Assembly: GCA_022560615.1 (NCBI GenBank)
Contig: JADFSR010000024.1
Span: 1-59,697, forward strand
DNA from: Gemmatimonadota bacterium
Lineage (GTDB): Bacteria > Gemmatimonadota > Gemmatimonadetes > Longimicrobiales > Gaopeijiaceae
Reading direction: 5' to 3'
Length of the DNA stretch: 59,697 bases
Below the pieces are notes generated by a model that was not told where the DNA came from, searched no databases, and worked only from the letters and a program-made list of their open reading frames with translations. The translations under genes were made by a program, and so were the position numbers. Positions 1-59,697 of the stretch are shown here, one piece after another. Numbering within the stretch: the first letter of the stretch is position 1; each line of letters begins with the position of its first letter.

Positions 1-126
1 GCGGTGTACGACGCGACCGATCCGCTGTCGCTGATTCCGCTCCGTTGGCTCGACCCTGGCGACGTGTACGATCTGGGCGCGCGGCGCATGTTCCTGGAGG
101 ATCAGGGTCGGGACGGGGGCCGGTAG
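1..126 (+). CDS. 3' end of an unidentified gene
   Basis: The frame is open from the first base of the window and stops with TAG at 124-126, giving the last 41 residues of a protein whose start lies outside. The fragment (beginning AVYDATDPLSL, ending EDQGRDGGR) has a polar, charged tail and no motif I recognise. It converges on the outer-membrane protein gene that ends at 171, with only 44 nt between the stops and no clear terminator hairpin. It is called coding because the frame reaches the window edge and has a normal amino-acid composition; the function is unknown. Confidence 0.5.
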   Translation, partial: AVYDATDPLSLIPLRWLDPGDVYDLGARRMFLEDQGRDGGR

Positions 127-170
127 TGCCCGCTGAGGGCCCCCGACGTAACCACCGACGACCCGATCAG

Positions 171-1526
171 CTACCCGAAGACGATGAACTCACCACCCCC
201 CGACCTGCCGAAGCGCGGGTTCACGACGTTGTTGAAGATCGAGCCGAAGCGGTACGTGATCCCGAACGAAGTGAAGTAGCGATAGTTCGTTTCGAGCTGC
301 CGCTGCCGCAATAGGATCTGCTCTTCCGTCAAGTCCCCGGCGGAAATGTACAGTTGGTCGCCGATCCACGAGTAGTTGCCGGAGAGTTGGATGGAAAACC
401 CACGAAAGAGGCGGATGTTGAAGTTCCCCGAGAGCGCCAAGTTGTAGCGATCCAAGTCGTGCATGTAGTGCGCACCCGTAAGCGAGGTCGACCACCGTCC
501 CCACTGCTCGACGAGCGAGAGCCGGCCAGTGAGCGACTCCTGGAAGCGAGTCTCTTCGGTTTCGCCGAAGATCGTCCGCTCCGTGTAGTCGAAGTGGTTC
601 GGGCCAACGAGGTACTGCAGCGTCATGGAACGCCGGCTCGACTCCTCGTAGGGAAAGAAGTTGTACTCGACGCCGGGCTTCACGCTCCACCGAAAGTCCT
701 GGTTGAGAAACGTCGAGGAGCCGGCGTTCACGCGCATCCCGAGCGAGAACTGCCCGCCAACGCTCTTCACCAAGGACGAATTCACGCCCCAGTCTTCCCG
801 GGTCTCATTCACCGAGAAGGTGGAGCCGTCAGAGAGCGGCACTTCAAACCGCTGCACGTTCCGGCTGTAGTTCCCACCCAGTGAGATCTTCCACTGTTCG
901 GTGGTACGGTTGGCGCTCGCATTGCCGAAGTAGTTCGTGAACTTCGACGTAGACTGCCCGTTCACGAACCCCCGTGCGCTGATACTGAAAACCCAGAAGT
1001 TCCACGGGTCGTCCTCGGGAGAAGCAGTCTGAGCACCGGGACCGCCAAGTGGGCCCCCACCGGGCCTGCCGGGTGCGCCCGTCTGAGCTCCGCCGCCGAA
1101 CGTCACCGTGAGTTGATCTGCCAGCGCACTGTCCTGGACGTAGCGCACGAGGCCCAGCTTGAGCCGGCCCACGATCGCACGCCGCTGCTCGTCGGACGTC
1201 GCGTCGCCGGCCGTGGCGACCGTTAGCTCCTGATCTTCACCCTCGAAATCGCCCCGGCCGATGAAGGCCAATGTGTACAGGAAGCCACCACCGCCGGTCC
1301 TTTGGGATGTGACCAATACGTGGACGTCGGACACCTCCCTGTCCCGGACCCAGTTGACGATCGGGACCTCCCGACGAAAGAAGTCCATGTCGCGGCACCC
1401 GAAGCCCTGGCAATCGAAGAACAGGTTGAGCGCGTCGCCCGTCGCGGGCGCGTCCTGCGCCGCAGACGGAAGCGCGCACAGGCACATGAGGACAACGAGG
1501 CTCGCCACCCACCCAAACCGCTTCAT
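171..1526 (-). CDS. Secreted/outer-membrane beta-barrel protein, unknown function
   Basis: 451 residues. The ATG at 1526 is preferred over a GTG two codons upstream because GAGG sits 5 nt before the ATG. A signal peptide (hydrophobic VASLVVLMCLCAL, cleavage after SAAQ) leads into a roughly 110-residue N-terminal domain with a CQGFGC pair and alternating hydrophobic strands. A Gly/Pro-rich linker (about residues 145-170) follows. The second half alternates aromatic and polar residues and ends in FG, as expected for an outer-membrane barrel. I recognise no catalytic motif. It is transcribed away from the gene at 1637-3106 after a 110-nt gap. Similar two-part proteins of unknown function occur in Bacteroidota and Gemmatimonadota (from memory). 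Confidence 0.75.
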   Translation of the reverse strand: MKRFGWVASLVVLMCLCALPSAAQDAPATGDALNLFFDCQGFGCRDMDFFRREVPIVNWVRDREVSDVHVLVTSQRTGGGGFLYTLAFIGRGDFEGEDQELTVATAGDATSDEQRRAIVGRLKLGLVRYVQDSALADQLTVTFGGGAQTGAPGRPGGGPLGGPGAQTASPEDDPWNFWVFSISARGFVNGQSTSKFTNYFGNASANRTTEQWKISLGGNYSRNVQRFEVPLSDGSTFSVNETREDWGVNSSLVKSVGGQFSLGMRVNAGSSTFLNQDFRWSVKPGVEYNFFPYEESSRRSMTLQYLVGPNHFDYTERTIFGETEETRFQESLTGRLSLVEQWGRWSTSLTGAHYMHDLDRYNLALSGNFNIRLFRGFSIQLSGNYSWIGDQLYISAGDLTEEQILLRQRQLETNYRYFTSFGITYRFGSIFNNVVNPRFGRSGGGEFIVFG

Positions 1527-1636
1527 CTGCACCTCGGCTCAGTAGTTACGCTTTCAGGAATCGCCGCGCTGAGAGGGGAAGGGATTGCAGCGCGGCGTCA
1601 CGAGTAAGACGCAGGAAGGGGGTCCTAGCGTTGCGT

Positions 1637-3106
1637 CTACTGGATTCCAGCCCGCCGAATTCGGTCGAAGAGCACGGCGAACAGCCGCTCCCGAGTCACG
1701 CGGTCGAGGGTTCCCAGCTCGGAGAGGGCGTCGGTGATCCCTTCGATCCGGTCCCACATCTGGTCACCGAGCATCTCGGTGCTCGGCACTGCCTCGAGCA
1801 CCGGATCATCGGAGACGCCGGCGCTCGCCGGCTCGTACGCGATGTTCTGCTCGTTGTCGAGCAGAAACGTGTGGAGATCGAGCGACGCGTTCAGGAGGTC
1901 ATCCATCAAGCTGTACGCCTCGAAGCGCGCATCGCGCGCGGCAACGAAGCCCGAGTCGGCCCTTTCGATGAGCATGGCGGCTGTGTCCGCCGTGAAACCG
2001 GCGGCTTCGACCTGCTGCACGTATTTGTCGTGGAAGAGCTGCGTATCGGTGTCTCTCACTTCGTCGACGAAGCGCTCAATCCCGATCCAGAACGTCTCGA
2101 TGTCCTCGAACTGGCTGGCGTTCGCAAGGTAGTTGCCACCCAACCACGCGTCTCGGGGCTGGGTCGGGATGTCCAGCGCCGCCAATCGGCCGCGCAGGTC
2201 TTCTACCATCTCGGTGAGCGCAGCCTCCGCCATGTCCCCCATGCGGGGCAGGAGTTCGGCCGGGATGTCTGGAATCACGACCGGCGGAAGCGCGGGGGTC
2301 TCGACCTCAGTGCCCGCAAACGACCGCCAGGCGAGGAAAGCGGCAGCCCCGCCCCCTAAGAGAACGACCACCCCGACGATCATGCCGACGGGGACCTTCT
2401 TCGGTCGACGAGGAGCCGAGGGCCGTGAACGTGGCTTCCGCTCGCCATCATCCTGGTCCTGCTGCTGCCGCTCACGGGGAGTTTCAGGCGCATAGTCCGA
2501 CAGGGGCTGCTCGAGCTCGAGTCCTCCGTCCGAGCTCCCGGTGTCGCCTCCGCCGACGAAGTCCATCGGCGACTCCAACTCCATTTCGTCGTCCGACAGC
2601 TCCATCGGCGCGTCCAGTCCACCACCCAGCTCCGCCGACACAGATTCCGATTCCGATTCCGCCGCGGGAACCAGGTCGAGGCCCATCCCACCCAAGTCCA
2701 TGTCCCCAGCGTCGGCGCTCTCACCGCCACCCGGTTCCACTTCAGATGTGACGACGAAAGAAAGGTCGAGGTCATCGAGATCAGCGTCCGCCTCCGGCGC
2801 CTCCGCGACGGATTCGAGTGCCTTCTCGCGCTCCGGCTCCGATTCGGCATCATCAGCCGAAGCTGACTCGGACACTGGGAGCTCGGGCGCCATGGCGGGG
2901 GGAGGAGCTACAAGACCCTCCTCTTCCGCATCTCGCGACAGCGTGTGGAAGATGTCGTGCGTGTGCGCCGGTCCCCAACGGTCAGCCTGAGCGTCGTACA
3001 GCTCTGTGTCGGCGCTGATCGCCCCGAGCTGGATGCGCAGGGCTAGGGCGTCGACGCTCGGAATGGTGACTTCGTTGCCTTGGGAGTCCATGTAGGCGAA
3101 GCGCAT
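1637..3106 (-). CDS. GYF-like domain membrane protein (paralogue A)
   Basis: 489 residues; GGAG lies just before the ATG. Residues 1-65 form a small domain (RFAYMDSQGNE, then a D-x-W-G-P-A motif) resembling the bacterial GYF_2-type domain. Residues 66-225 are strongly acidic and low-complexity (many Glu, Asp, Ser). A basic stretch (RKPRSRPSAPRRPKK) precedes one transmembrane helix (MIVGVVVLLGGGAAAFL, about 240-256), so the N-terminus should be cytoplasmic. The C-terminal domain of about 220 residues is helical and should be extracytoplasmic. The same architecture and several matching motifs recur in the gene at 42605-43816. The pattern suggests a membrane sensor or scaffold; the function is unknown. 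Confidence 0.8.
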   Translation of the reverse strand: MRFAYMDSQGNEVTIPSVDALALRIQLGAISADTELYDAQADRWGPAHTHDIFHTLSRDAEEEGLVAPPPAMAPELPVSESASADDAESEPEREKALESVAEAPEADADLDDLDLSFVVTSEVEPGGGESADAGDMDLGGMGLDLVPAAESESESVSAELGGGLDAPMELSDDEMELESPMDFVGGGDTGSSDGGLELEQPLSDYAPETPRERQQQDQDDGERKPRSRPSAPRRPKKVPVGMIVGVVVLLGGGAAAFLAWRSFAGTEVETPALPPVVIPDIPAELLPRMGDMAEAALTEMVEDLRGRLAALDIPTQPRDAWLGGNYLANASQFEDIETFWIGIERFVDEVRDTDTQLFHDKYVQQVEAAGFTADTAAMLIERADSGFVAARDARFEAYSLMDDLLNASLDLHTFLLDNEQNIAYEPASAGVSDDPVLEAVPSTEMLGDQMWDRIEGITDALSELGTLDRVTRERLFAVLFDRIRRAGIQ

Positions 3107-3138
3107 CGCGACTCCGTCAGATGTACCGATACAGTGCC

Positions 3139-4446
3139 CTAGGAGATGATCCGTCCGCGCGGGCGGCTGCGGTACTTCTCGTAGAGAGACTTGTGCCTGT
3201 TGTCCGTGCTCACCGCACGTCCCATGATGAACAGGTCAGTGACCTGCGTCTGGATCTCGAGCGGATCACCGTCCGTGACGATGATGTTCGCGAGCTTGCC
3301 TTCCTCGATCGTCCCGATGCGATCGTCGAGTCCAAGCATCTCGGCCGCGTTCTTGATCACCGCGTTCAGCGCCGCGTCGTGGGGCAGACCATAGGGCACT
3401 GCCTGAGCTGCCTCGTACGGGAGCGTCCTCGAGTTGGCGGAATTGAACGTCGCGAACGCGATTTTCACGCCGGCGCTATGCAACTTGCCGGGGTTCGCGT
3501 ACGCCTCGTCGTACGCGGCGTCCGCGCCGCTCGGCATCGTCTGCGTGCCGGACAGGATCATCGACACCTCGTTCTCGGCGAGCCAGTCGGCGATCTTCCA
3601 TCCCTCTCGGCCGCCCGTAATGACGTAGTGGATCTCCTGCCGCAGCGCCCACTCGACGGCATTACGGATATCGCGCTCGCCGTTCGCCGAAAGCAGGACC
3701 GGCATCTCCCGCTCAACGACCCTGGCCATCGCTTCGAGCTTGAGGTCGCGGCGGACGTCGGCGCCGGCGCGCACGGCCTGATGGTACCGCCGGCCCGCTT
3801 CCATCCACTCGTCCAGCTGAGTGACGGCTTGTTGATAGCGCTCCTGTCGGTCCGAGAAGTCACCTCCCCCGCGGCCTCCGCGTCCACCGCCCCGTCCGCG
3901 ACCGCCACCGCTTAGTGACGGGTAGTTGATGACCATGGCCGCGCCGGGCTCGACCCACATCTCTTCGACCGTCCAGCCGTCGAGCCCGATGAGGGAAGCC
4001 TGTCCGGGAATCGCACCGTCTCCGCCCTGAGGCGCGACCATGGTGAGCGTAATCCCGTTTGCACGCGCGACCGGCACGTGCTCCGTGGCCGGATGAATGG
4101 CGGTCGCCGCCTGTAGGTGCGGGTTGAAGTTCCCCTGCTCACGCGAGTCGTTGGTCACGTCGACCTGGCCGACCTCGGTCAGACCCAGGCCCGAGATGGC
4201 GTCGAACAGGCCGGGGTAGACGTGCTTGCCGGTGGCATCCACGACCTGTGCGTCCGCCGGCACGTCCACGTTCGGGCCGACCGCCAAGACGCGACCGTCC
4301 CGGATGACCACGGTGCCGACGAACGGATCGCCGGCGAGCGTGTGCACGGTACCTCCCTGGATGGCGTACGTCTGCGCCGAAGCGGCAGCCGCCAACGCGA
4401 GGGTCAGCACGAGGGCGCCTGCGGCGCCGAAGATTGTGCGTTTCAT
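3139..4446 (-). CDS. Secreted amidohydrolase-superfamily protein with degenerate metal site
   Basis: 435 residues with a signal peptide (LVLTLALAAAASAQ). The fold is that of the imidazolonepropionase/dihydroorotase-like amidohydrolases: an N-terminal beta-sandwich strand (IQGGTVHTLAGDP), the VYPGLFDA segment, and a C-terminal GTIEEGKLANIIVTDGDPL segment. The His-x-His expected right after PGLxDA is absent (FDAISGLGL), so the usual binuclear metal site looks lost. A Gly/Arg-rich loop (RGG repeats, residues about 180-196) interrupts the barrel. The start overlaps the upstream tandem amidohydrolase by 4 nt (ATGA), with a strong GAGGAGGTG ribosome site, so the two are translationally coupled. It is probably a partner subunit or a non-classical enzyme. 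Confidence 0.85.
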   Translation of the reverse strand: MKRTIFGAAGALVLTLALAAAASAQTYAIQGGTVHTLAGDPFVGTVVIRDGRVLAVGPNVDVPADAQVVDATGKHVYPGLFDAISGLGLTEVGQVDVTNDSREQGNFNPHLQAATAIHPATEHVPVARANGITLTMVAPQGGDGAIPGQASLIGLDGWTVEEMWVEPGAAMVINYPSLSGGGRGRGGGRGGRGGGDFSDRQERYQQAVTQLDEWMEAGRRYHQAVRAGADVRRDLKLEAMARVVEREMPVLLSANGERDIRNAVEWALRQEIHYVITGGREGWKIADWLAENEVSMILSGTQTMPSGADAAYDEAYANPGKLHSAGVKIAFATFNSANSRTLPYEAAQAVPYGLPHDAALNAVIKNAAEMLGLDDRIGTIEEGKLANIIVTDGDPLEIQTQVTDLFIMGRAVSTDNRHKSLYEKYRSRPRGRIIS

Positions 4447-7253
4447 CGGTTCACCTCCTCACGGGGTCGCCCAGGAGACGCAACGCGATCGGTGGTTGCG
4501 CGGGTTCCGGCTTCGCCGATCCCGTGCTTCTCCATGAGCGCGGCCTTTTCGGCCTCGATCGCCTTCTGACGCTCACGATCCATGTCGATGTCGAAGTACA
4601 GCTTGCCGTCCACATAGGTCTGGATCGGCTTACCGAACATGCTCAGCGGATGACCTTCATAGATGACCAGGTCGGCGTCTTTGCCCTCGTCGATCGATCC
4701 GGTTCGGTCTTCGATGCCGAGCTGGGTCGCCGGGTTCAGCGTGACGAGCCGTAGAGCCTGCTCCTCATCGAGCCCGCCCCACTTCATGGCCTTCGCGGCC
4801 TCCTGGTTGAGGTGGCGCACCTCCTCGCCCGAGTCGGAGTTGATCGAGACGAGCACACCGCGCTCGGTCATCAGCGCGGCGTTGTACGGGATCGCGTCGT
4901 ACGCCTCGACTTTGTACGCCCACCAATCGGAGAACGTGGAGGCGCCGGCACCGTGAGCGGCGATCTCGTCGGCCACCTTGTACCCCTCCAGCACGTGCTG
5001 GAAGGTGCGGATCGTGAAGTTGAACTCCTCCGCGAGCCGGATAAGCTGCAAGATCTCGTCGGCACGATACGAGTGAGAATGAACCCAACGCTCGCCTTTC
5101 AAGATCTGCATGAGCGACTCGAGCTTGAGATCTCGACGCGGGGCTACTCCCTGCATGCCTCCCGCATCGTACGCGTCCCACTCCTCCATGTACTCGGTCG
5201 CGTCCAGAAATGCCTGACGGATCACGTCCTGTACGCCCATGCGCGTGGCGGGGTAACGATCCGGATTCCGATCCCGCTTCGTGTTTTCACCCAGGGCAAA
5301 CTTGATGCCGGGGTGCGCCCCGACCCGGAGGTCCGGTGCATCGGCCCCCCAGCGCAGCTTGATCACCGCGTTTCCACCCCCGATGGGGTTCGCCGAGCCG
5401 TGCAGGATGTTGATCGTGGTCACCCCTCCCCCGAGCGCCCAGTACATGCCGATATCCTCGGGCCGAATCACGTCCTCGATCGTCACCATCGCCGAGACGT
5501 TCACCGTCCCTTCGTTGATGCTCATCGCCGCCATGTGGGAGTGTGCGTCGATGATGCCGGGAATGACATATTTTCCGGTCGCGTCGACGACGGTTGCGCC
5601 GCTCGGCGCGCTCAGGCCGGTGCCGACTTCGGCGATCTTGCCGTCGCGGATTACGATGTCGCCGTTCTCGATCGTGCCGTGCGACGCCGTCAGGATGGTG
5701 GCGCCGGTAATGAACGTGACTGCGTCGTCTCGGTAGGGGCCCTTGTCCTGAGACATCGGGATCGGCGGCGCCGCGTAATCGGGCCCGGAGGCCTCATCCT
5801 CATCCTCATCCTCATCCTCCCCTCCCCGGCCCCCTCTGCCGCCCCGACCACCACGTCTGCCACGTCCGCCATCGCCAACTGAGGCCATCGTCTCGGGCTT
5901 GTCGTACTTCTCACCATCAACGAACACCGTCTCGATGTTCGTGCTATCGGCGAAGATGCTGCCGTCCGCGATGACCAGGTTGCCGATCTTGCCCTCTTCG
6001 ATCGAGCCCATCCGGTCGTCGATACCGAATATCTCGGCCGGGGACAGTGTGAGAGCGCGGATCGCGTCCTCCTCCGAAAGGCCCTGAGCAACAGCTCTGC
6101 GCACTGCGTCCAGAATGTCGGAGGGGTCATCCAAACCACCTGAATAGAACGCGAACTTGACCCCGGCCTCCGCGAGCACCGACGGGGTGGTCGGCGCGCG
6201 GTCCCAGAGGCGCAACTGCTCCAACGAGGGAACCGCGTCCGGGTCGCCACCCGTCGGGGCCGACGGCCAGTCGAGGTTCACGAGCGTCGAAATGCCCTCG
6301 GAGGCGAGGAGATCGGCAGCCGCATAGGCCCCCTGGGCGCCGTATATGATCGGGGTTACGCCCATCTCGGCCGTGGTCGCGATGGCGCGCCGGACGTCCG
6401 ACCGGCTGGTCGCCGGGAAGAGGAGTGGCCACCCTTCGCGGAGCTGCTGCCGGATCGGCTCGAGGGAGACGTCCCATTCCGGACGCTGTTTCCCACGCGG
6501 ATCTTCGTCGTACGCGTTCCATACCGCGTCGTAGTGCGCAGCGTCGTAATAGAGCTGCTTCAGGTACGCGAACACGCCCATCGGGCTGCCCGGAAATCCC
6601 GAGTACGAGCGATCGGACAGGTTCACCCGCATCGCTACCGAGCTCTCCACGACCATCTCACGCGGCCGTTCGAAATGACCGAGGTTCAAGATGGCTGCTT
6701 GCCCCGTCACGAGGCCGTCGCCGATCGTGCTCACGACGGTCGTGAAGCCGGCGCTCCGCCAGTCCTCGAAGCGGGCGTCGTCCTTGTCCAGATCGTCCGC
6801 GGCGGTGAGCCACGTCGTCGTGCCCGGGCGGTCCTCGGGACCCCAGGACCGGTTGGTGTCATCGGTTTCAGCGCCGGGGCCGAAACCCCGTCCGCCCTGT
6901 TGCGGAGGGGCGACTGAGCCGTGGCCGAGCGTCGTGAACGCATCGATCAAGCCCGGATAAACTGTCTTTCCGGATCCGTCGATCACCCAAGCACCCGCGG
7001 GAATGTCCACGTTCTGGCCGACTGCGGAGATAATGCCGTTCTCGAGGACGACGGTGCCGTTGTCGATCGTCTGGCCCGAAACCGTGACGATCGTCGCGTT
7101 CTGGATCGCATACAGCTTGATCGCGGCAGGACGGGTCGGTCTTGGCTGTGCGTCGACGGCTTGAGGGGCGACGATGAGAGCCGCCAAGATGACCAGGAGC
7201 GCCCGCGGGCTCCGAGCCCTCCCGACGTCAGGTAGCTGGAGCCGTGCTGTCAT
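4443..7253 (-). CDS. Tandem two-domain secreted amidohydrolase
   Basis: 936 residues from the ATG at 7253, chosen because CGGAGG precedes it and the signal peptide (ALLVILAALIVAP, then AVDAQ) starts there; an upstream in-frame start has neither. Two amidohydrolase units are fused. Unit 1 (about 45-460) has the fold motifs but reads PGLIDAFTTLGHG where DAHTH is expected, so it is probably inactive. An Arg/Gly repeat and a Glu-Asp run (about 463-488) form the linker. Unit 2 (about 505-920) keeps DAHSH (H571, H573), HSHSY, and SINSDSGE for the metal-site Asp, and so looks catalytic. Substrate unknown; this superfamily includes imidazolonepropionases and prolidase-like peptidases. The 192 nt upstream (7254-7445) hold no gene and may carry the promoter. 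Confidence 0.88.
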   Translation of the reverse strand: MTARLQLPDVGRARSPRALLVILAALIVAPQAVDAQPRPTRPAAIKLYAIQNATIVTVSGQTIDNGTVVLENGIISAVGQNVDIPAGAWVIDGSGKTVYPGLIDAFTTLGHGSVAPPQQGGRGFGPGAETDDTNRSWGPEDRPGTTTWLTAADDLDKDDARFEDWRSAGFTTVVSTIGDGLVTGQAAILNLGHFERPREMVVESSVAMRVNLSDRSYSGFPGSPMGVFAYLKQLYYDAAHYDAVWNAYDEDPRGKQRPEWDVSLEPIRQQLREGWPLLFPATSRSDVRRAIATTAEMGVTPIIYGAQGAYAAADLLASEGISTLVNLDWPSAPTGGDPDAVPSLEQLRLWDRAPTTPSVLAEAGVKFAFYSGGLDDPSDILDAVRRAVAQGLSEEDAIRALTLSPAEIFGIDDRMGSIEEGKIGNLVIADGSIFADSTNIETVFVDGEKYDKPETMASVGDGGRGRRGGRGGRGGRGGEDEDEDEDEASGPDYAAPPIPMSQDKGPYRDDAVTFITGATILTASHGTIENGDIVIRDGKIAEVGTGLSAPSGATVVDATGKYVIPGIIDAHSHMAAMSINEGTVNVSAMVTIEDVIRPEDIGMYWALGGGVTTINILHGSANPIGGGNAVIKLRWGADAPDLRVGAHPGIKFALGENTKRDRNPDRYPATRMGVQDVIRQAFLDATEYMEEWDAYDAGGMQGVAPRRDLKLESLMQILKGERWVHSHSYRADEILQLIRLAEEFNFTIRTFQHVLEGYKVADEIAAHGAGASTFSDWWAYKVEAYDAIPYNAALMTERGVLVSINSDSGEEVRHLNQEAAKAMKWGGLDEEQALRLVTLNPATQLGIEDRTGSIDEGKDADLVIYEGHPLSMFGKPIQTYVDGKLYFDIDMDRERQKAIEAEKAALMEKHGIGEAGTRATTDRVASPGRPREEVNR
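5792..5819. repeat. CCTCAT hexanucleotide tandem repeat inside the amidohydrolase
   Basis: About four and a half copies of CCTCAT occur in tandem. On the coding (minus) strand they encode an alternating Glu-Asp run that, with the adjacent Arg/Gly repeat (forward strand about 5820-5870), makes the linker between the two amidohydrolase units. A six-base unit keeps frame when copy number changes, so linker length can vary without breaking the gene. Confidence 0.7.
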
Positions 7254-7445
7254 GCTGGGACCTCCGTTGATGGGATCGACAGAATAGTCTCGCACCTCGG
7301 GAGCTGCCAGAAGTGGTACTCCAGGGACATGCGACCCGCGCCGAGTGTTGCTTACCGCTTTCGCCGTCGGCCACACCAGCGGTCCGTTCGCGCCTACTTC
7401 CAGCGCGCGATGAAGCGGCCAATGCCGTTGGCGCTCGGGGGGCGT

Positions 7446-8189
7446 CTAGCGTCCCATTGCCTCGGCGAGCCCCATCTCCTCGACGAGCGTGCGCAGGTCG
7501 GCGACCTCGTGGTCGGGCCGGGCGCTGGCAGGCTTCGTCGCGCCACCTCCTCGGCTTCCCGCGCGCCGATTGACCCAGACGCACGTGATCCCGAGAGCGC
7601 GTGCCGGAGCAATGTCGTGATACAGGCTTTGGGCGACGTGCAGGACCCGACCACGCGGGAGGTCGAGTCTGTCCAGAACCTCGTGAAAGTGTCCCTGGTC
7701 CGGCTTGTAGCTACCGACCTGCTGGGCCGTCACGACCTCAGAGAAGTCGACCCCTAGTCGGCCCGCGGACCCCGCGAACAAGTCGTCATCCACGTTGGAC
7801 ACGATCGCCAGCCGATAGCGGGTCTCGAGCGCCCTCAGCGCCCGGGCCGCGTCCGCGAACGGCGGCCAAGCGCCGACCGACGCCGCCAAGCCCTCCACCT
7901 GGGCGCTGGTCGGCACGAAGCCGAAGTCCTCACCAAAGCCGCGCGCCACGTCGGCGAGAATGGAGCGATATCGCCGGAACGGTCCCTGCTGGGCTTCGGA
8001 CTCGAGGCGAGCGTACCGCTCCAGGAGCTCCTCGTCGTTCTGGTCGACGACGCCATGGGCATCGAGAAGCGGCCGGAGAAACGAGAGGATGCCGGCCTCC
8101 CAGTCGATCAGTGTTCCGTAGCAGTCGAAGGTGAGCGCGTCGAACCGCGCGAAGTCAAATGGCGGCCCCGTCTCCGGCCCAACCTTCAC
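7446..8189 (-). CDS. HAD-superfamily hydrolase, haloacid dehalogenase type II-like
   Basis: 247 residues from a GTG at 8189 that overlaps the stop of the M24 peptidase gene by 4 nt (GTGA). An in-frame ATG 13 codons upstream would lie inside that gene. HAD motif I is FDCYGTLID (Asp nucleophile), motif II is SNVDDD, the motif III lysine is in SYKPDQGHF, and motif IV is near LYHDIAPAR. The length and cap insertion match the L-2-haloacid dehalogenase/phosphatase group. The substrate cannot be told; small phosphoesters or haloacids are possible. It is cytoplasmic, with no signal peptide. Coupling to a secreted peptidase probably reflects shared transcription rather than a shared pathway. Confidence 0.85.
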   Translation of the reverse strand: MKVGPETGPPFDFARFDALTFDCYGTLIDWEAGILSFLRPLLDAHGVVDQNDEELLERYARLESEAQQGPFRRYRSILADVARGFGEDFGFVPTSAQVEGLAASVGAWPPFADAARALRALETRYRLAIVSNVDDDLFAGSAGRLGVDFSEVVTAQQVGSYKPDQGHFHEVLDRLDLPRGRVLHVAQSLYHDIAPARALGITCVWVNRRAGSRGGGATKPASARPDHEVADLRTLVEEMGLAEAMGR

Positions 8190-9535
8190 TTGATCAACAG
8201 GATGCGGGCATTCACCGGATAGAGCCACTCGATACCGCGCTCCGTGACCAACGCGTCGTCCTCCAACGGAATTCGCACTTTGGCGTTACCCCAGTCCGGA
8301 TTGGCCGTATACGCGAACAGCTCCACGGAAATCAGCGTGCCCGGCCGCAGCTCGTAGGTCAGCCGCGTCGGGTTGAAGAACGCGAGGGATGGGCCGAACC
8401 CGTGGCCCCAGTTCCCGACCGAGTGGGGTCCTATGACCACGTCCGTGATCGTGGGATCGACGCTCGGTTGGTTGAACTCGATTCGGTTGAAGCCCGCGCG
8501 CTCGAGCGCGCTCCACGTGGCATCGAGGGCCAACTGGGCCGTAGCCGCCGGTTTGATGCTCGCCTTCATCACGTCCCGCACCTGCTTGGCGCGATCGAAG
8601 GCGTTCTGGATTCCCGCCGGCACCTCCCTTTCACCGTCGCGTAGAACGTAGGCGATACGCTTCATGTCGGTGTAGAAGTCGAGGAACCCGACGCCCCAGT
8701 CGACCATCAGCAGGTCACCGCGCTGGATGATGCGGTCGCTCGACGTGGCGGCGATGCCCTCGGGACCGGTGACGTAGACGGACGGCATGTCGAACGAGGA
8801 GTCGAGGCCGCGCGCGAGAAGCTGATCCGACATCCACCAGGCGACATCCTCGAGCGTGGTTATTCCTGGAGTGATGACCTCGTTTGAAAGGGCGCGCTCA
8901 GCGATCTCGCGAGACATCTCCCCAGCCTCCGCGAAAGCGGCGATCTCGGCCGCGGTCCGCGTGGATCGGAAGTCGGAGACGAAGCGCTCGGCCGACACCA
9001 AGCGCTCGCCGTAGCTCCCGAGCTCGCGCTTCAGGTGCAGATAAGAGGTGTGGGAGAGCCCATCGGCCCCGCCGATCGACTCGGCGATGTTCACGCCGAT
9101 GCGCTGGGGGTCCCGTTCGGCAACGTAGTCTGCCAGCTCTCCGGCACCGCCGAAGTGGTCATACACGCCGCACTGCTCGAGCATGTAACCTCCTACGCCG
9201 AGCGCGGCCCGCTCGACGCGGTCGCCTCGATCCGTGAAGACGTAGTATGCCCAGCCTCCCACGTAGCCACGGCCGAGCGCCTCCCACATCGGGTCGAGGA
9301 GCCCTTCCCTCATGACGACGATCCACATGTCGAGGTCGTTGTCACGCATCGCCGTCGGCAGCACGAGATCGAACTTCTCGGCGCGGATCAGGCACATGCG
9401 CTCCCAGCGCGCCCGCGCCTCCTGAGCATTCGTCGCAGCCGGAGCAAGAGCGAGCGCGAGCGCGAGCGTCAGGAGGGCGAGGACCGCGGGTCTCATCGGA
9501 CGAGCAGCAGGAACGCGGATGGGATACCGGCTCAT
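8186..9535 (-). CDS. Secreted M24-family metallopeptidase (Xaa-Pro aminopeptidase-like)
   Basis: 449 residues. The ATG at 9535 is preceded by CCGGAGG and begins a signal peptide (PAVLALLTLALALALAP, cleavage near TNAQ); upstream in-frame ATGs lack both. The C-terminal half has the pita-bread fold metal ligands: Asp in MVDWGVGF, Asp in FYTDMKR, His in the GHSVGNWGHGFG region, Glu in SVELFAYT and Glu in IPLEDDALVTERG. The N-terminal half is a creatinase-like domain. It probably trims X-Pro peptides or related amides in the periplasm. It is the first gene of a pair with the HAD hydrolase and is divergent from the ECF sigma gene; the 153 nt between them should hold both promoters. Confidence 0.88.
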   Translation of the reverse strand: MSRYPIRVPAARPMRPAVLALLTLALALALAPAATNAQEARARWERMCLIRAEKFDLVLPTAMRDNDLDMWIVVMREGLLDPMWEALGRGYVGGWAYYVFTDRGDRVERAALGVGGYMLEQCGVYDHFGGAGELADYVAERDPQRIGVNIAESIGGADGLSHTSYLHLKRELGSYGERLVSAERFVSDFRSTRTAAEIAAFAEAGEMSREIAERALSNEVITPGITTLEDVAWWMSDQLLARGLDSSFDMPSVYVTGPEGIAATSSDRIIQRGDLLMVDWGVGFLDFYTDMKRIAYVLRDGEREVPAGIQNAFDRAKQVRDVMKASIKPAATAQLALDATWSALERAGFNRIEFNQPSVDPTITDVVIGPHSVGNWGHGFGPSLAFFNPTRLTYELRPGTLISVELFAYTANPDWGNAKVRIPLEDDALVTERGIEWLYPVNARILLIK

Positions 9536-9688
9536 CAGTTTCCTCCGGAAGCGTTGGACGAGGTGAGTGGGGCAATCTGCGTGTCCGGGTTCGGGCTGGA
9601 AACCAACACGGGGCGCCACACTTGTGGCAACGCGGGTCCCTCGATGTCACGGTCGTGGGCCCTCACTCGTTCCTTAGACTGAGACCCC

Positions 9689-10258
9689 ATGACCGCCGAC
9701 CGTGTAGAACCGGACGGAACCGACATCCGATGGCTGTCGGTGTTGCGAGACCCTACCGGGAACGCCGTGGACTTCGACACCACGTTCGACGAGGAGTACC
9801 TGCCACTCGTGCGCTTCTGTCACCGCTTGAGCGGTGACCGGGACGCGGCCGAGGACGTCGCCCAGGAGGCGATGGTCCGGCTCTTCGAGCGCGACGTCGA
9901 GGGGAGCTCCGCCGGAATCCGAGCGTGGCTCTTCAAGACCGCGACGCACCTGATTCGGGACCGCTACCGGGTCGAGGGAAACCGCAAGCGACTCTTGAGT
10001 GAGAACCCGGTTATGACAACTGAGCCCGAATCCCCGGACAAGGCCTTCGAGCGAACAGAAAATCGAGCGAGGGCTCGCCGCGCGCTGGATGCCGTGCCCG
10101 CCCGGGACCGCGAGATGCTGCTCATGCGCTACTCCGGCTTCAGCTACCGCGAGATCGGCGAGGCGGTCGACGTGGCCGCCACCTCGGTCGGTACCCTGCT
10201 CGCTCGTGCGGAACGCCGGTTCATCGACGTCCTCGCTGCCGCAGGAGAGCCGGCATGA
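9689..10258 (+). CDS. ECF-type RNA polymerase sigma factor
   Basis: 189 residues. Sigma region 2 (about 40-105) has YLPLVRFCHRLSGD, then DAAEDVAQEAMVRLF and a W-L-F-K-T-A-T-H segment. Region 4 (about 130-180) has AVPARDREMLLMRYSG and the helix-turn-helix YREIGEAVDVAATSVGT. It should direct RNA polymerase to a small regulon. Its stop overlaps the start of the anti-sigma gene (ATGA), and a TonB-dependent receptor follows 2 nt after that, so the likely trigger is an envelope or nutrient signal. The ribosome site before the ATG is weak (ACTGAGACC). Confidence 0.92.
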   Translation: MTADRVEPDGTDIRWLSVLRDPTGNAVDFDTTFDEEYLPLVRFCHRLSGDRDAAEDVAQEAMVRLFERDVEGSSAGIRAWLFKTATHLIRDRYRVEGNRKRLLSENPVMTTEPESPDKAFERTENRARARRALDAVPARDREMLLMRYSGFSYREIGEAVDVAATSVGTLLARAERRFIDVLAAAGEPA

Positions 10259-10998
10259 GCCACCTCACGGAAAGAGCGATCCTCGAGCTGCGCGACGGCG
10301 TTCCAGTCGATGCCGACGCGCGCGCCCACCTCGGCACGTGCGAGATGTGCCGCACGGCGCTGGAAGAAGCCGAGGCACGCGCGGCCGACATCGCGTCGGC
10401 ACTCACCGACCTCGATGAGCGGTTCGACGTGGCATCGGCCCGCGCAGCCGTGCGGGCTCGGCTTGCGAAGCGTGAGGCAGCGGCTGGGCAGAGGCGCGAG
10501 CCGCGGGTGCGTACGTCCTTCTGGACGCTTGGGAGGGCCGCGACGTTCCTACTCCTGACCACCGGCGCACTGTCGGCTCTTCCAGGTTCGCCGCTACGCG
10601 AATTCATCAGCGGCCGAGAGCCCCAGGCACCCGCACCGAGTGCGTTGGCGCCAGCGGTGTCGGTCGAGCCGGTCGGAATGCGCATGATCATCGAGGACGG
10701 TCCGCTGGTGGTTGAGCTCGACCAGGTGCCCTCCGGAACGACGATCGAGGTACTCTGGGTCGCGGGGCCGGCGGTGACAGTGCTTGGCGCACGGGGAAGC
10801 TCCTTCACGTCAGCGGAGGGCCGGGTGCGGGCGACGATCACCGGTGGGCCGGTCACAGTCGAGCTTCCGGAGTCGATCTCTGCGGTATCATTGGCGGTGA
10901 ACGGACGTATGTATCTGCAGCGCTCGGCCGGCGGTGAAACCGTGTCTGGGCCCGTCGTCGGGCGAGACGCCGATCGAATCCGGTTCATCGTGCCCTGA
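10255..10998 (+). CDS. Zinc-finger anti-sigma factor, membrane-anchored
   Basis: 247 residues; the start overlaps the sigma gene (ATGA). The N-terminal 45 residues hold the His-x3-Cys-x2-Cys element (HLGTCEMC) of zinc-binding anti-sigma domains. One hydrophobic segment (ATFLLLTTGALSAL, about 102-115) should span the inner membrane, leaving a C-terminal beta-rich periplasmic domain of about 130 residues. It should sequester the sigma factor at the membrane until a periplasmic signal releases it. The downstream TonB-dependent receptor is a plausible signal source or target, but unlike FecR the protein has a zinc finger, so the mechanism may differ from Fec signalling. Confidence 0.87.
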   Translation: MSHLTERAILELRDGVPVDADARAHLGTCEMCRTALEEAEARAADIASALTDLDERFDVASARAAVRARLAKREAAAGQRREPRVRTSFWTLGRAATFLLLTTGALSALPGSPLREFISGREPQAPAPSALAPAVSVEPVGMRMIIEDGPLVVELDQVPSGTTIEVLWVAGPAVTVLGARGSSFTSAEGRVRATITGGPVTVELPESISAVSLAVNGRMYLQRSAGGETVSGPVVGRDADRIRFIVP

Positions 10999-11000
10999 CG

Positions 11001-13283
11001 ATGCGAACGTCACCGTCCTCCAGAGCGCTCCGCGCGGCGGCACTCCTCGCCGTCTTCGCCAATGTACCGTCCATGGCGCATGCCCAGGTGCGGGCGACGG
11101 ACCCCGCGATGGCGTCGATAGGCGGCGTGGTCACCGGGATCTTCGACGGGCGACGGACCCCTCTGGCGAACGCGTTGGTTGAGGCGCTTGTAGCGACGAC
11201 TCGGAGAACGGTCCTCGCCGACAGCGTCGGGCGGTATCGATTCGAGAACCTCCCGGCCGGGGAGATCCGTCTCACCGTCATGCACGCCGGGCACGCTTCG
11301 CTTTCGGTGGAAGTGCTCGTTCCCCCAAGAGCCGACGTGCGGGTCGACCTGGAGCTGCAGGCCGAGCCCGTCGAGCTGGATCCGGTGGACGTGGTTGGCG
11401 AGCCGCGCTCTCAGGACGTTGATGCGGCGACCGGCGAACGGGTTCCGATGCCGGTGCTCGAGGTCCAGGCGCTCGATCTCACGCCTGGGGTAGGACATCC
11501 GGGCTTGCTCGACGCGTTGCAGTCGCTGCCCGGAAACGATCCCGCCGACGCCACCGACGTGCTCTACATGAGGGGTTCGACTACGGACCTGAAGCTCGTT
11601 CTGCTCGACGGGGCACCGGTCTACACACCGTTCCACGTTGGCGGACTCATGCGGAGCTTCGAACCAGCAGTGCTCGGCACCGCAGTGCTTCACGTCGGTG
11701 GAGCGCCGGCGCGGTATGACGGTGGCCTCACGCACATCCTCGACCTCGAGACGCGCCGACCCCGAAGGGATCGCGTTCGCGCATCGGGCTCGCTGGATCT
11801 GCTCGCCGCCACGTCCGCCTTGGAGGGGCCGCTCGGCTCACGTGGAGGCTACGTCGCATCGGCGCGATCGCTGCACGACCTGGGCGCGACGGCACTTCGG
11901 GGCCGGCCTCCGTACGGCTACCGGGATGTGCTGCTCGGGATGGAATTCGAGCCCACCAACGGACAGTTGGTCCGCGCCACCGGCTTCTGGAACTCAGAGG
12001 CGGTCCTGTTGGACTTCGCCAACGCACCGGACGACGCGAGCTGGTCGAACCGCGCCGCTTCCGTGAAGTACATAGGAGCGGTGGGTACGGGCACGCTGGA
12101 GCTGATGGCGGCGCGGAGTGGATATCGCGCGTCGCTTCCCCTGCAGCCGACGGCGCCGGCCGATGAACCCATCCCAAACGCCTTGCTCGCAACCGCCGCG
12201 ACCGACCGCCTCAGGATGATCGGTGAATTCGCTTGGGGCGCCCCCGGGGAACGCCTCCGGCTCGGTGTGTCTCACGAACGCATTGACGCGGCATTCGCCG
12301 CTCGAGCGCTGGGTGGCGGACCAGAGACGAGCACGCGGACTCAGACGACCACGACGGGGGCTTACGTGGACGCGACTCGACCGCTCGGGCCGGGGCTGAC
12401 GCTGCGGGCCGGCCTTCGCGGAGACGCTTTCTCGTCCGGCGGCTTCCGTCTCGCCCCGCGCGTCGCCTTGATGTGGGACTTCGATCCGAACGCGCTGATC
12501 ACGATCGCGGTAGGACGCTACCACCAACCGACCCGCACGCCCGACGTCGAAGTCGAGAGAACGCTCGCAGAAGTCGTCGAGCAGGGCTTGCCCGCGTCCG
12601 CCCTCTTGCCGGTGGCTACGGCAGACCACGTGGTCGTATCGCTCGACCAGACGCTCGGCACCAACGTACGACTCGGCCTGCAAGGGTTCTGGAAGCGGTA
12701 CGAGGGGCTGGAGGCCGCACCCGAGAAGACCATCCGCTCGTCCGGCATCGACCTCCAACTGAGGAGTGCCGGGACGCGGGCGGCGGTGTGGCTGGGGTAC
12801 GGCCTCTCCTGGTTCTGGTCGACGGAAGACCTCTCCGGGTACAGCTCCGACTTCGCGGGTCGCCATCTGCTGAGCGCGGGACTCTCAGGAGGTCTCGGCG
12901 GACCGGTACGAGGAGAGATTCGAGTCGCGTACGGTGCAGGCCTGCCGTATACGAGCATCCCATTTCGCGGCTTGGCGGGAGAATCGGCCGATCCGACTTT
13001 CGCCCCGGACGGCGAGGGGACCTCGCCCTACAGGAGCCAGGACTCTCCGCTCGTTTCAGGGCCTGACGAGGAGTTCCTTCGCATCGACGTCGAGGTGCAC
13101 GCGCTCCTGACTCCCGAATGGGGCGGCCGACGCTGGAGCGTGCGGCCATACCTGCGTGTCCTGAACGCGCTCGACCGTCGCGATGCGCTCTTTTACACGT
13201 TCCAGTCGTGGCGGAGCGACAAGCTTACGCCCCTCGCCGAACGGCCGCTACTTCCGGTCTTCGGAGTGGCCTTCTCGTTCTGA
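11001..13283 (+). CDS. TonB-dependent receptor with N-terminal carboxypeptidase-regulatory domain
   Basis: 760 residues, 2 nt after the anti-sigma gene. A signal peptide (LRAAALLAVFANV, cleavage near MAHAQ) is followed by a beta-sandwich CarboxypepD_reg-like domain (about 35-120: GGVVTGIFDGRRTPLANA, YRFENLPAGEIRLTV). A plug domain (about 150-250) carries VLYMRGSTTDLKLVLLDGAP and GGLTHILDLETRR, and the rest is a 22-strand-type barrel ending in FGVAFSF with the C-terminal Phe of outer-membrane proteins. It should import a ligand too large for porins, using TonB energy. The ligand is unknown; the sigma/anti-sigma pair in the same operon suggests regulated uptake. Confidence 0.9.
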   Translation: MRTSPSSRALRAAALLAVFANVPSMAHAQVRATDPAMASIGGVVTGIFDGRRTPLANALVEALVATTRRTVLADSVGRYRFENLPAGEIRLTVMHAGHASLSVEVLVPPRADVRVDLELQAEPVELDPVDVVGEPRSQDVDAATGERVPMPVLEVQALDLTPGVGHPGLLDALQSLPGNDPADATDVLYMRGSTTDLKLVLLDGAPVYTPFHVGGLMRSFEPAVLGTAVLHVGGAPARYDGGLTHILDLETRRPRRDRVRASGSLDLLAATSALEGPLGSRGGYVASARSLHDLGATALRGRPPYGYRDVLLGMEFEPTNGQLVRATGFWNSEAVLLDFANAPDDASWSNRAASVKYIGAVGTGTLELMAARSGYRASLPLQPTAPADEPIPNALLATAATDRLRMIGEFAWGAPGERLRLGVSHERIDAAFAARALGGGPETSTRTQTTTTGAYVDATRPLGPGLTLRAGLRGDAFSSGGFRLAPRVALMWDFDPNALITIAVGRYHQPTRTPDVEVERTLAEVVEQGLPASALLPVATADHVVVSLDQTLGTNVRLGLQGFWKRYEGLEAAPEKTIRSSGIDLQLRSAGTRAAVWLGYGLSWFWSTEDLSGYSSDFAGRHLLSAGLSGGLGGPVRGEIRVAYGAGLPYTSIPFRGLAGESADPTFAPDGEGTSPYRSQDSPLVSGPDEEFLRIDVEVHALLTPEWGGRRWSVRPYLRVLNALDRRDALFYTFQSWRSDKLTPLAERPLLPVFGVAFSF

Positions 13284-13358
13284 GGCGTCACGGCTGCCCG
13301 CCCGCAGTCGTTCTCTGAGTGACGGCGGCCGAGGTGCCGCCGACTACCGGAGGTGACG

Positions 13359-14840
13359 ATGCGCCTTTCATTCGTTCGTGCTCTTGCGGCCCTCGCCGCG
13401 CTTCTCTCGATCCACGCGGTGCCGCTCGCCGCCCAGCTCGTGCCGATCCGCACGATACCGGTCGCGTCGGGCGACCAGTTCCTCATTCTGCCGAGCGCCA
13501 ACCTCGGCATGGCCGGAGTCCGTTTCGCCGTGAACGACTCCCTCGGCGATCCATGGGTCAACCCTGCCAAGGGCGTCTTCATCAACGAGTCCTCGTTCCT
13601 GGGGTCGCCCACCTTCTACAGGATCTCCGACAACGGTGGCTCCGGGAAGACGTTCCCCCTCGCAGGCCTCTTCCGCGGCGCCGAATGGTTCGGGGGTGCA
13701 TCGCTCGCGCTACAACAGATCGACAACTCGAGGCGCACCGGTTTCTTCATCGATCGTTGGGTGGACTGGATCGGGCCGCCGCGTCGCCTGAGCGACGTTT
13801 CGTCCCGCAACCTCTACGCAAGCGGCTTCGTTGGGCGCCGGCTCGGAGCCGGTCCGTGGTCGGTAGGTCTGGCAGCCTCGACGGCGCATCTCGATGCGCT
13901 GGATGGCGTCGACCTCTTGTACGCCGGCGCGGACCGTATTGAGCAGTCGGGCAGCATCTCCGATCTGCGATTGGGATTGTATCGCGACGGGGAACGCGAG
14001 CGTCTGGCGATCATCCTCGTCAACAATCGCATATCGATGACCCACGACGTCATGTACGTCGACTTCACTTGGGACGATCCGATGCAGCCCCCCGTCGCCC
14101 GGGCGCGTATCGAGATCAACGAAGACAAGACGCGAACGTGGGGAGGACAGCTTTCCTGGGACCGAGACCTCGACGCTCCAGGTTGGCGAGTGGGAGCGGC
14201 GGCGACCGTCAATCGGAAGTCGCATCCGAAGATCCCCAACTACAGCATCCAAAACATCCCTCGTGACCCCGGCACGACGTGGGCGTACGAGGCCGGATTC
14301 GGATTCGGCCGTACACGCGGCCCGACCACCTTCGGGATCGACGTCGTGTTGCAGCCGATCTGGAGCGAGACGTGGCAGGAAGCCGATGAGGACGTCGTGA
14401 CCGACGACGGTATGCTGATCAAGGCGGGCGGACGGACGATCGAAAACGACTTCTTCTTCACCAATGTGATCCTGCGCGCCGGTCTCTCCCATCAGCTGGA
14501 GGATGTCGGGCTACAGGGCGGACTCGAAGTTCGCTCCTACGACTACACACTCGAGCAGACCAATCACGTCGAGAACTCCTTTCGCGAGCAAGACGAGTCG
14601 TGGATGGAGTGGACGCCGACGTTCGGCGCCACCTTCCGGTTCTCGGACCTCGAGCTCACGTACGCTGGCCGCCTCACGACCGGAACCGGCCAGCCAGGAA
14701 CGGTGCAGGCGTGGCGCGGCGTGGCTGAGGCTCCACTGAGTGCCGGTGCCGACTTCATCGTGGCCCCCGAAGCCCCGCTCACGCTTCAGGACGCCTCAGT
14801 ACTCACTCATCAGCTGACACTCAGGATCCCGATCCGGTAG
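13359..14840 (+). CDS. PorV/UPF0164-like outer-membrane protein
   Basis: 493 residues. The ATG at 13359 lies 5 nt after GGAGG; a GTG two codons earlier is less well placed. A signal peptide (LAALAALLSIHAVPLAAQ) is followed by NLGMAGVRFAVNDS and WVNPAKG, which resemble the start of PorV/FadL-like barrels where conserved Asn-Pro-Ala residues occur. The remainder is strand-rich and ends in LRIPIR. It follows the TonB receptor by 75 nt and may be in the same operon. The role is probably an outer-membrane channel or a partner of the receptor. It ends just before a strong hairpin. Confidence 0.75.
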   Translation: MRLSFVRALAALAALLSIHAVPLAAQLVPIRTIPVASGDQFLILPSANLGMAGVRFAVNDSLGDPWVNPAKGVFINESSFLGSPTFYRISDNGGSGKTFPLAGLFRGAEWFGGASLALQQIDNSRRTGFFIDRWVDWIGPPRRLSDVSSRNLYASGFVGRRLGAGPWSVGLAASTAHLDALDGVDLLYAGADRIEQSGSISDLRLGLYRDGERERLAIILVNNRISMTHDVMYVDFTWDDPMQPPVARARIEINEDKTRTWGGQLSWDRDLDAPGWRVGAAATVNRKSHPKIPNYSIQNIPRDPGTTWAYEAGFGFGRTRGPTTFGIDVVLQPIWSETWQEADEDVVTDDGMLIKAGGRTIENDFFFTNVILRAGLSHQLEDVGLQGGLEVRSYDYTLEQTNHVENSFREQDESWMEWTPTFGATFRFSDLELTYAGRLTTGTGQPGTVQAWRGVAEAPLSAGADFIVAPEAPLTLQDASVLTHQLTLRIPIR

Positions 14841-14852
14841 GTGAGCTTGGCG

Positions 14853-14884
14853 AGCAGCCCGTGGCACTCCTGCCACGGGCTGCT
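14853..14884. terminator. Perfect 14-bp hairpin between convergent genes
   Basis: AGCAGCCCGTGGCA at 14853-14866 pairs perfectly with 14871-14884 around a CTCC loop. It lies between the stop of the barrel gene (14840) and the stop of the MarR gene (14883, minus), so it can end transcription from both sides. There is no T-run, so it may act with Rho or as an RNA-stabilising end. Confidence 0.7.
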
Positions 14885-15326
14885 ACGGTCTCACGAGCTG
14901 TTCGAGCAGAGCAGCCGCACTCGTGAGCGTCTTCTTGTCGTTGCCTGAAAGCGAGCGCAGTCTTTGCGCGAGTCGATCGACACGACGCCGGCGCCCCTGG
15001 TGCAACAAGCGCTGTCCCTTCTTGGTCGCCTCGACCCAACGGACCCGCCGGTCCTCCGGGTCCTCCCTGCGCCCAACTAGACCCTGTTCCTCGAGGTCAC
15101 TCACGAGGCGAGAGATCGTGGGTGGACGCACCTGCTCGGCATGCGCAAGCTCCCCCACGGTGAGCGGTCCCCGGAAGACGATCACCGACAGTGCCGAGAG
15201 GCGGGGTGCGGTCAGCCCGGACGCGTCGTCCTCCTGGCGAAGATGGCGCAGCAGGTGGATCGCGGCCGAGTGCAACCGGTCCGCAAGGTCGGTGGCCGGG
15301 TCGTTCGCGCCTTCCTGGTCCGACAT
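14883..15326 (-). CDS. MarR-family transcriptional regulator
   Basis: 147 residues. The ATG at 15326 has AAGGGG upstream; an in-frame ATG 32 codons earlier would cross the VOC remnant. The winged helix-turn-helix is clear: LTAPRLSALSVIVF, then LTVGELAHAEQVRPPTISRLV as the recognition helix, the wing EDPEDRRVRWVEATKKG, and a long C-terminal dimer helix (RLRSLSGNDKKTL). It should repress nearby genes and be released by small aromatic or oxidant ligands. Its nearest divergent neighbour is a broken VOC gene, a common kind of MarR target, so the original target may have decayed. Confidence 0.88.
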   Translation of the reverse strand: MSDQEGANDPATDLADRLHSAAIHLLRHLRQEDDASGLTAPRLSALSVIVFRGPLTVGELAHAEQVRPPTISRLVSDLEEQGLVGRREDPEDRRVRWVEATKKGQRLLHQGRRRRVDRLAQRLRSLSGNDKKTLTSAAALLEQLVRP

Positions 15327-15343
15327 GGAGGCCCCTTGAGAGC

Positions 15344-15538
15344 CCTGGAGGCTCGATCCTGTACTACAAGGTCCCCGACATCGACGGCGCACACCAGACG
15401 CTGGTCGCACGCGGCGTAACATTTGATGTCGACCCGCACTTCGTCCACGATATGGGAGATTACGAGTTGTGGTTGGCCTTCTTCAAAGACAGTGAAGAGA
15501 ACCAATTGGCACTGATGTCCGAGGTCGCGAAGTCGTAG
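15344..15538 (+). pseudogene. C-terminal remnant of a VOC (glyoxalase-fold) protein
   Basis: The frame encodes GGSILYYKVPDIDGAHQTL, then a metal-binding-type strand (HFVHDMGDYELWLAFF) and KDSEENQLALMSEV, the typical second half of a single-domain VOC protein such as a glyoxalase/bleomycin-resistance protein. No start codon precedes it in frame, and the upstream sequence is the antisense of the MarR gene, so about 60 N-terminal residues are missing. It is probably a deletion remnant; an assembly gap is the alternative. Confidence 0.65.
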
Positions 15539-15637
15539 AACTGCTGCCCGCCGGCTTCAGCCCCGACCCTTGACCAGCGACCGCTAGAAGCTCTATTTCA
15601 CCCACATTCTTCAGGTTCGACGAAACCGGGAGCACTG

Positions 15638-16069
15638 ATGTCGGAGAATGGTGTCGACCGAATCCGCGTGATCCTGCGGTGGATTCAGATCAAGGACAAC
15701 AAAGAAGCCGTGTGGGACGACGAGGGCGAGTTCCGATTCCGCTCGAAGATCACCACCGGTGGCGACAGCCATGAGGTGGAGTTCCCGGAACAGGGCTACT
15801 GGTCCATCTCCGATCACCCCCGGCGCAACAAAGTCGACAAGATCGATAAGACTTTGTACGAAGGTAAGGTGGGGGAGAGCCTGGTCGTAGAGCTTTTCGG
15901 CGTCGAGTTGGACCAGTTGACGGCCAACGATCACCTCGAGAACTATCGGCGCGAGTTCATCGGCCCCTCGTCCTCCTGGATCGGTCGTCACCAGCCGACC
16001 GACGAAGGCTCAGGCGACCCTGAGAACATGGTCGACTGGCGTGTCTGCTATGACATCGAGCAGGCCTGA
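15638..16069 (+). CDS. Conserved hypothetical protein
   Basis: 143 residues with no signal peptide or membrane helix. The sequence is beta-rich with alternating charged and hydrophobic residues (IRVILRWIQIKDNKE, FRFRSKITTGGD, SLVVELFGVELDQL), suggesting a compact beta-sandwich with many Asp and Glu, possibly calcium-binding or C2-like. That reading is by composition only. It stands alone: 99 nt after the VOC remnant and followed by a strong hairpin at 16115. I do not recognise the family. The ATG at 15638 follows a GGGAG ribosome site. Confidence 0.7.
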   Translation: MSENGVDRIRVILRWIQIKDNKEAVWDDEGEFRFRSKITTGGDSHEVEFPEQGYWSISDHPRRNKVDKIDKTLYEGKVGESLVVELFGVELDQLTANDHLENYRREFIGPSSSWIGRHQPTDEGSGDPENMVDWRVCYDIEQA

Positions 16070-16114
16070 CGTCTGAGTTGAACGACGCGGGCGGGCTCGC
16101 CCGATCATGACCCA

Positions 16115-16145
16115 GAGGCCCCTTCTGCATAGCGGAAGGGGCCTC
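16115..16145 (+). terminator. 11-bp hairpin terminator
   Basis: GAGGCCCCTTC (16115-16125) pairs perfectly with 16135-16145 around a 9-nt loop, 46 nt after the stop of the hypothetical gene. No T-run follows directly; the first T-rich stretch is near 16190. Confidence 0.6.
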
Positions 16146-16209
16146 CGGCATTCCTGCGCCACCAGGTCCGTCTAGAGCCGCCTCGACTTTCGGTTTTTAT
16201 TCGGCTACC

Positions 16210-17301
16210 TTGTTCAACATGCCGAGCACACAAGCCCTGCCCGTCCTCCGCGGCCGGGCAACGACCTGGAATCCGCCCAATCGGTTCGAGCGACTGCACT
16301 TCGACCGGGACGGCTGGACCGACCCCGACGACCCGACGCCTCAGACGGTTCTCCTGAACGACGCGACACGCTCGATCCTCGCCTACAACGATTCGCCGGA
16401 TGTGGGATTCAACGTGGGCATCAACCCCTACCGGGGGTGTGAGCACGCCTGCGCGTACTGCTACGCGAGGCCCACGCACGAGTACCTGGGTTTCTCCGCC
16501 GGACTCGACTTCGAGACGAAGATCTTGGTCAAGCGGGAAGCGCCAGAGTTGCTGCGAAAGGCGTTGTCGGCCAGGAAGTGGAAACCGCAGGTGATCGGGT
16601 TGAGCGGCAATACCGATGCGTATCAGCCGGCGGAGCGGAGGCTGGGGATCACGCGCCGATGCCTGGAGGTGCTCGCCGAGTTCCGGAACCCGGTCGCAAT
16701 CATCACGAAGAGCTACCTCGTCTCACGTGACGTGGACTTGCTGGCAGAGCTCGCTGAGCACAACGCCGTCGCGGTTGTGCTCTCCGTCACGTCGCTGAAC
16801 CGGGACATCCAGCGTGTCATGGAACCGCGGGCCTCGATCCCGGAGCGCCGATTGGCAGCGATCCGAGTGCTGGCGGGAGCAGGGATCCCCGTTGGCGTGA
16901 ACGTCGCCCCGGTCGTGCCCGGCCTCACCGACCACGAGTTGCCCGCGATTCTGGAGGCTTCTGCCGAAGCGGGGGCCTCGTTCGCCGAATACATCCTGCT
17001 CCGACTTCCCCACGGGGTGAAGGACATCTTCTCTACATGGCTCGAGCAGCACTTCCCGGGTCGCAAGGACAAGGTGCTCAACCGCGTGCGTGACATGAGA
17101 GGCGGCAAGCTGTACGACAGCCGGTACGGCGTGCGTGGGAGGGGTGAAGGGCCCTGGTCAGACCACCTCCGATCTCTTTTCCAGGTGACGAGCGCCCGTC
17201 TGGGGCTCAACCGGCCTCCCGCGCTCTCCGCCGCCTCGTTCGTCCGGCCTCCGGACCCGGGGAAGCCCCAGATGAATCTGTTCGGGAGCGCGCCGAGTTA
17301 G
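16210..17301 (+). CDS. PA0069-family radical SAM protein
   Basis: 363 residues. The radical SAM cluster motif is GCEHACAYCYARP (Cys-x3-Cys-x2-Cys) near residue 80, within NPYRGCEH. It is followed by LSGNTDAYQPAERR and other features of the PA0069 group, relatives of spore photoproduct lyase-type proteins. The enzyme should bind a 4Fe-4S cluster and S-adenosylmethionine and make a 5'-deoxyadenosyl radical; the substrate of this family is not known to me. It is a single gene that converges on the HExxH protein gene, their stops sharing 4 nt. It is cytoplasmic. Confidence 0.9.
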   Translation: MFNMPSTQALPVLRGRATTWNPPNRFERLHFDRDGWTDPDDPTPQTVLLNDATRSILAYNDSPDVGFNVGINPYRGCEHACAYCYARPTHEYLGFSAGLDFETKILVKREAPELLRKALSARKWKPQVIGLSGNTDAYQPAERRLGITRRCLEVLAEFRNPVAIITKSYLVSRDVDLLAELAEHNAVAVVLSVTSLNRDIQRVMEPRASIPERRLAAIRVLAGAGIPVGVNVAPVVPGLTDHELPAILEASAEAGASFAEYILLRLPHGVKDIFSTWLEQHFPGRKDKVLNRVRDMRGGKLYDSRYGVRGRGEGPWSDHLRSLFQVTSARLGLNRPPALSAASFVRPPDPGKPQMNLFGSAPS

Positions 17302-18236
17302 AACTCCCCCTGCCACCGCTCCTGACGAGCGTTGGGACTGCGCTGGAAGGTCCACAGGAAGTTCGTGAAGCCTACATCGTAGTCCGACAGCCCGTTTTGA
17401 CCGGTCAGCTTCATGCGCTCGTCGTACAGCTTCTTCATGACGAGCGAGACCGAGCTCTCGTAGACGCCGGCGTCCGGACGTAGCGCGTGCAGCTCATTTG
17501 CCAGTTCCGAGCGCAACCGTAGACCGTCCACGAGGTCGTGGTACTCCTGATGATCCTCGCCCGCGATCGACTTGAGCTGCCGGTGAAGACGCTCCGCGAG
17601 CGCAGACTGGACCATCAGTGGATCGCCTGAAGACATGAGCGCGAGGTAGGCTAGCGCCTGGGCGTGAAGCTCTTTCCAGTAGCCCTTCCGGTGCACGAAT
17701 TCGTGACAGATTACGTGCGCCTCGAAAACGCCGGTGTCCTTGAACAGAGCGACGTCCCCCGAGATGATGTCGCAGACTCCGATCGCGAAGGGGAAGATCA
17801 GCTTGGCGAGCGTGAAGTCCCGAATCTCGGAGCTAGTGTGCACGCGCTGGCCGGTGATGCTGGCCATGTACTCCGTGAGGTGCTCGTTCACCGCTTTGGC
17901 GAGCTCGGCCCTCGGCACTCGTTCGTCGGTGTACATGTCGTTGAGTCGGGTCGCGAGCCTCGATATCTCGTCCCGACGAGCGTCGTCGGGCATCTCCTGA
18001 AGGCTCTTGATGTCCGCGCCGAACTCGCGGTCGAAGTCGATCCACTTCATTTCGCGACGACTCAACCAGTCCTTCACTGCGCTGCCAGCGTACATGCCGA
18101 ACGCAGCAGCGCTGAGAACTCTTCCGGGGAGGGTCGCGCCGAGCAGGAGCCTCGAGGCGAGGGGTGCAGCGGCGATGACGTCGGTCAGCGAGACCGGAGC
18201 GTACGTAGCGTCGTTGGGAATGCGGATCTCTTCCAT
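17298..18236 (-). CDS. Membrane-associated protein with HExxH zinc-peptidase motif
   Basis: 312 residues. Residues 20-60 are hydrophobic (VIAAAPLASRLLLGATL, VLSAAAFGMYAGSAV) and could insert in the membrane. The centre has VICHEFVHRKGYW (HExxH) followed about 10 residues later by ELHAQALAYL, which could supply the third ligand as in gluzincin peptidases. The arrangement recalls DUF3810-type membrane proteins but that link is tentative. The C-terminal half is helical. It is a single gene between convergent radical SAM gene and a terminator at 18279. Probable proteolytic role; substrate unknown. Confidence 0.75.
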   Translation of the reverse strand: MEEIRIPNDATYAPVSLTDVIAAAPLASRLLLGATLPGRVLSAAAFGMYAGSAVKDWLSRREMKWIDFDREFGADIKSLQEMPDDARRDEISRLATRLNDMYTDERVPRAELAKAVNEHLTEYMASITGQRVHTSSEIRDFTLAKLIFPFAIGVCDIISGDVALFKDTGVFEAHVICHEFVHRKGYWKELHAQALAYLALMSSGDPLMVQSALAERLHRQLKSIAGEDHQEYHDLVDGLRLRSELANELHALRPDAGVYESSVSLVMKKLYDERMKLTGQNGLSDYDVGFTNFLWTFQRSPNARQERWQGEF

Positions 18237-18278
18237 GGAAGCCTATACGGCCTTCGGGGGGACAGAAGTTCCATCAAC

Positions 18279-18305
18279 AAAAAACGCCGCCTGATGCGGG
18301 CGGCG
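18279..18305 (-). terminator. Rho-independent terminator of the small membrane protein gene
   Basis: On the minus strand CGCCGCC and GGCGGCG form a 7-bp stem around a 7-nt loop (forward 18285-18291 and 18299-18305), followed at once by six T residues. It lies 55 nt after the stop at 18361 and just before the HExxH gene start, so it separates the two units. This is the clearest intrinsic terminator in the window. Confidence 0.85.
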
Positions 18306-18360
18306 CAATCTGCACTGAAGCTGAAGAATCCGCGAACGAATGGTCCGCGAGCAGAGCCGG

Positions 18361-18591
18361 TCAGCTCTGTCGGTGCTGTTCGATGTAGTCGGATTCGAGC
18401 TCGGTCGGATGTACGACCTGAGGTTCCACCTGCTCCGTGCCAACGCCGATTTCCGGCTCGCCCACTGGTGCGTTCTCCTCCGGAGATGCGAGTGTCAGCA
18501 GCGCGACCATGAGCGGGACGCCCACCAGGGGCGCGGCGATGGCAGCCCACCACGGGGCTCCCTTCTTCTCATCGATATGTGCGTTGATCAT
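18361..18591 (-). CDS. Small single-pass membrane protein
   Basis: 76 residues from the ATG at 18591, which follows GGGAGAGGG. A short charged N-terminus (NAHIDEKKGAP) precedes one transmembrane helix (WWAAIAAPLVGVPLMVALLTLA, given as positions 14-35) and an acidic 40-residue tail with many Glu and Val. No family recognised. Its start overlaps by 4 nt the stop of a possible reading frame upstream (18588-18716), and a T-tailed terminator follows it, so it looks like the last gene of a short unit. Confidence 0.65.
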   Translation of the reverse strand: MINAHIDEKKGAPWWAAIAAPLVGVPLMVALLTLASPEENAPVGEPEIGVGTEQVEPQVVHPTELESDYIEQHRQS

Positions 18592-18716
18592 CGTCCCTCT
18601 CCCACCGCTTTCCGGAAGGCGACCCCTGCCGCCTCGCTCACGTCCCAATACGTTCGAATCAGCCGGACGGTTTCGGCTCGGTCCGCCAGAGCTACCGCGC
18701 GCTCCGGATGATCCAG
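18588..18716 (-). CDS. Possible short frame or gene remnant coupled to the 76-aa gene
   Basis: A minus-strand frame ending TGA at 18588 encodes ELDHPERAVALADRAETV and RTYWDVSEAAGVAFRKAV, a composition unlike a random shadow. The stop overlaps the downstream ATG (ATGA), the coupling pattern used by real genes here. No ATG, GTG or TTG opens this frame before a TAG near 18823; only a CTG at 18716 is available. A second frame starting ATG at 18789 (MWLRRRDNASGVWSVEGG) stops at 18733, and a one-base shift near 18737 would join the two. It may be a frameshifted small gene. The remaining stretch up to 18904 holds nothing else I can identify. Confidence 0.3.
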   Translation of the reverse strand: MDHPERAVALADRAETVRLIRTYWDVSEAAGVAFRKAVGEGR

Positions 18717-18904
18717 CTCCGACCTCCGACCCTCAACCTCCTTCGACGCTCCAGACCCCCGAGGCGTTGTCTCGCCTGCGCAACCACATGCGACTATTTT
18801 GTATCCAACGGCTGAAACCCTGGCCTACCGACTCGCGTAGACTCCCTCAGCGAACGATGGCTCGGTGACGGCCGCGGCGGGAACTCAGAAGTGAGGGCGA
18901 CGTG

Positions 18905-19123
18905 ATGAGGTTTGCAGCGGGACTGACGGCTACTGGGATCATCGGCTGGCTCCTGTTGGAGGCCCTCAAGATTCTCATGATTCCAGTGACCGCTTGGGTC
19001 ATGGGCTTGCTCGCCGTGGCGTTGAAGATCGCGCTGATGGCACTCGGTGTCGGCGCCGCACTCGGCGTTGGCGTGTTCCTCTTCCGCCGGGCCCGGAAGG
19101 CCAAAGCGGAAGCCGAAGCCTAG
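18905..19123 (+). CDS. Small two-helix membrane protein
   Basis: 72 residues starting at the ATG at 18905, after GTGAGGGCGACGTG. It has two hydrophobic segments (residues about 3-30 and 32-60; GIIGWLLLEALKILMI, ALKIALMALGVGAALGVGVF) and a basic C-terminus (RRARKAKAEAEA), so both ends probably face the cytoplasm. It is divergent from the small unit at 18361-18716 and convergent with the TPR gene. No family assigned. Confidence 0.65.
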   Translation: MRFAAGLTATGIIGWLLLEALKILMIPVTAWVMGLLAVALKIALMALGVGAALGVGVFLFRRARKAKAEAEA

Positions 19124-19173
19124 CTTTCCACGCCGGGATGCTCGACTAGCTCCGAGTTCCCGCAAGGGGTCGA

Positions 19174-19929
19174 CTACCGGCCGAGTTTTTCTCTCAGCGC
19201 GAGCGCCTCGTCAAGCACGGCTTCCTCCATCAGCGAAGTCAGCCGCATCTCCATCACGTGCCCCACCTCGCGCAGCGCAAGCTCGGAACGGTCGGTGTCC
19301 CGATACAGATTGGCTAGCTGCAAGTGATGATCCGACACGTCAGGGGCGTACTGCTCTGCGAAAAGCAAGTTCTGCTCCGCGAGCTCCCACGTGGCCTTCT
19401 TGAGTTCGGCCCCCCCCAGAAGATTCGTCGCAATCCACCTCGTGATCCGGTTCATGCGCCGGATCCCAGCGTGCAGGCGCCCGATCAAGTGACGTGCCCC
19501 CGCGTGATCGGGAGCGCGCTCGAGGATCACGTCCAACTCCTTGTGCAGATCCGACGCCTTGAGGACGCGGGTGCGGCCCCCCTCCTCATTCGCTCGCATC
19601 CCGAGCACCACGGCGAGCGCGAAGCGTCGGGCGACGTTGTCCTCCTCCTCGACCGCCGCGCGGGCCTGGGCCTCTGCGTCTTCGAGCAGCGCCTTCATCC
19701 GGTCCTCATCGTCGAGCACCTCAGAAGACGCCTTGACCAGCAACCAGACCGTGTCAGGTACGCCTTCCACGGCCCAAGTTGGCTTCGCGGCGTCACTCAC
19801 GAGCGGAACCACCGCGGGCACGGTGATCCTTGGGAGCTGCTGCGCGCCCATCGATCCGCTGGGGATTCCGATACCGAGCAGCAACGTCGCACAAGCCGTG
19901 GCCAACGGGCCCCACGCCACGGTCCTCAT
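19174..19929 (-). CDS. Secreted TPR-type protein resembling RMD1-like repeats
   Basis: 251 residues with a signal peptide (ATACATLLLGIGIP, cleavage near GAQQ). The body is helical with TPR-like spacing: ALLEDAEAQARAAVEE, HAGARHLIGRLHAGI, TWELAEQNLLFAEQYAPD, HHLQLANLYRDTDRSELA. The stretch around RHLIGRLHAGIRRMNRITRW resembles the conserved core of regulator-of-microtubule-dynamics (RMDN)-type TPR proteins, which also occur in bacteria. It overlaps the phospholipase D-like gene by 4 nt (ATGA) and is the last of a three-gene unit. It probably acts as a periplasmic adaptor; there is no enzymatic motif. Confidence 0.75.
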   Translation of the reverse strand: MRTVAWGPLATACATLLLGIGIPSGSMGAQQLPRITVPAVVPLVSDAAKPTWAVEGVPDTVWLLVKASSEVLDDEDRMKALLEDAEAQARAAVEEEDNVARRFALAVVLGMRANEEGGRTRVLKASDLHKELDVILERAPDHAGARHLIGRLHAGIRRMNRITRWIATNLLGGAELKKATWELAEQNLLFAEQYAPDVSDHHLQLANLYRDTDRSELALREVGHVMEMRLTSLMEEAVLDEALALREKLGR

Positions 19930-21005
19930 GGCCTTGCCAGGGCGCCGGCGACGGCGGCTCCCACGCGCACGACAGCGTCACCATACCACGTGCCGATGCT
20001 CGGATGGACGCGCGCCTGACTCGCCCCCGCGAGGTCGGGGATCCACACGCGCTCGACGAAGGACTCGACCGTAGCCGGATCGCGGGTCATGACGATGATC
20101 TCCTCCAGGATGTGGTAGCTCATGAAGTCGAAGTTGCTCGAACCGGCGACAAGTAGCTCGTCGTCGATGAGCATCGCCTTCATGTGGCTCATCACGCCCG
20201 GGAACCGGAACACATCGAAGTCGTCCCGATGCGCGCGTTGCAGAATGTGGCGGGCGAGGTTCGACTTGTTGTTCGCGGCCGGCGTAAGGACCCGCACCCG
20301 CGTGCCTCTCCGCTGCGCAGCCGCGAGGTGGTGCGTGAACGGGTGGGACAGGTACGCGCTCATCACGTCGATCGACCGCTGTGCAGCTGCTATCGCCTCG
20401 AGCACCGGCCGCAACATTCGAGAATTACCACGTCCATTGAGCGACAAGACGCGGAACGGGCCAACCTGCTCATCCATCGTCTGAGGCCTACCGTCCCAGC
20501 TAGCTCGAAAGTCGCCCGCGAGGACGCGCGCGAACTCCGAGCACTCGACCCGAAACATCACGTCGTGCCACTCGAAGTTGTGCTCACTGAAGTTGATGCC
20601 GCCGAAATACGAGATCCGATCGTCGATGACCACGAGCTTCTTGTGATTTCTGCGAACCAGCTTGAGGGGCCAGGGGCCGATCGGGTTGCCGAACTTGACC
20701 CGCGCGCCTCCGTCACGGAGCCGGCTCACCCACCGGTGGGTGAGTTTGACCTCCCGGCGGAACGGGCGTTCGAGCCACGCAGGGCCAGGGATCAACCTAT
20801 CGTTATGGTAGAGCAGGCTGAAGCCGTCCACCAGCAGCCGCCGATCGATCGCCCTACACCGCTCGAGCGCTCGTCCGAGCGCGGTACCGACTCTGTCCCC
20901 TTCGAACGAGAAGGTCTGAACATAGACGCGCTCGCGTGCATCTCGCAGGTCGTCCTTGAGACGACCCCAGAATTCGGCGGCGTCGACAAGCACTTGGGTT
21001 TGCAT
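19926..21005 (-). CDS. Phospholipase D-superfamily protein (cardiolipin synthase-like)
   Basis: 359 residues. There are two HKD motifs: RRNHKKLVVIDD with GGIN after it (about 120-135), and SHMKAMLIDD with AGSSNFD after it (about 275-290). Two complete HKD motifs in one chain is the arrangement of cardiolipin synthases and related phosphatidyltransferases. The long N-terminal membrane helices of classical cardiolipin synthase are absent, as in ClsB-type enzymes. It is coupled upstream (3-nt gap) to a VTT-like membrane protein and downstream (ATGA) to a secreted TPR protein, so a role in membrane lipid synthesis or remodelling is likely. Confidence 0.88.
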   Translation of the reverse strand: MQTQVLVDAAEFWGRLKDDLRDARERVYVQTFSFEGDRVGTALGRALERCRAIDRRLLVDGFSLLYHNDRLIPGPAWLERPFRREVKLTHRWVSRLRDGGARVKFGNPIGPWPLKLVRRNHKKLVVIDDRISYFGGINFSEHNFEWHDVMFRVECSEFARVLAGDFRASWDGRPQTMDEQVGPFRVLSLNGRGNSRMLRPVLEAIAAAQRSIDVMSAYLSHPFTHHLAAAQRRGTRVRVLTPAANNKSNLARHILQRAHRDDFDVFRFPGVMSHMKAMLIDDELLVAGSSNFDFMSYHILEEIIVMTRDPATVESFVERVWIPDLAGASQARVHPSIGTWYGDAVVRVGAAVAGALARP

Positions 21006-21008
21006 GAG

Positions 21009-21503
21009 TCAGCCTCCGATCAAGAACGAAGCGAAGCCCTGTTTGGCCAGCAGCTCGATGGCCGATGCACCGAACTTATGTCCTGCCCACGCGAGCACAC
21101 CGAATCGAACCGCGCGGCCGGCGGTGCCGGACAGGATGAAGGGCAGCGAGGGCATCTGCAACGTGCCGCACGCGAGGCTGACGCCGTAGAACGGCGGGAA
21201 ACCGAGCGTGGCGCTCGTGAAGACGAGCGAGCTCACCGCCCCGCCTCGCTCGGAAACAGCCCCGGAGGCCTTTTCGACCCTGGCTCGCGCCTTCACCGGT
21301 AGCTTGGCCGGAGCCCAGCGCGCCAAGGAGAACAGCAGCGTCTTGGCGCTCATCTGGCCGATCGCTGACACCGCCACCACGAGTGGCAGCGCGGGCCCTG
21401 GCACCACCACGGCTGCTGCCACGACCAGCAGCTCTGCGTTTACGAGCGGCAGAACCCCGCTGACCGCCGTTCCCACCAGCAGTCCTGTAAGTATCTCCCA
21501 CAT
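21009..21503 (-). CDS. VTT/DedA-like small integral membrane protein
   Basis: 164 residues from the ATG at 21503, which has GGGGGAGAGG before it; an ATG 9 codons upstream is less well placed. It is hydrophobic with about four membrane segments and includes a G-F-P-P-F-Y-G-V-S turn and FILSGTAGRAVRF, resembling the G-rich/Arg region of VTT (SNARE-associated/YqaA) proteins. These families move lipids or help the proton-motive force. It heads the operon with the phospholipase D-like gene, which supports a lipid role. Confidence 0.72.
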   Translation of the reverse strand: MWEILTGLLVGTAVSGVLPLVNAELLVVAAAVVVPGPALPLVVAVSAIGQMSAKTLLFSLARWAPAKLPVKARARVEKASGAVSERGGAVSSLVFTSATLGFPPFYGVSLACGTLQMPSLPFILSGTAGRAVRFGVLAWAGHKFGASAIELLAKQGFASFLIGG

Positions 21504-21619
21504 GGCCTCTCCCCCCTTGGTGCACTTCACGGAGCCGCTCTCGCTCCCAGGTGCCCGAAGGATGAGACCTCTGGGGGGTCCGGGTCCCTACGGCACTTGG
21601 CGTATTGGAGACGTAGACG

Positions 21620-21632
21620 GATTGTAACAATC
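21620..21632. promoter_or_regulatory. Palindrome GATTGT-A-ACAATC between divergent operons
   Basis: A perfect 6-bp inverted repeat with a one-base centre lies in the 227-nt region between the VTT/PLD/TPR operon (minus, start 21503) and the Rieske-GltB operon (plus, start 21731). TTGTAA within it and TACATC 17 nt further could be a weak -35/-10 for the plus-strand operon, so a protein bound here could regulate it. This is pattern only. Confidence 0.35.
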
Positions 21633-21730
21633 GCTGGCAAGGACTACATCCACCTACCGACGTACTTGCGGCGGCATCCACCCGAAGAGAGTGTCGAACA
21701 CTCAGCCACCATCCAACCAGGAAGTCGTGA

Positions 21731-23363
21731 ATGAACCTCCCAACTGTGGACGGAACGCGTGCGCGCGTCGCCGTTTGGAGCCAGCTCGAAGACCGGCAGC
21801 CCGCATACGGCGCTGGTCTCGAACGTAGATCTCGTCGTGATCCGCTTTGACCACCGGGTCGCGGTGTTGTATGGGCGTTGTCATCACCGGGGCGCTCTGC
21901 TCGCGGACGGCTATATCGATGGGCAGAACCTCATCTGCGGTGTCCACGGCTGGGACTATCGGTACGACACGGGTGCCAGCGAATACAACAACGACGAGGC
22001 ATTGCACCGCTTTGCCGCCGTGATCGACCAAGAGGCGGACGCGGTGTGGGTGGCCGAGGTCGCTGAGTTCGCGGAGGCACACCCGCAGCCCTACCGCCGC
22101 GACGAATATCTCGGCTTGTATCAGGACGTGCACGGGGGCCCGGAGGAACCGCACAACAACTATATCCAGGGCCTCGCGCGAGACGGGCTGTCAAAGGTCG
22201 GTCACCACGGCGTGGTCTCGGCGATGGGGGTCCCGCTCACCGAGCTGCCGCGCTGGGACGACCTGCAGCTCCTCACCGCACAGTTGGCCCGACGCCCCGC
22301 GATGGACGACCAGCCAGTAGGCACCGAGCTCGTGATCGGCCCAAACGCCTTGAAGCCTCTTCGCCTCGATGTCCCGATCTTCGTGAGCGACATGAGCTTC
22401 GGAGCTCTCTCCGAGGAAGCAAAGGTCGCGTTGGCAACAGGAGCGGAGCTAGCCGGAACCGGGATCTGCTCAGGCGAGGGAGGCATGCTGGAGGAAGAGC
22501 GCGAAGCGAATAGCCGCTACCTGTACGAGCTAGCGTCAGCAAAGTTCGGTTGGAGCCTCGACAAGGTCGCGAAGTGCCAGGCGTTCCACTTCAAAGGCGG
22601 GCAAGGCGCGAAGACCGGTACCGGTGGTCACCTGCCCGGTGCGAAAGTGGTGGGCAAGATCGCGGAAGTACGTGGGCTCGAGGTCGGTCGGGCCGCGATC
22701 AGCCCGCCCGCCTTCCCCGACCTAGTGACGGTCCACGACTTCCGAGCGGTCGCCGAAGAAGTGCGCGAGGTCAGCGGTGGCATCCCCATCGGCTTCAAGT
22801 TGAGCGCGCAGCATATCGAGGACGACATCGACTTCGCGCTCGAGGTCGGGTGCGACTACATCATTCTCGACGGGCGAGGCGGCGCAACAGACGCTGCCCC
22901 CGAGATCTTCAAGAACAACATTTCGGTCCCGACACTCGCGGCGCTGCCCCGCGCTCGGCGTCACCTCGACGCGTGCGGCGTCGACGGTGTGACCCTCATC
23001 ATCACCGGAGGGCTGCGCACGGAGTCGGACTTCGTGAAAGCGCTTGCGCTCGGGGCAGACGGCGTCGCGATCGCGAACTCGGCCCTGCAAGCCATCGGGT
23101 GTCTCGGAATGCGCGCGTGCCACACCAACAACTGTCCGGTCGGAATCGCGACGCAGCAAAAAGGGCTTAGGGCCCGGCTCATCGTGGACAAGTCCGCCCG
23201 GCGACTCGCCAACTTCCTCGAAGCCTCGATCGAACTCATGCAGGTGCTCGCGCGCGCCTGCGGTCACTCCCATCTTCGGGACTTCAGCCCAACCGATCTC
23301 ACGACGTGGAAGCGAGACATCGCGGACCTGACCGGCGTGAGGTACGCGGGCATGGGTACGTGA
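21731..23363 (+). CDS. Rieske ferredoxin-GltB (glutamate synthase) flavoprotein fusion, apparent +1 frameshift
   Basis: The N-terminus has the Rieske 2Fe-2S pairs CHHRGAL (Cys-x-His) and CGVHGW (Cys-x2-His). The rest is a GltB-type FMN barrel with SDMSFGALSEEA, KTGTGGHLPG, LDGRGGATDAAP and the 3Fe-4S cysteines in MRACHTNNCPVGIAT. It should transfer electrons from the Rieske centre to FMN and may make glutamate or a related product. The uninterrupted frame starts only at a GTG (21759) that would drop the normal N-terminus. ATG 21731, with AGGAAG upstream, opens another frame (RVAVWSQLEDRQPAY). Removing one G at 21809-21810 joins it to ALVSNVDLVVIRFD, giving a normal Rieske start. Sequencing error or mutation are both possible. 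Confidence 0.8.
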
Positions 23364-23389
23364 TGAACCCGAAAGGCACGGAGGGTAGG

Positions 23390-24211
23390 ATGATGACGAT
23401 ACGTCACTCGGCAGCTCTGCTCGCGCTCATGATCGCCGCAGCTCCCGTGGCGGGGCAGTCCCTGCCGCCGGACGAGGAGGGCGCGCGCGCGCGCCTGGAC
23501 GCTTCGCCGCGGCACGGCGAGTGGATCGACTATGACGCTGGCGGAGGCGATATGGTACGGGCGTGGGTCACGTACCCCGAGCGCAGCGACGCCGCGCCGG
23601 TCGTCGTCGTGATCCACGAGATATACGGCCTCACGGACTGGATCCGCTCGGTCGCGGACCAGCTCTCGGCGGATGGCTTCATCGCGATCGCGCCGGACCT
23701 TCTCACAGGTACCGGACCTGGTGGTGGCGGCTCGGAGTCGATGGACCGCCAAGAGAGCGTGGCCGCCGTGCGCTCGCTCGACGTCACGGACGTGAACCGC
23801 CGCCTGCACGGTGCCGCGTCTTACGCGACGAGCCTCCCAGCGGCGAGCGACGCTGTCGGGGTGGTCGGGTACTGCTGGGGAGGCGGCCGAAGCTTCGGCT
23901 TCGCGATCGACTTCGCCGATCTCGACGCCGCCGTCGTATACTACGGCAGCTCCCCAGACGACGGATATGAAACGATTGGGGCGCCGGTGCTCGGATTGTA
24001 CGGCGGGAACGACAACCGGGTGAATTCCACGATCCCCAGGGCGGAAGAAGCGATGCGCGCGCTCGGAAAGTCGTTCGAGTCACGCATTTTCGACGGAGCG
24101 GGGCACGGTTTCCTGCGCAACCAGCCCGGGCAAGAGGGGGCCAACCAACGCGCGACCGAACGCGCCTGGCCGCTGACGATCGAGTTCTTCCGGGAGCACC
24201 TCGGCTCGTGA
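23390..24211 (+). CDS. Secreted dienelactone hydrolase-family protein
   Basis: 273 residues from the ATG at 23390 after GGAGGG; an earlier ATG overlapping the previous stop lacks a ribosome site. It has a signal peptide (SAALLALMIAAAPVAGQ). The alpha/beta-hydrolase triad typical of dienelactone hydrolases is visible: nucleophile Cys in GVVGYCWGGG, Asp in LYGGNDNRV and His in GAGHGFLRN, with the conserved VIHEIYGLTDWI. The family cleaves dienelactones or other cyclic esters, but secreted members have broader, mostly unknown substrates. It is 26 nt after the Rieske-GltB gene and overlaps the nucleotidyltransferase gene (GTGA). Confidence 0.88.
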   Translation: MMTIRHSAALLALMIAAAPVAGQSLPPDEEGARARLDASPRHGEWIDYDAGGGDMVRAWVTYPERSDAAPVVVVIHEIYGLTDWIRSVADQLSADGFIAIAPDLLTGTGPGGGGSESMDRQESVAAVRSLDVTDVNRRLHGAASYATSLPAASDAVGVVGYCWGGGRSFGFAIDFADLDAAVVYYGSSPDDGYETIGAPVLGLYGGNDNRVNSTIPRAEEAMRALGKSFESRIFDGAGHGFLRNQPGQEGANQRATERAWPLTIEFFREHLGS

Positions 24212-25131
24212 CCCTACCGCTGGTCGTGCTCGCCGGCGGCCTGTCCACGCGCTACGGGCGTTTGAAGCAGCTTGACCCTTTGGGCCCCAACGGTGAAACG
24301 ATCATGGACTACAACGTCTTCGACGCCGTCCGTGCCGGATTCGCCCGAATGATCTTCGTCGTGCGGCCGGAGATCGAGGAAGCAGTCCGCGACCATGTGT
24401 CCAAGGTCGTGGGCGGCAATGTCCCCTTGGACTTCGTCCACCAGGACCTCGACGAGCTGCCCGAGGGGTTCCGGGCACCTCCCGATCGCATACGGCCGTG
24501 GGGTACGGGCCACGCCGTGTTGTGCGCGTCGAAGCTCATCGACAGACCCTTCGCGGTGTGCAACTCCGACGACCTCTATGGCCCCGGCGCGTTCTCGATG
24601 ATGTACCAGCATCTGTCCCAGGATCCGGTGCCCACAGAGGCGGCGTTGGTAGGGTACACGCTCGATCACACCCTGTCGGGACATGCTGGCGTCGCTCGGG
24701 GGGTCTGCGTCCTGAGTCGGGACGGGCTGCTATCGCGCATCTCCGAGGTACGTGAGATCCGCCGCATCGATGGCTGGATCACTGGCATGTACACCGATGG
24801 CAGCACGCTCGAGCTTTCCGGCGACGAGATCGTGTCCATGAATTTGTGGGGCTTCACCGCGCCCGTGATCGATCACATGCGGAGACAGTTCACTCGCTTC
24901 CTCGGTCGCTGGGGCGCGGACACGGACCGCGAGTTCTTCCTTTCGACCGCGGTGAACAACCAGATCCAGATCGGCGCGTCACAGGTCTACGTTTTGCACG
25001 CCCCGGATTCATGGTTCGGCGTGACGCATGCTGAGGATCGTAGCCGTGCGCTGGAGACTTTGCGCCAACGCGTCGACGAGGGCGCGTATCCGGCTAGCCT
25101 AGCCCAGGGCTTTTCCGCGATGGGCGATTAG
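24208..25131 (+). CDS. Sugar-phosphate nucleotidyltransferase-like protein
   Basis: 307 residues from a GTG that overlaps the hydrolase stop (GTGA). The NTP_transferase signature is VVLAGGLSTRYGRLKQLD, followed by RPWGTGHAVLCA and NSDDLYG, whose Asp should coordinate Mg2+ with the nucleotide. There is no left-handed beta-helix extension, so it is a single-domain pyrophosphorylase-type enzyme; the sugar phosphate is not identifiable. The sodium:solute symporter follows after 19 nt, and a galactokinase lies in the opposite operon nearby, consistent with import and activation of a sugar. Confidence 0.85.
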   Translation: MTLPLVVLAGGLSTRYGRLKQLDPLGPNGETIMDYNVFDAVRAGFARMIFVVRPEIEEAVRDHVSKVVGGNVPLDFVHQDLDELPEGFRAPPDRIRPWGTGHAVLCASKLIDRPFAVCNSDDLYGPGAFSMMYQHLSQDPVPTEAALVGYTLDHTLSGHAGVARGVCVLSRDGLLSRISEVREIRRIDGWITGMYTDGSTLELSGDEIVSMNLWGFTAPVIDHMRRQFTRFLGRWGADTDREFFLSTAVNNQIQIGASQVYVLHAPDSWFGVTHAEDRSRALETLRQRVDEGAYPASLAQGFSAMGD

Positions 25132-25150
25132 CCGCCGATCACCCTTCTAG

Positions 25151-26920
25151 ATGCAGCTCACCTCACTGGATTGGTCCGTCATCGCGGCCTACGGCGTCAT
25201 CGCGCTGACCGTAGGCCTCTACTTCGCGCGCCGAGCCGGGAGCCAGACCGACCAGTTCTTTCTGGGTGGCCGCTCAATGCCGTGGTGGCTGCTGGGTACG
25301 TCGATGGTGGCGACGACCTTCTCCACGGACACGCCCAACCTCGTCACCGACCTGGTTCGTACCGGAGGCGTCAGCCAGAACTGGCTCTGGTGGGCATTCC
25401 TGATCACAGGGATGTGCACCGTCTTTTTCTACGCTCAGCTCTGGCGCCGCTCCGGAGTCCTGACCGATATCGGCTTCTACGAGCTCCGTTACTCGGGCCG
25501 ACCGGCCGCGTTCTTGAGAGGATTCCGGGCCATCTACCTCGGCGTCTTCTTCAACGTGATGATCATGGCGACCGTGACGCTCGCCGCGATCAAGATCGGC
25601 GGCGTGGTGCTCGGGGCGTCGAAGTACGAGGTCGTGCTGGTCGCGTGCACTGTGACCGCCTTGTACTCGGCGACGTCTGGCTTCTGGGGCGTCGTCGTGA
25701 CCGATCTTCTGCTCTTCGCCATAGCGATGATCGGCTCGTTCGCCGCGGCGTACTACGCGGTCATCCAACCAGACGTGGGAGGACTCTCCGGTCTGTTCGC
25801 GAACCCGGCGCTCGAGGGCAAACTCGGACTGCTCCCCGATTTCACCGACATGAGGACCGCTACCGCCGTTTTCATCGTGCCGATCGCCGTCCAGTGGTGG
25901 AGCACCTGGTATCCCGGCGCAGAGCCCGGAGGCGGTGGCTACGTCGCCCAGCGCATGCTCGCAGCGAAGGACGAGTCCCACGCGCTCAAAGCGGCCCTTT
26001 GGTTCAACATCGCGCACTACGCGCTGCGACCGTGGCCGTGGATCGTGGTCGCGCTCGCATCGCTCATCATGTATCCGACGCTCGAGTCGATCCAAGCGGC
26101 GTTTCCGCTGGTCGATCCGTCGATCGTCCGCCACGACCTCGCGTACCCTGCGATGCTCGTCTTCTTGCCATCCGGGCTGCTCGGTTTGGTCGTGGCCTCG
26201 TTGGCGGCGGCGTACATGTCGACGATCAGCACGCACCTCAACTGGGGGGCGTCGTACATCGTCGACGACTGCTACCGGAGATTCGTCGCCCCCGCCAAGG
26301 ACGAGCGGCACTACGTGCAAGTCGGGCGTGCCGCGACGGTGGGGCTGATCGTGCTCGCGGGCATCGTATCGCTGTGGCTCGAGAACGCGCTCCAGGCGTT
26401 CCAGATCCTGCTACAGATCGGAGCGGGAACTGGGCTGGTTTTCCTGCTGCGCTGGTTCTGGTGGCGCATCAACGTGTGGAGCGAGCTGTCGGCGATGGTG
26501 CTCTCGTTCCTCGTCGCGATCTACTTCCAGTTCGGACACGAAGCGCTCGGATTCGAGCCTGTGGACCCATCGCTTCAACTCGTGCTCGGCGTGCTCGTCA
26601 CTTCGGTGGGCTGGGTGACCGTGACGTTTCTCACCCCTCCGGCACAGCCGGACACTCTGCGGACTTTCCACGAGCTGATCAAGCCGATGGGCCCGGGTTG
26701 GCGAGGAGCTGGCCTCGGACTGGAGCCGGACCGCGACGCCCAGGGCCCGAGTGCGGCCTTCCTCGCCTGGTTCCTGGCGTGCGTCGTGGTGTACGGCGCA
26801 CTGTGTGGGACGGGGTACGCGCTGTACGGCCAGGTAGGTCTATCGACCGTCTGCTTCGGTGCCGCTGCCGCCGCGGCCGTGGGGCTTTTCAAGACACTCC
26901 CGCGTGTGGGTGTGCGCTGA
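25151..26920 (+). CDS. Sodium:solute symporter (SSS family)
   Basis: 589 residues with about 13-14 membrane helices. The family start is typical: WSVIAAYGVIALTVGLY, then FFLGGRSMPWWLLGTSM and TFSTDTPNLVTDLV, where the Na+ and substrate sites are expected. The family imports sugars, proline, pantothenate and others with Na+. The position after a sugar nucleotidyltransferase argues for a sugar or sugar derivative. It ends 6 nt before the stop of the convergent NorB-like gene, with no room for a terminator. Confidence 0.92.
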   Translation: MQLTSLDWSVIAAYGVIALTVGLYFARRAGSQTDQFFLGGRSMPWWLLGTSMVATTFSTDTPNLVTDLVRTGGVSQNWLWWAFLITGMCTVFFYAQLWRRSGVLTDIGFYELRYSGRPAAFLRGFRAIYLGVFFNVMIMATVTLAAIKIGGVVLGASKYEVVLVACTVTALYSATSGFWGVVVTDLLLFAIAMIGSFAAAYYAVIQPDVGGLSGLFANPALEGKLGLLPDFTDMRTATAVFIVPIAVQWWSTWYPGAEPGGGGYVAQRMLAAKDESHALKAALWFNIAHYALRPWPWIVVALASLIMYPTLESIQAAFPLVDPSIVRHDLAYPAMLVFLPSGLLGLVVASLAAAYMSTISTHLNWGASYIVDDCYRRFVAPAKDERHYVQVGRAATVGLIVLAGIVSLWLENALQAFQILLQIGAGTGLVFLLRWFWWRINVWSELSAMVLSFLVAIYFQFGHEALGFEPVDPSLQLVLGVLVTSVGWVTVTFLTPPAQPDTLRTFHELIKPMGPGWRGAGLGLEPDRDAQGPSAAFLAWFLACVVVYGALCGTGYALYGQVGLSTVCFGAAAAAAVGLFKTLPRVGVR

Positions 26921-26926
26921 TCGCGG

Positions 26927-28351
26927 CTACACCCGCTCGGGGGCGACCCACCAGTAACGAAACGCGATCGGGATAAGTCGGGCTAACAAGAGCACGAAGA
27001 ATACCAGCGCGACAGCTCCGGTCGCCGCGAACAGCACGCCGTTCCACGCCGCCAGCCATGTGGGCGGCACGTATGTCTCACCTGGTGAAAAGCCGGCGCG
27101 ACTCACTCCGGTGATCACGCCGGAAACGTGGAGCCACACTACGAGCGCAGCGACACCCAGGTTGAGTCCCACAACGATCCGCTTCACGCCCCGCGTGTGC
27201 AGCACGCTGGCGGCAAGCTCACCCTCTCGCGCCTGCAGGTGTTCACCGAGGATCCAGATGATCGCCCCGAGCAGGATCATGGTGTCGATCCCGATCGTGG
27301 CGCCCATCGCGTGCCCAGTCACGACGTAGGTGCCGTGGATGATCGCATTGAGCGGCGGAATCGAGATCAATACCGCCGACAACAGGATGAAGACCGTCCA
27401 GTACTTCGATGCGGCGAAGCTGCCTCGCGCGGCGCAGAAAGCCTGCTCGTCAGTCACGTTCACGAGCTTCCACAACTCGTATACGGCGCGGCACAGGATC
27501 GTGATCTCCAACATGCTCACCACGAAGGAGATCCACTTGACGATGTGATCCTGCGGCAGATGGTACGAGTGGTGTGCGAAGTTCGTGAACGCATTCAGCA
27601 GCCCTACGGCGAAGAGTGCATACGCGAGCCTGGAATGACCGTACCGGGGGTCTCGGCTGATGCGCTCGCCGATGTAGATGACCGCGCCGTAGACGAAGAG
27701 GTTGAAGCTCCCGACCAGGGTGCCGGTCGCCTTCCACTGCACCTGGAGATCCTGCACCGGGTTCCTGAAGAAGCTCGGTAGTAGATAGAGGTGCTGCTCC
27801 ACGAACGTGACGATGAAGAGGAGCATGCCGACGCCCCACATCGTCAGGTAGAGCGGCCTTTCGAAGAAGTCAGGGCCCGCCACCCGGAAGAAGTTCCATA
27901 CGTAGCAGATCCACCCGAGCAGGATGAACACGCTGAAGACCGGGTGGAAGCCCACGTACTCGCGACCCGACCCGATCCCCATCGCCAGCGTAACCAGGAT
28001 CCCCGTACCCGCGATCGCCCACGACCCGACCTGGATGCGTAGTCTCCAGCGATCACCAGCCGTCGCCACTCCCCCGTGATCCTGAAGCCAGCGATGCACC
28101 ACGGCCACGCCCCCGAGAAAGATCCACGCAGACGCGAACGCCGTGTGAATGGGCCGAAGCTGACGGAGATCGAGCCCGATCGATTGGAACGAAGGAGCGA
28201 GCGCGGGCACCGAATACAAGGCGCCCAGAATGCCACCCAACAGGGTGATACTCATCGCGATCAGGCCGCCGCGGATGAACATGACCGTCGCGAACTGCCG
28301 AACAGGATCGGCCTCGTTGAACGGTAGCCAGAAGCCCCCGGCTGCCCTCAC
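26927..28351 (-). CDS. Divergent NorB-like heme-copper oxidase subunit I
   Basis: 474 residues from a GTG at 28351 that overlaps the cytochrome gene stop (GTGA). It has about 12 membrane helices. The low-spin heme His is in RPIHTAFASAW (H69), and the HH pair of helix VII is in NFAHHSYH (260-261). In helix X the pair normally HxH reads TGHAMG (H347, M349), so the second ligand would be Met. The helix VI His next to a Trp, normal in cbb3 and NOR enzymes, reads W-K-A-T-G-T. The protein therefore has an incomplete or altered active site. With the diheme cytochrome upstream it resembles NorCB, but neither oxygen nor NO reduction can be assumed. Confidence 0.8.
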   Translation of the reverse strand: MRAAGGFWLPFNEADPVRQFATVMFIRGGLIAMSITLLGGILGALYSVPALAPSFQSIGLDLRQLRPIHTAFASAWIFLGGVAVVHRWLQDHGGVATAGDRWRLRIQVGSWAIAGTGILVTLAMGIGSGREYVGFHPVFSVFILLGWICYVWNFFRVAGPDFFERPLYLTMWGVGMLLFIVTFVEQHLYLLPSFFRNPVQDLQVQWKATGTLVGSFNLFVYGAVIYIGERISRDPRYGHSRLAYALFAVGLLNAFTNFAHHSYHLPQDHIVKWISFVVSMLEITILCRAVYELWKLVNVTDEQAFCAARGSFAASKYWTVFILLSAVLISIPPLNAIIHGTYVVTGHAMGATIGIDTMILLGAIIWILGEHLQAREGELAASVLHTRGVKRIVVGLNLGVAALVVWLHVSGVITGVSRAGFSPGETYVPPTWLAAWNGVLFAATGAVALVFFVLLLARLIPIAFRYWWVAPERV

Positions 28352-29115
28352 CGGTACTCCCACCACGGAAGTCGCGACCAGTCGACCGTTGCAAGCGACT
28401 GCCGACGTTCGGTCTCCGACCGGAGCGCGTCGCGATCGCTGTTGAGCCAACGAAAATACTCGATCACTTGCTGCCGCTGGGTCTCCGAGAAGGCCGGAAC
28501 CGGCGGGGGCATGCCCTTCTCAGGGCGCCCGCTCGTCAGCACCTCGTGTAGCGCTGCCTCATCGAGGCCGTCGACGACCGTGGAAAGGTCCGGCGCGCCA
28601 ACGATCGATACTTGGAAGGGGAAGTGACACGCGCTACATGCACCGGAGCGGAACGCCTCGAACCCGGCCGCCACGCCGGGCGGCGATGAGGCGTCGACGA
28701 CTGCCGCCTCGAATGCGGCCTGCGGACTCGTCCCCTCGTTGGGGTTCCCGAGTCGGAGCTCACCACGCCCGATCTCGGCACGATCGAGCTCTTGCAGGAA
28801 TGCTCGCATCGCAGCGATCTGTGCCTGGTCGAAGTGCAACGCCGGCATCTGACCACTACCCACAGTCAGAAGCGAAGCGAGCCGCGTCTCATCGACGCGG
28901 CTCGCGGAATTCGTGAGGTCTGGGCCGAGGAATCCCCCCTGGCCCCAGAGTTGGTGGCAGACTTGACACGCCTTCTCATGAAAGAGTCGACGCCCTTCGA
29001 TCGCTTTCTCGGACAGCTGGAGGTCCACGTCGTCCGAATACACCAAGCCCGTCTGGACGGCGAAACACGCCACCAGCACGCCGAGCATGATTTTCTTGGA
29101 CGAGGGACCGAGCAC
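28348..29115 (-). CDS. Membrane-anchored diheme cytochrome c (NorC-like anchor)
   Basis: 255 residues. An N-terminal hydrophobic helix (KIMLGVLVACFAVQTGLVY) anchors it with the heme domains outside. There are two heme c sites, CQVCH (about 50) and CSACH (about 158), each with a later Met for axial ligation (GQMPAL and GMPPP). The order anchor-then-heme resembles NorC, with a second cytochrome domain added. The GTG at 29115 is used; an ATG 9 codons later is possible and neither has a clear ribosome site. It probably feeds electrons to the coupled NorB-like protein. Confidence 0.88.
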   Translation of the reverse strand: MLGPSSKKIMLGVLVACFAVQTGLVYSDDVDLQLSEKAIEGRRLFHEKACQVCHQLWGQGGFLGPDLTNSASRVDETRLASLLTVGSGQMPALHFDQAQIAAMRAFLQELDRAEIGRGELRLGNPNEGTSPQAAFEAAVVDASSPPGVAAGFEAFRSGACSACHFPFQVSIVGAPDLSTVVDGLDEAALHEVLTSGRPEKGMPPPVPAFSETQRQQVIEYFRWLNSDRDALRSETERRQSLATVDWSRLPWWEYR

Positions 29116-29196
29116 AGAACCGGAGTTGCGAGCGGGAATGGGCCAGAGGGCTGAAGAAAGGGGACGGGGCCTACCGTCGTCAAGCTCCCGCGGACA

Positions 29197-30417
29197 CTAC
29201 AGAATGCCTACCGAAGCTCCTGCCGACGGCACCGCGACGAAGAGACGATCGTCGATGCGATCGCCCATCCCACGGGGCTCGAAGTACTGCTCGACGAGCG
29301 CCTCGAGAACGGCATCCACCGTACCCCGATCAGCTAGCGCGACGATGCAGCCACCGAAGCCGGCACCCGTGAGCCGAGCCCCCGCGCAACCTCCCTCCCG
29401 CGCGATGGCCACCAGTTCGTCGAGCTCCCGAGAGCTCACCTGGTAGTCGGTGCGCAGGCTGCCATGGGAAGCGTCCATCAGCGTGCCGAACCCGGCAAGG
29501 TCCGCGTTCAACAGGCAGTCGGCTGCCTGGTCGACCCGACCGGCCTCGGACACGACATGGCGGAAGCGTCTCAGTAGGCGCCCTTGAAGCGCGTCTTTCG
29601 CCATGCTGATCGCTTCAGCAGCTCCGATAAGCCGGAGCAGGTCCGGATAGCCGCGAGGCGTAGTGGGAAGCCGATCACGCTCCAAGGCGAATTGTACCAC
29701 GGCATCGAGGGCCTTTTCGCACTCGGAGCGTCGCTGGTTGTACGCAGCCTGCGCTCGACCCGATTTCTCAACTCGGACTCCCGTGTCTGCGACTACGAAG
29801 CACCAGTCTTCGGGCACCGCGAGGTGACGCATTCCGAGAGGGTTGAATGTGATGCGAGCCGCGTGGCCGGCCCGAGCCCCGAATCCGATGGCATGATCCA
29901 TGCCTCCGCCGCGCGTGCCCGTGTACTGCTCGGCCTCGGCCATGAGCTCAGCAAATTCCGCGGGGGCGAGGGAGACTTCGTTCGCATGCGCGAGCGCGAG
30001 GCCAACCGCGTTCACCAGCGCTGTCGAGGATGATAGCCCCGCGGCGACCGGAACGTCCGAGGAAAGGACTCCCTCGACGCCTCGCCAGATTGCGAAGCGT
30101 CGAGCCATCTCGTTCGCCGGTGCCTGCACGTAATTGCGCCAGTCACCCGACGAGCCGGGAGCGATCGCGGGACTGATCTCGAACTCGACCGGCTCGAACT
30201 CCGGGTTCGCGTTCGTGATTCGGACCGTGCCGTCTTGCCGCGGCCGGAATACGAGCCGGGCCTCGTGTCGCATCGCCATCGGTAACACAGCGAGTCCGCA
30301 ATAGTCGATGTGCTCCCCGATGAGATTCACGCGGCCGGGCGCACGCGCGACATGGGTCGGGGGGCCGCCGAAGAGCGACGAGAACAGCTCTGAGGGCGTC
30401 GGTCGGTCCTTCGTCAC
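29197..30417 (-). CDS. galK: Galactokinase (GHMP kinase family)
   Basis: 406 residues from a GTG at 30417 that overlaps the GH109-like gene stop (GTGA). GHMP motif 1 is the galactokinase signature GRVNLIGEHIDYCG, motif 2 is VAAGLSSSTALVN (phosphate-binding) and motif 3 is LTGAGFGGCIVAL. It should phosphorylate galactose, or an N-acetylated galactose given its neighbour, at C1 in the cytoplasm. The 81 nt between its stop and the cytochrome start have no clear terminator, so readthrough is possible. Confidence 0.9.
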   Translation of the reverse strand: MTKDRPTPSELFSSLFGGPPTHVARAPGRVNLIGEHIDYCGLAVLPMAMRHEARLVFRPRQDGTVRITNANPEFEPVEFEISPAIAPGSSGDWRNYVQAPANEMARRFAIWRGVEGVLSSDVPVAAGLSSSTALVNAVGLALAHANEVSLAPAEFAELMAEAEQYTGTRGGGMDHAIGFGARAGHAARITFNPLGMRHLAVPEDWCFVVADTGVRVEKSGRAQAAYNQRRSECEKALDAVVQFALERDRLPTTPRGYPDLLRLIGAAEAISMAKDALQGRLLRRFRHVVSEAGRVDQAADCLLNADLAGFGTLMDASHGSLRTDYQVSSRELDELVAIAREGGCAGARLTGAGFGGCIVALADRGTVDAVLEALVEQYFEPRGMGDRIDDRLFVAVPSAGASVGIL

Positions 30418-31808
30418 GCCCTCAGGATCTCGAGCTTCGGCCACTGCGCCCACCGTCCGCGAGTGAAGTCGGGCACGTCGATGGGCCGGCTGCGGTTGGC
30501 AACCGACCATTCAGTGAGAGGTGTGATCACCGATATGGCCGCGGCGTCGTACACGTTCATGTCGGTCGGCTTGCCCTCCCGCAAGCACTTCACCAATCGG
30601 TAGTCCTCGATGAAGTCCATGCCTCCGTGGCCGGCACCCTCCGACAGCGCCTCGAGGTCCTTCCAGAGTGGATGGTCGAACTCTTCTCTCAGCTCCATCC
30701 AGTCCTGCCAGCGGTGCTCCGGGCTCATGCCCTCGACGTACACGCGATGCGGATAGCCCTGAAAAAGCCCCTTCGTGCCCTGGACCATGTGGATGCGCGA
30801 GTAGGGACGCGGCAGATTCGTATCGTGGCCCAGGTAGATCGTCCGGCCCCGGACAGTCTTGATCATCGTCGTGTTCACGTCCCCGAGCATGTAGCGTTCC
30901 TGCCGCTTCGCGTGGCCCTCCGGATAGTGTGCCTCCGCCCACTCCTGTAGCCCACGTGATGGTGAGCTCATCGACACCAAATAGTCGAAGCGGTCACCAC
31001 GGTTGATATCCATGACGTTCGCCACCGGGCCCAGTCCGTGGGTCGGGTACAGGTTTCCATCGCGGACCATCGCGTGCGCGCGGCGCCAGAGCCCCTCGCC
31101 CGTCTCGGAGAACTTGATCGAGCGGAGGTCGTGCAAGTAGCCACACTCCGCGTGGAGGATCTCGCCGAAAAGTCCGAGTCGGGCCATGTGGAAGACCATC
31201 ATCTCGGGGCGGTCGTAGTTGCAGTTCTCCATCATCAGGCAGTGCTTCTGATACTTCTCGGCGTACTCGACCATCTTCCAGCAGTCGTCGGTACGGTACG
31301 CGGCCGGCACCTCGGTCGCCGCGTGTTTGCCGTTCTCCATGGCGGCCACGCACACCGGAACATGCCACTCCCATGGTGTGGCGGTGAACACGAGGTCGAG
31401 ATCCTCTGTCTCGCACATGCGGACGAAGTCGGTCTCGTTCCGGCCATACAGGGTCGGCCGCGGGCGACCAGCCTCGGTAACCCACGACGCGACCTCAACG
31501 TTGCGGTCTTCGTCGATGTCGCACAGCGCGACGATCTCCACGCCCTCGAGGCCGAGGAAGATGCGCACGTGCGTACCCCCCATGCCGCCGACCCCCACGA
31601 AGCCGACCCGCACGACGTCCATCGGCGGTGCGGCGAAGGGGGCGGCGGGCGCAGGACCGAGGTCCGGCCGTTCCTGAATCGGTGAGGGACCGCCGGCCGC
31701 GAGGCCCGGCATCGTTCCCGTGGCGCTCAGGCCGAGGCCCGCTACGCCGAGCTTGAGAAGGTCGCGCCGCGGAAGGGAGCTGGAATCGGCGGGACGGCGG
31801 TTGCTCAT
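30414..31808 (-). CDS. Tat-exported GH109-like alpha-N-acetylgalactosaminidase (Gfo/Idh/MocA fold)
   Basis: 464 residues from the ATG at 31808, which overlaps the preceding amidohydrolase stop (ATGA); an ATG further upstream lies inside that gene. The twin-arginine signal is LPRRDLLKLGVAGLG (RR at 14-15). The Rossmann motif is GVGGMGG (72-78) for NAD. ENCNYDRPEMMV (Tyr198) and LYPTHGLGPV (His257) match residues implicated in catalysis in GH109 glycosidases, which use an internal NAD redox step. RRAH, GDRFDYLVSMSS and WQDWMEL fit too. A general oxidoreductase is the alternative. Next to galK it suggests release and use of galactose-type sugars. Confidence 0.85.
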   Translation of the reverse strand: MSNRRPADSSSLPRRDLLKLGVAGLGLSATGTMPGLAAGGPSPIQERPDLGPAPAAPFAAPPMDVVRVGFVGVGGMGGTHVRIFLGLEGVEIVALCDIDEDRNVEVASWVTEAGRPRPTLYGRNETDFVRMCETEDLDLVFTATPWEWHVPVCVAAMENGKHAATEVPAAYRTDDCWKMVEYAEKYQKHCLMMENCNYDRPEMMVFHMARLGLFGEILHAECGYLHDLRSIKFSETGEGLWRRAHAMVRDGNLYPTHGLGPVANVMDINRGDRFDYLVSMSSPSRGLQEWAEAHYPEGHAKRQERYMLGDVNTTMIKTVRGRTIYLGHDTNLPRPYSRIHMVQGTKGLFQGYPHRVYVEGMSPEHRWQDWMELREEFDHPLWKDLEALSEGAGHGGMDFIEDYRLVKCLREGKPTDMNVYDAAAISVITPLTEWSVANRSRPIDVPDFTRGRWAQWPKLEILRA

Positions 31809-32791
31809 GATCGTGCTAGCCCCAAGATGCGAGCCGCGTTCCCCCCCCGGATCTTGTTCTTGTCTTCCTCCGAAAGGTCGAGACCAGAGATGCCGTCGAC
31901 CATCTTGTCGAGGCTCCCGATCATGTGCGGGTAGTCCGAGCCTGCGACGATGTGATCCACGCCGGCGAAGTCGATGGCCAGGTCGAGGCACCGCGTGTCG
32001 AAGTTCACCGTGTCATAGTAGAAGTTCTTGAGCAGCTCACTCGGCGGCGTCGAGCAGTGCTCGCGGCACTCGGGATAGGCCTCGAAGCCGCGATCGAAGC
32101 GCTCCGCCAAATACGGCACCGCGCCGCCGAGGTGCGCGAGCACCCACGTGATACCCGGGAAGCGCTCGACCACCCCGGAATAGACGAGCCCGGCCGCGGC
32201 GAGCGTGGTGTCGGTCAGGAAGCCGACCATCGGCATCAGCATGAACTTCTCCATGACCTCGACGCCGACGGGGTACGTCGGGTGGATGTAGATCACGGCA
32301 CGCGCCTCGTTGAGCCGCTCGTAAACGGGCCAGAAGCGCTGCTCGAAGAGCGGTACGCCGCTCGCGTTCGAGAGGAGCATCACGCCTGGAAGGTCGAGCT
32401 CGCCGAGGACTCGCTCCGCTTCTCGCGCCGCCGCTTCGGGAGCGTTCATGGGTAGTGTCGCGAGCGCGGTAAACCGCTCGGAGCGCGCCCGCGCCTCTGA
32501 AGCCAGGGCGTCGTTGATGATCCGGCACAATTGCACCGCTCGCTCGGGTGTTTCGATGCTCGTCCCTGGCGCCGTGAACGTGATGACCTGCATCCGCACG
32601 CCGGCCTCGTCGAGCACCTTTTCACGGAAGTCGAGGTCGCGGTGCCCGGGTACCAGCACGTTGTAGTCACCAGGCGAATGGAGCACCGGGTTCCCGTCAT
32701 CGTCGGTGGTGACCCGGAAATGACTGCCCCCGGACCGAATCGCCTCCAGGTACTCGGGCGGGAAGTAGTGGTTGTGAAAATCGACAATCAT
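31805..32791 (-). CDS. Amidohydrolase-2/ACMSD-type metal-dependent hydrolase or decarboxylase
   Basis: 328 residues. The His-x-His at the start is VDFHNHYFPPEY, a further His is in IYIHPTYP, another in LAHLGGAVPYLAERF, and the Asp in VAGSDYPHM. This is the ligand set of aminocarboxymuconate-semialdehyde decarboxylase-like proteins, which decarboxylate or hydrate aromatic or carboxylic ring-cleavage products. It has no signal peptide and is cytoplasmic. It overlaps the GH109-like gene and follows the permease after 14 nt, which suggests the same substrate or pathway. Confidence 0.87.
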   Translation of the reverse strand: MIVDFHNHYFPPEYLEAIRSGGSHFRVTTDDDGNPVLHSPGDYNVLVPGHRDLDFREKVLDEAGVRMQVITFTAPGTSIETPERAVQLCRIINDALASEARARSERFTALATLPMNAPEAAAREAERVLGELDLPGVMLLSNASGVPLFEQRFWPVYERLNEARAVIYIHPTYPVGVEVMEKFMLMPMVGFLTDTTLAAAGLVYSGVVERFPGITWVLAHLGGAVPYLAERFDRGFEAYPECREHCSTPPSELLKNFYYDTVNFDTRCLDLAIDFAGVDHIVAGSDYPHMIGSLDKMVDGISGLDLSEEDKNKIRGGNAARILGLARS

Positions 32792-32805
32792 GTGTTGGTT
32801 CCCTT

Positions 32806-34146
32806 CTACGCGGCCGCCGGCTTACGAGCCCACATGAAGTAGACGGGCAGCCCCACGAGCACCAGCCCAAGGCCGGTAAGGCTTTCGACCGGCTGCGACG
32901 CCACCTGATTCGCGACGATCGCGAACGCCGACATCGCGAAGATCCCCGGCACCCACGGGTAGCCCCAGACCTCGTAGGCACGTGGAACGTCCCCACGGCG
33001 GCGCAGCAGGATGAGCCCGATCGCCATGAGCGCGAAGAAGATCCACTCGGTGTAGATCACCCGTGTGAAGAGCGCCCGGTAGGAACCGGTGAGCACCAGC
33101 ACGCTCGACCACAAGGCCTGGAGCGCGATCGCGCGGTGAGGAGTTCGGTGCGTCTTGTGGACCTCCCCTAGCCAGCGGAAGAGTAGGCCGTCTCGCGCCA
33201 TCGCGAAGTAGACCCTCGGTCCCGCCAGCACGATGCCGGAAAGAGCGCCGAAGCTGGAGAAAACCACCAACATTGACATCGCCACACCGCCCCCGCGGCC
33301 GAAGACCGCGTCGGCGGCATCCGCAGCGACCCGATCGGACGAGGCGACCGTCGCCATCGGCAATACGTAGAGGTACACCGCGTTGAGGAGGACATAACAT
33401 GCTGTGACGACGAGCGTTCCGATCATCAGAGCTCGTGGAATCGTGGTTCGCGGATCCTTGGTCTCTTCGGCGTTGTAGGTGACCATATGCCACCCACCGA
33501 ACGCGAATAGGCCCGCCACGAGCGCGCGCCCGAACTCTCCGACGCCGAAGGACCCCGGCTCTGTCGGCGCGGGGCTGCTCACTGCCACCGTGTGCGCGTC
33601 CCCCCCGAACGCGAAGCCGAGAACGACGATCGCACCGATCGCGACGAGCTTCCCGGCAGTGATCACCGTCTGCAGTACGCTGCCGTGCTTCACGCCCACA
33701 TAGTTGACTATGCTCAGGATCACGATGGCGGCGATGGCGACGGACTTCTGACCGAGGTCGTTCAACTCGACGAGGAAGCCGAGGTAACGAGCGCACACCA
33801 CCGCGATCGCCGCGATGATGCCGGAGTGCATCGTCCAGAACATCGCCCAGCCCCACAGGAATCCGAGCGCCGGGGAGAAAGCCTCCCGCAAGTACACGTA
33901 TACGCCACCCGCCTCGGGGTAGCTGCTCGCGAGCTCCGCACATACCAGGGCTCCGAACATTGTGAGCACGCCTGCGACGAGCCACACCGCGAAGATGCCG
34001 AGCGTCGTGGGGACCTGCCCGGTTACTTCAGATGGCTGAACGAAGATCGACGCGCCGATGATGGTGCCGACCACCATCGCGGTCGCTTGGCTGAGTCCTA
34101 TCGCGCGGCGGAGACCTCCGACGCCGTCCTCCGAGGTCCGGCTCAA
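32806..34146 (-). CDS. APC-family amino acid permease
   Basis: 446 residues assuming a TTG start at 34146 that overlaps the upstream stop (TTGA); this fits the coupling style here but is not certain. It has about 12 membrane helices beginning AIGLSQATAMVVGTIIGASIF, the diagnostic APC first-helix motif with the unwound GxG, and PEAGGVYVYLREAF in helix 3. The family imports amino acids or exchanges them with amines. It sits between a plug-only receptor-like protein and the ACMSD-type enzyme. The substrate is unknown. Confidence 0.88.
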   Translation of the reverse strand: MSRTSEDGVGGLRRAIGLSQATAMVVGTIIGASIFVQPSEVTGQVPTTLGIFAVWLVAGVLTMFGALVCAELASSYPEAGGVYVYLREAFSPALGFLWGWAMFWTMHSGIIAAIAVVCARYLGFLVELNDLGQKSVAIAAIVILSIVNYVGVKHGSVLQTVITAGKLVAIGAIVVLGFAFGGDAHTVAVSSPAPTEPGSFGVGEFGRALVAGLFAFGGWHMVTYNAEETKDPRTTIPRALMIGTLVVTACYVLLNAVYLYVLPMATVASSDRVAADAADAVFGRGGGVAMSMLVVFSSFGALSGIVLAGPRVYFAMARDGLLFRWLGEVHKTHRTPHRAIALQALWSSVLVLTGSYRALFTRVIYTEWIFFALMAIGLILLRRRGDVPRAYEVWGYPWVPGIFAMSAFAIVANQVASQPVESLTGLGLVLVGLPVYFMWARKPAAA

Positions 34147-35237
34147 CGCCCCCTGCGAGTCCAGACCACGATCGCTCCACATCCAGTCTGGAGGTTGTTG
34201 CTGTAGTTGAACTCCGCCGGGATGGATGCCGTCCCCTTGTAGAATTCGACCGCTTCGATGTCGAACGTAATGATATCGTTCAGGCCGAGATCGGGGTCGA
34301 GTCTATAGAGTCTGCCGTCCATGAAGACCATTGGCGTGCAGGGACGACCCCTGATGACCAGGCTGCGGCCGGCGTCCGTCAGCCGCACGCCCGCAAGCCC
34401 CTCGAGCAACTGCGGTAGCCGAGTCGCCCCGCTCCGCTCGATGTCCGTGCGCAGCAGGAACGTCCCGAAACCCATGTTCATGCGCCGGACGAGCCCTTCC
34501 ATATCGTTGTAGAACTTCCGAGGCTCGACGGTGACGGTGAGGCCCTCCAACTCCATTGCCTGCTCGGACAGCTCGATCGCGACGTTCTGGGTAAGGCCAC
34601 CGGCGACATGCAGCGGCAGTTCCCGATCGGAATAAGCGAGGTGCCGAACGTCGATCACATACACGCCGTAGGGAACCTCGTCGAGCGTGAACATCCCACG
34701 GTCGTTGGTCAGCGTGCTGATGCCCTCGTCACGGATCGTCAGCTCGGCGTTTGCGATCCCTCGACCGGTTGTGCGGTCGACGACGCGTCCGGTGATGAAC
34801 CCCGGCTGTGATGGGTCGGACACTTCGATGAGGAGGTGTTCGATGAGCAAGGTCCCGGACTCGATGCCGACCGTGCGCGGCTCGGACCCGCGGTCGAGGA
34901 CCTCGGCGTAAAGGTCGACGGCCACCCCCCCGGGAGCGTGACAGAAAAGGAAGAACCCCTCTGCGTTGGTGAGCTCAGCGGCGGTCCCCGGATACTCGCT
35001 GCCTGGGACCTGCCACATGATCACTACCGTCGCCTTGTCGAGCACCACACCGGTCGACGCGTCTCGCACCGTACCGGCGAGCACTCCTTCGCTGCGCTCG
35101 TCGACCTCCCCGCACACCTGCGCGATGGCCAGGCCTACCTCTCCCTCCGACTGCGCGGCGGCGGGAAAGGCGCTGACGCCCACGAGAAGCGCCGCGCACA
35201 GAGTCCTCGCACAGCATCGAAGGTGGAAGCGCGTCAT
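34143..35237 (-). CDS. Plug-only receptor-like protein with two carboxypeptidase-regulatory domains
   Basis: 364 residues with a signal peptide (ALLVGVSAFPAAAQ). Two beta-sandwich repeats are visible (about 50-140: LAGTVRDASTGVVLDKATVV; about 155-230: FITGRVVDRTTGRGIANAE, VPYGVYVIDVRHLAY). Then comes a TonB-plug-like domain with LLEGLAGVRLTDAGRSLVIRG, MVFMDGRLYR, DIITFDIEAVEFYKG and GAIVVWTRRG, after which the protein stops. No barrel follows, so this is a plug without a pore: a periplasmic binding or regulatory module. It is the first large gene of the operon. Confidence 0.82.
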   Translation of the reverse strand: MTRFHLRCCARTLCAALLVGVSAFPAAAQSEGEVGLAIAQVCGEVDERSEGVLAGTVRDASTGVVLDKATVVIMWQVPGSEYPGTAAELTNAEGFFLFCHAPGGVAVDLYAEVLDRGSEPRTVGIESGTLLIEHLLIEVSDPSQPGFITGRVVDRTTGRGIANAELTIRDEGISTLTNDRGMFTLDEVPYGVYVIDVRHLAYSDRELPLHVAGGLTQNVAIELSEQAMELEGLTVTVEPRKFYNDMEGLVRRMNMGFGTFLLRTDIERSGATRLPQLLEGLAGVRLTDAGRSLVIRGRPCTPMVFMDGRLYRLDPDLGLNDIITFDIEAVEFYKGTASIPAEFNYSNNLQTGCGAIVVWTRRGR

Positions 35238-35267
35238 GGAGGTGCAGCGCGTCGACCACCCATCCCA

Positions 35268-35552
35268 TCAATCCTCGAGCAGAGGGGGGTTCTTGGAGTC
35301 CTTCACGCCAAGCGCTACTCCGGTGCCGATACCGGCGCCGATCGCGATCGCGGTCCCGGCACCCACGATTGGGAGAATCGCTACGATCGGTGCCGCCACG
35401 ATCATCGCGCCCACGCCCGCGAACAGCCCAATCGCCGGCTTCTCGACCAGGCTAGTGTAGCGGAGCCGCTGGCCGACGAATTTCCGCGACTTGATATGCC
35501 CGTATACGCCGGTGGCACCAGCGATTCCGGCAGCTAAGAGTGCAAAGAACAT
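35268..35552 (-). CDS. Small membrane protein
   Basis: 94 residues after GGGGGA at -9 of the ATG. It has an N-terminal helix (LLAAGIAGATGVYGHI), a short charged loop with a basic YTSLVEKP segment, then a very hydrophobic Gly/Ala-rich region of about 40 residues (GAMIVAAPIVAILPIVGAGT) and a short acidic tail. It probably has 2-3 membrane helices. The function is unknown. It sits between the SulP gene (33-nt gap) and the plug-only gene (30-nt gap) and may be co-transcribed with either. Confidence 0.65.
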   Translation of the reverse strand: MFFALLAAGIAGATGVYGHIKSRKFVGQRLRYTSLVEKPAIGLFAGVGAMIVAAPIVAILPIVGAGTAIAIGAGIGTGVALGVKDSKNPPLLED

Positions 35553-35585
35553 AGTGTCCCCCCGAGGGATGAGTTGTCTCTTCCA

Positions 35586-37121
35586 CTACGAAGCAGGGGG
35601 CGTCGGTGTTCCCACCCCCACGGCTGCGAGAATGCGACGGCTCTGCTCGGGCACGCCTTCGATCTCCATTTCCAGGCCCGCCCGGCGCACTTGCTCGAGC
35701 ATCTCCGCGAGACTGTACGCCCCGGTCAGATCGATGCGGCCGAGTCCCGAGCAGTTGAGAACGACGCGCGTAACATCGGGTTCGTCGGCCAGTCGCGCGA
35801 ATAGAGCGTCCTCCAGGGCGGGGGCGGACCCGAACCAGAGCACGCCCTTCGGCTCGAGGTGCAACGTGTCTCCGTCGCGCCTCGCAGCCAATCCGGGCCG
35901 CAGCTCCCGCAACATGTGTACGGCGGTGGCCATGACCACTCCGAGCAGGACTGCCTGTTCGATGTGCGGCGCCAGAAGCAGCGTGAAAGCGAACGTGCCC
36001 CACGCGACGAACGCCTGAGGCCGCGAAAATATCCAGACACGGAGTAGCTCGCGTGGGCGGAAGAGAGTCGAGACCGCTGCGATGACGATGCCGGCGAGCA
36101 CCGCAGTTGGGAGGGGAGCGAGTACACCGGCGAAGGGCAGAAAGACGAGCACACCGATGCCGGTGACAAGACCACTCCAGCGGCTACGCGCGCCAGACAG
36201 TCGGTTCAGGCTGCTACGCGAGAAGGAACCACCGACCGGAAAGCCGCCGGCGAGTCCGGCGGCCAGGTTCGCGGCGCCCTGACTGAGGAACTCCCGGTTC
36301 GCGTCCCAACGCTCCCGATCCTCGCTCGCAAAGAGCCGTGAGATGGAGGCCGCCTCGGCGAAGCCCACCAGCGCGATGACAGCCCCGGGTACCAGCAGCA
36401 CGGGGAGCCGACTCCACGGTAGCTCCAGCGTGAACATGGGCATGCCGGCGGAGATGTCGCCGACCGTCGAGCCTGCGTATCCGGCAACGATCGAGAAGAC
36501 GAACCCGCCTGTGACCGCGAGCAGACCACCGGGAACGCGGGGTTGAACCACTCGAGCCCCGAGCACCAGTACTACCGTGACCGCGGTGAGACCGATCGAC
36601 GCCGCCTCCCAGGACCCAGGATGCCCGAGCGCCCAAACCGCCCGACCCAGGACGCTTCCTTCCGGAGCGGCCGACCCGAGCGCTCCCGGTAGCTGCGCCG
36701 AAACGATCAGAATCGCCGCGGCCGACGTGAAGCCGCTCAGCATCGGTCGGGACATCAGGTAGCTGAGCCAACCCGCCTTCAAGAGGCCGACCAGAATGCG
36801 GACGACCCCCACCACCAAGGCGAGCAGCGCGGCGAGTCCCACGAACTCGGCGCTGCCCGCTTCAGCGAGTGGGAGAAGAGCCCCGAGCGTGAGCAGCGCG
36901 GTGAGAGCGACGGGACCCGTCTGCAGGTACGGAGACGACGCGAAGAACGCTGCCGCGATCGGCGCCAACGCGGCTGCGTACAAGCCGCGATGGCTCGGCA
37001 TTCCTGCGAGTTCAGCGTATGCTATCGACTGCGGGATGAGCACCAGGGCAACCCCCAGCCCGGCGAACACGTCCCTCGAGGAAAAGCGATGCCCGGGTTC
37101 CGAACGGAGTTGCGTCTTCAT
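35586..37121 (-). CDS. SulP-family anion transporter with STAS domain
   Basis: 511 residues. About 11-14 membrane helices start with LGVALVLIPQSIAYAELAGM, the SulP signature region, with GLYAAALAPI next. The STAS domain at about 400-505 has VLNCSGLGRIDLTGAYSL, where the Asp-Leu-Thr turn replaces the DSSG seen in anti-sigma antagonists. These proteins move sulfate, bicarbonate or other anions. The gene overlaps the TorD gene (ATGA) and ends the molybdoenzyme cluster, so sulfate or sulfite transport linked to that enzyme is a reasonable guess. Confidence 0.9.
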   Translation of the reverse strand: MKTQLRSEPGHRFSSRDVFAGLGVALVLIPQSIAYAELAGMPSHRGLYAAALAPIAAAFFASSPYLQTGPVALTALLTLGALLPLAEAGSAEFVGLAALLALVVGVVRILVGLLKAGWLSYLMSRPMLSGFTSAAAILIVSAQLPGALGSAAPEGSVLGRAVWALGHPGSWEAASIGLTAVTVVLVLGARVVQPRVPGGLLAVTGGFVFSIVAGYAGSTVGDISAGMPMFTLELPWSRLPVLLVPGAVIALVGFAEAASISRLFASEDRERWDANREFLSQGAANLAAGLAGGFPVGGSFSRSSLNRLSGARSRWSGLVTGIGVLVFLPFAGVLAPLPTAVLAGIVIAAVSTLFRPRELLRVWIFSRPQAFVAWGTFAFTLLLAPHIEQAVLLGVVMATAVHMLRELRPGLAARRDGDTLHLEPKGVLWFGSAPALEDALFARLADEPDVTRVVLNCSGLGRIDLTGAYSLAEMLEQVRRAGLEMEIEGVPEQSRRILAAVGVGTPTPPAS

Positions 37122-38041
37122 GATCCGACGTCGGCGGTCGTTTCGACCCGTTCGCAGTCGAGCGGATCGAAGCCCTCGGCCGCCAATTGCTGCAGGAGCT
37201 CCGAAGTTCGCCGAGCGCGCTTCGCCAGGAAGTCACTCGTAGCGCCCCAAAGATCGGTGCGGCCCGCATGCATTTGGCCCTGACGTCGTGCCTCAGCCGC
37301 GAGCGCCAGCAGAACACCCGCCGGCTCCTGGCTGAGAAGGCTCGCCAGAGCGTACCGTCGTTCCCCCGCGCGAAGCCCGAGATCGAGCACCCCCGCGATC
37401 GACGCCAGGTCGGCGCGCGTGAGTATCGTCCCGGTTCGCACCGTCGCGAGTAGCCCGCCCAAGAACGCGTCACCCCCCTCCTCTCGGGGGTCGGGCAGCC
37501 CCGGAGCCTCGCGCAGATGGAGCGGGAGGTACTCGGGGTGTCCCGCGCGTCCGGCTTCGGCCGCGAAGAGCTGCGACAGCAGCTCGGCCCACGACGAGTA
37601 GAAGCCGGACGCCAGCTCCTGAACCCGCGCGAGGTAATGGGGAAGCCAGGGACCGATGTGCTCGTGCAGCAGCGCTGCCCTGCTCTGCTCCAGCAGAGCA
37701 TCTTGCGCGCCTTCAAGTCCCTCCTCCTCGGAGAGAGAAGCGTAGAGAGCCAACAACGCGCACAGGTGATCGGGCTCCGCGGGCGGCGTGCGACCCAGCG
37801 CGCTCCAGAATCCAGCCACCCGCTGGCGCGCGTCACCCCCCATCATTCCCTCGGCCCCGACATGCACCGAGGCGTAGGGGTAGAGCTGAAACAGGAACAC
37901 GTCGCCGTACTCCGAGACCGTGGGCGCCTCCGCAATGCCCAGCGCGTTCGCCACCGTGGCGTGCGTGGGGCCCGGAGACTCCGCGAGCACGGTGAGCGCC
38001 CTCAAGAGCTCGACGGGCGTCGAAGACGGAATCTCGTTCAC
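37118..38041 (-). CDS. TorD/DmsD-family molybdoenzyme maturation chaperone
   Basis: 307 residues from a GTG at 38041, 8 nt after the large-subunit stop. It is an all-helical protein with the family core HLCALLALYASLSEEEG, HEHIGPWLPHYLARV and SGFYSSWAELLSQLF, where the H-x-G-P-W-L motif is typical. TorD-type chaperones bind the apo large subunit and help insert the molybdopterin cofactor; some also hold Tat signals. The C-terminal extension of about 100 residues beyond the usual ~200 contains KRARRTSELLQQLA and may be a second helical unit. Co-encoded with its client just upstream. Confidence 0.8.
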   Translation of the reverse strand: MNEIPSSTPVELLRALTVLAESPGPTHATVANALGIAEAPTVSEYGDVFLFQLYPYASVHVGAEGMMGGDARQRVAGFWSALGRTPPAEPDHLCALLALYASLSEEEGLEGAQDALLEQSRAALLHEHIGPWLPHYLARVQELASGFYSSWAELLSQLFAAEAGRAGHPEYLPLHLREAPGLPDPREEGGDAFLGGLLATVRTGTILTRADLASIAGVLDLGLRAGERRYALASLLSQEPAGVLLALAAEARRQGQMHAGRTDLWGATSDFLAKRARRTSELLQQLAAEGFDPLDCERVETTADVGS

Positions 38042-38049
38042 GCCGGGCT

Positions 38050-40977
38050 TCAGACCGCCGTGGGTTCGGTTTCCTTGGGCAGCTCGTACGCAGCGCGCTC
38101 CGGTCGCACCGGGCGCAGCATCCACCACGGTCGACGCGTGCCGTCCGGAGAGTGCTGGTCCGCGGACCGAGTCAGCTCGAGCCACTTCTCATACGCGGCA
38201 CGCGACTTGGCCGTGTCGACGGAAACGTCACCCTGGGCATCCCCAGACTGCGCGGGGAGGACCCGCACCGCCTGGTGCCAGCAGTGCTGGCCGGAGATCG
38301 GGTCTGGGTGCACCGCGTGGGTGAGGTTCTGATGGACCCCCACGTCGGTCCACCAGACGCGCAGCGTGTCCGGGTCGGCGGACGAGAAGGCGCCCCCCGT
38401 TTTCTTGGGTTTGAGCTCCCACTCGGTACCCTGCTGATCCAATGCGACCGTCGTCGTGCCGAGGCGAGGACCCTCATGGCCTTCGGGTTTCCAGCGGCCC
38501 ATGTGGTGGCTGCACGCCACGACCCCCGGTCGAATTCCCTCGGTGATCCATGCCTTGAGCACGAAATAGCCGATCTCGGTCTCGACACGCACCAGGTCGC
38601 CGGTCCTCTCCACACGCAGCCGAGAAGCGTCCGTCGGGTGGATCCAGAGCGGGTTCGTGTGCGCGATCTCGGCGAGCCACTTCGCGTTGGTGCTGCGGGT
38701 GTGGATCTGCACGGGCACGCGGAACGTGCTGATCAGCGGCATCTGGTCGGTGTCCAGATTCTGCCGATGGATGTGGCTCTTGATGTACGTCGGGATCGCG
38801 AGCTCGGGCCATCCCCACTCGGCCAACGTGCGAGACCAGAATTCCAGCTTGCCGCTCGGCGTGGGCCACCCACGCAGGATCTCACCGTCGACACGAACGC
38901 CGACTCGGCGACGCCCGTCTGCGTCCGGATCGATCTTGGTCCCGCCCGGAGCCTTTGGGCTCGGCGGCGTCGGTGCACGCGTATACACACGACCCATCTC
39001 GTCGACGCGAACGTCGTCGAGCTCCGAGTCCGGGATCGGCTGCTCGTACACTTTCCCTATCTTGCTCGCGACCTCGAAGGCCCCGTAGCGGCGCATGTAC
39101 TCCAGAGGCGTGATGCCCTCGGTAGCCGCCGCCTCGGGCAGGCCGGGCACCGAATTTTCGAAGATCCAAGCGTAGTACTCGTCGACCGTCATCTTCTCAC
39201 CGGGGTTCTTCCTGGACTCGAAGAACTCCCGGATGCCCAGTGAACCATCGGGATCGATTCGCCAGGTCAGCTCGATCCAGAACTCGTTCTCCTCCCAGAC
39301 CTCTCCCGGGTTGACCTGCCGGGTATCGGTGATCTCCTCACCGAGCCGCTCGCGCGCGGCGCGCAGTACAGGCTGGCGGAAGCCGATCCACTGCCCGTCG
39401 TACTGCTCGTACGATGTCAGGTCGTGCCGCTCCGAGGAGTGCCCCATCGGTAGCACGTAGTCGGCAAAGTACGCGGTCTCGTTCCAGGTCGGCGTCAGCG
39501 CGATGTGCAGGCCGATCTTGCTCTCGTCGGTGAGCATCTCGATCCACGAGAAGCCGTCGGGGTTGGTCCAAACCGGGTTGTAGACGCGGGTGAAGTACAC
39601 GTCCACGTAGGCGTTCTGGTCGCGCATGAGGTGCGGCATCAGGAACGACATCTCCATGAGCGCGAGCGGATACTCGCGTGGCCAGAGCACCTCGTTCCAG
39701 CGACGCGGGTGTTGGTGCGGCAGGCGGGGCGGCTTGGGCGTGAACTTGTTCCACGAATTGGGGAAGGTGCCGCCTTCGGTCGCGAGCGCACCGAGCAGCG
39801 CGTTGAGCAACATCAGCGTCCGCGCGACCTGCCAGCCCCCCAGGTTACCCGCGGCGGCACTGCGCCAGCTGTGCGTCGCGAGCCGCGTGCCCGCGGTGGA
39901 CACGAGCTCGGCAACCTCGCGCAGAGCATCCGCGTCCAGGCCGGACTCTCCGGCGGCGAAATCGAAGGTGTACTCGGAATAGGTCTCGCGCAGGACCTGC
40001 TCGAAGCGCTCGAAGGTCACGCCCTCTTCTCCCTTCACCGCTTCCATGTACTCTTGCCAGTTCCACCATCGCCGCACGAAGTCGCGGTCGTACTTGCCCT
40101 CCTGGATCATCCAGTTGGCGATGGAGAGGAAGATCGCGGCCTCCGACCCCGGGTACGGGCTGAGCCAATGATCCGCGTGCGTCGCCGTGTTCGAGAGCCG
40201 CGTATCGAAAACGATGAGCTTCGCGCCGTTCTTCTTGCCCTCCATGATGCGCTGCGCGTGCGGGTTGAAGTAGTGGCCCGTCTCGAGGTGGCTGCTGACG
40301 AGCACGATGACTTTGGCGTTGGCGTGGTCCGGACTCGGCCGGTCCATGCCCATCCACCAGTGGTACCCCGCGCGCGCGCCACTCGAACACACATTCGTAT
40401 GCGAGTTATGGCCATCCACAGCCCACGCCGACAGCATGCGCTCGGTGTAGCCGTCCTCACCGGAGCGCCCGACGTGGTACATCACCTGTTCGTGCCGCTC
40501 CTCCACCATCGCGGCACGGATGCGCGCCGCGATGTCGTCGAGCGCGTCGTCCCACGAGACCCGCTCCCACTTCCCCTCCCCGCGCGCGCCCGCCCGCTTG
40601 AGCGGATAGAGGATGCGGTCCGGGTCGGTGATCTGGTTGATCGTCGCCGGTCCCTTGGCGCAGTTGCGGCCCCTCGAACCAGGGTGCTCCGGATTCCCCT
40701 CGAACTTGCGGACCTGGAGGGTGTCCCGATCGACGTACGCAAGCAGTCCACAAGCGGACTCGCAGTTGAAGCACGTCGTCGGAACGAGCATGTACCGCTT
40801 CTCGACTCGCTTCGGCCACGACTTCGAGTCCAGCTCGACCCAATCGTTCCAACGCTCCTTGGGTGGATACGAAGCGAGGTGGATGCGGCTCGCACCCGGA
40901 TAGAATGTCTCCCCGCGGCTCTCTACTTCGGCCCTGGCCGCCGAGACACGGAGGTTGAGTTCGTTGAGATCGGTCAA
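38050..40977 (-). CDS. Molybdopterin oxidoreductase large subunit (PsrA/SoeA-like)
   Basis: 975 residues assuming a TTG at 40977 that overlaps the upstream stop (TTGA). A 4Fe-4S site (PTTCFNCESACG, then GRNCAKGPATINQ) opens the DMSO-reductase-family fold. Further matches are EGNPEHPGSRG, WERVSWDDALDDIA and VCSSGARAGYHWWMG near the Mo site, where a Cys or Ser could be the ligand. The C-terminal cofactor-binding half has RPGVVACSHHMGRW. No Tat motif is visible from any start, unlike most PsrA or ArrA proteins, so it may work on the cytoplasmic side like SoeA. The substrate (sulfur or arsenic species) cannot be fixed from the sequence. Confidence 0.85.
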   Translation of the reverse strand: MTDLNELNLRVSAARAEVESRGETFYPGASRIHLASYPPKERWNDWVELDSKSWPKRVEKRYMLVPTTCFNCESACGLLAYVDRDTLQVRKFEGNPEHPGSRGRNCAKGPATINQITDPDRILYPLKRAGARGEGKWERVSWDDALDDIAARIRAAMVEERHEQVMYHVGRSGEDGYTERMLSAWAVDGHNSHTNVCSSGARAGYHWWMGMDRPSPDHANAKVIVLVSSHLETGHYFNPHAQRIMEGKKNGAKLIVFDTRLSNTATHADHWLSPYPGSEAAIFLSIANWMIQEGKYDRDFVRRWWNWQEYMEAVKGEEGVTFERFEQVLRETYSEYTFDFAAGESGLDADALREVAELVSTAGTRLATHSWRSAAAGNLGGWQVARTLMLLNALLGALATEGGTFPNSWNKFTPKPPRLPHQHPRRWNEVLWPREYPLALMEMSFLMPHLMRDQNAYVDVYFTRVYNPVWTNPDGFSWIEMLTDESKIGLHIALTPTWNETAYFADYVLPMGHSSERHDLTSYEQYDGQWIGFRQPVLRAARERLGEEITDTRQVNPGEVWEENEFWIELTWRIDPDGSLGIREFFESRKNPGEKMTVDEYYAWIFENSVPGLPEAAATEGITPLEYMRRYGAFEVASKIGKVYEQPIPDSELDDVRVDEMGRVYTRAPTPPSPKAPGGTKIDPDADGRRRVGVRVDGEILRGWPTPSGKLEFWSRTLAEWGWPELAIPTYIKSHIHRQNLDTDQMPLISTFRVPVQIHTRSTNAKWLAEIAHTNPLWIHPTDASRLRVERTGDLVRVETEIGYFVLKAWITEGIRPGVVACSHHMGRWKPEGHEGPRLGTTTVALDQQGTEWELKPKKTGGAFSSADPDTLRVWWTDVGVHQNLTHAVHPDPISGQHCWHQAVRVLPAQSGDAQGDVSVDTAKSRAAYEKWLELTRSADQHSPDGTRRPWWMLRPVRPERAAYELPKETEPTAV

Positions 40978-42515
40978 GCCAACGGTACCGATTGGCCCGC
41001 CTGAATAAAGGCGTGCTCGTAGAGAAGGATGGCTGCCAGCCCGGACAGAGCGGCGATGACTGGGGCCGAGAACGCGAAAACGAGCGCAAGCACGACGAGC
41101 GCGAGGCCGACCCAATAGAAGTGGGCGTAGGCACCGACGGTCATGTTCTTCGCGGCGAGCGTCGCGTGCGCGGTCGGGTGGGGCACCGTCGCCTCGCCGA
41201 GGACCATGAGCAGGTGCCCGGCCAAGGACAGTCGGAACAGGTTGGTGATCGGATGGGCAAGCGACGGATCGCTCACGATGAGCATGAGCACTCCCGCACC
41301 CGCGACCAACGCCTGTACGAGCAGATGCACAGGCAGTAGTGGGCTCTGCCAGAGATCACGAGCCCTAGCCTGCGCGAAGAGATACGCAGTGTAGACGGCG
41401 GTCATCGCGGCGAGCGGACCGCCGACCCACCCGAGCATGGGGGTAAGATCAGCTCGCCCCAGCCAGCTCGCACCCAGATGTGCCGCGAGCAACCCGCCGT
41501 AACCCGTGATCACGAAGCCGCCGCGCACGAGCCAGCTGCGCCACTGGGGCTTGAGCAATACCATCCAGAAGCGCTCTGGGTGCTCGAGGTCCCAGACCAG
41601 CAGCGCGCCGGTGACCATCAGGCCGATCATCGCTATGATCACCGCTTGGGTGCCCCACAGCGCCGACGTGAACGGCAGCAAGCCGAGCGCACCGAGCAAG
41701 AGCGGAACGAGATACGCACCCGCCGCGATCGACTTCGTGAAGGTGTAGAGGCTGACGCGGTAGTCCCACGGGGCGCTGTGCGGGATGTCGTAGCTGAGCA
41801 CGGCCGCGGCGGAGCTGTTCCAAGGCCCCGGGTGTCCTGACGGCACTTGATGGTCGACATCGCCTTGCTCGCTCCACATGAAGAGCCCTCCGTCCGGGCG
41901 GCGAGCGGCGAGCGGGTCCAGCGTGACCTGGTCTGCGCCCTTGTAGTACAGCTTCGGTCGGGTCTCCTTTTCGGGACGACGCACCGTCACCGCGTCCCGA
42001 TGAATGATCTGGCTCACCGCGGAGAGCGGATCATGCATGTCCCCGACGAGAATCGCCTGCGTCGGACAGACCACGACGCACGCGGGCTCCAGACCCACAT
42101 CGAGCCGATGAGCGCAGAAGTTGCACTTCTCCGCCGATTTGTCTTCGGGGTTGATGAAGATCGCGTCGTAGGGGCACGCCGCGATGCACGCCTTACACCC
42201 GATGCAGATCGACTTGTCGAAGTCGACGATGCCGTCGGGACGTCGGTACATGGCAGCGGTCGGGCACGCGGTCACGCACGGCGCGTCCTCGCATTGGTTG
42301 CAGCGGGTCACCTGGAACGAGCGGTGTGCCTGCGGATAATGGCCCGTATCCACGTACTTCACGTACGTTCGTGTTACGGACAGCGGGACCTCGTTCTCCG
42401 ACTTGCAAGCAGTCGTGCACGCGTGACACCCGATGCATAGGGTGTGGTCTATGACCTTCGCCCAAAGAGGCTCGGTGGTCGTGGTGGTCGTAGAGACTGC
42501 CTGTGTCGTGGGCAT
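40974..42515 (-). CDS. Four-cluster ferredoxin fused to NrfD/PsrC membrane subunit
   Basis: 513 residues. The N-terminal 230 residues bind four 4Fe-4S clusters: CIGCHACTTACK, CNQCEDAPCVTACP, CIGCKACIAACP and CNFCAHR with CVVVCP. The C-terminal 260 residues have eight membrane helices of NrfD/PsrC type (YTFTKSIAAGAYLVPLLLG, HPERFWMVLLKPQWRSWL), which pass electrons to or from quinone. PsrB and PsrC are normally separate, so this is a fusion. No signal peptide precedes the clusters, so they should face the cytoplasm, matching a large subunit without Tat signal. It heads the operon. Confidence 0.88.
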   Translation of the reverse strand: MPTTQAVSTTTTTTEPLWAKVIDHTLCIGCHACTTACKSENEVPLSVTRTYVKYVDTGHYPQAHRSFQVTRCNQCEDAPCVTACPTAAMYRRPDGIVDFDKSICIGCKACIAACPYDAIFINPEDKSAEKCNFCAHRLDVGLEPACVVVCPTQAILVGDMHDPLSAVSQIIHRDAVTVRRPEKETRPKLYYKGADQVTLDPLAARRPDGGLFMWSEQGDVDHQVPSGHPGPWNSSAAAVLSYDIPHSAPWDYRVSLYTFTKSIAAGAYLVPLLLGALGLLPFTSALWGTQAVIIAMIGLMVTGALLVWDLEHPERFWMVLLKPQWRSWLVRGGFVITGYGGLLAAHLGASWLGRADLTPMLGWVGGPLAAMTAVYTAYLFAQARARDLWQSPLLPVHLLVQALVAGAGVLMLIVSDPSLAHPITNLFRLSLAGHLLMVLGEATVPHPTAHATLAAKNMTVGAYAHFYWVGLALVVLALVFAFSAPVIAALSGLAAILLYEHAFIQAGQSVPLA

Positions 42516-42604
42516 CCGCGCTGGGTCGGAGGATGGTCGGGAGACGCCGCCAAGCTACCTTACCGGCGAGCGAAGTTCCACTGCGGGACGTGAGATTCCG
42601 CTCC

Positions 42605-43816
42605 CTACCGCGTGCCGGCGGTCACTTCAAGGACCCGGTCGATCGATCCCATCACCCAGTCCGGAATCCTCTCCGTCTGGATCGCGCCTCGTCCGTCCAG
42701 GGTCAGCGCCCTGAGGACGCGGTCGAGCGCACGCTCGAGCAGGAGCTGGCTCTCCGGATCGGTACCCGCGGCTTCCAGGACCGGGTCGGCGGATAGGCGA
42801 GGTCCCCTGGCCGGCTCGTATCGGATCGACCCGGTGTGCTGCACCAGCAGCTCGTGCAGCGAGAGCGCAGCCAAAGAGAGTTCCTCGATCTGACCGTACA
42901 CCTCTTCCCGGTGAGCCCTGCCCGCCGCGAAGTCGGAACGCGCGCGTGCGAGACGGAGAGATCGTAAAGCGCCGCCTACTCCCTCGGCGTCGAGTGCCCC
43001 CAGGTACGCGACCGCATGCAGACGACTCTCCCTCGTCCGCAGCTCCCGAACGAATGCATCGTACCCATACCAGGCGTCCCGAACGTCCTCGTACTCGGCG
43101 GCACTCGAGAGGTATCTCCCGTCGAGCCAGCCTGCGGGAATCACACCGGCCTGGACCTCCCTCATCAACGCTCGAGCCCCCGCCTGCATCGTCTCGACCG
43201 CACGCCGCCGCGTTGCCCGTTCGAGCGCCGGCAGCGCCCGGCCCGCGTTCACGCTCATCCCCACCCCGGGAGCCCGCGCCTCGAGCGAGGAAGGCCCTGT
43301 CCGAAGGGACGCGATCAGCGTCGCCACCAAGAGCAAAGATCCAAAGACCATCAACAGCATCGGGCCAGCGTGAAGCCCCGGCTTCGGCCGGAGATACGGG
43401 CGTTTGGGCTCGGCTGTCTTGGGAGCGAGCATCGGGGGTGTTGGTCGTTCGTTTCGGCTCAAGTCGCCTGCCCCAGGATCGACCAACGGAAAGTCAAGCG
43501 GCTGCGCAGGACGATCAGGGTCGGCGCGACGTTCCTCCTCCATCTCGGCGATGAACGCTCGGGCCGCATCCTCGGGGCTCGGTTCCGGCTCCGGTGGCAC
43601 GACCGACAGACCGAGGTCCTCCTCGACCTGCAGGCCCTCCACGACCGTTCGGTACACGGGATGTGCCCTCGCGGGCGCCCACTCACCTGTGAGCGCATCG
43701 TAGATGAGATCGAGCTCCTCGATTTCTCCCGAGCTCACGAGCCTCGTGAAGGCTTCGAGGCTGCCTGGGGTCAGCTCTGCACCGTCATGCTTCCGAATCC
43801 GGAAACGCGCACCCAT
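42605..43816 (-). CDS. GYF-like domain membrane protein (paralogue B)
   Basis: 403 residues from the ATG at 43816 with GGAGGAG upstream. The layout matches the protein at 1637-3106: an N-terminal domain (RFRIRKHDGAELTPG, then LTGEWAPARAHPVY) resembling GYF_2, an acidic linker (EPEPSPEDAARAFIAEMEEE), a basic stretch (RPYLRPKPG), a membrane helix (MLLMVFGSLLLVATLIA, about 165-182), and a helical outer domain. The outer domain shares W-L-x-G-x-Y-L then E-D-V, and RYEPARGPRLSADPVLEA with its paralogue (AYEP..DDPVLEA). The function is unknown; the matching pair suggests a conserved envelope role. Confidence 0.78.
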   Translation of the reverse strand: MGARFRIRKHDGAELTPGSLEAFTRLVSSGEIEELDLIYDALTGEWAPARAHPVYRTVVEGLQVEEDLGLSVVPPEPEPSPEDAARAFIAEMEEERRADPDRPAQPLDFPLVDPGAGDLSRNERPTPPMLAPKTAEPKRPYLRPKPGLHAGPMLLMVFGSLLLVATLIASLRTGPSSLEARAPGVGMSVNAGRALPALERATRRRAVETMQAGARALMREVQAGVIPAGWLDGRYLSSAAEYEDVRDAWYGYDAFVRELRTRESRLHAVAYLGALDAEGVGGALRSLRLARARSDFAAGRAHREEVYGQIEELSLAALSLHELLVQHTGSIRYEPARGPRLSADPVLEAAGTDPESQLLLERALDRVLRALTLDGRGAIQTERIPDWVMGSIDRVLEVTAGTR

Positions 43817-43947
43817 GGTCTGCGCTCCTCCTTCCGACACACTACCCCGCGCGACCCAAAGCCACGGCGACGACCCTGCCGAAGCGAAGGAGGGCAAGCC
43901 GCCAGTTCGTTGTGTGTTGGAAGTCCGCTCAGGTTGGACGCCGGCCA

Positions 43948-43962
43948 GGAAGAGCCTCTTCC
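43948..43962. repeat. Palindrome GGAAGAG-C-CTCTTCC
   Basis: A perfect 7-bp inverted repeat with a one-base centre lies 132 nt upstream of the GYF-like gene start, in a 308-nt gene-free stretch (43817-44124). It could be an operator or a short RNA hairpin. No other sign supports either. Confidence 0.35.
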
Positions 43963-43983
43963 CTACGCTGCCCCAGCTCGTAA

Positions 43984-44033
43984 GCCGGTCGGGCCGCCGC
44001 GTACCCTCCGGGAGGGACCGGAGCGGCCGGCCC
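43984..44033. other. GC-rich nested inverted repeats in a gene-free stretch
   Basis: GGCCGC at 43992-43997 can pair with GCGGCC at 44023-44028, and an inner stem CCCTC/GAGGG (44004-44016) nests within. The stretch is flanked by CGTA and TACG. The 308-nt space between 43817 and 44124 holds no convincing reading frame, so this may be a structured untranslated leader of the GYF-like gene, a terminator for the upstream gene at 44125-44613, or chance in GC-rich DNA. Confidence 0.3.
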
Positions 44034-44124
44034 TTCCTACGTGAAAGCTAGGAGGCAGGGAGTCGGTCGAGCAAGTGGCACGTTCCGAAAAAAGTTGCAG
44101 AACCCTTCGAAAGCTGTGTGTGGC

Positions 44125-44613
44125 CTAAGCGACCGAGCCGCTTTCCGCTTCCAACTCTCGGCACGCCCCCTCGACCTGTCGCGTCAGCGCCACGCTGAAC
44201 ACGTGCGCGTTTTCTCGATACCAGCTAACCCACGAAGGGTTGCGCAGGTGCTCCTTGAGTGCCGCCTGGTATGCGTCCCACATGAGGTGATCGAGGGCGC
44301 CGACCCTGTGCTGGTAGACGAGGTTGCCGAAGTGCCGGTACACCGCCGTCATGTACGCATTCCAGCGAACTCTCTCCTCCGGTGACAGCGAATCGGCATC
44401 TCGCTCCGCCCGCGCAAGAAACGCCGCGAACTCGGGGTCACGAAAGGTGGGTTCCAGCAGCCGAATGCTGTTCTGCACCATCGAGTTGAAGGAGGCCGCA
44501 CGCACCGAATTGGTGTTCTGGGCCATCTGCTGCGTCAGGTATACCAAGGAGACGACGACGCCGATGGCGCCCACGAACTCTCCGATGTTTCCGAGGGATT
44601 GAAGAAGGCTCAT
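44125..44613 (-). CDS. Hypothetical protein with one N-terminal membrane helix
   Basis: 162 residues. The first 30 residues include a hydrophobic helix (FVGAIGVVVSLVYLTQQM), followed by a helical domain rich in Arg, Glu and aromatic residues (NSVRAASFNSMVQNSI, RDPEFAAFLARAERD, RWNAYMTAVYRHFGNLVYQ). Proteins of this style are widespread and uncharacterised in marine bacteria; I cannot assign a role. It lies between a structured gap and an unrelated small gene, 103 nt downstream of the latter on the same strand. Confidence 0.7.
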   Translation of the reverse strand: MSLLQSLGNIGEFVGAIGVVVSLVYLTQQMAQNTNSVRAASFNSMVQNSIRLLEPTFRDPEFAAFLARAERDADSLSPEERVRWNAYMTAVYRHFGNLVYQHRVGALDHLMWDAYQAALKEHLRNPSWVSWYRENAHVFSVALTRQVEGACRELEAESGSVA

Positions 44614-44716
44614 TACGGGGGTTCAGGGGAGTAGAAGTGGTTCGTCCTCGCACGTATGCGGGGAAAGATACTTCACATACTCGAAGAGCCTAACCCCCTC
44701 CGGCCCCTGGGTCGCA

Positions 44717-45115
44717 TCAGGCCCCGATCAGCTCATCCACCAAGAAGAGATCCGTGAGCAGCGCGCGGAAGTGGATGTTGGCATTGAGGTTATCGATGAG
44801 CTGCGAGCTTATGGACGCCTGGGCCGCCACCAGCCGGACGACCGACAGCGTGTCGGACGCGTCACGCTCTACAATGTCGAGCACTTCACCCCATGTTGAG
44901 GCGGGCTCGAGGGATTCCTCCGCCACGAGTCCACGGAGCGCCTCTGCGAGTCCATCCACGGCCCCCTCGCACTTTCCGAGAAAACTCCGCAACTGACCGC
45001 CGGTCTTCGAGCCCTGGTCGCTGGTCAGCCCCTGCGCCGCGAAGGCCAGAAAGAATTCGTAGCTCTCTTCGATAGCGTCGATACGGGACTTCACGTCGTC
45101 GCGAAGCGAGGACAC
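44717..45115 (-). CDS. Hypothetical all-helical protein
   Basis: 132 residues from a GTG at 45115 with AGGAG 6 nt upstream. It is predicted all-helical and amphipathic (SRIDAIEESYEFFLAF, LRSFLGKCEGAVDGLAEALR, DASDTLSVVRLVAAQASI), with no signal or membrane helix. One Cys. It is 59 nt after the cytochrome b gene on the same strand and may be co-transcribed with the PaoABC-like operon. The function is unknown; a coiled-coil binding protein is possible. Confidence 0.65.
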   Translation of the reverse strand: MSSLRDDVKSRIDAIEESYEFFLAFAAQGLTSDQGSKTGGQLRSFLGKCEGAVDGLAEALRGLVAEESLEPASTWGEVLDIVERDASDTLSVVRLVAAQASISSQLIDNLNANIHFRALLTDLFLVDELIGA

Positions 45116-45174
45116 GGCTACTCCTGAGGAAGGAAGGACGTGCGGGGCGGGCCATCAGCCCACCCCGCACCTCG

Positions 45175-46062
45175 TTATTCTGCTTCGCCAGGCGGGCTGA
45201 CGGAGGCGTCTGCTACGGCGGCAGTGTCGGCGGGAGCAGTCCCCTCGGTGACGGTAGGAGGAGCCCCATTGGTCACGACCCACTTCGCCGGGTCGTGGTG
45301 CGCCAGGTAGTGCTCACGATCGACCCAGCCCCGGATCATGGACCACGTGATCCACAACTTCTCCGGCCGGAGCGCGAAGTAGATGTGCGTCGCGGTGAGG
45401 AAGATGAGCGTTACGCCGCAAAGGCCGTGGATCACATATACCATTCCCCAGGTGCTGTCGGCCAGCATATACGGGTTGGGAGTCCATAACGGCGTATCGA
45501 TCCGGACCATCATGAGCAGTCCGGTCGCGATCACTCCGAGCCCTACGACCACGAGCGCGTGGTGGTACAGGCGGTGGTCGAACGGATACTTGCCGGCCTT
45601 CGGCTCCGGTGACTTCGGCGACATGATGTGCTTGAAGTGCTCGATGCCCTCGCGGAAGCCGATCTGGAACATCGCCCAGAAGTCCGCCCACCCGATCGAG
45701 TGGATGATGTGGTAGACGATCGTCGCGGTCAGCACCACGCCGGCGATCCAGTGAATCTCAACCCACGGGAACTGGAGCCCGAGCACCGGCACGAATGCGG
45801 TGACGAGCAGCACGAGCATCGCCGCCGACATCGTCCAGTGGAACACGCGTGCGGCCAACGAGTGGCGTTGGATACGCTCCGGTAGGCCCGCCGGGACGTG
45901 CTCGGTCACGGTGAGCTCTTCGCTCGGGCGGATCTTGATCCAAACCGCATGACCAATGAGGAAGGCTGCTGCGACGATGATCGCCGCCCACATCAGGTTC
46001 CACGACACTCCAATGAGCACGTCCTGGCCCCACGGGTTCGCGGCTGTGCGCCAGAGGTCCAT
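45175..46062 (-). CDS. Membrane cytochrome b (Cyt b561/FdhI-like) of the molybdenum hydroxylase operon
   Basis: 295 residues with about five membrane helices. Candidate heme ligands are in LAARVFHWTMSAAM, WIAGVVLTATIVYHIIHS and HHALVVVGLG, and a helix ending THIYFALRPEKL. This fits the formate-dehydrogenase gamma/cytochrome b561 superfamily that passes electrons to quinone. The start overlaps the FAD-subunit stop by one base (TAATG). It is plausibly the membrane anchor and quinone reductase for the molybdoenzyme whose 2Fe-2S subunit carries a Tat signal. Confidence 0.85.
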   Translation of the reverse strand: MDLWRTAANPWGQDVLIGVSWNLMWAAIIVAAAFLIGHAVWIKIRPSEELTVTEHVPAGLPERIQRHSLAARVFHWTMSAAMLVLLVTAFVPVLGLQFPWVEIHWIAGVVLTATIVYHIIHSIGWADFWAMFQIGFREGIEHFKHIMSPKSPEPKAGKYPFDHRLYHHALVVVGLGVIATGLLMMVRIDTPLWTPNPYMLADSTWGMVYVIHGLCGVTLIFLTATHIYFALRPEKLWITWSMIRGWVDREHYLAHHDPAKWVVTNGAPPTVTEGTAPADTAAVADASVSPPGEAE

Positions 46063-47060
46063 TACGCGACGCTCCTGACGGCCCGACGGACCAAGTTCCT
46101 CATCATCGGGATCTTGTAGTCGTTGTGACGCAGTGCGCGCGCACCCTGGACGGATAGCTCACCGGCCTCGTTCGCGACGCTCTCACCGCCGGAAGTGCCG
46201 GCGACGAGCCGCTCGACGCTCTCGAGCCGCACAGGGTACGGAGCGACACCGCCTACCGAGATGCGCGCGTCGCTGATCACGCCGCCGGAAAGCTGGAACG
46301 CCGCTGCGACGCTCACGAGTTGGAAGTCCCATGAGCCGCGGTCTCGCACCTTCTCATAGTAGAACTGAGCGTTCGCCCATACGGCCGGGATGTGGATGGC
46401 GGTGAGTAAATCACCGGGCTTCACGACCGTCATGCGCGTGATGTCGATCGACGGGCCAATGAAGAAGTCTTCCGCGTCGTGGACCCGCGGCGACCCGCCG
46501 CTGCGCACGGTCATCTTCGCGTCGAGCGCAATCAGTGCAGGCGCAGTGTCTGAAGGGGTCACCGCTACACAGCGGCTCGTCCCCATGATGGCGTGTTCGC
46601 GGTTCATCGCCTTCGGAGCCGCCGCATAGCAGATGTTGCCACCCGCGCGGTAGCACGGCCACCCGCTCCGGTAGTACCAGCAACGGGTATCCTGAGTGAT
46701 GTTGCCACCCAGCGTCCCCTGGTTCCGGATCTGCGGCGTCGCGACGTGCTCGGCTGCGGTCGCGAGCAACGAGTACTCGGAACGAATCCGCTGGTGGTTC
46801 ACGATCTCGGTGAGCGTCGTCATCGCACCGATCTCGAGACCGCCCTCGGCGTCCCTGATGCCCGTCAGTTCCTCGATTCCACCGAGGTCGACCACCACTT
46901 TCGGGCGCTTGATGCGGTCCTTGAACCAGTCGTACGAGTCGAGCCCGCCCGCGAGGACCCATGCCTCACCGCGGTGCTCGTCCAGCAAAGCCAACGCACC
47001 GTCCACCGTTGTCGGCTGGAAGAGCTCGAAGGCCGGAATCATGTCCTTGATGATCGCCAT
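46062..47060 (-). CDS. FAD-binding subunit of molybdenum hydroxylase (PaoB/CoxM-like)
   Basis: 332 residues from the ATG at 47060 (GGGAGAAG upstream). The FAD domain of the xanthine oxidase family is seen in VLAGGLDSYDWFKDR, VVDLGGIEELTGI and RNQGTLGGNITQDT. A Cys-rich loop (CWYYRSGWPCYRAGGNIC) follows; PaoB of Escherichia coli has a 4Fe-4S cluster in a similar loop, so one may be present here. It carries electrons from the Mo subunit onward. It lies 11 nt after the large subunit. Confidence 0.87.
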   Translation of the reverse strand: MAIIKDMIPAFELFQPTTVDGALALLDEHRGEAWVLAGGLDSYDWFKDRIKRPKVVVDLGGIEELTGIRDAEGGLEIGAMTTLTEIVNHQRIRSEYSLLATAAEHVATPQIRNQGTLGGNITQDTRCWYYRSGWPCYRAGGNICYAAAPKAMNREHAIMGTSRCVAVTPSDTAPALIALDAKMTVRSGGSPRVHDAEDFFIGPSIDITRMTVVKPGDLLTAIHIPAVWANAQFYYEKVRDRGSWDFQLVSVAAAFQLSGGVISDARISVGGVAPYPVRLESVERLVAGTSGGESVANEAGELSVQGARALRHNDYKIPMMRNLVRRAVRSVA

Positions 47061-47071
47061 GGTTCTTCTCC

Positions 47072-49498
47072 CTAGCCAACGTGTTGGTCGAGGCGGCCGA
47101 ACGCGGGGTCGCGTCCTTCGAGCTCCGCGAGGATGATGTCTGGCGTCAGTGGCGTGCGGCATAGGCACGTCCCGCCCATCGCGTCCGAGATGGCCGTCGT
47201 GAGCGCCGCGGCGCCCGCACCGACAGGTGGTTCACCGATGCCCTTGGCGCCCACGGGCGTCTGTGGGTCGGCGATACCGACCGCGTCCCACTTCATATCC
47301 AGCGGGATGTCGAGAAAGCCCGGAGGTCGCGCGGTGTAGAGTCGGTTCGCGAACGGCACGCCGTACTGCGGGTCGAAGACCCACTTCTGGGTCATCGCCA
47401 TTCCCATGCCCTGGATGCAGCCCCCGAAGAGCTGAGCCGCAAGACTGCGAGGGTGTATTACCGTTCCGCAGTCGGTCACACCGACAAACTCCTTGATGAC
47501 CACGACGCCGGTCTCGACGTCGAGCTCCACGAGCGCGAAGCCGGCGACGAACGTGTAGGTGCTTGTCCTGGGAGTGCGGCCATAGTTGTCCTTCGCGACG
47601 CCCATGAGGCCTTCTCCGGCAAGCATCTCGGCCGCGGGCACCGTTTCCCGGTGAATGTCCTCTGGCAGCTCGTGGCCGTCGTACTCGCCACCCATTTGGA
47701 TGGCGCGTTCCGCGACCTGCGCGAACGACAACCCCGCGCCGCCGCCGCGCCGGAAAACTCGGCCGTTGTCGAGCACGTAGTCGTTCGGCGAACCGCCGAG
47801 GCTTTGCGCCGCGATCTGGCGGATCTTGCGTGCCGCGTCCGTAGCCGCCGCATGGTTCGCGCGGGTGTGGGCGTGCAACGTCTGACTGCCCGCCTGCACC
47901 GAGCTGCGCGGCATGCCACGGCTCGAGTCACCCCACACGATTTCGACCTGATCCCAGTTGAGACCGAGAATCTCCGCGGCCGGCCATGCGGTATCCGAAA
48001 TCGAATGGGTGCCGAGGTTACCGATGCCCTGGTGGACGTACAGCTTGCCGTCCGGGCGGATCACCATGAGGCCATCGAATCCGATCGAGCCCGCCGTGTA
48101 CGGCGATAGCGCGACTCCGATGCCGGTGACCTTGGTGCCTACGCGCCGGCCCGAGAGCTCCTGCTTGCCGGCCCAGTCGAAGAGCTCGGCGCCCCTCTCG
48201 AGCGCTTCCTTGGCGTGCACGCTCGTGAGAGCCGTACCGCCCGGACCGAACGCCACGTCCGGACCCGGCGCATTGATCATGCGCATCTCGAGCCGATCGA
48301 TCCCGAGCTCCCGACCCGCCTTGGCCAGGATCGGTTCGAGCATGGAGACGATCTGCGCCCCACCCGGACCCCGCTGCGCGGACTTGGGCGGAGTGTTCGT
48401 CAGCATCGACACGGAGCGAAAGCGCATGTTCTGAGGCGTGTAGATCAGGTCGGCGATCGCGCCTGCCGTGCCATTGTCCCCCGAGCCGTACGCGCCGCCC
48501 TCCTCGACGATGAAGAGATCGATGCCGACGCACTTCCCGTCATTCCGGAAGGCCATCTTGACCCAGCTCTGGAAGCCAGGGCGGGCACGGCCTACGTAGT
48601 TCTCCTCGTAGCGCGTGATGCGCAACATGACCGGCCGGCTGATCTTGCGAGAGAAGATCGCCGGAATCTGCATGACCGTCGTGCCGGCGATCTTCGACCC
48701 GAAGCCACCGCCGCAGTACTCGGCGATCAGGACCACGTCTTCCGGATCGATGCCGACGGCACCAGCGATCGCAGCCTTCGTGCGCTGCGCGGACTGTGTC
48801 GACACATGGGCGAACAGCTTGCCGTTCTCCCAGTACGCCATGTTGGTGCGCGGCTCCATCGGATGGTGCGTCACCGACTGGTGGACGATCGCGTCCTCGA
48901 CGATCAGGTCCGCGCCGGCGAACGCCGCCTCCCAGTCGCCCTTTTCCCACTCCCTTGTCGCCGCGGCGTTCGGCATGCGGCCGGCGTCGATCTCGACAAA
49001 GTCCGCCTCGGTCCACTTGAAGTCCTGGAAGACCGCGAGGTCGCCCGCCTCCGCGTCCGGCAGGCGCGCAAAGTAGTTCCCATCGTTGTACGCGGTGGGA
49101 CCCCCGGGTCGCAGACTGTCGAGTGGATCGAGCACGAAGGGCAACGGCTCGAAGTCGACGTCGATCGCTTCGATCGCCGCCGCAGCGATCTCTTCGGTGA
49201 CAGCCGCCACCGCGAGCACCGGCTCACCCTCATAGTGCGGCTCGTCAGTCAGACACGCCTCCCGCGGGCCCTCACGTTGCGGCACCTCGTCGGCGCGGAG
49301 GATGCCGATGACTCCGTCCATCGCCTCCGCGCGGCTCACGTCGACCCCGCGCACGCGACCGTGCGGCATCGGGCTCAGCAGCATCTTGGCGAATACCATC
49401 CCGTCCGGGCGGAAGTCTTCGGCGTAGCGGGCGCGACCCGTGATCTTCGCGACCAGGTCCGGCGGCGCGATATCGGTTCCGATCAGTTTCTCAGCCAT
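47072..49498 (-). CDS. Molybdopterin-binding subunit of molybdenum hydroxylase (aldehyde oxidase-like)
   Basis: 808 residues, ATG at 49498 with AGGAGA upstream. The two-domain xanthine-oxidase large subunit is visible: GRARYAEDFRPDGMVFAK, MPHGRVRGVD, TNMAYWENGKL, EYCGGGFGSKI, GSQTLHAHTRANH and, near the end, TPVGAKGIGEPPVGAG, whose Glu is the catalytic base. The CO dehydrogenase active-site loop (AYxCSFR) is absent, so CO is an unlikely substrate; aldehydes or N-heterocycles fit better. No Tat signal is seen; it probably exports together with the 2Fe-2S subunit. Confidence 0.88.
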   Translation of the reverse strand: MAEKLIGTDIAPPDLVAKITGRARYAEDFRPDGMVFAKMLLSPMPHGRVRGVDVSRAEAMDGVIGILRADEVPQREGPREACLTDEPHYEGEPVLAVAAVTEEIAAAAIEAIDVDFEPLPFVLDPLDSLRPGGPTAYNDGNYFARLPDAEAGDLAVFQDFKWTEADFVEIDAGRMPNAAATREWEKGDWEAAFAGADLIVEDAIVHQSVTHHPMEPRTNMAYWENGKLFAHVSTQSAQRTKAAIAGAVGIDPEDVVLIAEYCGGGFGSKIAGTTVMQIPAIFSRKISRPVMLRITRYEENYVGRARPGFQSWVKMAFRNDGKCVGIDLFIVEEGGAYGSGDNGTAGAIADLIYTPQNMRFRSVSMLTNTPPKSAQRGPGGAQIVSMLEPILAKAGRELGIDRLEMRMINAPGPDVAFGPGGTALTSVHAKEALERGAELFDWAGKQELSGRRVGTKVTGIGVALSPYTAGSIGFDGLMVIRPDGKLYVHQGIGNLGTHSISDTAWPAAEILGLNWDQVEIVWGDSSRGMPRSSVQAGSQTLHAHTRANHAAATDAARKIRQIAAQSLGGSPNDYVLDNGRVFRRGGGAGLSFAQVAERAIQMGGEYDGHELPEDIHRETVPAAEMLAGEGLMGVAKDNYGRTPRTSTYTFVAGFALVELDVETGVVVIKEFVGVTDCGTVIHPRSLAAQLFGGCIQGMGMAMTQKWVFDPQYGVPFANRLYTARPPGFLDIPLDMKWDAVGIADPQTPVGAKGIGEPPVGAGAAALTTAISDAMGGTCLCRTPLTPDIILAELEGRDPAFGRLDQHVG

Positions 49499-49507
49499 GT
49501 CGCTCTC

Positions 49508-50140
49508 CTAAACGCTGCGTGCGAGCTCGGCGGCTCGCATCGCGCAGGTGAGGATCTTGTCGTAGTCGGCGCACCTGCAGAGGTTGCCGGAGAGTGCGTG
49601 CGCTGCCTCTTCGCGGGTCGGGTTCGGATTCACCCGGATCATCGCTTCCATGCTCATGATGAAGCCCGGAGCGCAGAAGGCACATTGGAATCCACCCTCT
49701 TCGAGCACCGCTTGCTGCACGATGCTCAGCTCGCCCGTGTCCGGGTTCTCGAGGCCCTCGATGGTCGTGACCGCCCGCCCGCGCACCTGATGCGTGAGCA
49801 TCGAGCAGCCGTAGTGGTTCACCCCGTCGATCAGAACCGTACAGGCGCCGCATTCGGCTCGGTCACACCCGAATTTCGTGCCCGTCATGTTGAGCCGGTA
49901 CCGGAGCGTCATCGCCAACGTCTCGTTGTGCAGAACGTCCACCCGGCGGTCCTGACCGTTGATGTTGAGCGTGATGAGTCGCTCGGTCGCTCCAGGCATC
50001 GACTGTGCGCCCAGAGCGAGCGGACCACCCAGCAAATATCCGGTGGAAGAGGCGGTCGCGCCGACAGCGATCACGCCCTTAATGAAGGACCGCCTGGAGT
50101 ATTTCTTCTCCAGCAGGCCCACGGATGCAGCGTCGCCCAT
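49508..50140 (-). CDS. Tat-exported 2Fe-2S subunit of molybdenum hydroxylase (PaoA-like)
   Basis: 210 residues from the ATG at 50140 (CAGGAG upstream). The twin-arginine signal is YSRRSFIKGVIAVGAT (about residues 14-29). The first 2Fe-2S site is CDRAECGACTVLI with a later Cys (HYGCSM); the second is CAFCAPGF plus NLCRCADYDKI. Together these are the plant-ferredoxin and helical FeS domains of CoxS/PaoA. It is the first gene of the Mo hydroxylase operon, 9 nt before the large subunit. The Tat signal puts the finished complex in the periplasm. Confidence 0.92.
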   Translation of the reverse strand: MGDAASVGLLEKKYSRRSFIKGVIAVGATASSTGYLLGGPLALGAQSMPGATERLITLNINGQDRRVDVLHNETLAMTLRYRLNMTGTKFGCDRAECGACTVLIDGVNHYGCSMLTHQVRGRAVTTIEGLENPDTGELSIVQQAVLEEGGFQCAFCAPGFIMSMEAMIRVNPNPTREEAAHALSGNLCRCADYDKILTCAMRAAELARSV

Positions 50141-50284
50141 CGAACTACTCCTGGCAGGAGGGCATGCGGAGGATGCGGGAGAGACCCGGCAACCTCCTAC
50201 CATCACGGCATTATACGGCGGTCTTCGCCGTCTCGCGAGCGCTTCCGGGCAAGCTGTTTCTCTGGACGGGTCGCAAGCGCAAGA

Positions 50285-50314
50285 GGGGGCGCGCCGCCGC
50301 GGTGGCGCGCCCCC
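50285..50314 (-). terminator. 11-bp GC hairpin downstream of the TPR gene
   Basis: GGGGGCGCGCC (50285-50295) pairs with 50304-50314 around an 8-nt loop. On the minus strand it lies 28 nt after the TPR gene stop at 50342 and before the Mo hydroxylase operon start. No T-run follows, so it would be a weak or Rho-assisted terminator. The rest of 50141-50341 has no reading frame I trust and probably contains the operon promoter. Confidence 0.5.
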
Positions 50315-50341
50315 GCTCAACGCGCGGCTTTCAGGCGCTGC

Positions 50342-52090
50342 TCAGCCACCTCTGCGTATGACCGCCTCCTGGATCTCGACGTACTTCTCCACCGCTTCCC
50401 GCTGCTGGCGGATGTCCACGTTGACGGTGCTGGGGTATTCTCCGACGTCGTTCAACAGCTCCAATGCTTGCCGGAACTTCGGGAGCGTCGCGCGGGCGAC
50501 CTCGAGCGTGCGTGGTTCCTGCTCGATGATCGCTGCCCTAAAAACCGAATAACCGTGCCAGAAGTTGAGCTGGTGCACGGTGTCCTGCGAAAGGCCATCG
50601 AGCTCCTTGGCGGCCGTGAACCAGGTGATCGCGTAGTCGAAGTTCTCACGTTGCACGCCACGGGCGAATGCGTCCGCGACGATGATGCGTGCGGCTCCGT
50701 CCGCCTGCTCGGGCCGCGCGCTCGCCACGTCCTTCAGGACGTCGACCGCTTCCCGAGGCCGCTGTGCCTCGAGTAGCCAACTCCCCCGTCGCAGTCCGAT
50801 GTTGGGGTACTCCGGGTCGATCTCGTGGACCCGCGACAGCGCGTCGAGCGCGAGGCTGAGGCGGTCGCTGCCGCGCAGCGCATCGGCGTAGATAGACCAA
50901 AGGCGAGCCTCTTCAGGGTAAATCTGGAGCGCATCGCTCGCCGCGAGTACCGCGTTCGAGAGTTCCTCCAGGCGGACATACGCTACGGCGATGCTGATGA
51001 GATGGCGTACGGCGGTCTCAGTGCCACGTCCGGCGCGGACGCGCTCATACGCATCGATCGCGTCTCGGAAGTTCACCACGGCGTCCGGGGCGACACCCCC
51101 ACCATCGCCGGTATTGGCCGCATAGTCGCGGTTGATCGTTTCGCCGATCGTGAACGAGTACCCACCGAGCTGTTCCCACAGGTTCAGGTTATCTGGATCC
51201 CGGTCGAGCCCCTCCCGAATCAGTGACAACGCCCCTTCTGGGTCCCCGGCGTCGGCGAGGTCGTACGCGACCCGCATGCGAACCGACGCGTTGCCCGGGC
51301 TAAACCCGAGGTAGCGCGAATAGTATTGCAGCGCGTCCGCGCGGCGACCGAGGCTACCCGCAACGTACCCGGCGAGCTGCAAGCCCTCCTCGTGGGCCGG
51401 GTCGAGTCGCAGGACGCGCTCGAGCTCGACGAGAGCCTCGGCACTGCGATCCAACTCGATGAGAATGCGAGCACGCCGATATCGCGCACCCAGCGCATCC
51501 GCATTCAGGCTCAGCGCATTGTCGCAGTTCTCCAGGGCGCGATCCCACTGCTGGCTCGCAGCGAACGCTTCGCAGTTGGCCATGGCCCGCAGATGAGCAG
51601 TGTACCGATCGAACTGCTGAAAGATGTGCCTGGCAACCGTTTCGTCCTCGCGCTTGGTGCCCGCCGCGGGGGTCACGGCGAAGGACTCACCCGAACCGAC
51701 ATCAAAGAAGACCGCCTCGACCGTGAACCGATCTCGTGAGGGCTCCGAGTAGGAAGCGCACAGCGCGACTTGGGCGTCCAGCCGGACCGCCAGTTGGCGC
51801 GTGAAGACGCAGTCGAGATCCTCGATTCGCAGGTCGACGTCATCGAGGGAGTCCCTGATGTCGTCTCTCTCGATCGCTTGATGTGTGGCCATCGAGCCGA
51901 TCAGCTCGCGCAAGGCCTTCGCGACATCCCTCCCGAAGCCCCGATCCGCATCCTCGAGTGGTTCGAGGTCGGGGATCAGGACTCTGAACCTGGCCAACTG
52001 CTGTGGTGTGCCGTCCTGGGCGGCAGCCCACGCGGGCATCACGACGAGAAGAGCCGCCATGCACACGATCTGAAAACGCGACGGGGTCAT
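50342..52090 (-). CDS. Secreted TPR-repeat protein
   Basis: 582 residues with a signal peptide (IVCMAALLVVMPAWAAAQ). The first 170 residues form a beta/alpha domain with a Cys pair (DCVFTRQ, VALCASYS) resembling an extracytoplasmic binding domain. Then come roughly ten TPR units from about 170 to 560 (ALENCDNALSLNADALG, ALVELERVLRLDPAHEE, ALSLIREGLDRDPDNLN). TPR solenoids make multiprotein contacts, so this is probably a periplasmic scaffold. It is divergent from ppk; the 268-nt gap between them should hold both promoters. Confidence 0.82.
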   Translation of the reverse strand: MTPSRFQIVCMAALLVVMPAWAAAQDGTPQQLARFRVLIPDLEPLEDADRGFGRDVAKALRELIGSMATHQAIERDDIRDSLDDVDLRIEDLDCVFTRQLAVRLDAQVALCASYSEPSRDRFTVEAVFFDVGSGESFAVTPAAGTKREDETVARHIFQQFDRYTAHLRAMANCEAFAASQQWDRALENCDNALSLNADALGARYRRARILIELDRSAEALVELERVLRLDPAHEEGLQLAGYVAGSLGRRADALQYYSRYLGFSPGNASVRMRVAYDLADAGDPEGALSLIREGLDRDPDNLNLWEQLGGYSFTIGETINRDYAANTGDGGGVAPDAVVNFRDAIDAYERVRAGRGTETAVRHLISIAVAYVRLEELSNAVLAASDALQIYPEEARLWSIYADALRGSDRLSLALDALSRVHEIDPEYPNIGLRRGSWLLEAQRPREAVDVLKDVASARPEQADGAARIIVADAFARGVQRENFDYAITWFTAAKELDGLSQDTVHQLNFWHGYSVFRAAIIEQEPRTLEVARATLPKFRQALELLNDVGEYPSTVNVDIRQQREAVEKYVEIQEAVIRRGG

Positions 52091-52358
52091 AGCCTACCAG
52101 CCTCCTCCGGGAGTCACCATCCCCGTGCACTGTCATACATCGTTCCGCCCCGAAGGTTACACGCCGGCCTGGCCCTCGCCGCGCCGCTCGAGACGACGTG
52201 TGCTCGACCGGGCCGAGCTCGCAGAGCTACTCCTACGCGTGAGCGATCCGGTGGCGGCGGTCCCGGAGATCGAAGCCCGTGCTCGCACCGACATGCGCCC
52301 CTACCTTGCGTCGCAGCAGTCAGCCGTTTTGCGAGGCATTCCGTGGGGGGGCGTGGAG

Positions 52359-54440
52359 ATGTCCGACGAAAGCGGAAAGTCGAAGTACATCTACGTGGAT
52401 CGCGAGACCAGTTGGCTCCAGTTCGGGCACCGGGTCTTGCAGGAGGCCTCAGACCCCTCGGTTCCACTGCTCGAGCGGCTCTTCTTCTGCGGTATCTTCT
52501 CGTCCAACCTCGACGAGTATTTTCGTGTGCGTGTGGCCTCGCTGCGCAGCCTGTTGCGGCTCGGCAAGACCGACGTCGCGAGGCTGGGCATCAGCCCGCA
52601 CCGTCTGCTTCACGACATCCACCAGATCGTTCTCCAACAGCAAGAACAGTACGGCTCGATCATCGGGGATATCTTCGCCGAGCTGAAAACGGCGGGCTTC
52701 GCACGCGTCGACGAAGGCTCCGTCGCCGCGGCGCATCACGACTTTCTTGCCGAGCTCTTCGCGGAGCAGGTACGTCCACTGGTCGAACCCTTCATGTTGC
52801 AAGGCGAGGACGGCCCCCCGTTCCTCGACAACAATCAGGTGTACCTCGTGATCGAGCTGTTCGAAAAGGGCCGGGAAGTACTCGAGTCCTGGACCCCCGA
52901 GTATGCGCTCCTCAAGGTGCCGAGTGATTCGCTGCCCCGTTTCATAACTCTGCCGGCACGAGGCGACACACACGAGGTCATGTTCCTCGACGATCTCATC
53001 CGGTACAACCTCGACCAGATCTTCCCGAAGTATGAGGTCGGCCGATCGTACGCGGTCAAGTTGACACGCGACGCGGAGCTGCACGTCGAGGACGAGTTCG
53101 AAGGTGATTTGGTCGAGGCGATTCGCAAGAGCCTCAAGAATCGCGACAGGGGAGTCCCGAGCCGTTTCCTGTACGACATGCGCACTCCGTACGTGCTAAT
53201 CCACCGGCTGCAGCACGGTCTCGGCCTGCAAGAGGAAGACCTCGTGCTCGGGGCGCGCTACCACAACCTGAAGGATTACCTCGGCTTCCCTCGCTTCGGA
53301 CGGAAGGACCTGTCGTACCCCGATTGGCCGACGCTGCCCCACCCCGTTTTCGACGGCGTCGACTCAGTGATGGCCGCCGTCCGCGACCGGGATCAGGTCG
53401 TCCACACACCGTACCAGTCGTTCGACCACTTCGTGCGCTTCCTCGACGAGGCCGCAGAGGACCCCGACGTCGAAGAGCTGTGGCTCACTGTCTATCGCGT
53501 GGCCCGCGACTCGGACGTGCTCACCGCGCTGATCAGGGCCGCTCACGCCGGCAAGAACGTGACGGTCTTCATGGAGGTACAGGCCCGCTTCGACGAGGAG
53601 TCCAACCTCCACTGGGCCGATCAGCTCGAGGCCGCCGGCGTGCGCACTTTGTATTCCATGCAGGGGCTGAAAGTGCACGCCAAGATCGCGCTCGTCGCGA
53701 CGAGGGACGGAGACGAACGCAGTCTCTACGCCTACGTCGGCACGGGCAATTTCAACGAAAAAACCGCAGGCGTTTACGCCGACCACGGTGTGTATACGTG
53801 CGACGAGCGCATCACGAAGGACGTCGAACAGGTCTTCCGATTCCTGGCCGGGGAGATCGAAGAGCCTACGACAGAGCACCTCCTGACCGCTCCACTAACG
53901 CTCCGAAAGGGCTTCTACGAGCTCATCGAACGGGAGGCCCAGGCAGCCCGGGAGGGCAAACCGAGCGGCATGACGCTCAAGATGAACGCGCTGGAAGACA
54001 AGAAGATCATCAAGCGACTGTACGATGCCTCCGTGGCCGGTGTTCCGATCGAAATCATCGTTCGCGGCATCTGCCGACTGGTGCCGGGTGTACCCGGCCA
54101 GAGCGACACGATCAGAGTCCGCAGTATCCTCGATCGGCACCTCGAGCACGCTCGCATCTATGCCTTCCACAACGGAGGCGACGAGATCATCTACCTGGCT
54201 TCCGCAGATTGGATGAAGCGGAACCTTTCCCGGCGTGTGGAGGTCGCGTTGCCGGTGTACGACCCCGAGATCAAGCGGCAGTTACGTCGACTCCTGGACC
54301 TCGAACTGGCGGACAACACGAAGGCACGCTGGATCGACGCAAGCGGCGCCAACGTGTACGTGCAAGCCGATGGTAAGCCACGCGTTCGATCGCAGGAGGC
54401 GTTCCGGGACTTCCTGGCCGAGCTGGCTCCGGGCCCCTAG
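52359..54440 (+). CDS. ppk1: Polyphosphate kinase 1
   Basis: 693 residues, the normal length. The ATG at 52359 (GGGGGG about 8 nt upstream) opens the known start SKYIYVDRETSWLQFGHRVL; an open frame continues 78 codons further upstream without a convincing start. It has NLDEYFRVRVASL, the autophosphorylated His region GLKVHAKIALV, TGNFNEKTA, and AFHNGGDEIIYLASADWM. The enzyme reversibly builds polyphosphate from ATP. Its stop overlaps that of the convergent Omp85 fusion gene by 3 nt. Confidence 0.95.
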   Translation: MSDESGKSKYIYVDRETSWLQFGHRVLQEASDPSVPLLERLFFCGIFSSNLDEYFRVRVASLRSLLRLGKTDVARLGISPHRLLHDIHQIVLQQQEQYGSIIGDIFAELKTAGFARVDEGSVAAAHHDFLAELFAEQVRPLVEPFMLQGEDGPPFLDNNQVYLVIELFEKGREVLESWTPEYALLKVPSDSLPRFITLPARGDTHEVMFLDDLIRYNLDQIFPKYEVGRSYAVKLTRDAELHVEDEFEGDLVEAIRKSLKNRDRGVPSRFLYDMRTPYVLIHRLQHGLGLQEEDLVLGARYHNLKDYLGFPRFGRKDLSYPDWPTLPHPVFDGVDSVMAAVRDRDQVVHTPYQSFDHFVRFLDEAAEDPDVEELWLTVYRVARDSDVLTALIRAAHAGKNVTVFMEVQARFDEESNLHWADQLEAAGVRTLYSMQGLKVHAKIALVATRDGDERSLYAYVGTGNFNEKTAGVYADHGVYTCDERITKDVEQVFRFLAGEIEEPTTEHLLTAPLTLRKGFYELIEREAQAAREGKPSGMTLKMNALEDKKIIKRLYDASVAGVPIEIIVRGICRLVPGVPGQSDTIRVRSILDRHLEHARIYAFHNGGDEIIYLASADWMKRNLSRRVEVALPVYDPEIKRQLRRLLDLELADNTKARWIDASGANVYVQADGKPRVRSQEAFRDFLAELAPGP

Positions 54441-57019
54441 AACGCGAAGCCGAGGCCTAGGTAGAAACCCGTCCGTCCTTCACTGCGCGCGAGCGAGATC
54501 TGCACGGTGCTCGAGCGCCTGAGGGGCGCGAGCCAGATGCCGCCGCCAACCCCGTTGTGCCACGTCGACGAGCTCTCTCCGTCCGCATACACGCGTCCGA
54601 TGTCGGCCAGGGCGAACAGGCCCACGTCGGCCGGCGCGAGCACGAAGGTGCGCACGAGAAAGACTCGGAACTCCGCGCTACCGTAGAGCGAGGCGTTGCC
54701 GGCGTACCTCTGCTCTCTCAGCCCGCGCACGTTGCGTGAACCACCTACGAACGCCGACTCCGCGAACGGGAAGACGCCCCACACTTTCTTCCCCCCAGCC
54801 CGGACCGCGAGCGTAGGGTTGCCTCCTTCTGGGGAGAAGTACGCGGCCGCTTCTCCGTGGAGCTCACCGAACGTGCCCTGATCGACGTCCAAGAGGGTCG
54901 GATACAGACTACCCCCACCCTCGACGAAGTACCCACCTCCCGGCGTGCCCAACATGTCGCGCGTATCGATCTGGAACGACGCTTGGAGACCCGCCTGCGC
55001 GAACTTGCCTGATCCGTACGGATCGGTGTCCGCGATGAAGCTCACGTCGACGGTGGACGTGTCCGTCGAGGTGTAACGGAAGATCGGACCGACCTCGATG
55101 TACTTTCCCTCACCGTCTCCGAAGCTCACCGCCGGGGTGAGCGTGACCTGCTTGTGCGGCACGCGGTGATAGCTCACTGGCCGCGCAGTTCTCCGTTCGT
55201 TTCCGGGACCGTAGTAGTCGATGATCTCGATCCCGCTCCAGCGGCCGCTCAGCCGCAGATCGGCCGAGCCGATCGCCGAGCGCCGCAGGTGTGAGAGATC
55301 GAAGAACGGTTCGGTGAGTCCCAAGGAAAGACCCGCACGGAACCGAGTCCGAGAGCTGTAGGGATCCTTGAGGAATCCGTACCGATCGATCTTCGCCCCA
55401 GATAGAAGCAAAAGCCCACGATCCGCATCGTAACTGACTCGTGGCTCGGGGATCCAACGCGAACCCCAATCGAGCGTTCGCTCCCCCTCGAACCAAGAGT
55501 AAGGCCTGGGCGCCCGACGGTCCTCAACTCGGGCACCGAGGCCGTCCCCGTACTCAGAGTTCGACACATCGTCGTAGATGATGCTGCCCCGAGCCTCACC
55601 ATCGAACCGGTCAGCGCCTCCGCCGCCGATCAAGCGTACCAGAATCGGGCTCGCCGGGCCGCTCGACACCGCGCGGTCGTCCCCACCGTGCATATAAAGG
55701 CGGATCTCGCTCGTCTCCGCAGGATCGAACGTCCTGGCAAAGCTGGTCGCCGAGCCGGCGCTCAGCCCGAAGGTCACCCTCACGGCCCCACTCGGCTGGC
55801 GCTCGATCCGGAACTGCTCGGCACGGTCAGTCGCGTGGATGTCCGCGTAACCGAAAACGATCTGATAGAGGTGCTGCGCCGCTTCCGGTAGGTGGTCACG
55901 CCTGAGTCGGAGCGAGCGAGTCAGCTCCTCGCCGAAGACGGCGTAGTGCTCAGAGGGCATCTGGCGGGCCGCGTCCGCGATCACGTCATCGGTCAGCAAC
56001 ACCCCCACCTCTTCGACCACGGAGAGCCAGGTCGCCCGGTCGATGGAGACGAGCAGGTTGCGGTCCATGTCCCACGCGTTGCGCGTGACCGCGTCGATGT
56101 TCGGGTAGACGTCGGAGAACGTGACGAGGCGCGGCTCGTACGTGCGTGCCAGCGTCTTCAACAACCCGTCGAAGCGCACGAACGCCTGGTCGCGGTCCCG
56201 AGGAATGACACGCCAGCGAGACACTCCACCTTCCTCGATACGGGCCCAGAGGTGGTTGTTGTGGCTTCGGTCTCGGTCGCCAACGAGTAGGTCGACCATG
56301 CGCGCTCGAAGGAGCTCTACGACGTCTACACGGCTTTCGGGTTCTGTCTCGAGAATGTCGAAGAGCTCCCCCAGCTGTACGATCTCGCGCGAATCCGCGA
56401 AGCCGATCGTGCCGCCGGGACCGTCGTCCGGACGCTCCTCGAAGAGCACGAGCATGCCCGCGAACTCGTCGCGGAACTCTCCCAGGCGTGGGTCGTCTGG
56501 GACGACCATGTACTGGGGATCGGGGTGCAGCACCCCCACCGCATCGAGCAGCCGCGCGACTACCGGTGCGCCGGACGGGTGGAAGGAACTGATTTGGTCC
56601 TGGAGGATCGCATGGAGCGGTGTGCCCTCGAATTCCTCCAAGAGGTCAGTAGGTGTCTTGTCGACCGACCGGAAGACATACCGTCTGCCGTCGGCTCCCC
56701 GCATGTGCAGTGTGCGCGTCGTCATGCCACCACCGAGCCGCATCGGGGTGAGGCCACCGCCAAGGTCGTCCAGATTGGCGACCGGTACCCGGATCGGCGT
56801 GGTCCAGAGCGAGCGGTACCCACTTCCCATGAGCCGGGCGTAGAGAGCGCTCGCGCCGTAGGCGCCAGGGATGACGGTCACCGAATCGGTGCCGGGCGGT
56901 GGGGGGGGCACGACCTGGGCCCCAACCGGCTCCGTGACTCTGAGGGCGGTGAGCGCGATCCCAGTCGCTAGCGCGAGCGCTACCCGCAGGGCCATCGCGC
57001 TCATGGTCGGGTGCGTCAT
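54437..57019 (-). CDS. Kinase-fold domain fused to an Omp85/surface-antigen beta-barrel
   Basis: 860 residues from the ATG at 57019, after GGGGGGAG. A signal peptide (ALRVALALATGIALTAL, then VGAQ) leads to a domain of about 350 residues. It holds RRYVFRSVDKTP (Lys121, a candidate ATP-binding Lys), DLLVGDRDRSHNNHLW (Asp248, Asn254/255) and WRVIPRDRDQAF (Asp275, Asp277), spaced like the catalytic loop and metal-binding Asp of HipA- or CotH-like kinases. The second half, from about residue 515, is a strand-rich barrel with GGYFVEGG, GGSRNVRGLREQ and a terminal Phe, typical of the Omp85/BamA surface-antigen domain. Kinase activity is inferred only. Confidence 0.82.
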   Translation of the reverse strand: MTHPTMSAMALRVALALATGIALTALRVTEPVGAQVVPPPPPGTDSVTVIPGAYGASALYARLMGSGYRSLWTTPIRVPVANLDDLGGGLTPMRLGGGMTTRTLHMRGADGRRYVFRSVDKTPTDLLEEFEGTPLHAILQDQISSFHPSGAPVVARLLDAVGVLHPDPQYMVVPDDPRLGEFRDEFAGMLVLFEERPDDGPGGTIGFADSREIVQLGELFDILETEPESRVDVVELLRARMVDLLVGDRDRSHNNHLWARIEEGGVSRWRVIPRDRDQAFVRFDGLLKTLARTYEPRLVTFSDVYPNIDAVTRNAWDMDRNLLVSIDRATWLSVVEEVGVLLTDDVIADAARQMPSEHYAVFGEELTRSLRLRRDHLPEAAQHLYQIVFGYADIHATDRAEQFRIERQPSGAVRVTFGLSAGSATSFARTFDPAETSEIRLYMHGGDDRAVSSGPASPILVRLIGGGGADRFDGEARGSIIYDDVSNSEYGDGLGARVEDRRAPRPYSWFEGERTLDWGSRWIPEPRVSYDADRGLLLLSGAKIDRYGFLKDPYSSRTRFRAGLSLGLTEPFFDLSHLRRSAIGSADLRLSGRWSGIEIIDYYGPGNERRTARPVSYHRVPHKQVTLTPAVSFGDGEGKYIEVGPIFRYTSTDTSTVDVSFIADTDPYGSGKFAQAGLQASFQIDTRDMLGTPGGGYFVEGGGSLYPTLLDVDQGTFGELHGEAAAYFSPEGGNPTLAVRAGGKKVWGVFPFAESAFVGGSRNVRGLREQRYAGNASLYGSAEFRVFLVRTFVLAPADVGLFALADIGRVYADGESSSTWHNGVGGGIWLAPLRRSSTVQISLARSEGRTGFYLGLGFAF

Positions 57020-57077
57020 TTCTCCCCCCGAAGCTGTACGCTCAGGATTCCTGCAGCGCGCCTTCAACGTGCCGACC

Positions 57078-57106
57078 ATTATGGGGCGGTCTACCGAATC
57101 CAACAA
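57078..57106 (-). promoter_or_regulatory. Sigma-70-type promoter for the Omp85 fusion gene
   Basis: On the minus strand TTGTTG (forward 57101-57106) and CATAAT (forward 57078-57083) are separated by exactly 17 nt, matching TTGACA/TATAAT at four and five positions. The gene starts about 60 nt downstream. A short TATC tandem repeat lies just upstream (57109-57121). Confidence 0.55.
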
Positions 57107-57119
57107 CGTATCTATCTAT

Positions 57120-57527
57120 CTAGGCACGCGTCGAATCGAAGCAGAGCGGTCTGATGATGGAGGCTGCTGCGCTACCTGCTGGGCCGATACCACCAGCTTC
57201 GCCGCGAGGCCTTTGACCTGGAAAAAGTTCACTCCGCTGGCGGTGCGTCTCTACCCTAAAGAACAGGTACAGATCGAACAGTGACGTGCCCGTGAGCACC
57301 AACAGGGTGACCGCGAACCACGAGAGATTGAGGGCTTGGCGCACCTTGGGCAGCGACAAGATTCCCAGCCCGCCCAGTAGCGCGATCAGCCAGAGAGAGA
57401 ACCACGGCCAGCTCGGCTGGTGGCTGGCGACGTAGACCAGAGCGAGCCCGAGAAGCGCGAGTCCCGCCCAGAAGGCCCTTCGGAAGCCGCAACCGCCGGC
57501 CGGCACGATAGAATCCGAGCCTTCCAC
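57120..57527 (-). CDS. Small membrane protein, unknown
   Basis: 135 residues assuming a GTG at 57527 (GGGAGGCAGGG upstream). It has three hydrophobic segments: AFWAGLALLGLALVYVA, WFSLWLIALLGGLGILS and LSWFAVTLLVLTGTSLF, then a polar tail. No family recognised. The stop lies about 15 nt upstream of the -35 element of the next gene. The composition resembles neighbours, so it is probably real. Confidence 0.55.
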   Translation of the reverse strand: MEGSDSIVPAGGCGFRRAFWAGLALLGLALVYVASHQPSWPWFSLWLIALLGGLGILSLPKVRQALNLSWFAVTLLVLTGTSLFDLYLFFRVETHRQRSELFPGQRPRGEAGGIGPAGSAAASIIRPLCFDSTRA

Positions 57528-57614
57528 CCCTGCCTCCCTTCCCAAGGACCACCGACCTACCAAAGCGCCTCGTACCGCCGAGGCGGTGGGGGTCGCGTCT
57601 CAGTCCCTACGGTA

Positions 57615-58391
57615 AGGGAGGGTATGCAGTCCAACCGCAAGGGGCGCGACGGGTCGCATCATCCAGACCGCAACGAGCAGTTTGAGTTCATCAATGCCTC
57701 GGCGGAGGAGTTTCTGGAGCGGGGATGGCCGGTCATCTCAGTGGACACGAAAAAGAAGGAACTGATCGGTCCCTTCAAGAACGCCGGGAGAGAATGGCAA
57801 AAAAAGGGCGAGCCGGTTGAGGTGAACATGCACGATTTCCCCGACCCGGAGTTGGGCAAAGTGATCCCCTACGGCGTCTATGACATCGGCCGTAATGAGG
57901 GATGGGTCAGCGTCGGCGTCTCGCATGACACAGCACAGTTCGCCGTCGAGGCGATTCGACGGTGGTGGCGGCAAATGGGCCGGCGTGCCTATCCGACGGC
58001 CCCAGAGATGCTGCTCACCGCCGACGGGGATGGAAGCAACGGCTCGCGGGTGCGGCTGTGGAAGCTGGAACTGCAGCGTCTGGCCGACGAACTAGGCCTG
58101 CGATTGAACGTCCGGCATTTTCCGCCCGGTACCAGTAAATGGAACAAGATCGAGCATCGCATGTTCTGCCACATCACGGAGAACTGGCGAGGTCGCCCCT
58201 TGATCAGTCGGCTGGCCGTGGTGGAACTGATCGCGGCCACTCGCACGGCCCAGGGATCGTCGCTTCACGCGGAGTTGGATGAGACCGACTACGAGACCGG
58301 CAAGGCCGTCTCTGAGGAACAGATGCGCTCCCTCGCGATCGAGCGCTGCGACTTCCATGGTGAATGGAATTACAGCCTCTCGCCACGATAG
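57615..58391. mobile_element. Remnant of an ISAzo13-type insertion sequence
   Basis: This covers the transposase fragment and the few bases at its left breakpoint. Terminal inverted repeats and a target duplication were not identified on either side, so the left end is deleted and the right end is undefined. Confidence 0.6.
57624..58391 (+). pseudogene. 5'-truncated ISAzo13-family transposase
   Basis: 255 residues remain. The sequence starts abruptly at QSNRKGRDGSHHPDRN and continues with VISVDTKKKELIGPFKN, GVYDIGRNEGWVSVGV, LLTADGDGSNGSRVRLW, FPPGTSKWNKIEHRMFCH and ENWRGRPLI, a clear match to the DDE_Tnp_ISAZ013 domain; the three acidic residues are in SVDTKKK, TADGDG and NKIEH. Full proteins are about 400 residues, so about 150-180 N-terminal residues are missing and the upstream frame to 57420 is unrelated. 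It cannot be active alone. Confidence 0.85.
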
Positions 58392-58701
58392 CGTCGCGTG
58401 ACGATGCGTTCAGTTTATTCTGCATAGATTCCTTACTCCCTGTCCCATGCCACACTACGACCTACCGCGTTTCCCCCCAATAGGGCGGTTGTACTGCCTA
58501 GCCCTGTCCTCTTGGGCGGTGTTCAGCAGATGGTGCCATTAGTCAGACGGGTGGGTTGAATACTTGCGCGACTCGCGCCCGCACACCTCCATAGGTATCG
58601 CGACCCGACCCGTTGAAGCTTTCCCAGGAGCCTCGAATACCCGACGCCTCCGTCGTGTCTCAGACGGCTTGAGACGCCGCGCGCCGCTCGGGGTCAGAGA
58701 C
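58392..58701. other. 310-nt gene-free stretch after the transposase remnant
   Basis: No convincing reading frame. It contains one small inverted repeat, GTCTCA (58658-58663) with TGAGAC (58671-58676), 26 nt before the acyltransferase start. It may include the right flank of the old insertion sequence and the promoter of the acyltransferase gene. Confidence 0.4.
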
Positions 58702-59439
58702 ATGGCTTTCTTCCGCACACTCGTAGCTTGGCTCGGTGCCATCGTTCTGACGGCAATCAATTGGACCTTGCGGATCAAATTCCACAACGATCCACGAGCG
58801 GCGTTGAAGGCCTCGAGCCGCGGATACATTTACGCCATTCTTCACGCCCATCAGCTTACCGCTGGAATGAATCACGGAGAGAAAGCGTGTGCCGCCATGG
58901 TCTCGCGCTCGGCAGACGGTGATCTCCTCATCCCCTTGTGCAGATTGCATCGCATCACCCCCGTTCGTGGCTCGTCGCAAAAAAAAGGCAAGAACAAGGG
59001 CGGCCGCGGGGCCCTGGCGGAACTGATCGATTTTGTTTCCGCCAACAAGCCATGCACGATGGCCGTTGACGGACCACGGGGTCCCCGGGGTGTCGTCAAG
59101 GCGGGTGTGGTTGAGATCGCCCAGGCAACGGGAGCACTGATTCTCCCGGTGGTCGCCGTCCCCAGCGGCCGGTGGGTTCTCAGTCGAACCTGGGACCGCT
59201 TCCAGATTCCCAAGCCGTTTGCGCGGGTTGTGTTTGCCTTCGGTGCACCCATCACCGCTGACAACAGCTCATCGCCCCATGAACTCTGCCTTCAAGTGAG
59301 CCGGAGCCTCGCGGATCTGGAGCGTCTCCACGACCCAGATGAGTCAAAGATCCACTCCGAGGCAGCTGAGTCCATCGGCCTCATTCGTGCCGCGCCCCCG
59401 TCTCGCTCGCGGAGCGAGATCTCCGATCGGCCGCGATAG
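58702..59439 (+). CDS. DUF374 lysophospholipid acyltransferase-like protein
   Basis: 245 residues from the ATG at 58702 (weak GGGGTC site). An N-terminal hydrophobic anchor (TLVAWLGAIVLTAINWTL) is followed by YIYAILHAHQLTAGM, which carries the acceptor-site His, then RLHRITPVRGSS and TMAVDGPRGPRGVVKAG, the DUF374 signature; a terminal segment has VVFAFGAPITAD. It probably acylates lysolipids or lipid-A-type intermediates at the inner membrane. Its upstream frame continues in the same phase for 46 codons but has no good start. Confidence 0.85.
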   Translation: MAFFRTLVAWLGAIVLTAINWTLRIKFHNDPRAALKASSRGYIYAILHAHQLTAGMNHGEKACAAMVSRSADGDLLIPLCRLHRITPVRGSSQKKGKNKGGRGALAELIDFVSANKPCTMAVDGPRGPRGVVKAGVVEIAQATGALILPVVAVPSGRWVLSRTWDRFQIPKPFARVVFAFGAPITADNSSSPHELCLQVSRSLADLERLHDPDESKIHSEAAESIGLIRAAPPSRSRSEISDRPR

Positions 59440-59457
59440 CGCGGGACGGTACATGAG

Positions 59458-59640
59458 GTGACGATCCGTAACATCGTCGACATCATCGAGCATCACGGCT
59501 TGGTGGCGGTACCCGTGGATGTGGACATGGAGACGCTCTCCTTGAAGAAGGAGTCATGGGTTATCCGCAGGGCACCGAGATCCTCGTCACAGGAGTCCCC
59601 GGTCGAAGGCCATTGTAGTGGCCCACCTCTGGCGTTCCGG
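59458..59640 (+). pseudogene. Scrambled fragments of a DegT/DnrJ-type aminotransferase
   Basis: Three pieces in three frames each resemble part of one PLP-dependent DegT-family protein: VTIRNIVDIIEHHGL with AVPVDVDMETLSL (59458-59550), GYPQGTEILVTGVP (about 59559-59600), and SPRSKAIVVAHLW (59594-59632). In normal proteins the second piece precedes the first. The order and frame changes show decay or rearrangement, with short deletions at the joins. Family identity is from memory of conserved segments, not a search. Confidence 0.45.
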
Positions 59641-59641
59641 A

Positions 59642-59697
59642 ATTCGCCGGTGGCTGGACGGCCGCTACCGCATCGAGCGTGAACTCGGTGAGGGCGG
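59642..59697 (+). CDS. 5' edge of a likely Ser/Thr protein kinase gene
   Basis: The last 56 bases encode IRRWLDGRYRIERELGEGG in frame. RYRIERELGxGG is the common opening of bacterial Pkn-type kinases and their glycine-rich loop. No ATG is visible in frame before this point; a GTG at 59618 is possible but lies in the aminotransferase fragment, so the gene may be a fusion at a rearrangement point or start by a non-standard codon. The rest lies outside the window. Confidence 0.5.
   Translation, partial: MRRWLDGRYRIERELGEG

Follow-up and report, generated by a model that had tools for sequence, protein, structure and literature searches.

A NorCB-like gene pair of Gemmatimonadota with Met at the low-spin heme ligand position and no ligand residue in helix VI

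Background

Six histidines are the accepted signature of heme-copper oxidases and nitric oxide (NO) reductases (PMC3413370). In NO dismutase (NOD), an unusual qNOR, one FeB histidine is replaced by Asn and the glutamate by Gln, and the other five histidines are kept (PMC3413370). All six histidines are expected of eNOR, sNOR, gNOR, CuANOR, bNOR and nNOR, with Q, N or D at the Glu site where listed (PMC8756737); the second subunit expected of sNOR, gNOR and eNOR is a cupredoxin. In cNOR, a calcium ion connects NorC with Glu135 of NorB and with the propionates of the two b hemes (PMC4816578). Insertion of FeB into cNOR depends on NorQ and NorD, failing which the complex is fully hemylated, FeB-less and inactive; qNOR inserts FeB without NorQD (PMC9976466).

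The current work concerns a gene pair in a stretch of 59,697 nucleotides from a Gemmatimonadota bacterium (contig JADFSR010000024.1 of assembly GCA_022560615.1), called the window below; positions without a contig label are those of the window. An earlier note had described one product of the pair as a NorB-like oxidase with HxM in place of the HxH of helix X. No description of such a lineage was found in the searchable papers, a search that most subscription journals lay outside. A conserved heme-copper lineage that lacks two of these histidines, one belonging to the electron-transfer heme and the other to the catalytic metal, would put to the test which of the ligands are indispensable to the fold, and its chemistry may turn out to be new. 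Annotation is concerned too: surveys of nitrogen and oxygen metabolism could miscount HxM genes, which score as COX1, as oxidases or NO reductases.

Results and discussion

The gene pair and its products

Two overlapping ORFs on the minus strand of the window encode a diheme cytochrome c and a NorB/COX1-like protein. The former, a NorC-like membrane-anchored partner of 255 aa (28348..29115, read from 29115 to 28348), has an N-terminal hydrophobic segment and two CxxCH motifs, CQVCH (28954..28968, minus strand) and CSACH (28624..28638, minus strand). The latter, a catalytic-type subunit of 507 aa (26927..28450, read from 28450 to 26927), has 12 predicted transmembrane helices and matches PF00115 (COX1) over residues 63-469 with E=1e-18 and 67.9 bits, against a cut-off of 34.8; none of the NCBIfam models matched it. 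Translation probably begins with the TTG at 28381, since relatives start at or near that position, and the N-terminal 23 residues would then be untranslated. A convergent sodium:solute symporter gene lies downstream and stops 7 bases from the NorB-like gene, so that no further subunit follows.

Searches of the PDB with phmmer and with a 15-sequence profile of near relatives gave no match; PDB matches of the family were obtained only with a broader profile and with a distant member. The best Foldseek matches were cbb3 oxidase and cNOR, for an AlphaFold2 model of low confidence (mean pLDDT 55) built from 12 closely related sequences.

Metal-ligand residues

Helix X of the window protein reads HGTYVVTGHAMGATIGID, with GHAM at its core, and the cNOR counterpart reads HGTQLTAAHGHMAF. 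The motif H380-A381-M382 (27305..27313, minus strand) stands in place of HxH, with H380 at the heme b3 ligand position and M382 at the ligand position of the low-spin heme; its codons can be read directly in the DNA (CAC GCG ATG, 27313..27305). HxM pairs with HxH in four independent comparisons: a MAFFT alignment with cNORs and A-type COX, a phmmer comparison of a distant HxM member with the cNOR 3o0r, an hmmsearch against the qNOR 3ayf, and an hhalign comparison with cNOR. The motif is anchored by an upstream HGT, and the alignment to cNOR, qNOR and COX is free of gaps.

In helix VI, the window protein reads VQWKATGTLVGSFN, compared with WWVVHLWVEGVWE, and the FeB ligand positions within the motif QWKATGTLVGSFN (residues 238-250; 27701..27739, minus strand) carry neither His nor Glu. 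In the register given by cNOR and qNOR, the helix VI histidine corresponds to T242 and the NOR glutamate to V246; the cbb3-based alignment shifts the register by one residue, to G243. Both His and Glu are absent from the ligand positions in either register. The two substitutions claimed in the earlier note were thus borne out by codons and alignments; profile and alignment comparison with cNOR, qNOR and cbb3, which that note had proposed as a check, placed neither a helix VI His nor a helix X HxH in the window protein.

Other ligand positions are retained. H102 of helix II (28145..28147, minus strand) occupies the second ligand position of the low-spin heme, and the HH pair of helix VII is kept in H293-H294-x-Y-H297 (27560..27574, minus strand), in which H297 is an additional invariant residue just after the helix. 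At the periplasmic end of helix V lies E218-Q219-H220 (27791..27799, minus strand), of which E218 and H220 are each invariant (38/38 members). E218, H220 and H297 are candidate replacement metal ligands. E164, in a GREY motif (27959..27961, minus strand), aligns with the Ca2+-ligand glutamate of cNOR (E135 in P. aeruginosa; PMC4816578), and H372 (27335..27337, minus strand), together with N368, aligns with the contacts of cNOR to propionate D of heme b3.

Four of the six superfamily histidines are therefore kept (H102, H293, H294 and H380) and two are replaced, in all 38 members compared. As the earlier note had anticipated, it follows from the alignment that the low-spin heme is predicted to be His/Met-ligated by H102 and M382, and that an FeB ligand is predicted to be lost from helix VI, leaving an active site that would be FeB-less or re-liganded. 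A His/Met-ligated heme b in a membrane protein has its precedent in cytochrome bd.

The NorC-like partner and electron entry

The partner aligns with NorC across the heme motif, the calcium loop (GQGGFLGPDL versus GEGAYYAPDL in NorC) and the region of the axial Met, and a second heme c domain is added. Partners in the family usually carry this second domain, the partner of the most distant member (L058) being a one-heme protein, and nearly all of them end in an LPW-aromatic motif. An intact partner gene is present at nearly all HxM loci. The counterparts of the calcium ligand (E164) and of the heme b3 propionate-D contacts (N368 and H372) are invariant in 38 members; with the NorC-type calcium loop, this makes the electron entry side look like that of cNOR.

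Conservation and spread of the HxM family

A profile search of 395 Gemmatimonadota genomes found the HxM family in about 42 of them, distributed over several families of the phylum (the tally is 43 genomes, one of which has a match of only 43 residues with E=2e-4), and a wide score gap separated it from all other COX1 proteins. Whether homologues share the HAM motif had been posed as a check, and they do: each of the 38 distinct full-length members has Met at helix X and no ligand His in helix VI, so the HxM state is not due to chance or sequencing error. Invariant in the 38 members are M382, H102, H293, H294, H380, H372, N368 and E315, and also E164, D234, W239, K240, G243, E218, H220 and H297. 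Some histidine occurs within residues 228-258 in 5 of the 38 members; in the case inspected (L010) it lies in the loop preceding helix VI. Even L058, with 30% identity to the window protein, retains HAM and WKxxG. Comparison of the window gene with a 91% identical relative gave a dN/dS of about 0.15, which indicates purifying selection. No relatives of the window protein were found in searches of plasmids or of viral contigs. In two draft genomes (G003:C70 and G408:C86) the HxM gene lies in two adjacent pieces, probably through frameshifts or assembly errors.

Phylogenetic placement

Controls from the same phylum comprised eight cNOR-type, nine cbb3-type and two other COX1 proteins, to which plasmid-borne cNORs and qNORs were added. 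HxH was present in all controls (cNOR, qNOR, cbb3 and other COX1), and the HxWxE of helix VI in the control qNORs and the cNORs shown in the alignment. In a maximum-likelihood tree of cNOR, cbb3 and A-type sequences, without qNOR, the HxM family was monophyletic (100/99) and adjoined cNOR as a sister branch. When qNOR was added, a cNOR+qNOR clade (100/99) excluded the HxM family, which fell between that clade and cbb3; the branches are long. The family thus lay outside the NOR groups with normal ligands that the trees covered, cNOR and qNOR, membership of which would have contradicted the earlier note. Profile comparison gave E=8e-17 with cNOR, 3e-12 with cbb3 and 3e-10 with qNOR. The best reading of these data, from trees that comprised cNOR, qNOR, cbb3 and A-type proteins only, is that the HxM proteins would form a separate lineage within the heme-copper superfamily, one that is homologous to NorCB but belongs to neither cNOR nor qNOR. 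Two divergent COX1-family proteins with HxH (L114 in G064 and L111 in G348) were also observed outside the cNOR, cbb3 and A-type groups.

Gene neighbourhood and genome context

In near relatives, the pair follows genes for a GH109-type oxidoreductase and a galactokinase family protein, and faces symporter and nucleotidyltransferase genes. These sugar genes (GH109-type oxidoreductase, galactokinase family, sodium symporter and NTP transferase; 24208-34182 of the window) are kept in near relatives, and may represent an N-acetylgalactosamine pathway. The unusual glycosidase/galactokinase setting pointed out previously is real, but it is limited to near relatives: distant HxM members have other surroundings, without these genes. 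It was accordingly rejected as a clue to function, and the sugar context is lineage-specific microsynteny. The gene context of the HxM loci points to no substrate, and neither a regulator nor a second redox enzyme consistently accompanies them. Elsewhere in the window, a putative respiratory molybdoenzyme cluster (37121-42515, minus strand) encodes a molybdopterin oxidoreductase, a fused 4Fe-4S/NrfD protein and a TorD/NarJ-type chaperone, and an ORF of unusual architecture (21759-23360, plus strand) combines a domain of the glutamate synthase/FMN type with a Rieske [2Fe-2S] domain.

None of the 22 HxM loci examined has norQ beside it (0/22), and no CbbQ_C match was found in the whole window genome; norQ adjoins 6 of the 8 canonical cNOR genes of Gemmatimonadota. 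Because qNOR is independent of NorQD, the missing norQ is supporting evidence only, and no proof that FeB is absent.

The window genome has only three COX1-family genes and no cNOR match. It has two NirK genes over the curated cut-off and no NosZ over the cut-off; NirK was counted from such matches only, the weaker ones being probably other multicopper proteins. The NirK-type copper nitrite reductases of this genome, which has no detectable canonical cNOR, are encoded at 91089-92087 of contig C15 and 160254-161123 of contig C1 (both of G000). Among 118 relatives, co-occurrence of HxM with NirK was not significant (6/23 versus 18/95 genomes, p=0.56), nor was that with NosZ, which tended in the negative direction (2/23 versus 25/95 genomes, p=0.10). 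A role in denitrification is thus not indicated for the HxM family.

Possible functions of the HxM complex

The reading we prefer, at a probability of roughly 0.55, is that the HxM complex is a distinct cytochrome-c-fed heme b lineage, in which the low-spin heme is ligated by His and Met and the active site is FeB-less or re-liganded, and that it reduces a small oxidant. Periplasmic donors would pass electrons to the c hemes of the NorC-like subunit; the electrons would then cross the conserved calcium-bridge interface to the low-spin heme b (predicted ligands His102 and Met382) and arrive at a heme b3 that is five-coordinate, with His380 as its ligand. Deprived of its helix VI ligand, the distal site would be either metal-free or occupied by a metal on the HH pair and E218, H220 or H297. 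A small oxidant would most likely be reduced at heme b3, by other than the standard cNOR mechanism. The invariance of the HH pair, the heme b3 histidine, N368/H372 and E315 suggests that selection maintains a functional heme b3 pocket, and this speaks against a purely non-catalytic relay. A bolder form of the idea, entertained tentatively, is a new branch of the superfamily with a rebuilt dinuclear centre, in which a metal would sit on the HH pair and E218/H220/H297, electrons would be fed through a His/Met heme b, and the reaction would be unlike that of known members.

It is somewhat doubtful that the complex is still an NO reductase, with a non-heme iron on H293, H294 and one of H220, E218 or H297, that takes electrons from cytochrome c and reduces NO to N2O. 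Such an enzyme would fit the NorC-type partner, the retained HH pair and E315, and the invariant E218, H220 and H297, which the sequence and a weak model put close to the HH motif, where helices end on the periplasmic side; it would also fit a window genome that has two NirK genes, no cNOR match and only three COX1-family genes. However, both the His and the Glu positions of cNOR/qNOR helix VI are lost, norQ is missing, and neither NirK nor NosZ is significantly associated (p=0.56, and p=0.10 in the negative direction). Equally doubtful is a non-catalytic electron-transfer module or gas sensor, whose two b hemes would relay electrons or bind O2, NO or CO without turnover. That the third FeB ligand and the catalytic Glu have gone agrees with this, a His/Met heme is suited to electron transfer, and the second c domain lengthens the electron path; yet a pure relay has no need of the HH pair, E315 and the heme b3 propionate contacts, which are invariant in the 38 members, and a consistently linked regulator or second redox enzyme was not seen. 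Of the proposal in the earlier note, a different reaction or a non-catalytic role, the purely non-catalytic part is accordingly disfavoured. That the gene is a decaying or inactive paralogue might be suspected from the disappearance of two superfamily-defining histidines, but it is very improbable given a dN/dS of about 0.15 against the nearest relative, replacements that are invariant across families of the phylum, and partner genes intact at nearly all loci. Least probable of all is an alignment artefact, with the actual HxH of helix X or His of helix VI lying elsewhere: NOR-based and cbb3-based alignments do disagree by one residue on the register of helix VI, but no member has a conserved helix VI His, and HxM aligns without gaps to cNOR, qNOR and COX.

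Comparison with known systems

The HxM complex shares with cNOR the two-subunit plan of a NorC-type heme c subunit and NorB, with 12 predicted transmembrane helices, as well as the helix II His, the HH pair, the heme b3 His, the HGT motif, the Ca-ligand Glu of GRE, the E280-type Glu and the calcium loop of NorC. It differs in that cNOR has HxH and both the His and the Glu of helix VI, whereas the HxM family has HxM and neither of the other two; moreover, the partner usually has a second heme c domain, norQ/norD are not found nearby, and the family forms a clade separate from cNOR. With qNOR (NorZ) it has in common the NOR-type subunit fold and the motifs of helices X and VII. However, qNOR is a single polypeptide whose fused domain has no heme c, and it possesses all six His and the Glu; the HxM family has a separate NorC gene, is missing ligands of this set and lies outside the cNOR+qNOR clade.

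The cbb3 oxidases (CcoN, C-family oxygen reductases) resemble it in the fold, the KEY/GREY loop and the VQW that opens helix VI, and gave the best Foldseek match. CcoN has the helix VI His and HxH, though, its partners CcoO and CcoP are unlike the NorC-like partner, and distant HxM members score at most 24.7 bits with the ccoN profile, against a cut-off of 583. Compared by described features with eNOR, sNOR, gNOR and CuANOR, the family departs from all four in lacking the full histidine sextet, and from sNOR, gNOR and eNOR also in having a cytochrome c rather than a cupredoxin as second subunit. NOD is the nearest precedent for the altered ligand set of the HxM family. Both are heme-copper relatives in which active-site ligands have been exchanged, but the changes of the HxM family fall at other positions, the His of the low-spin heme becoming Met and the His of helix VI becoming Thr or Gly.
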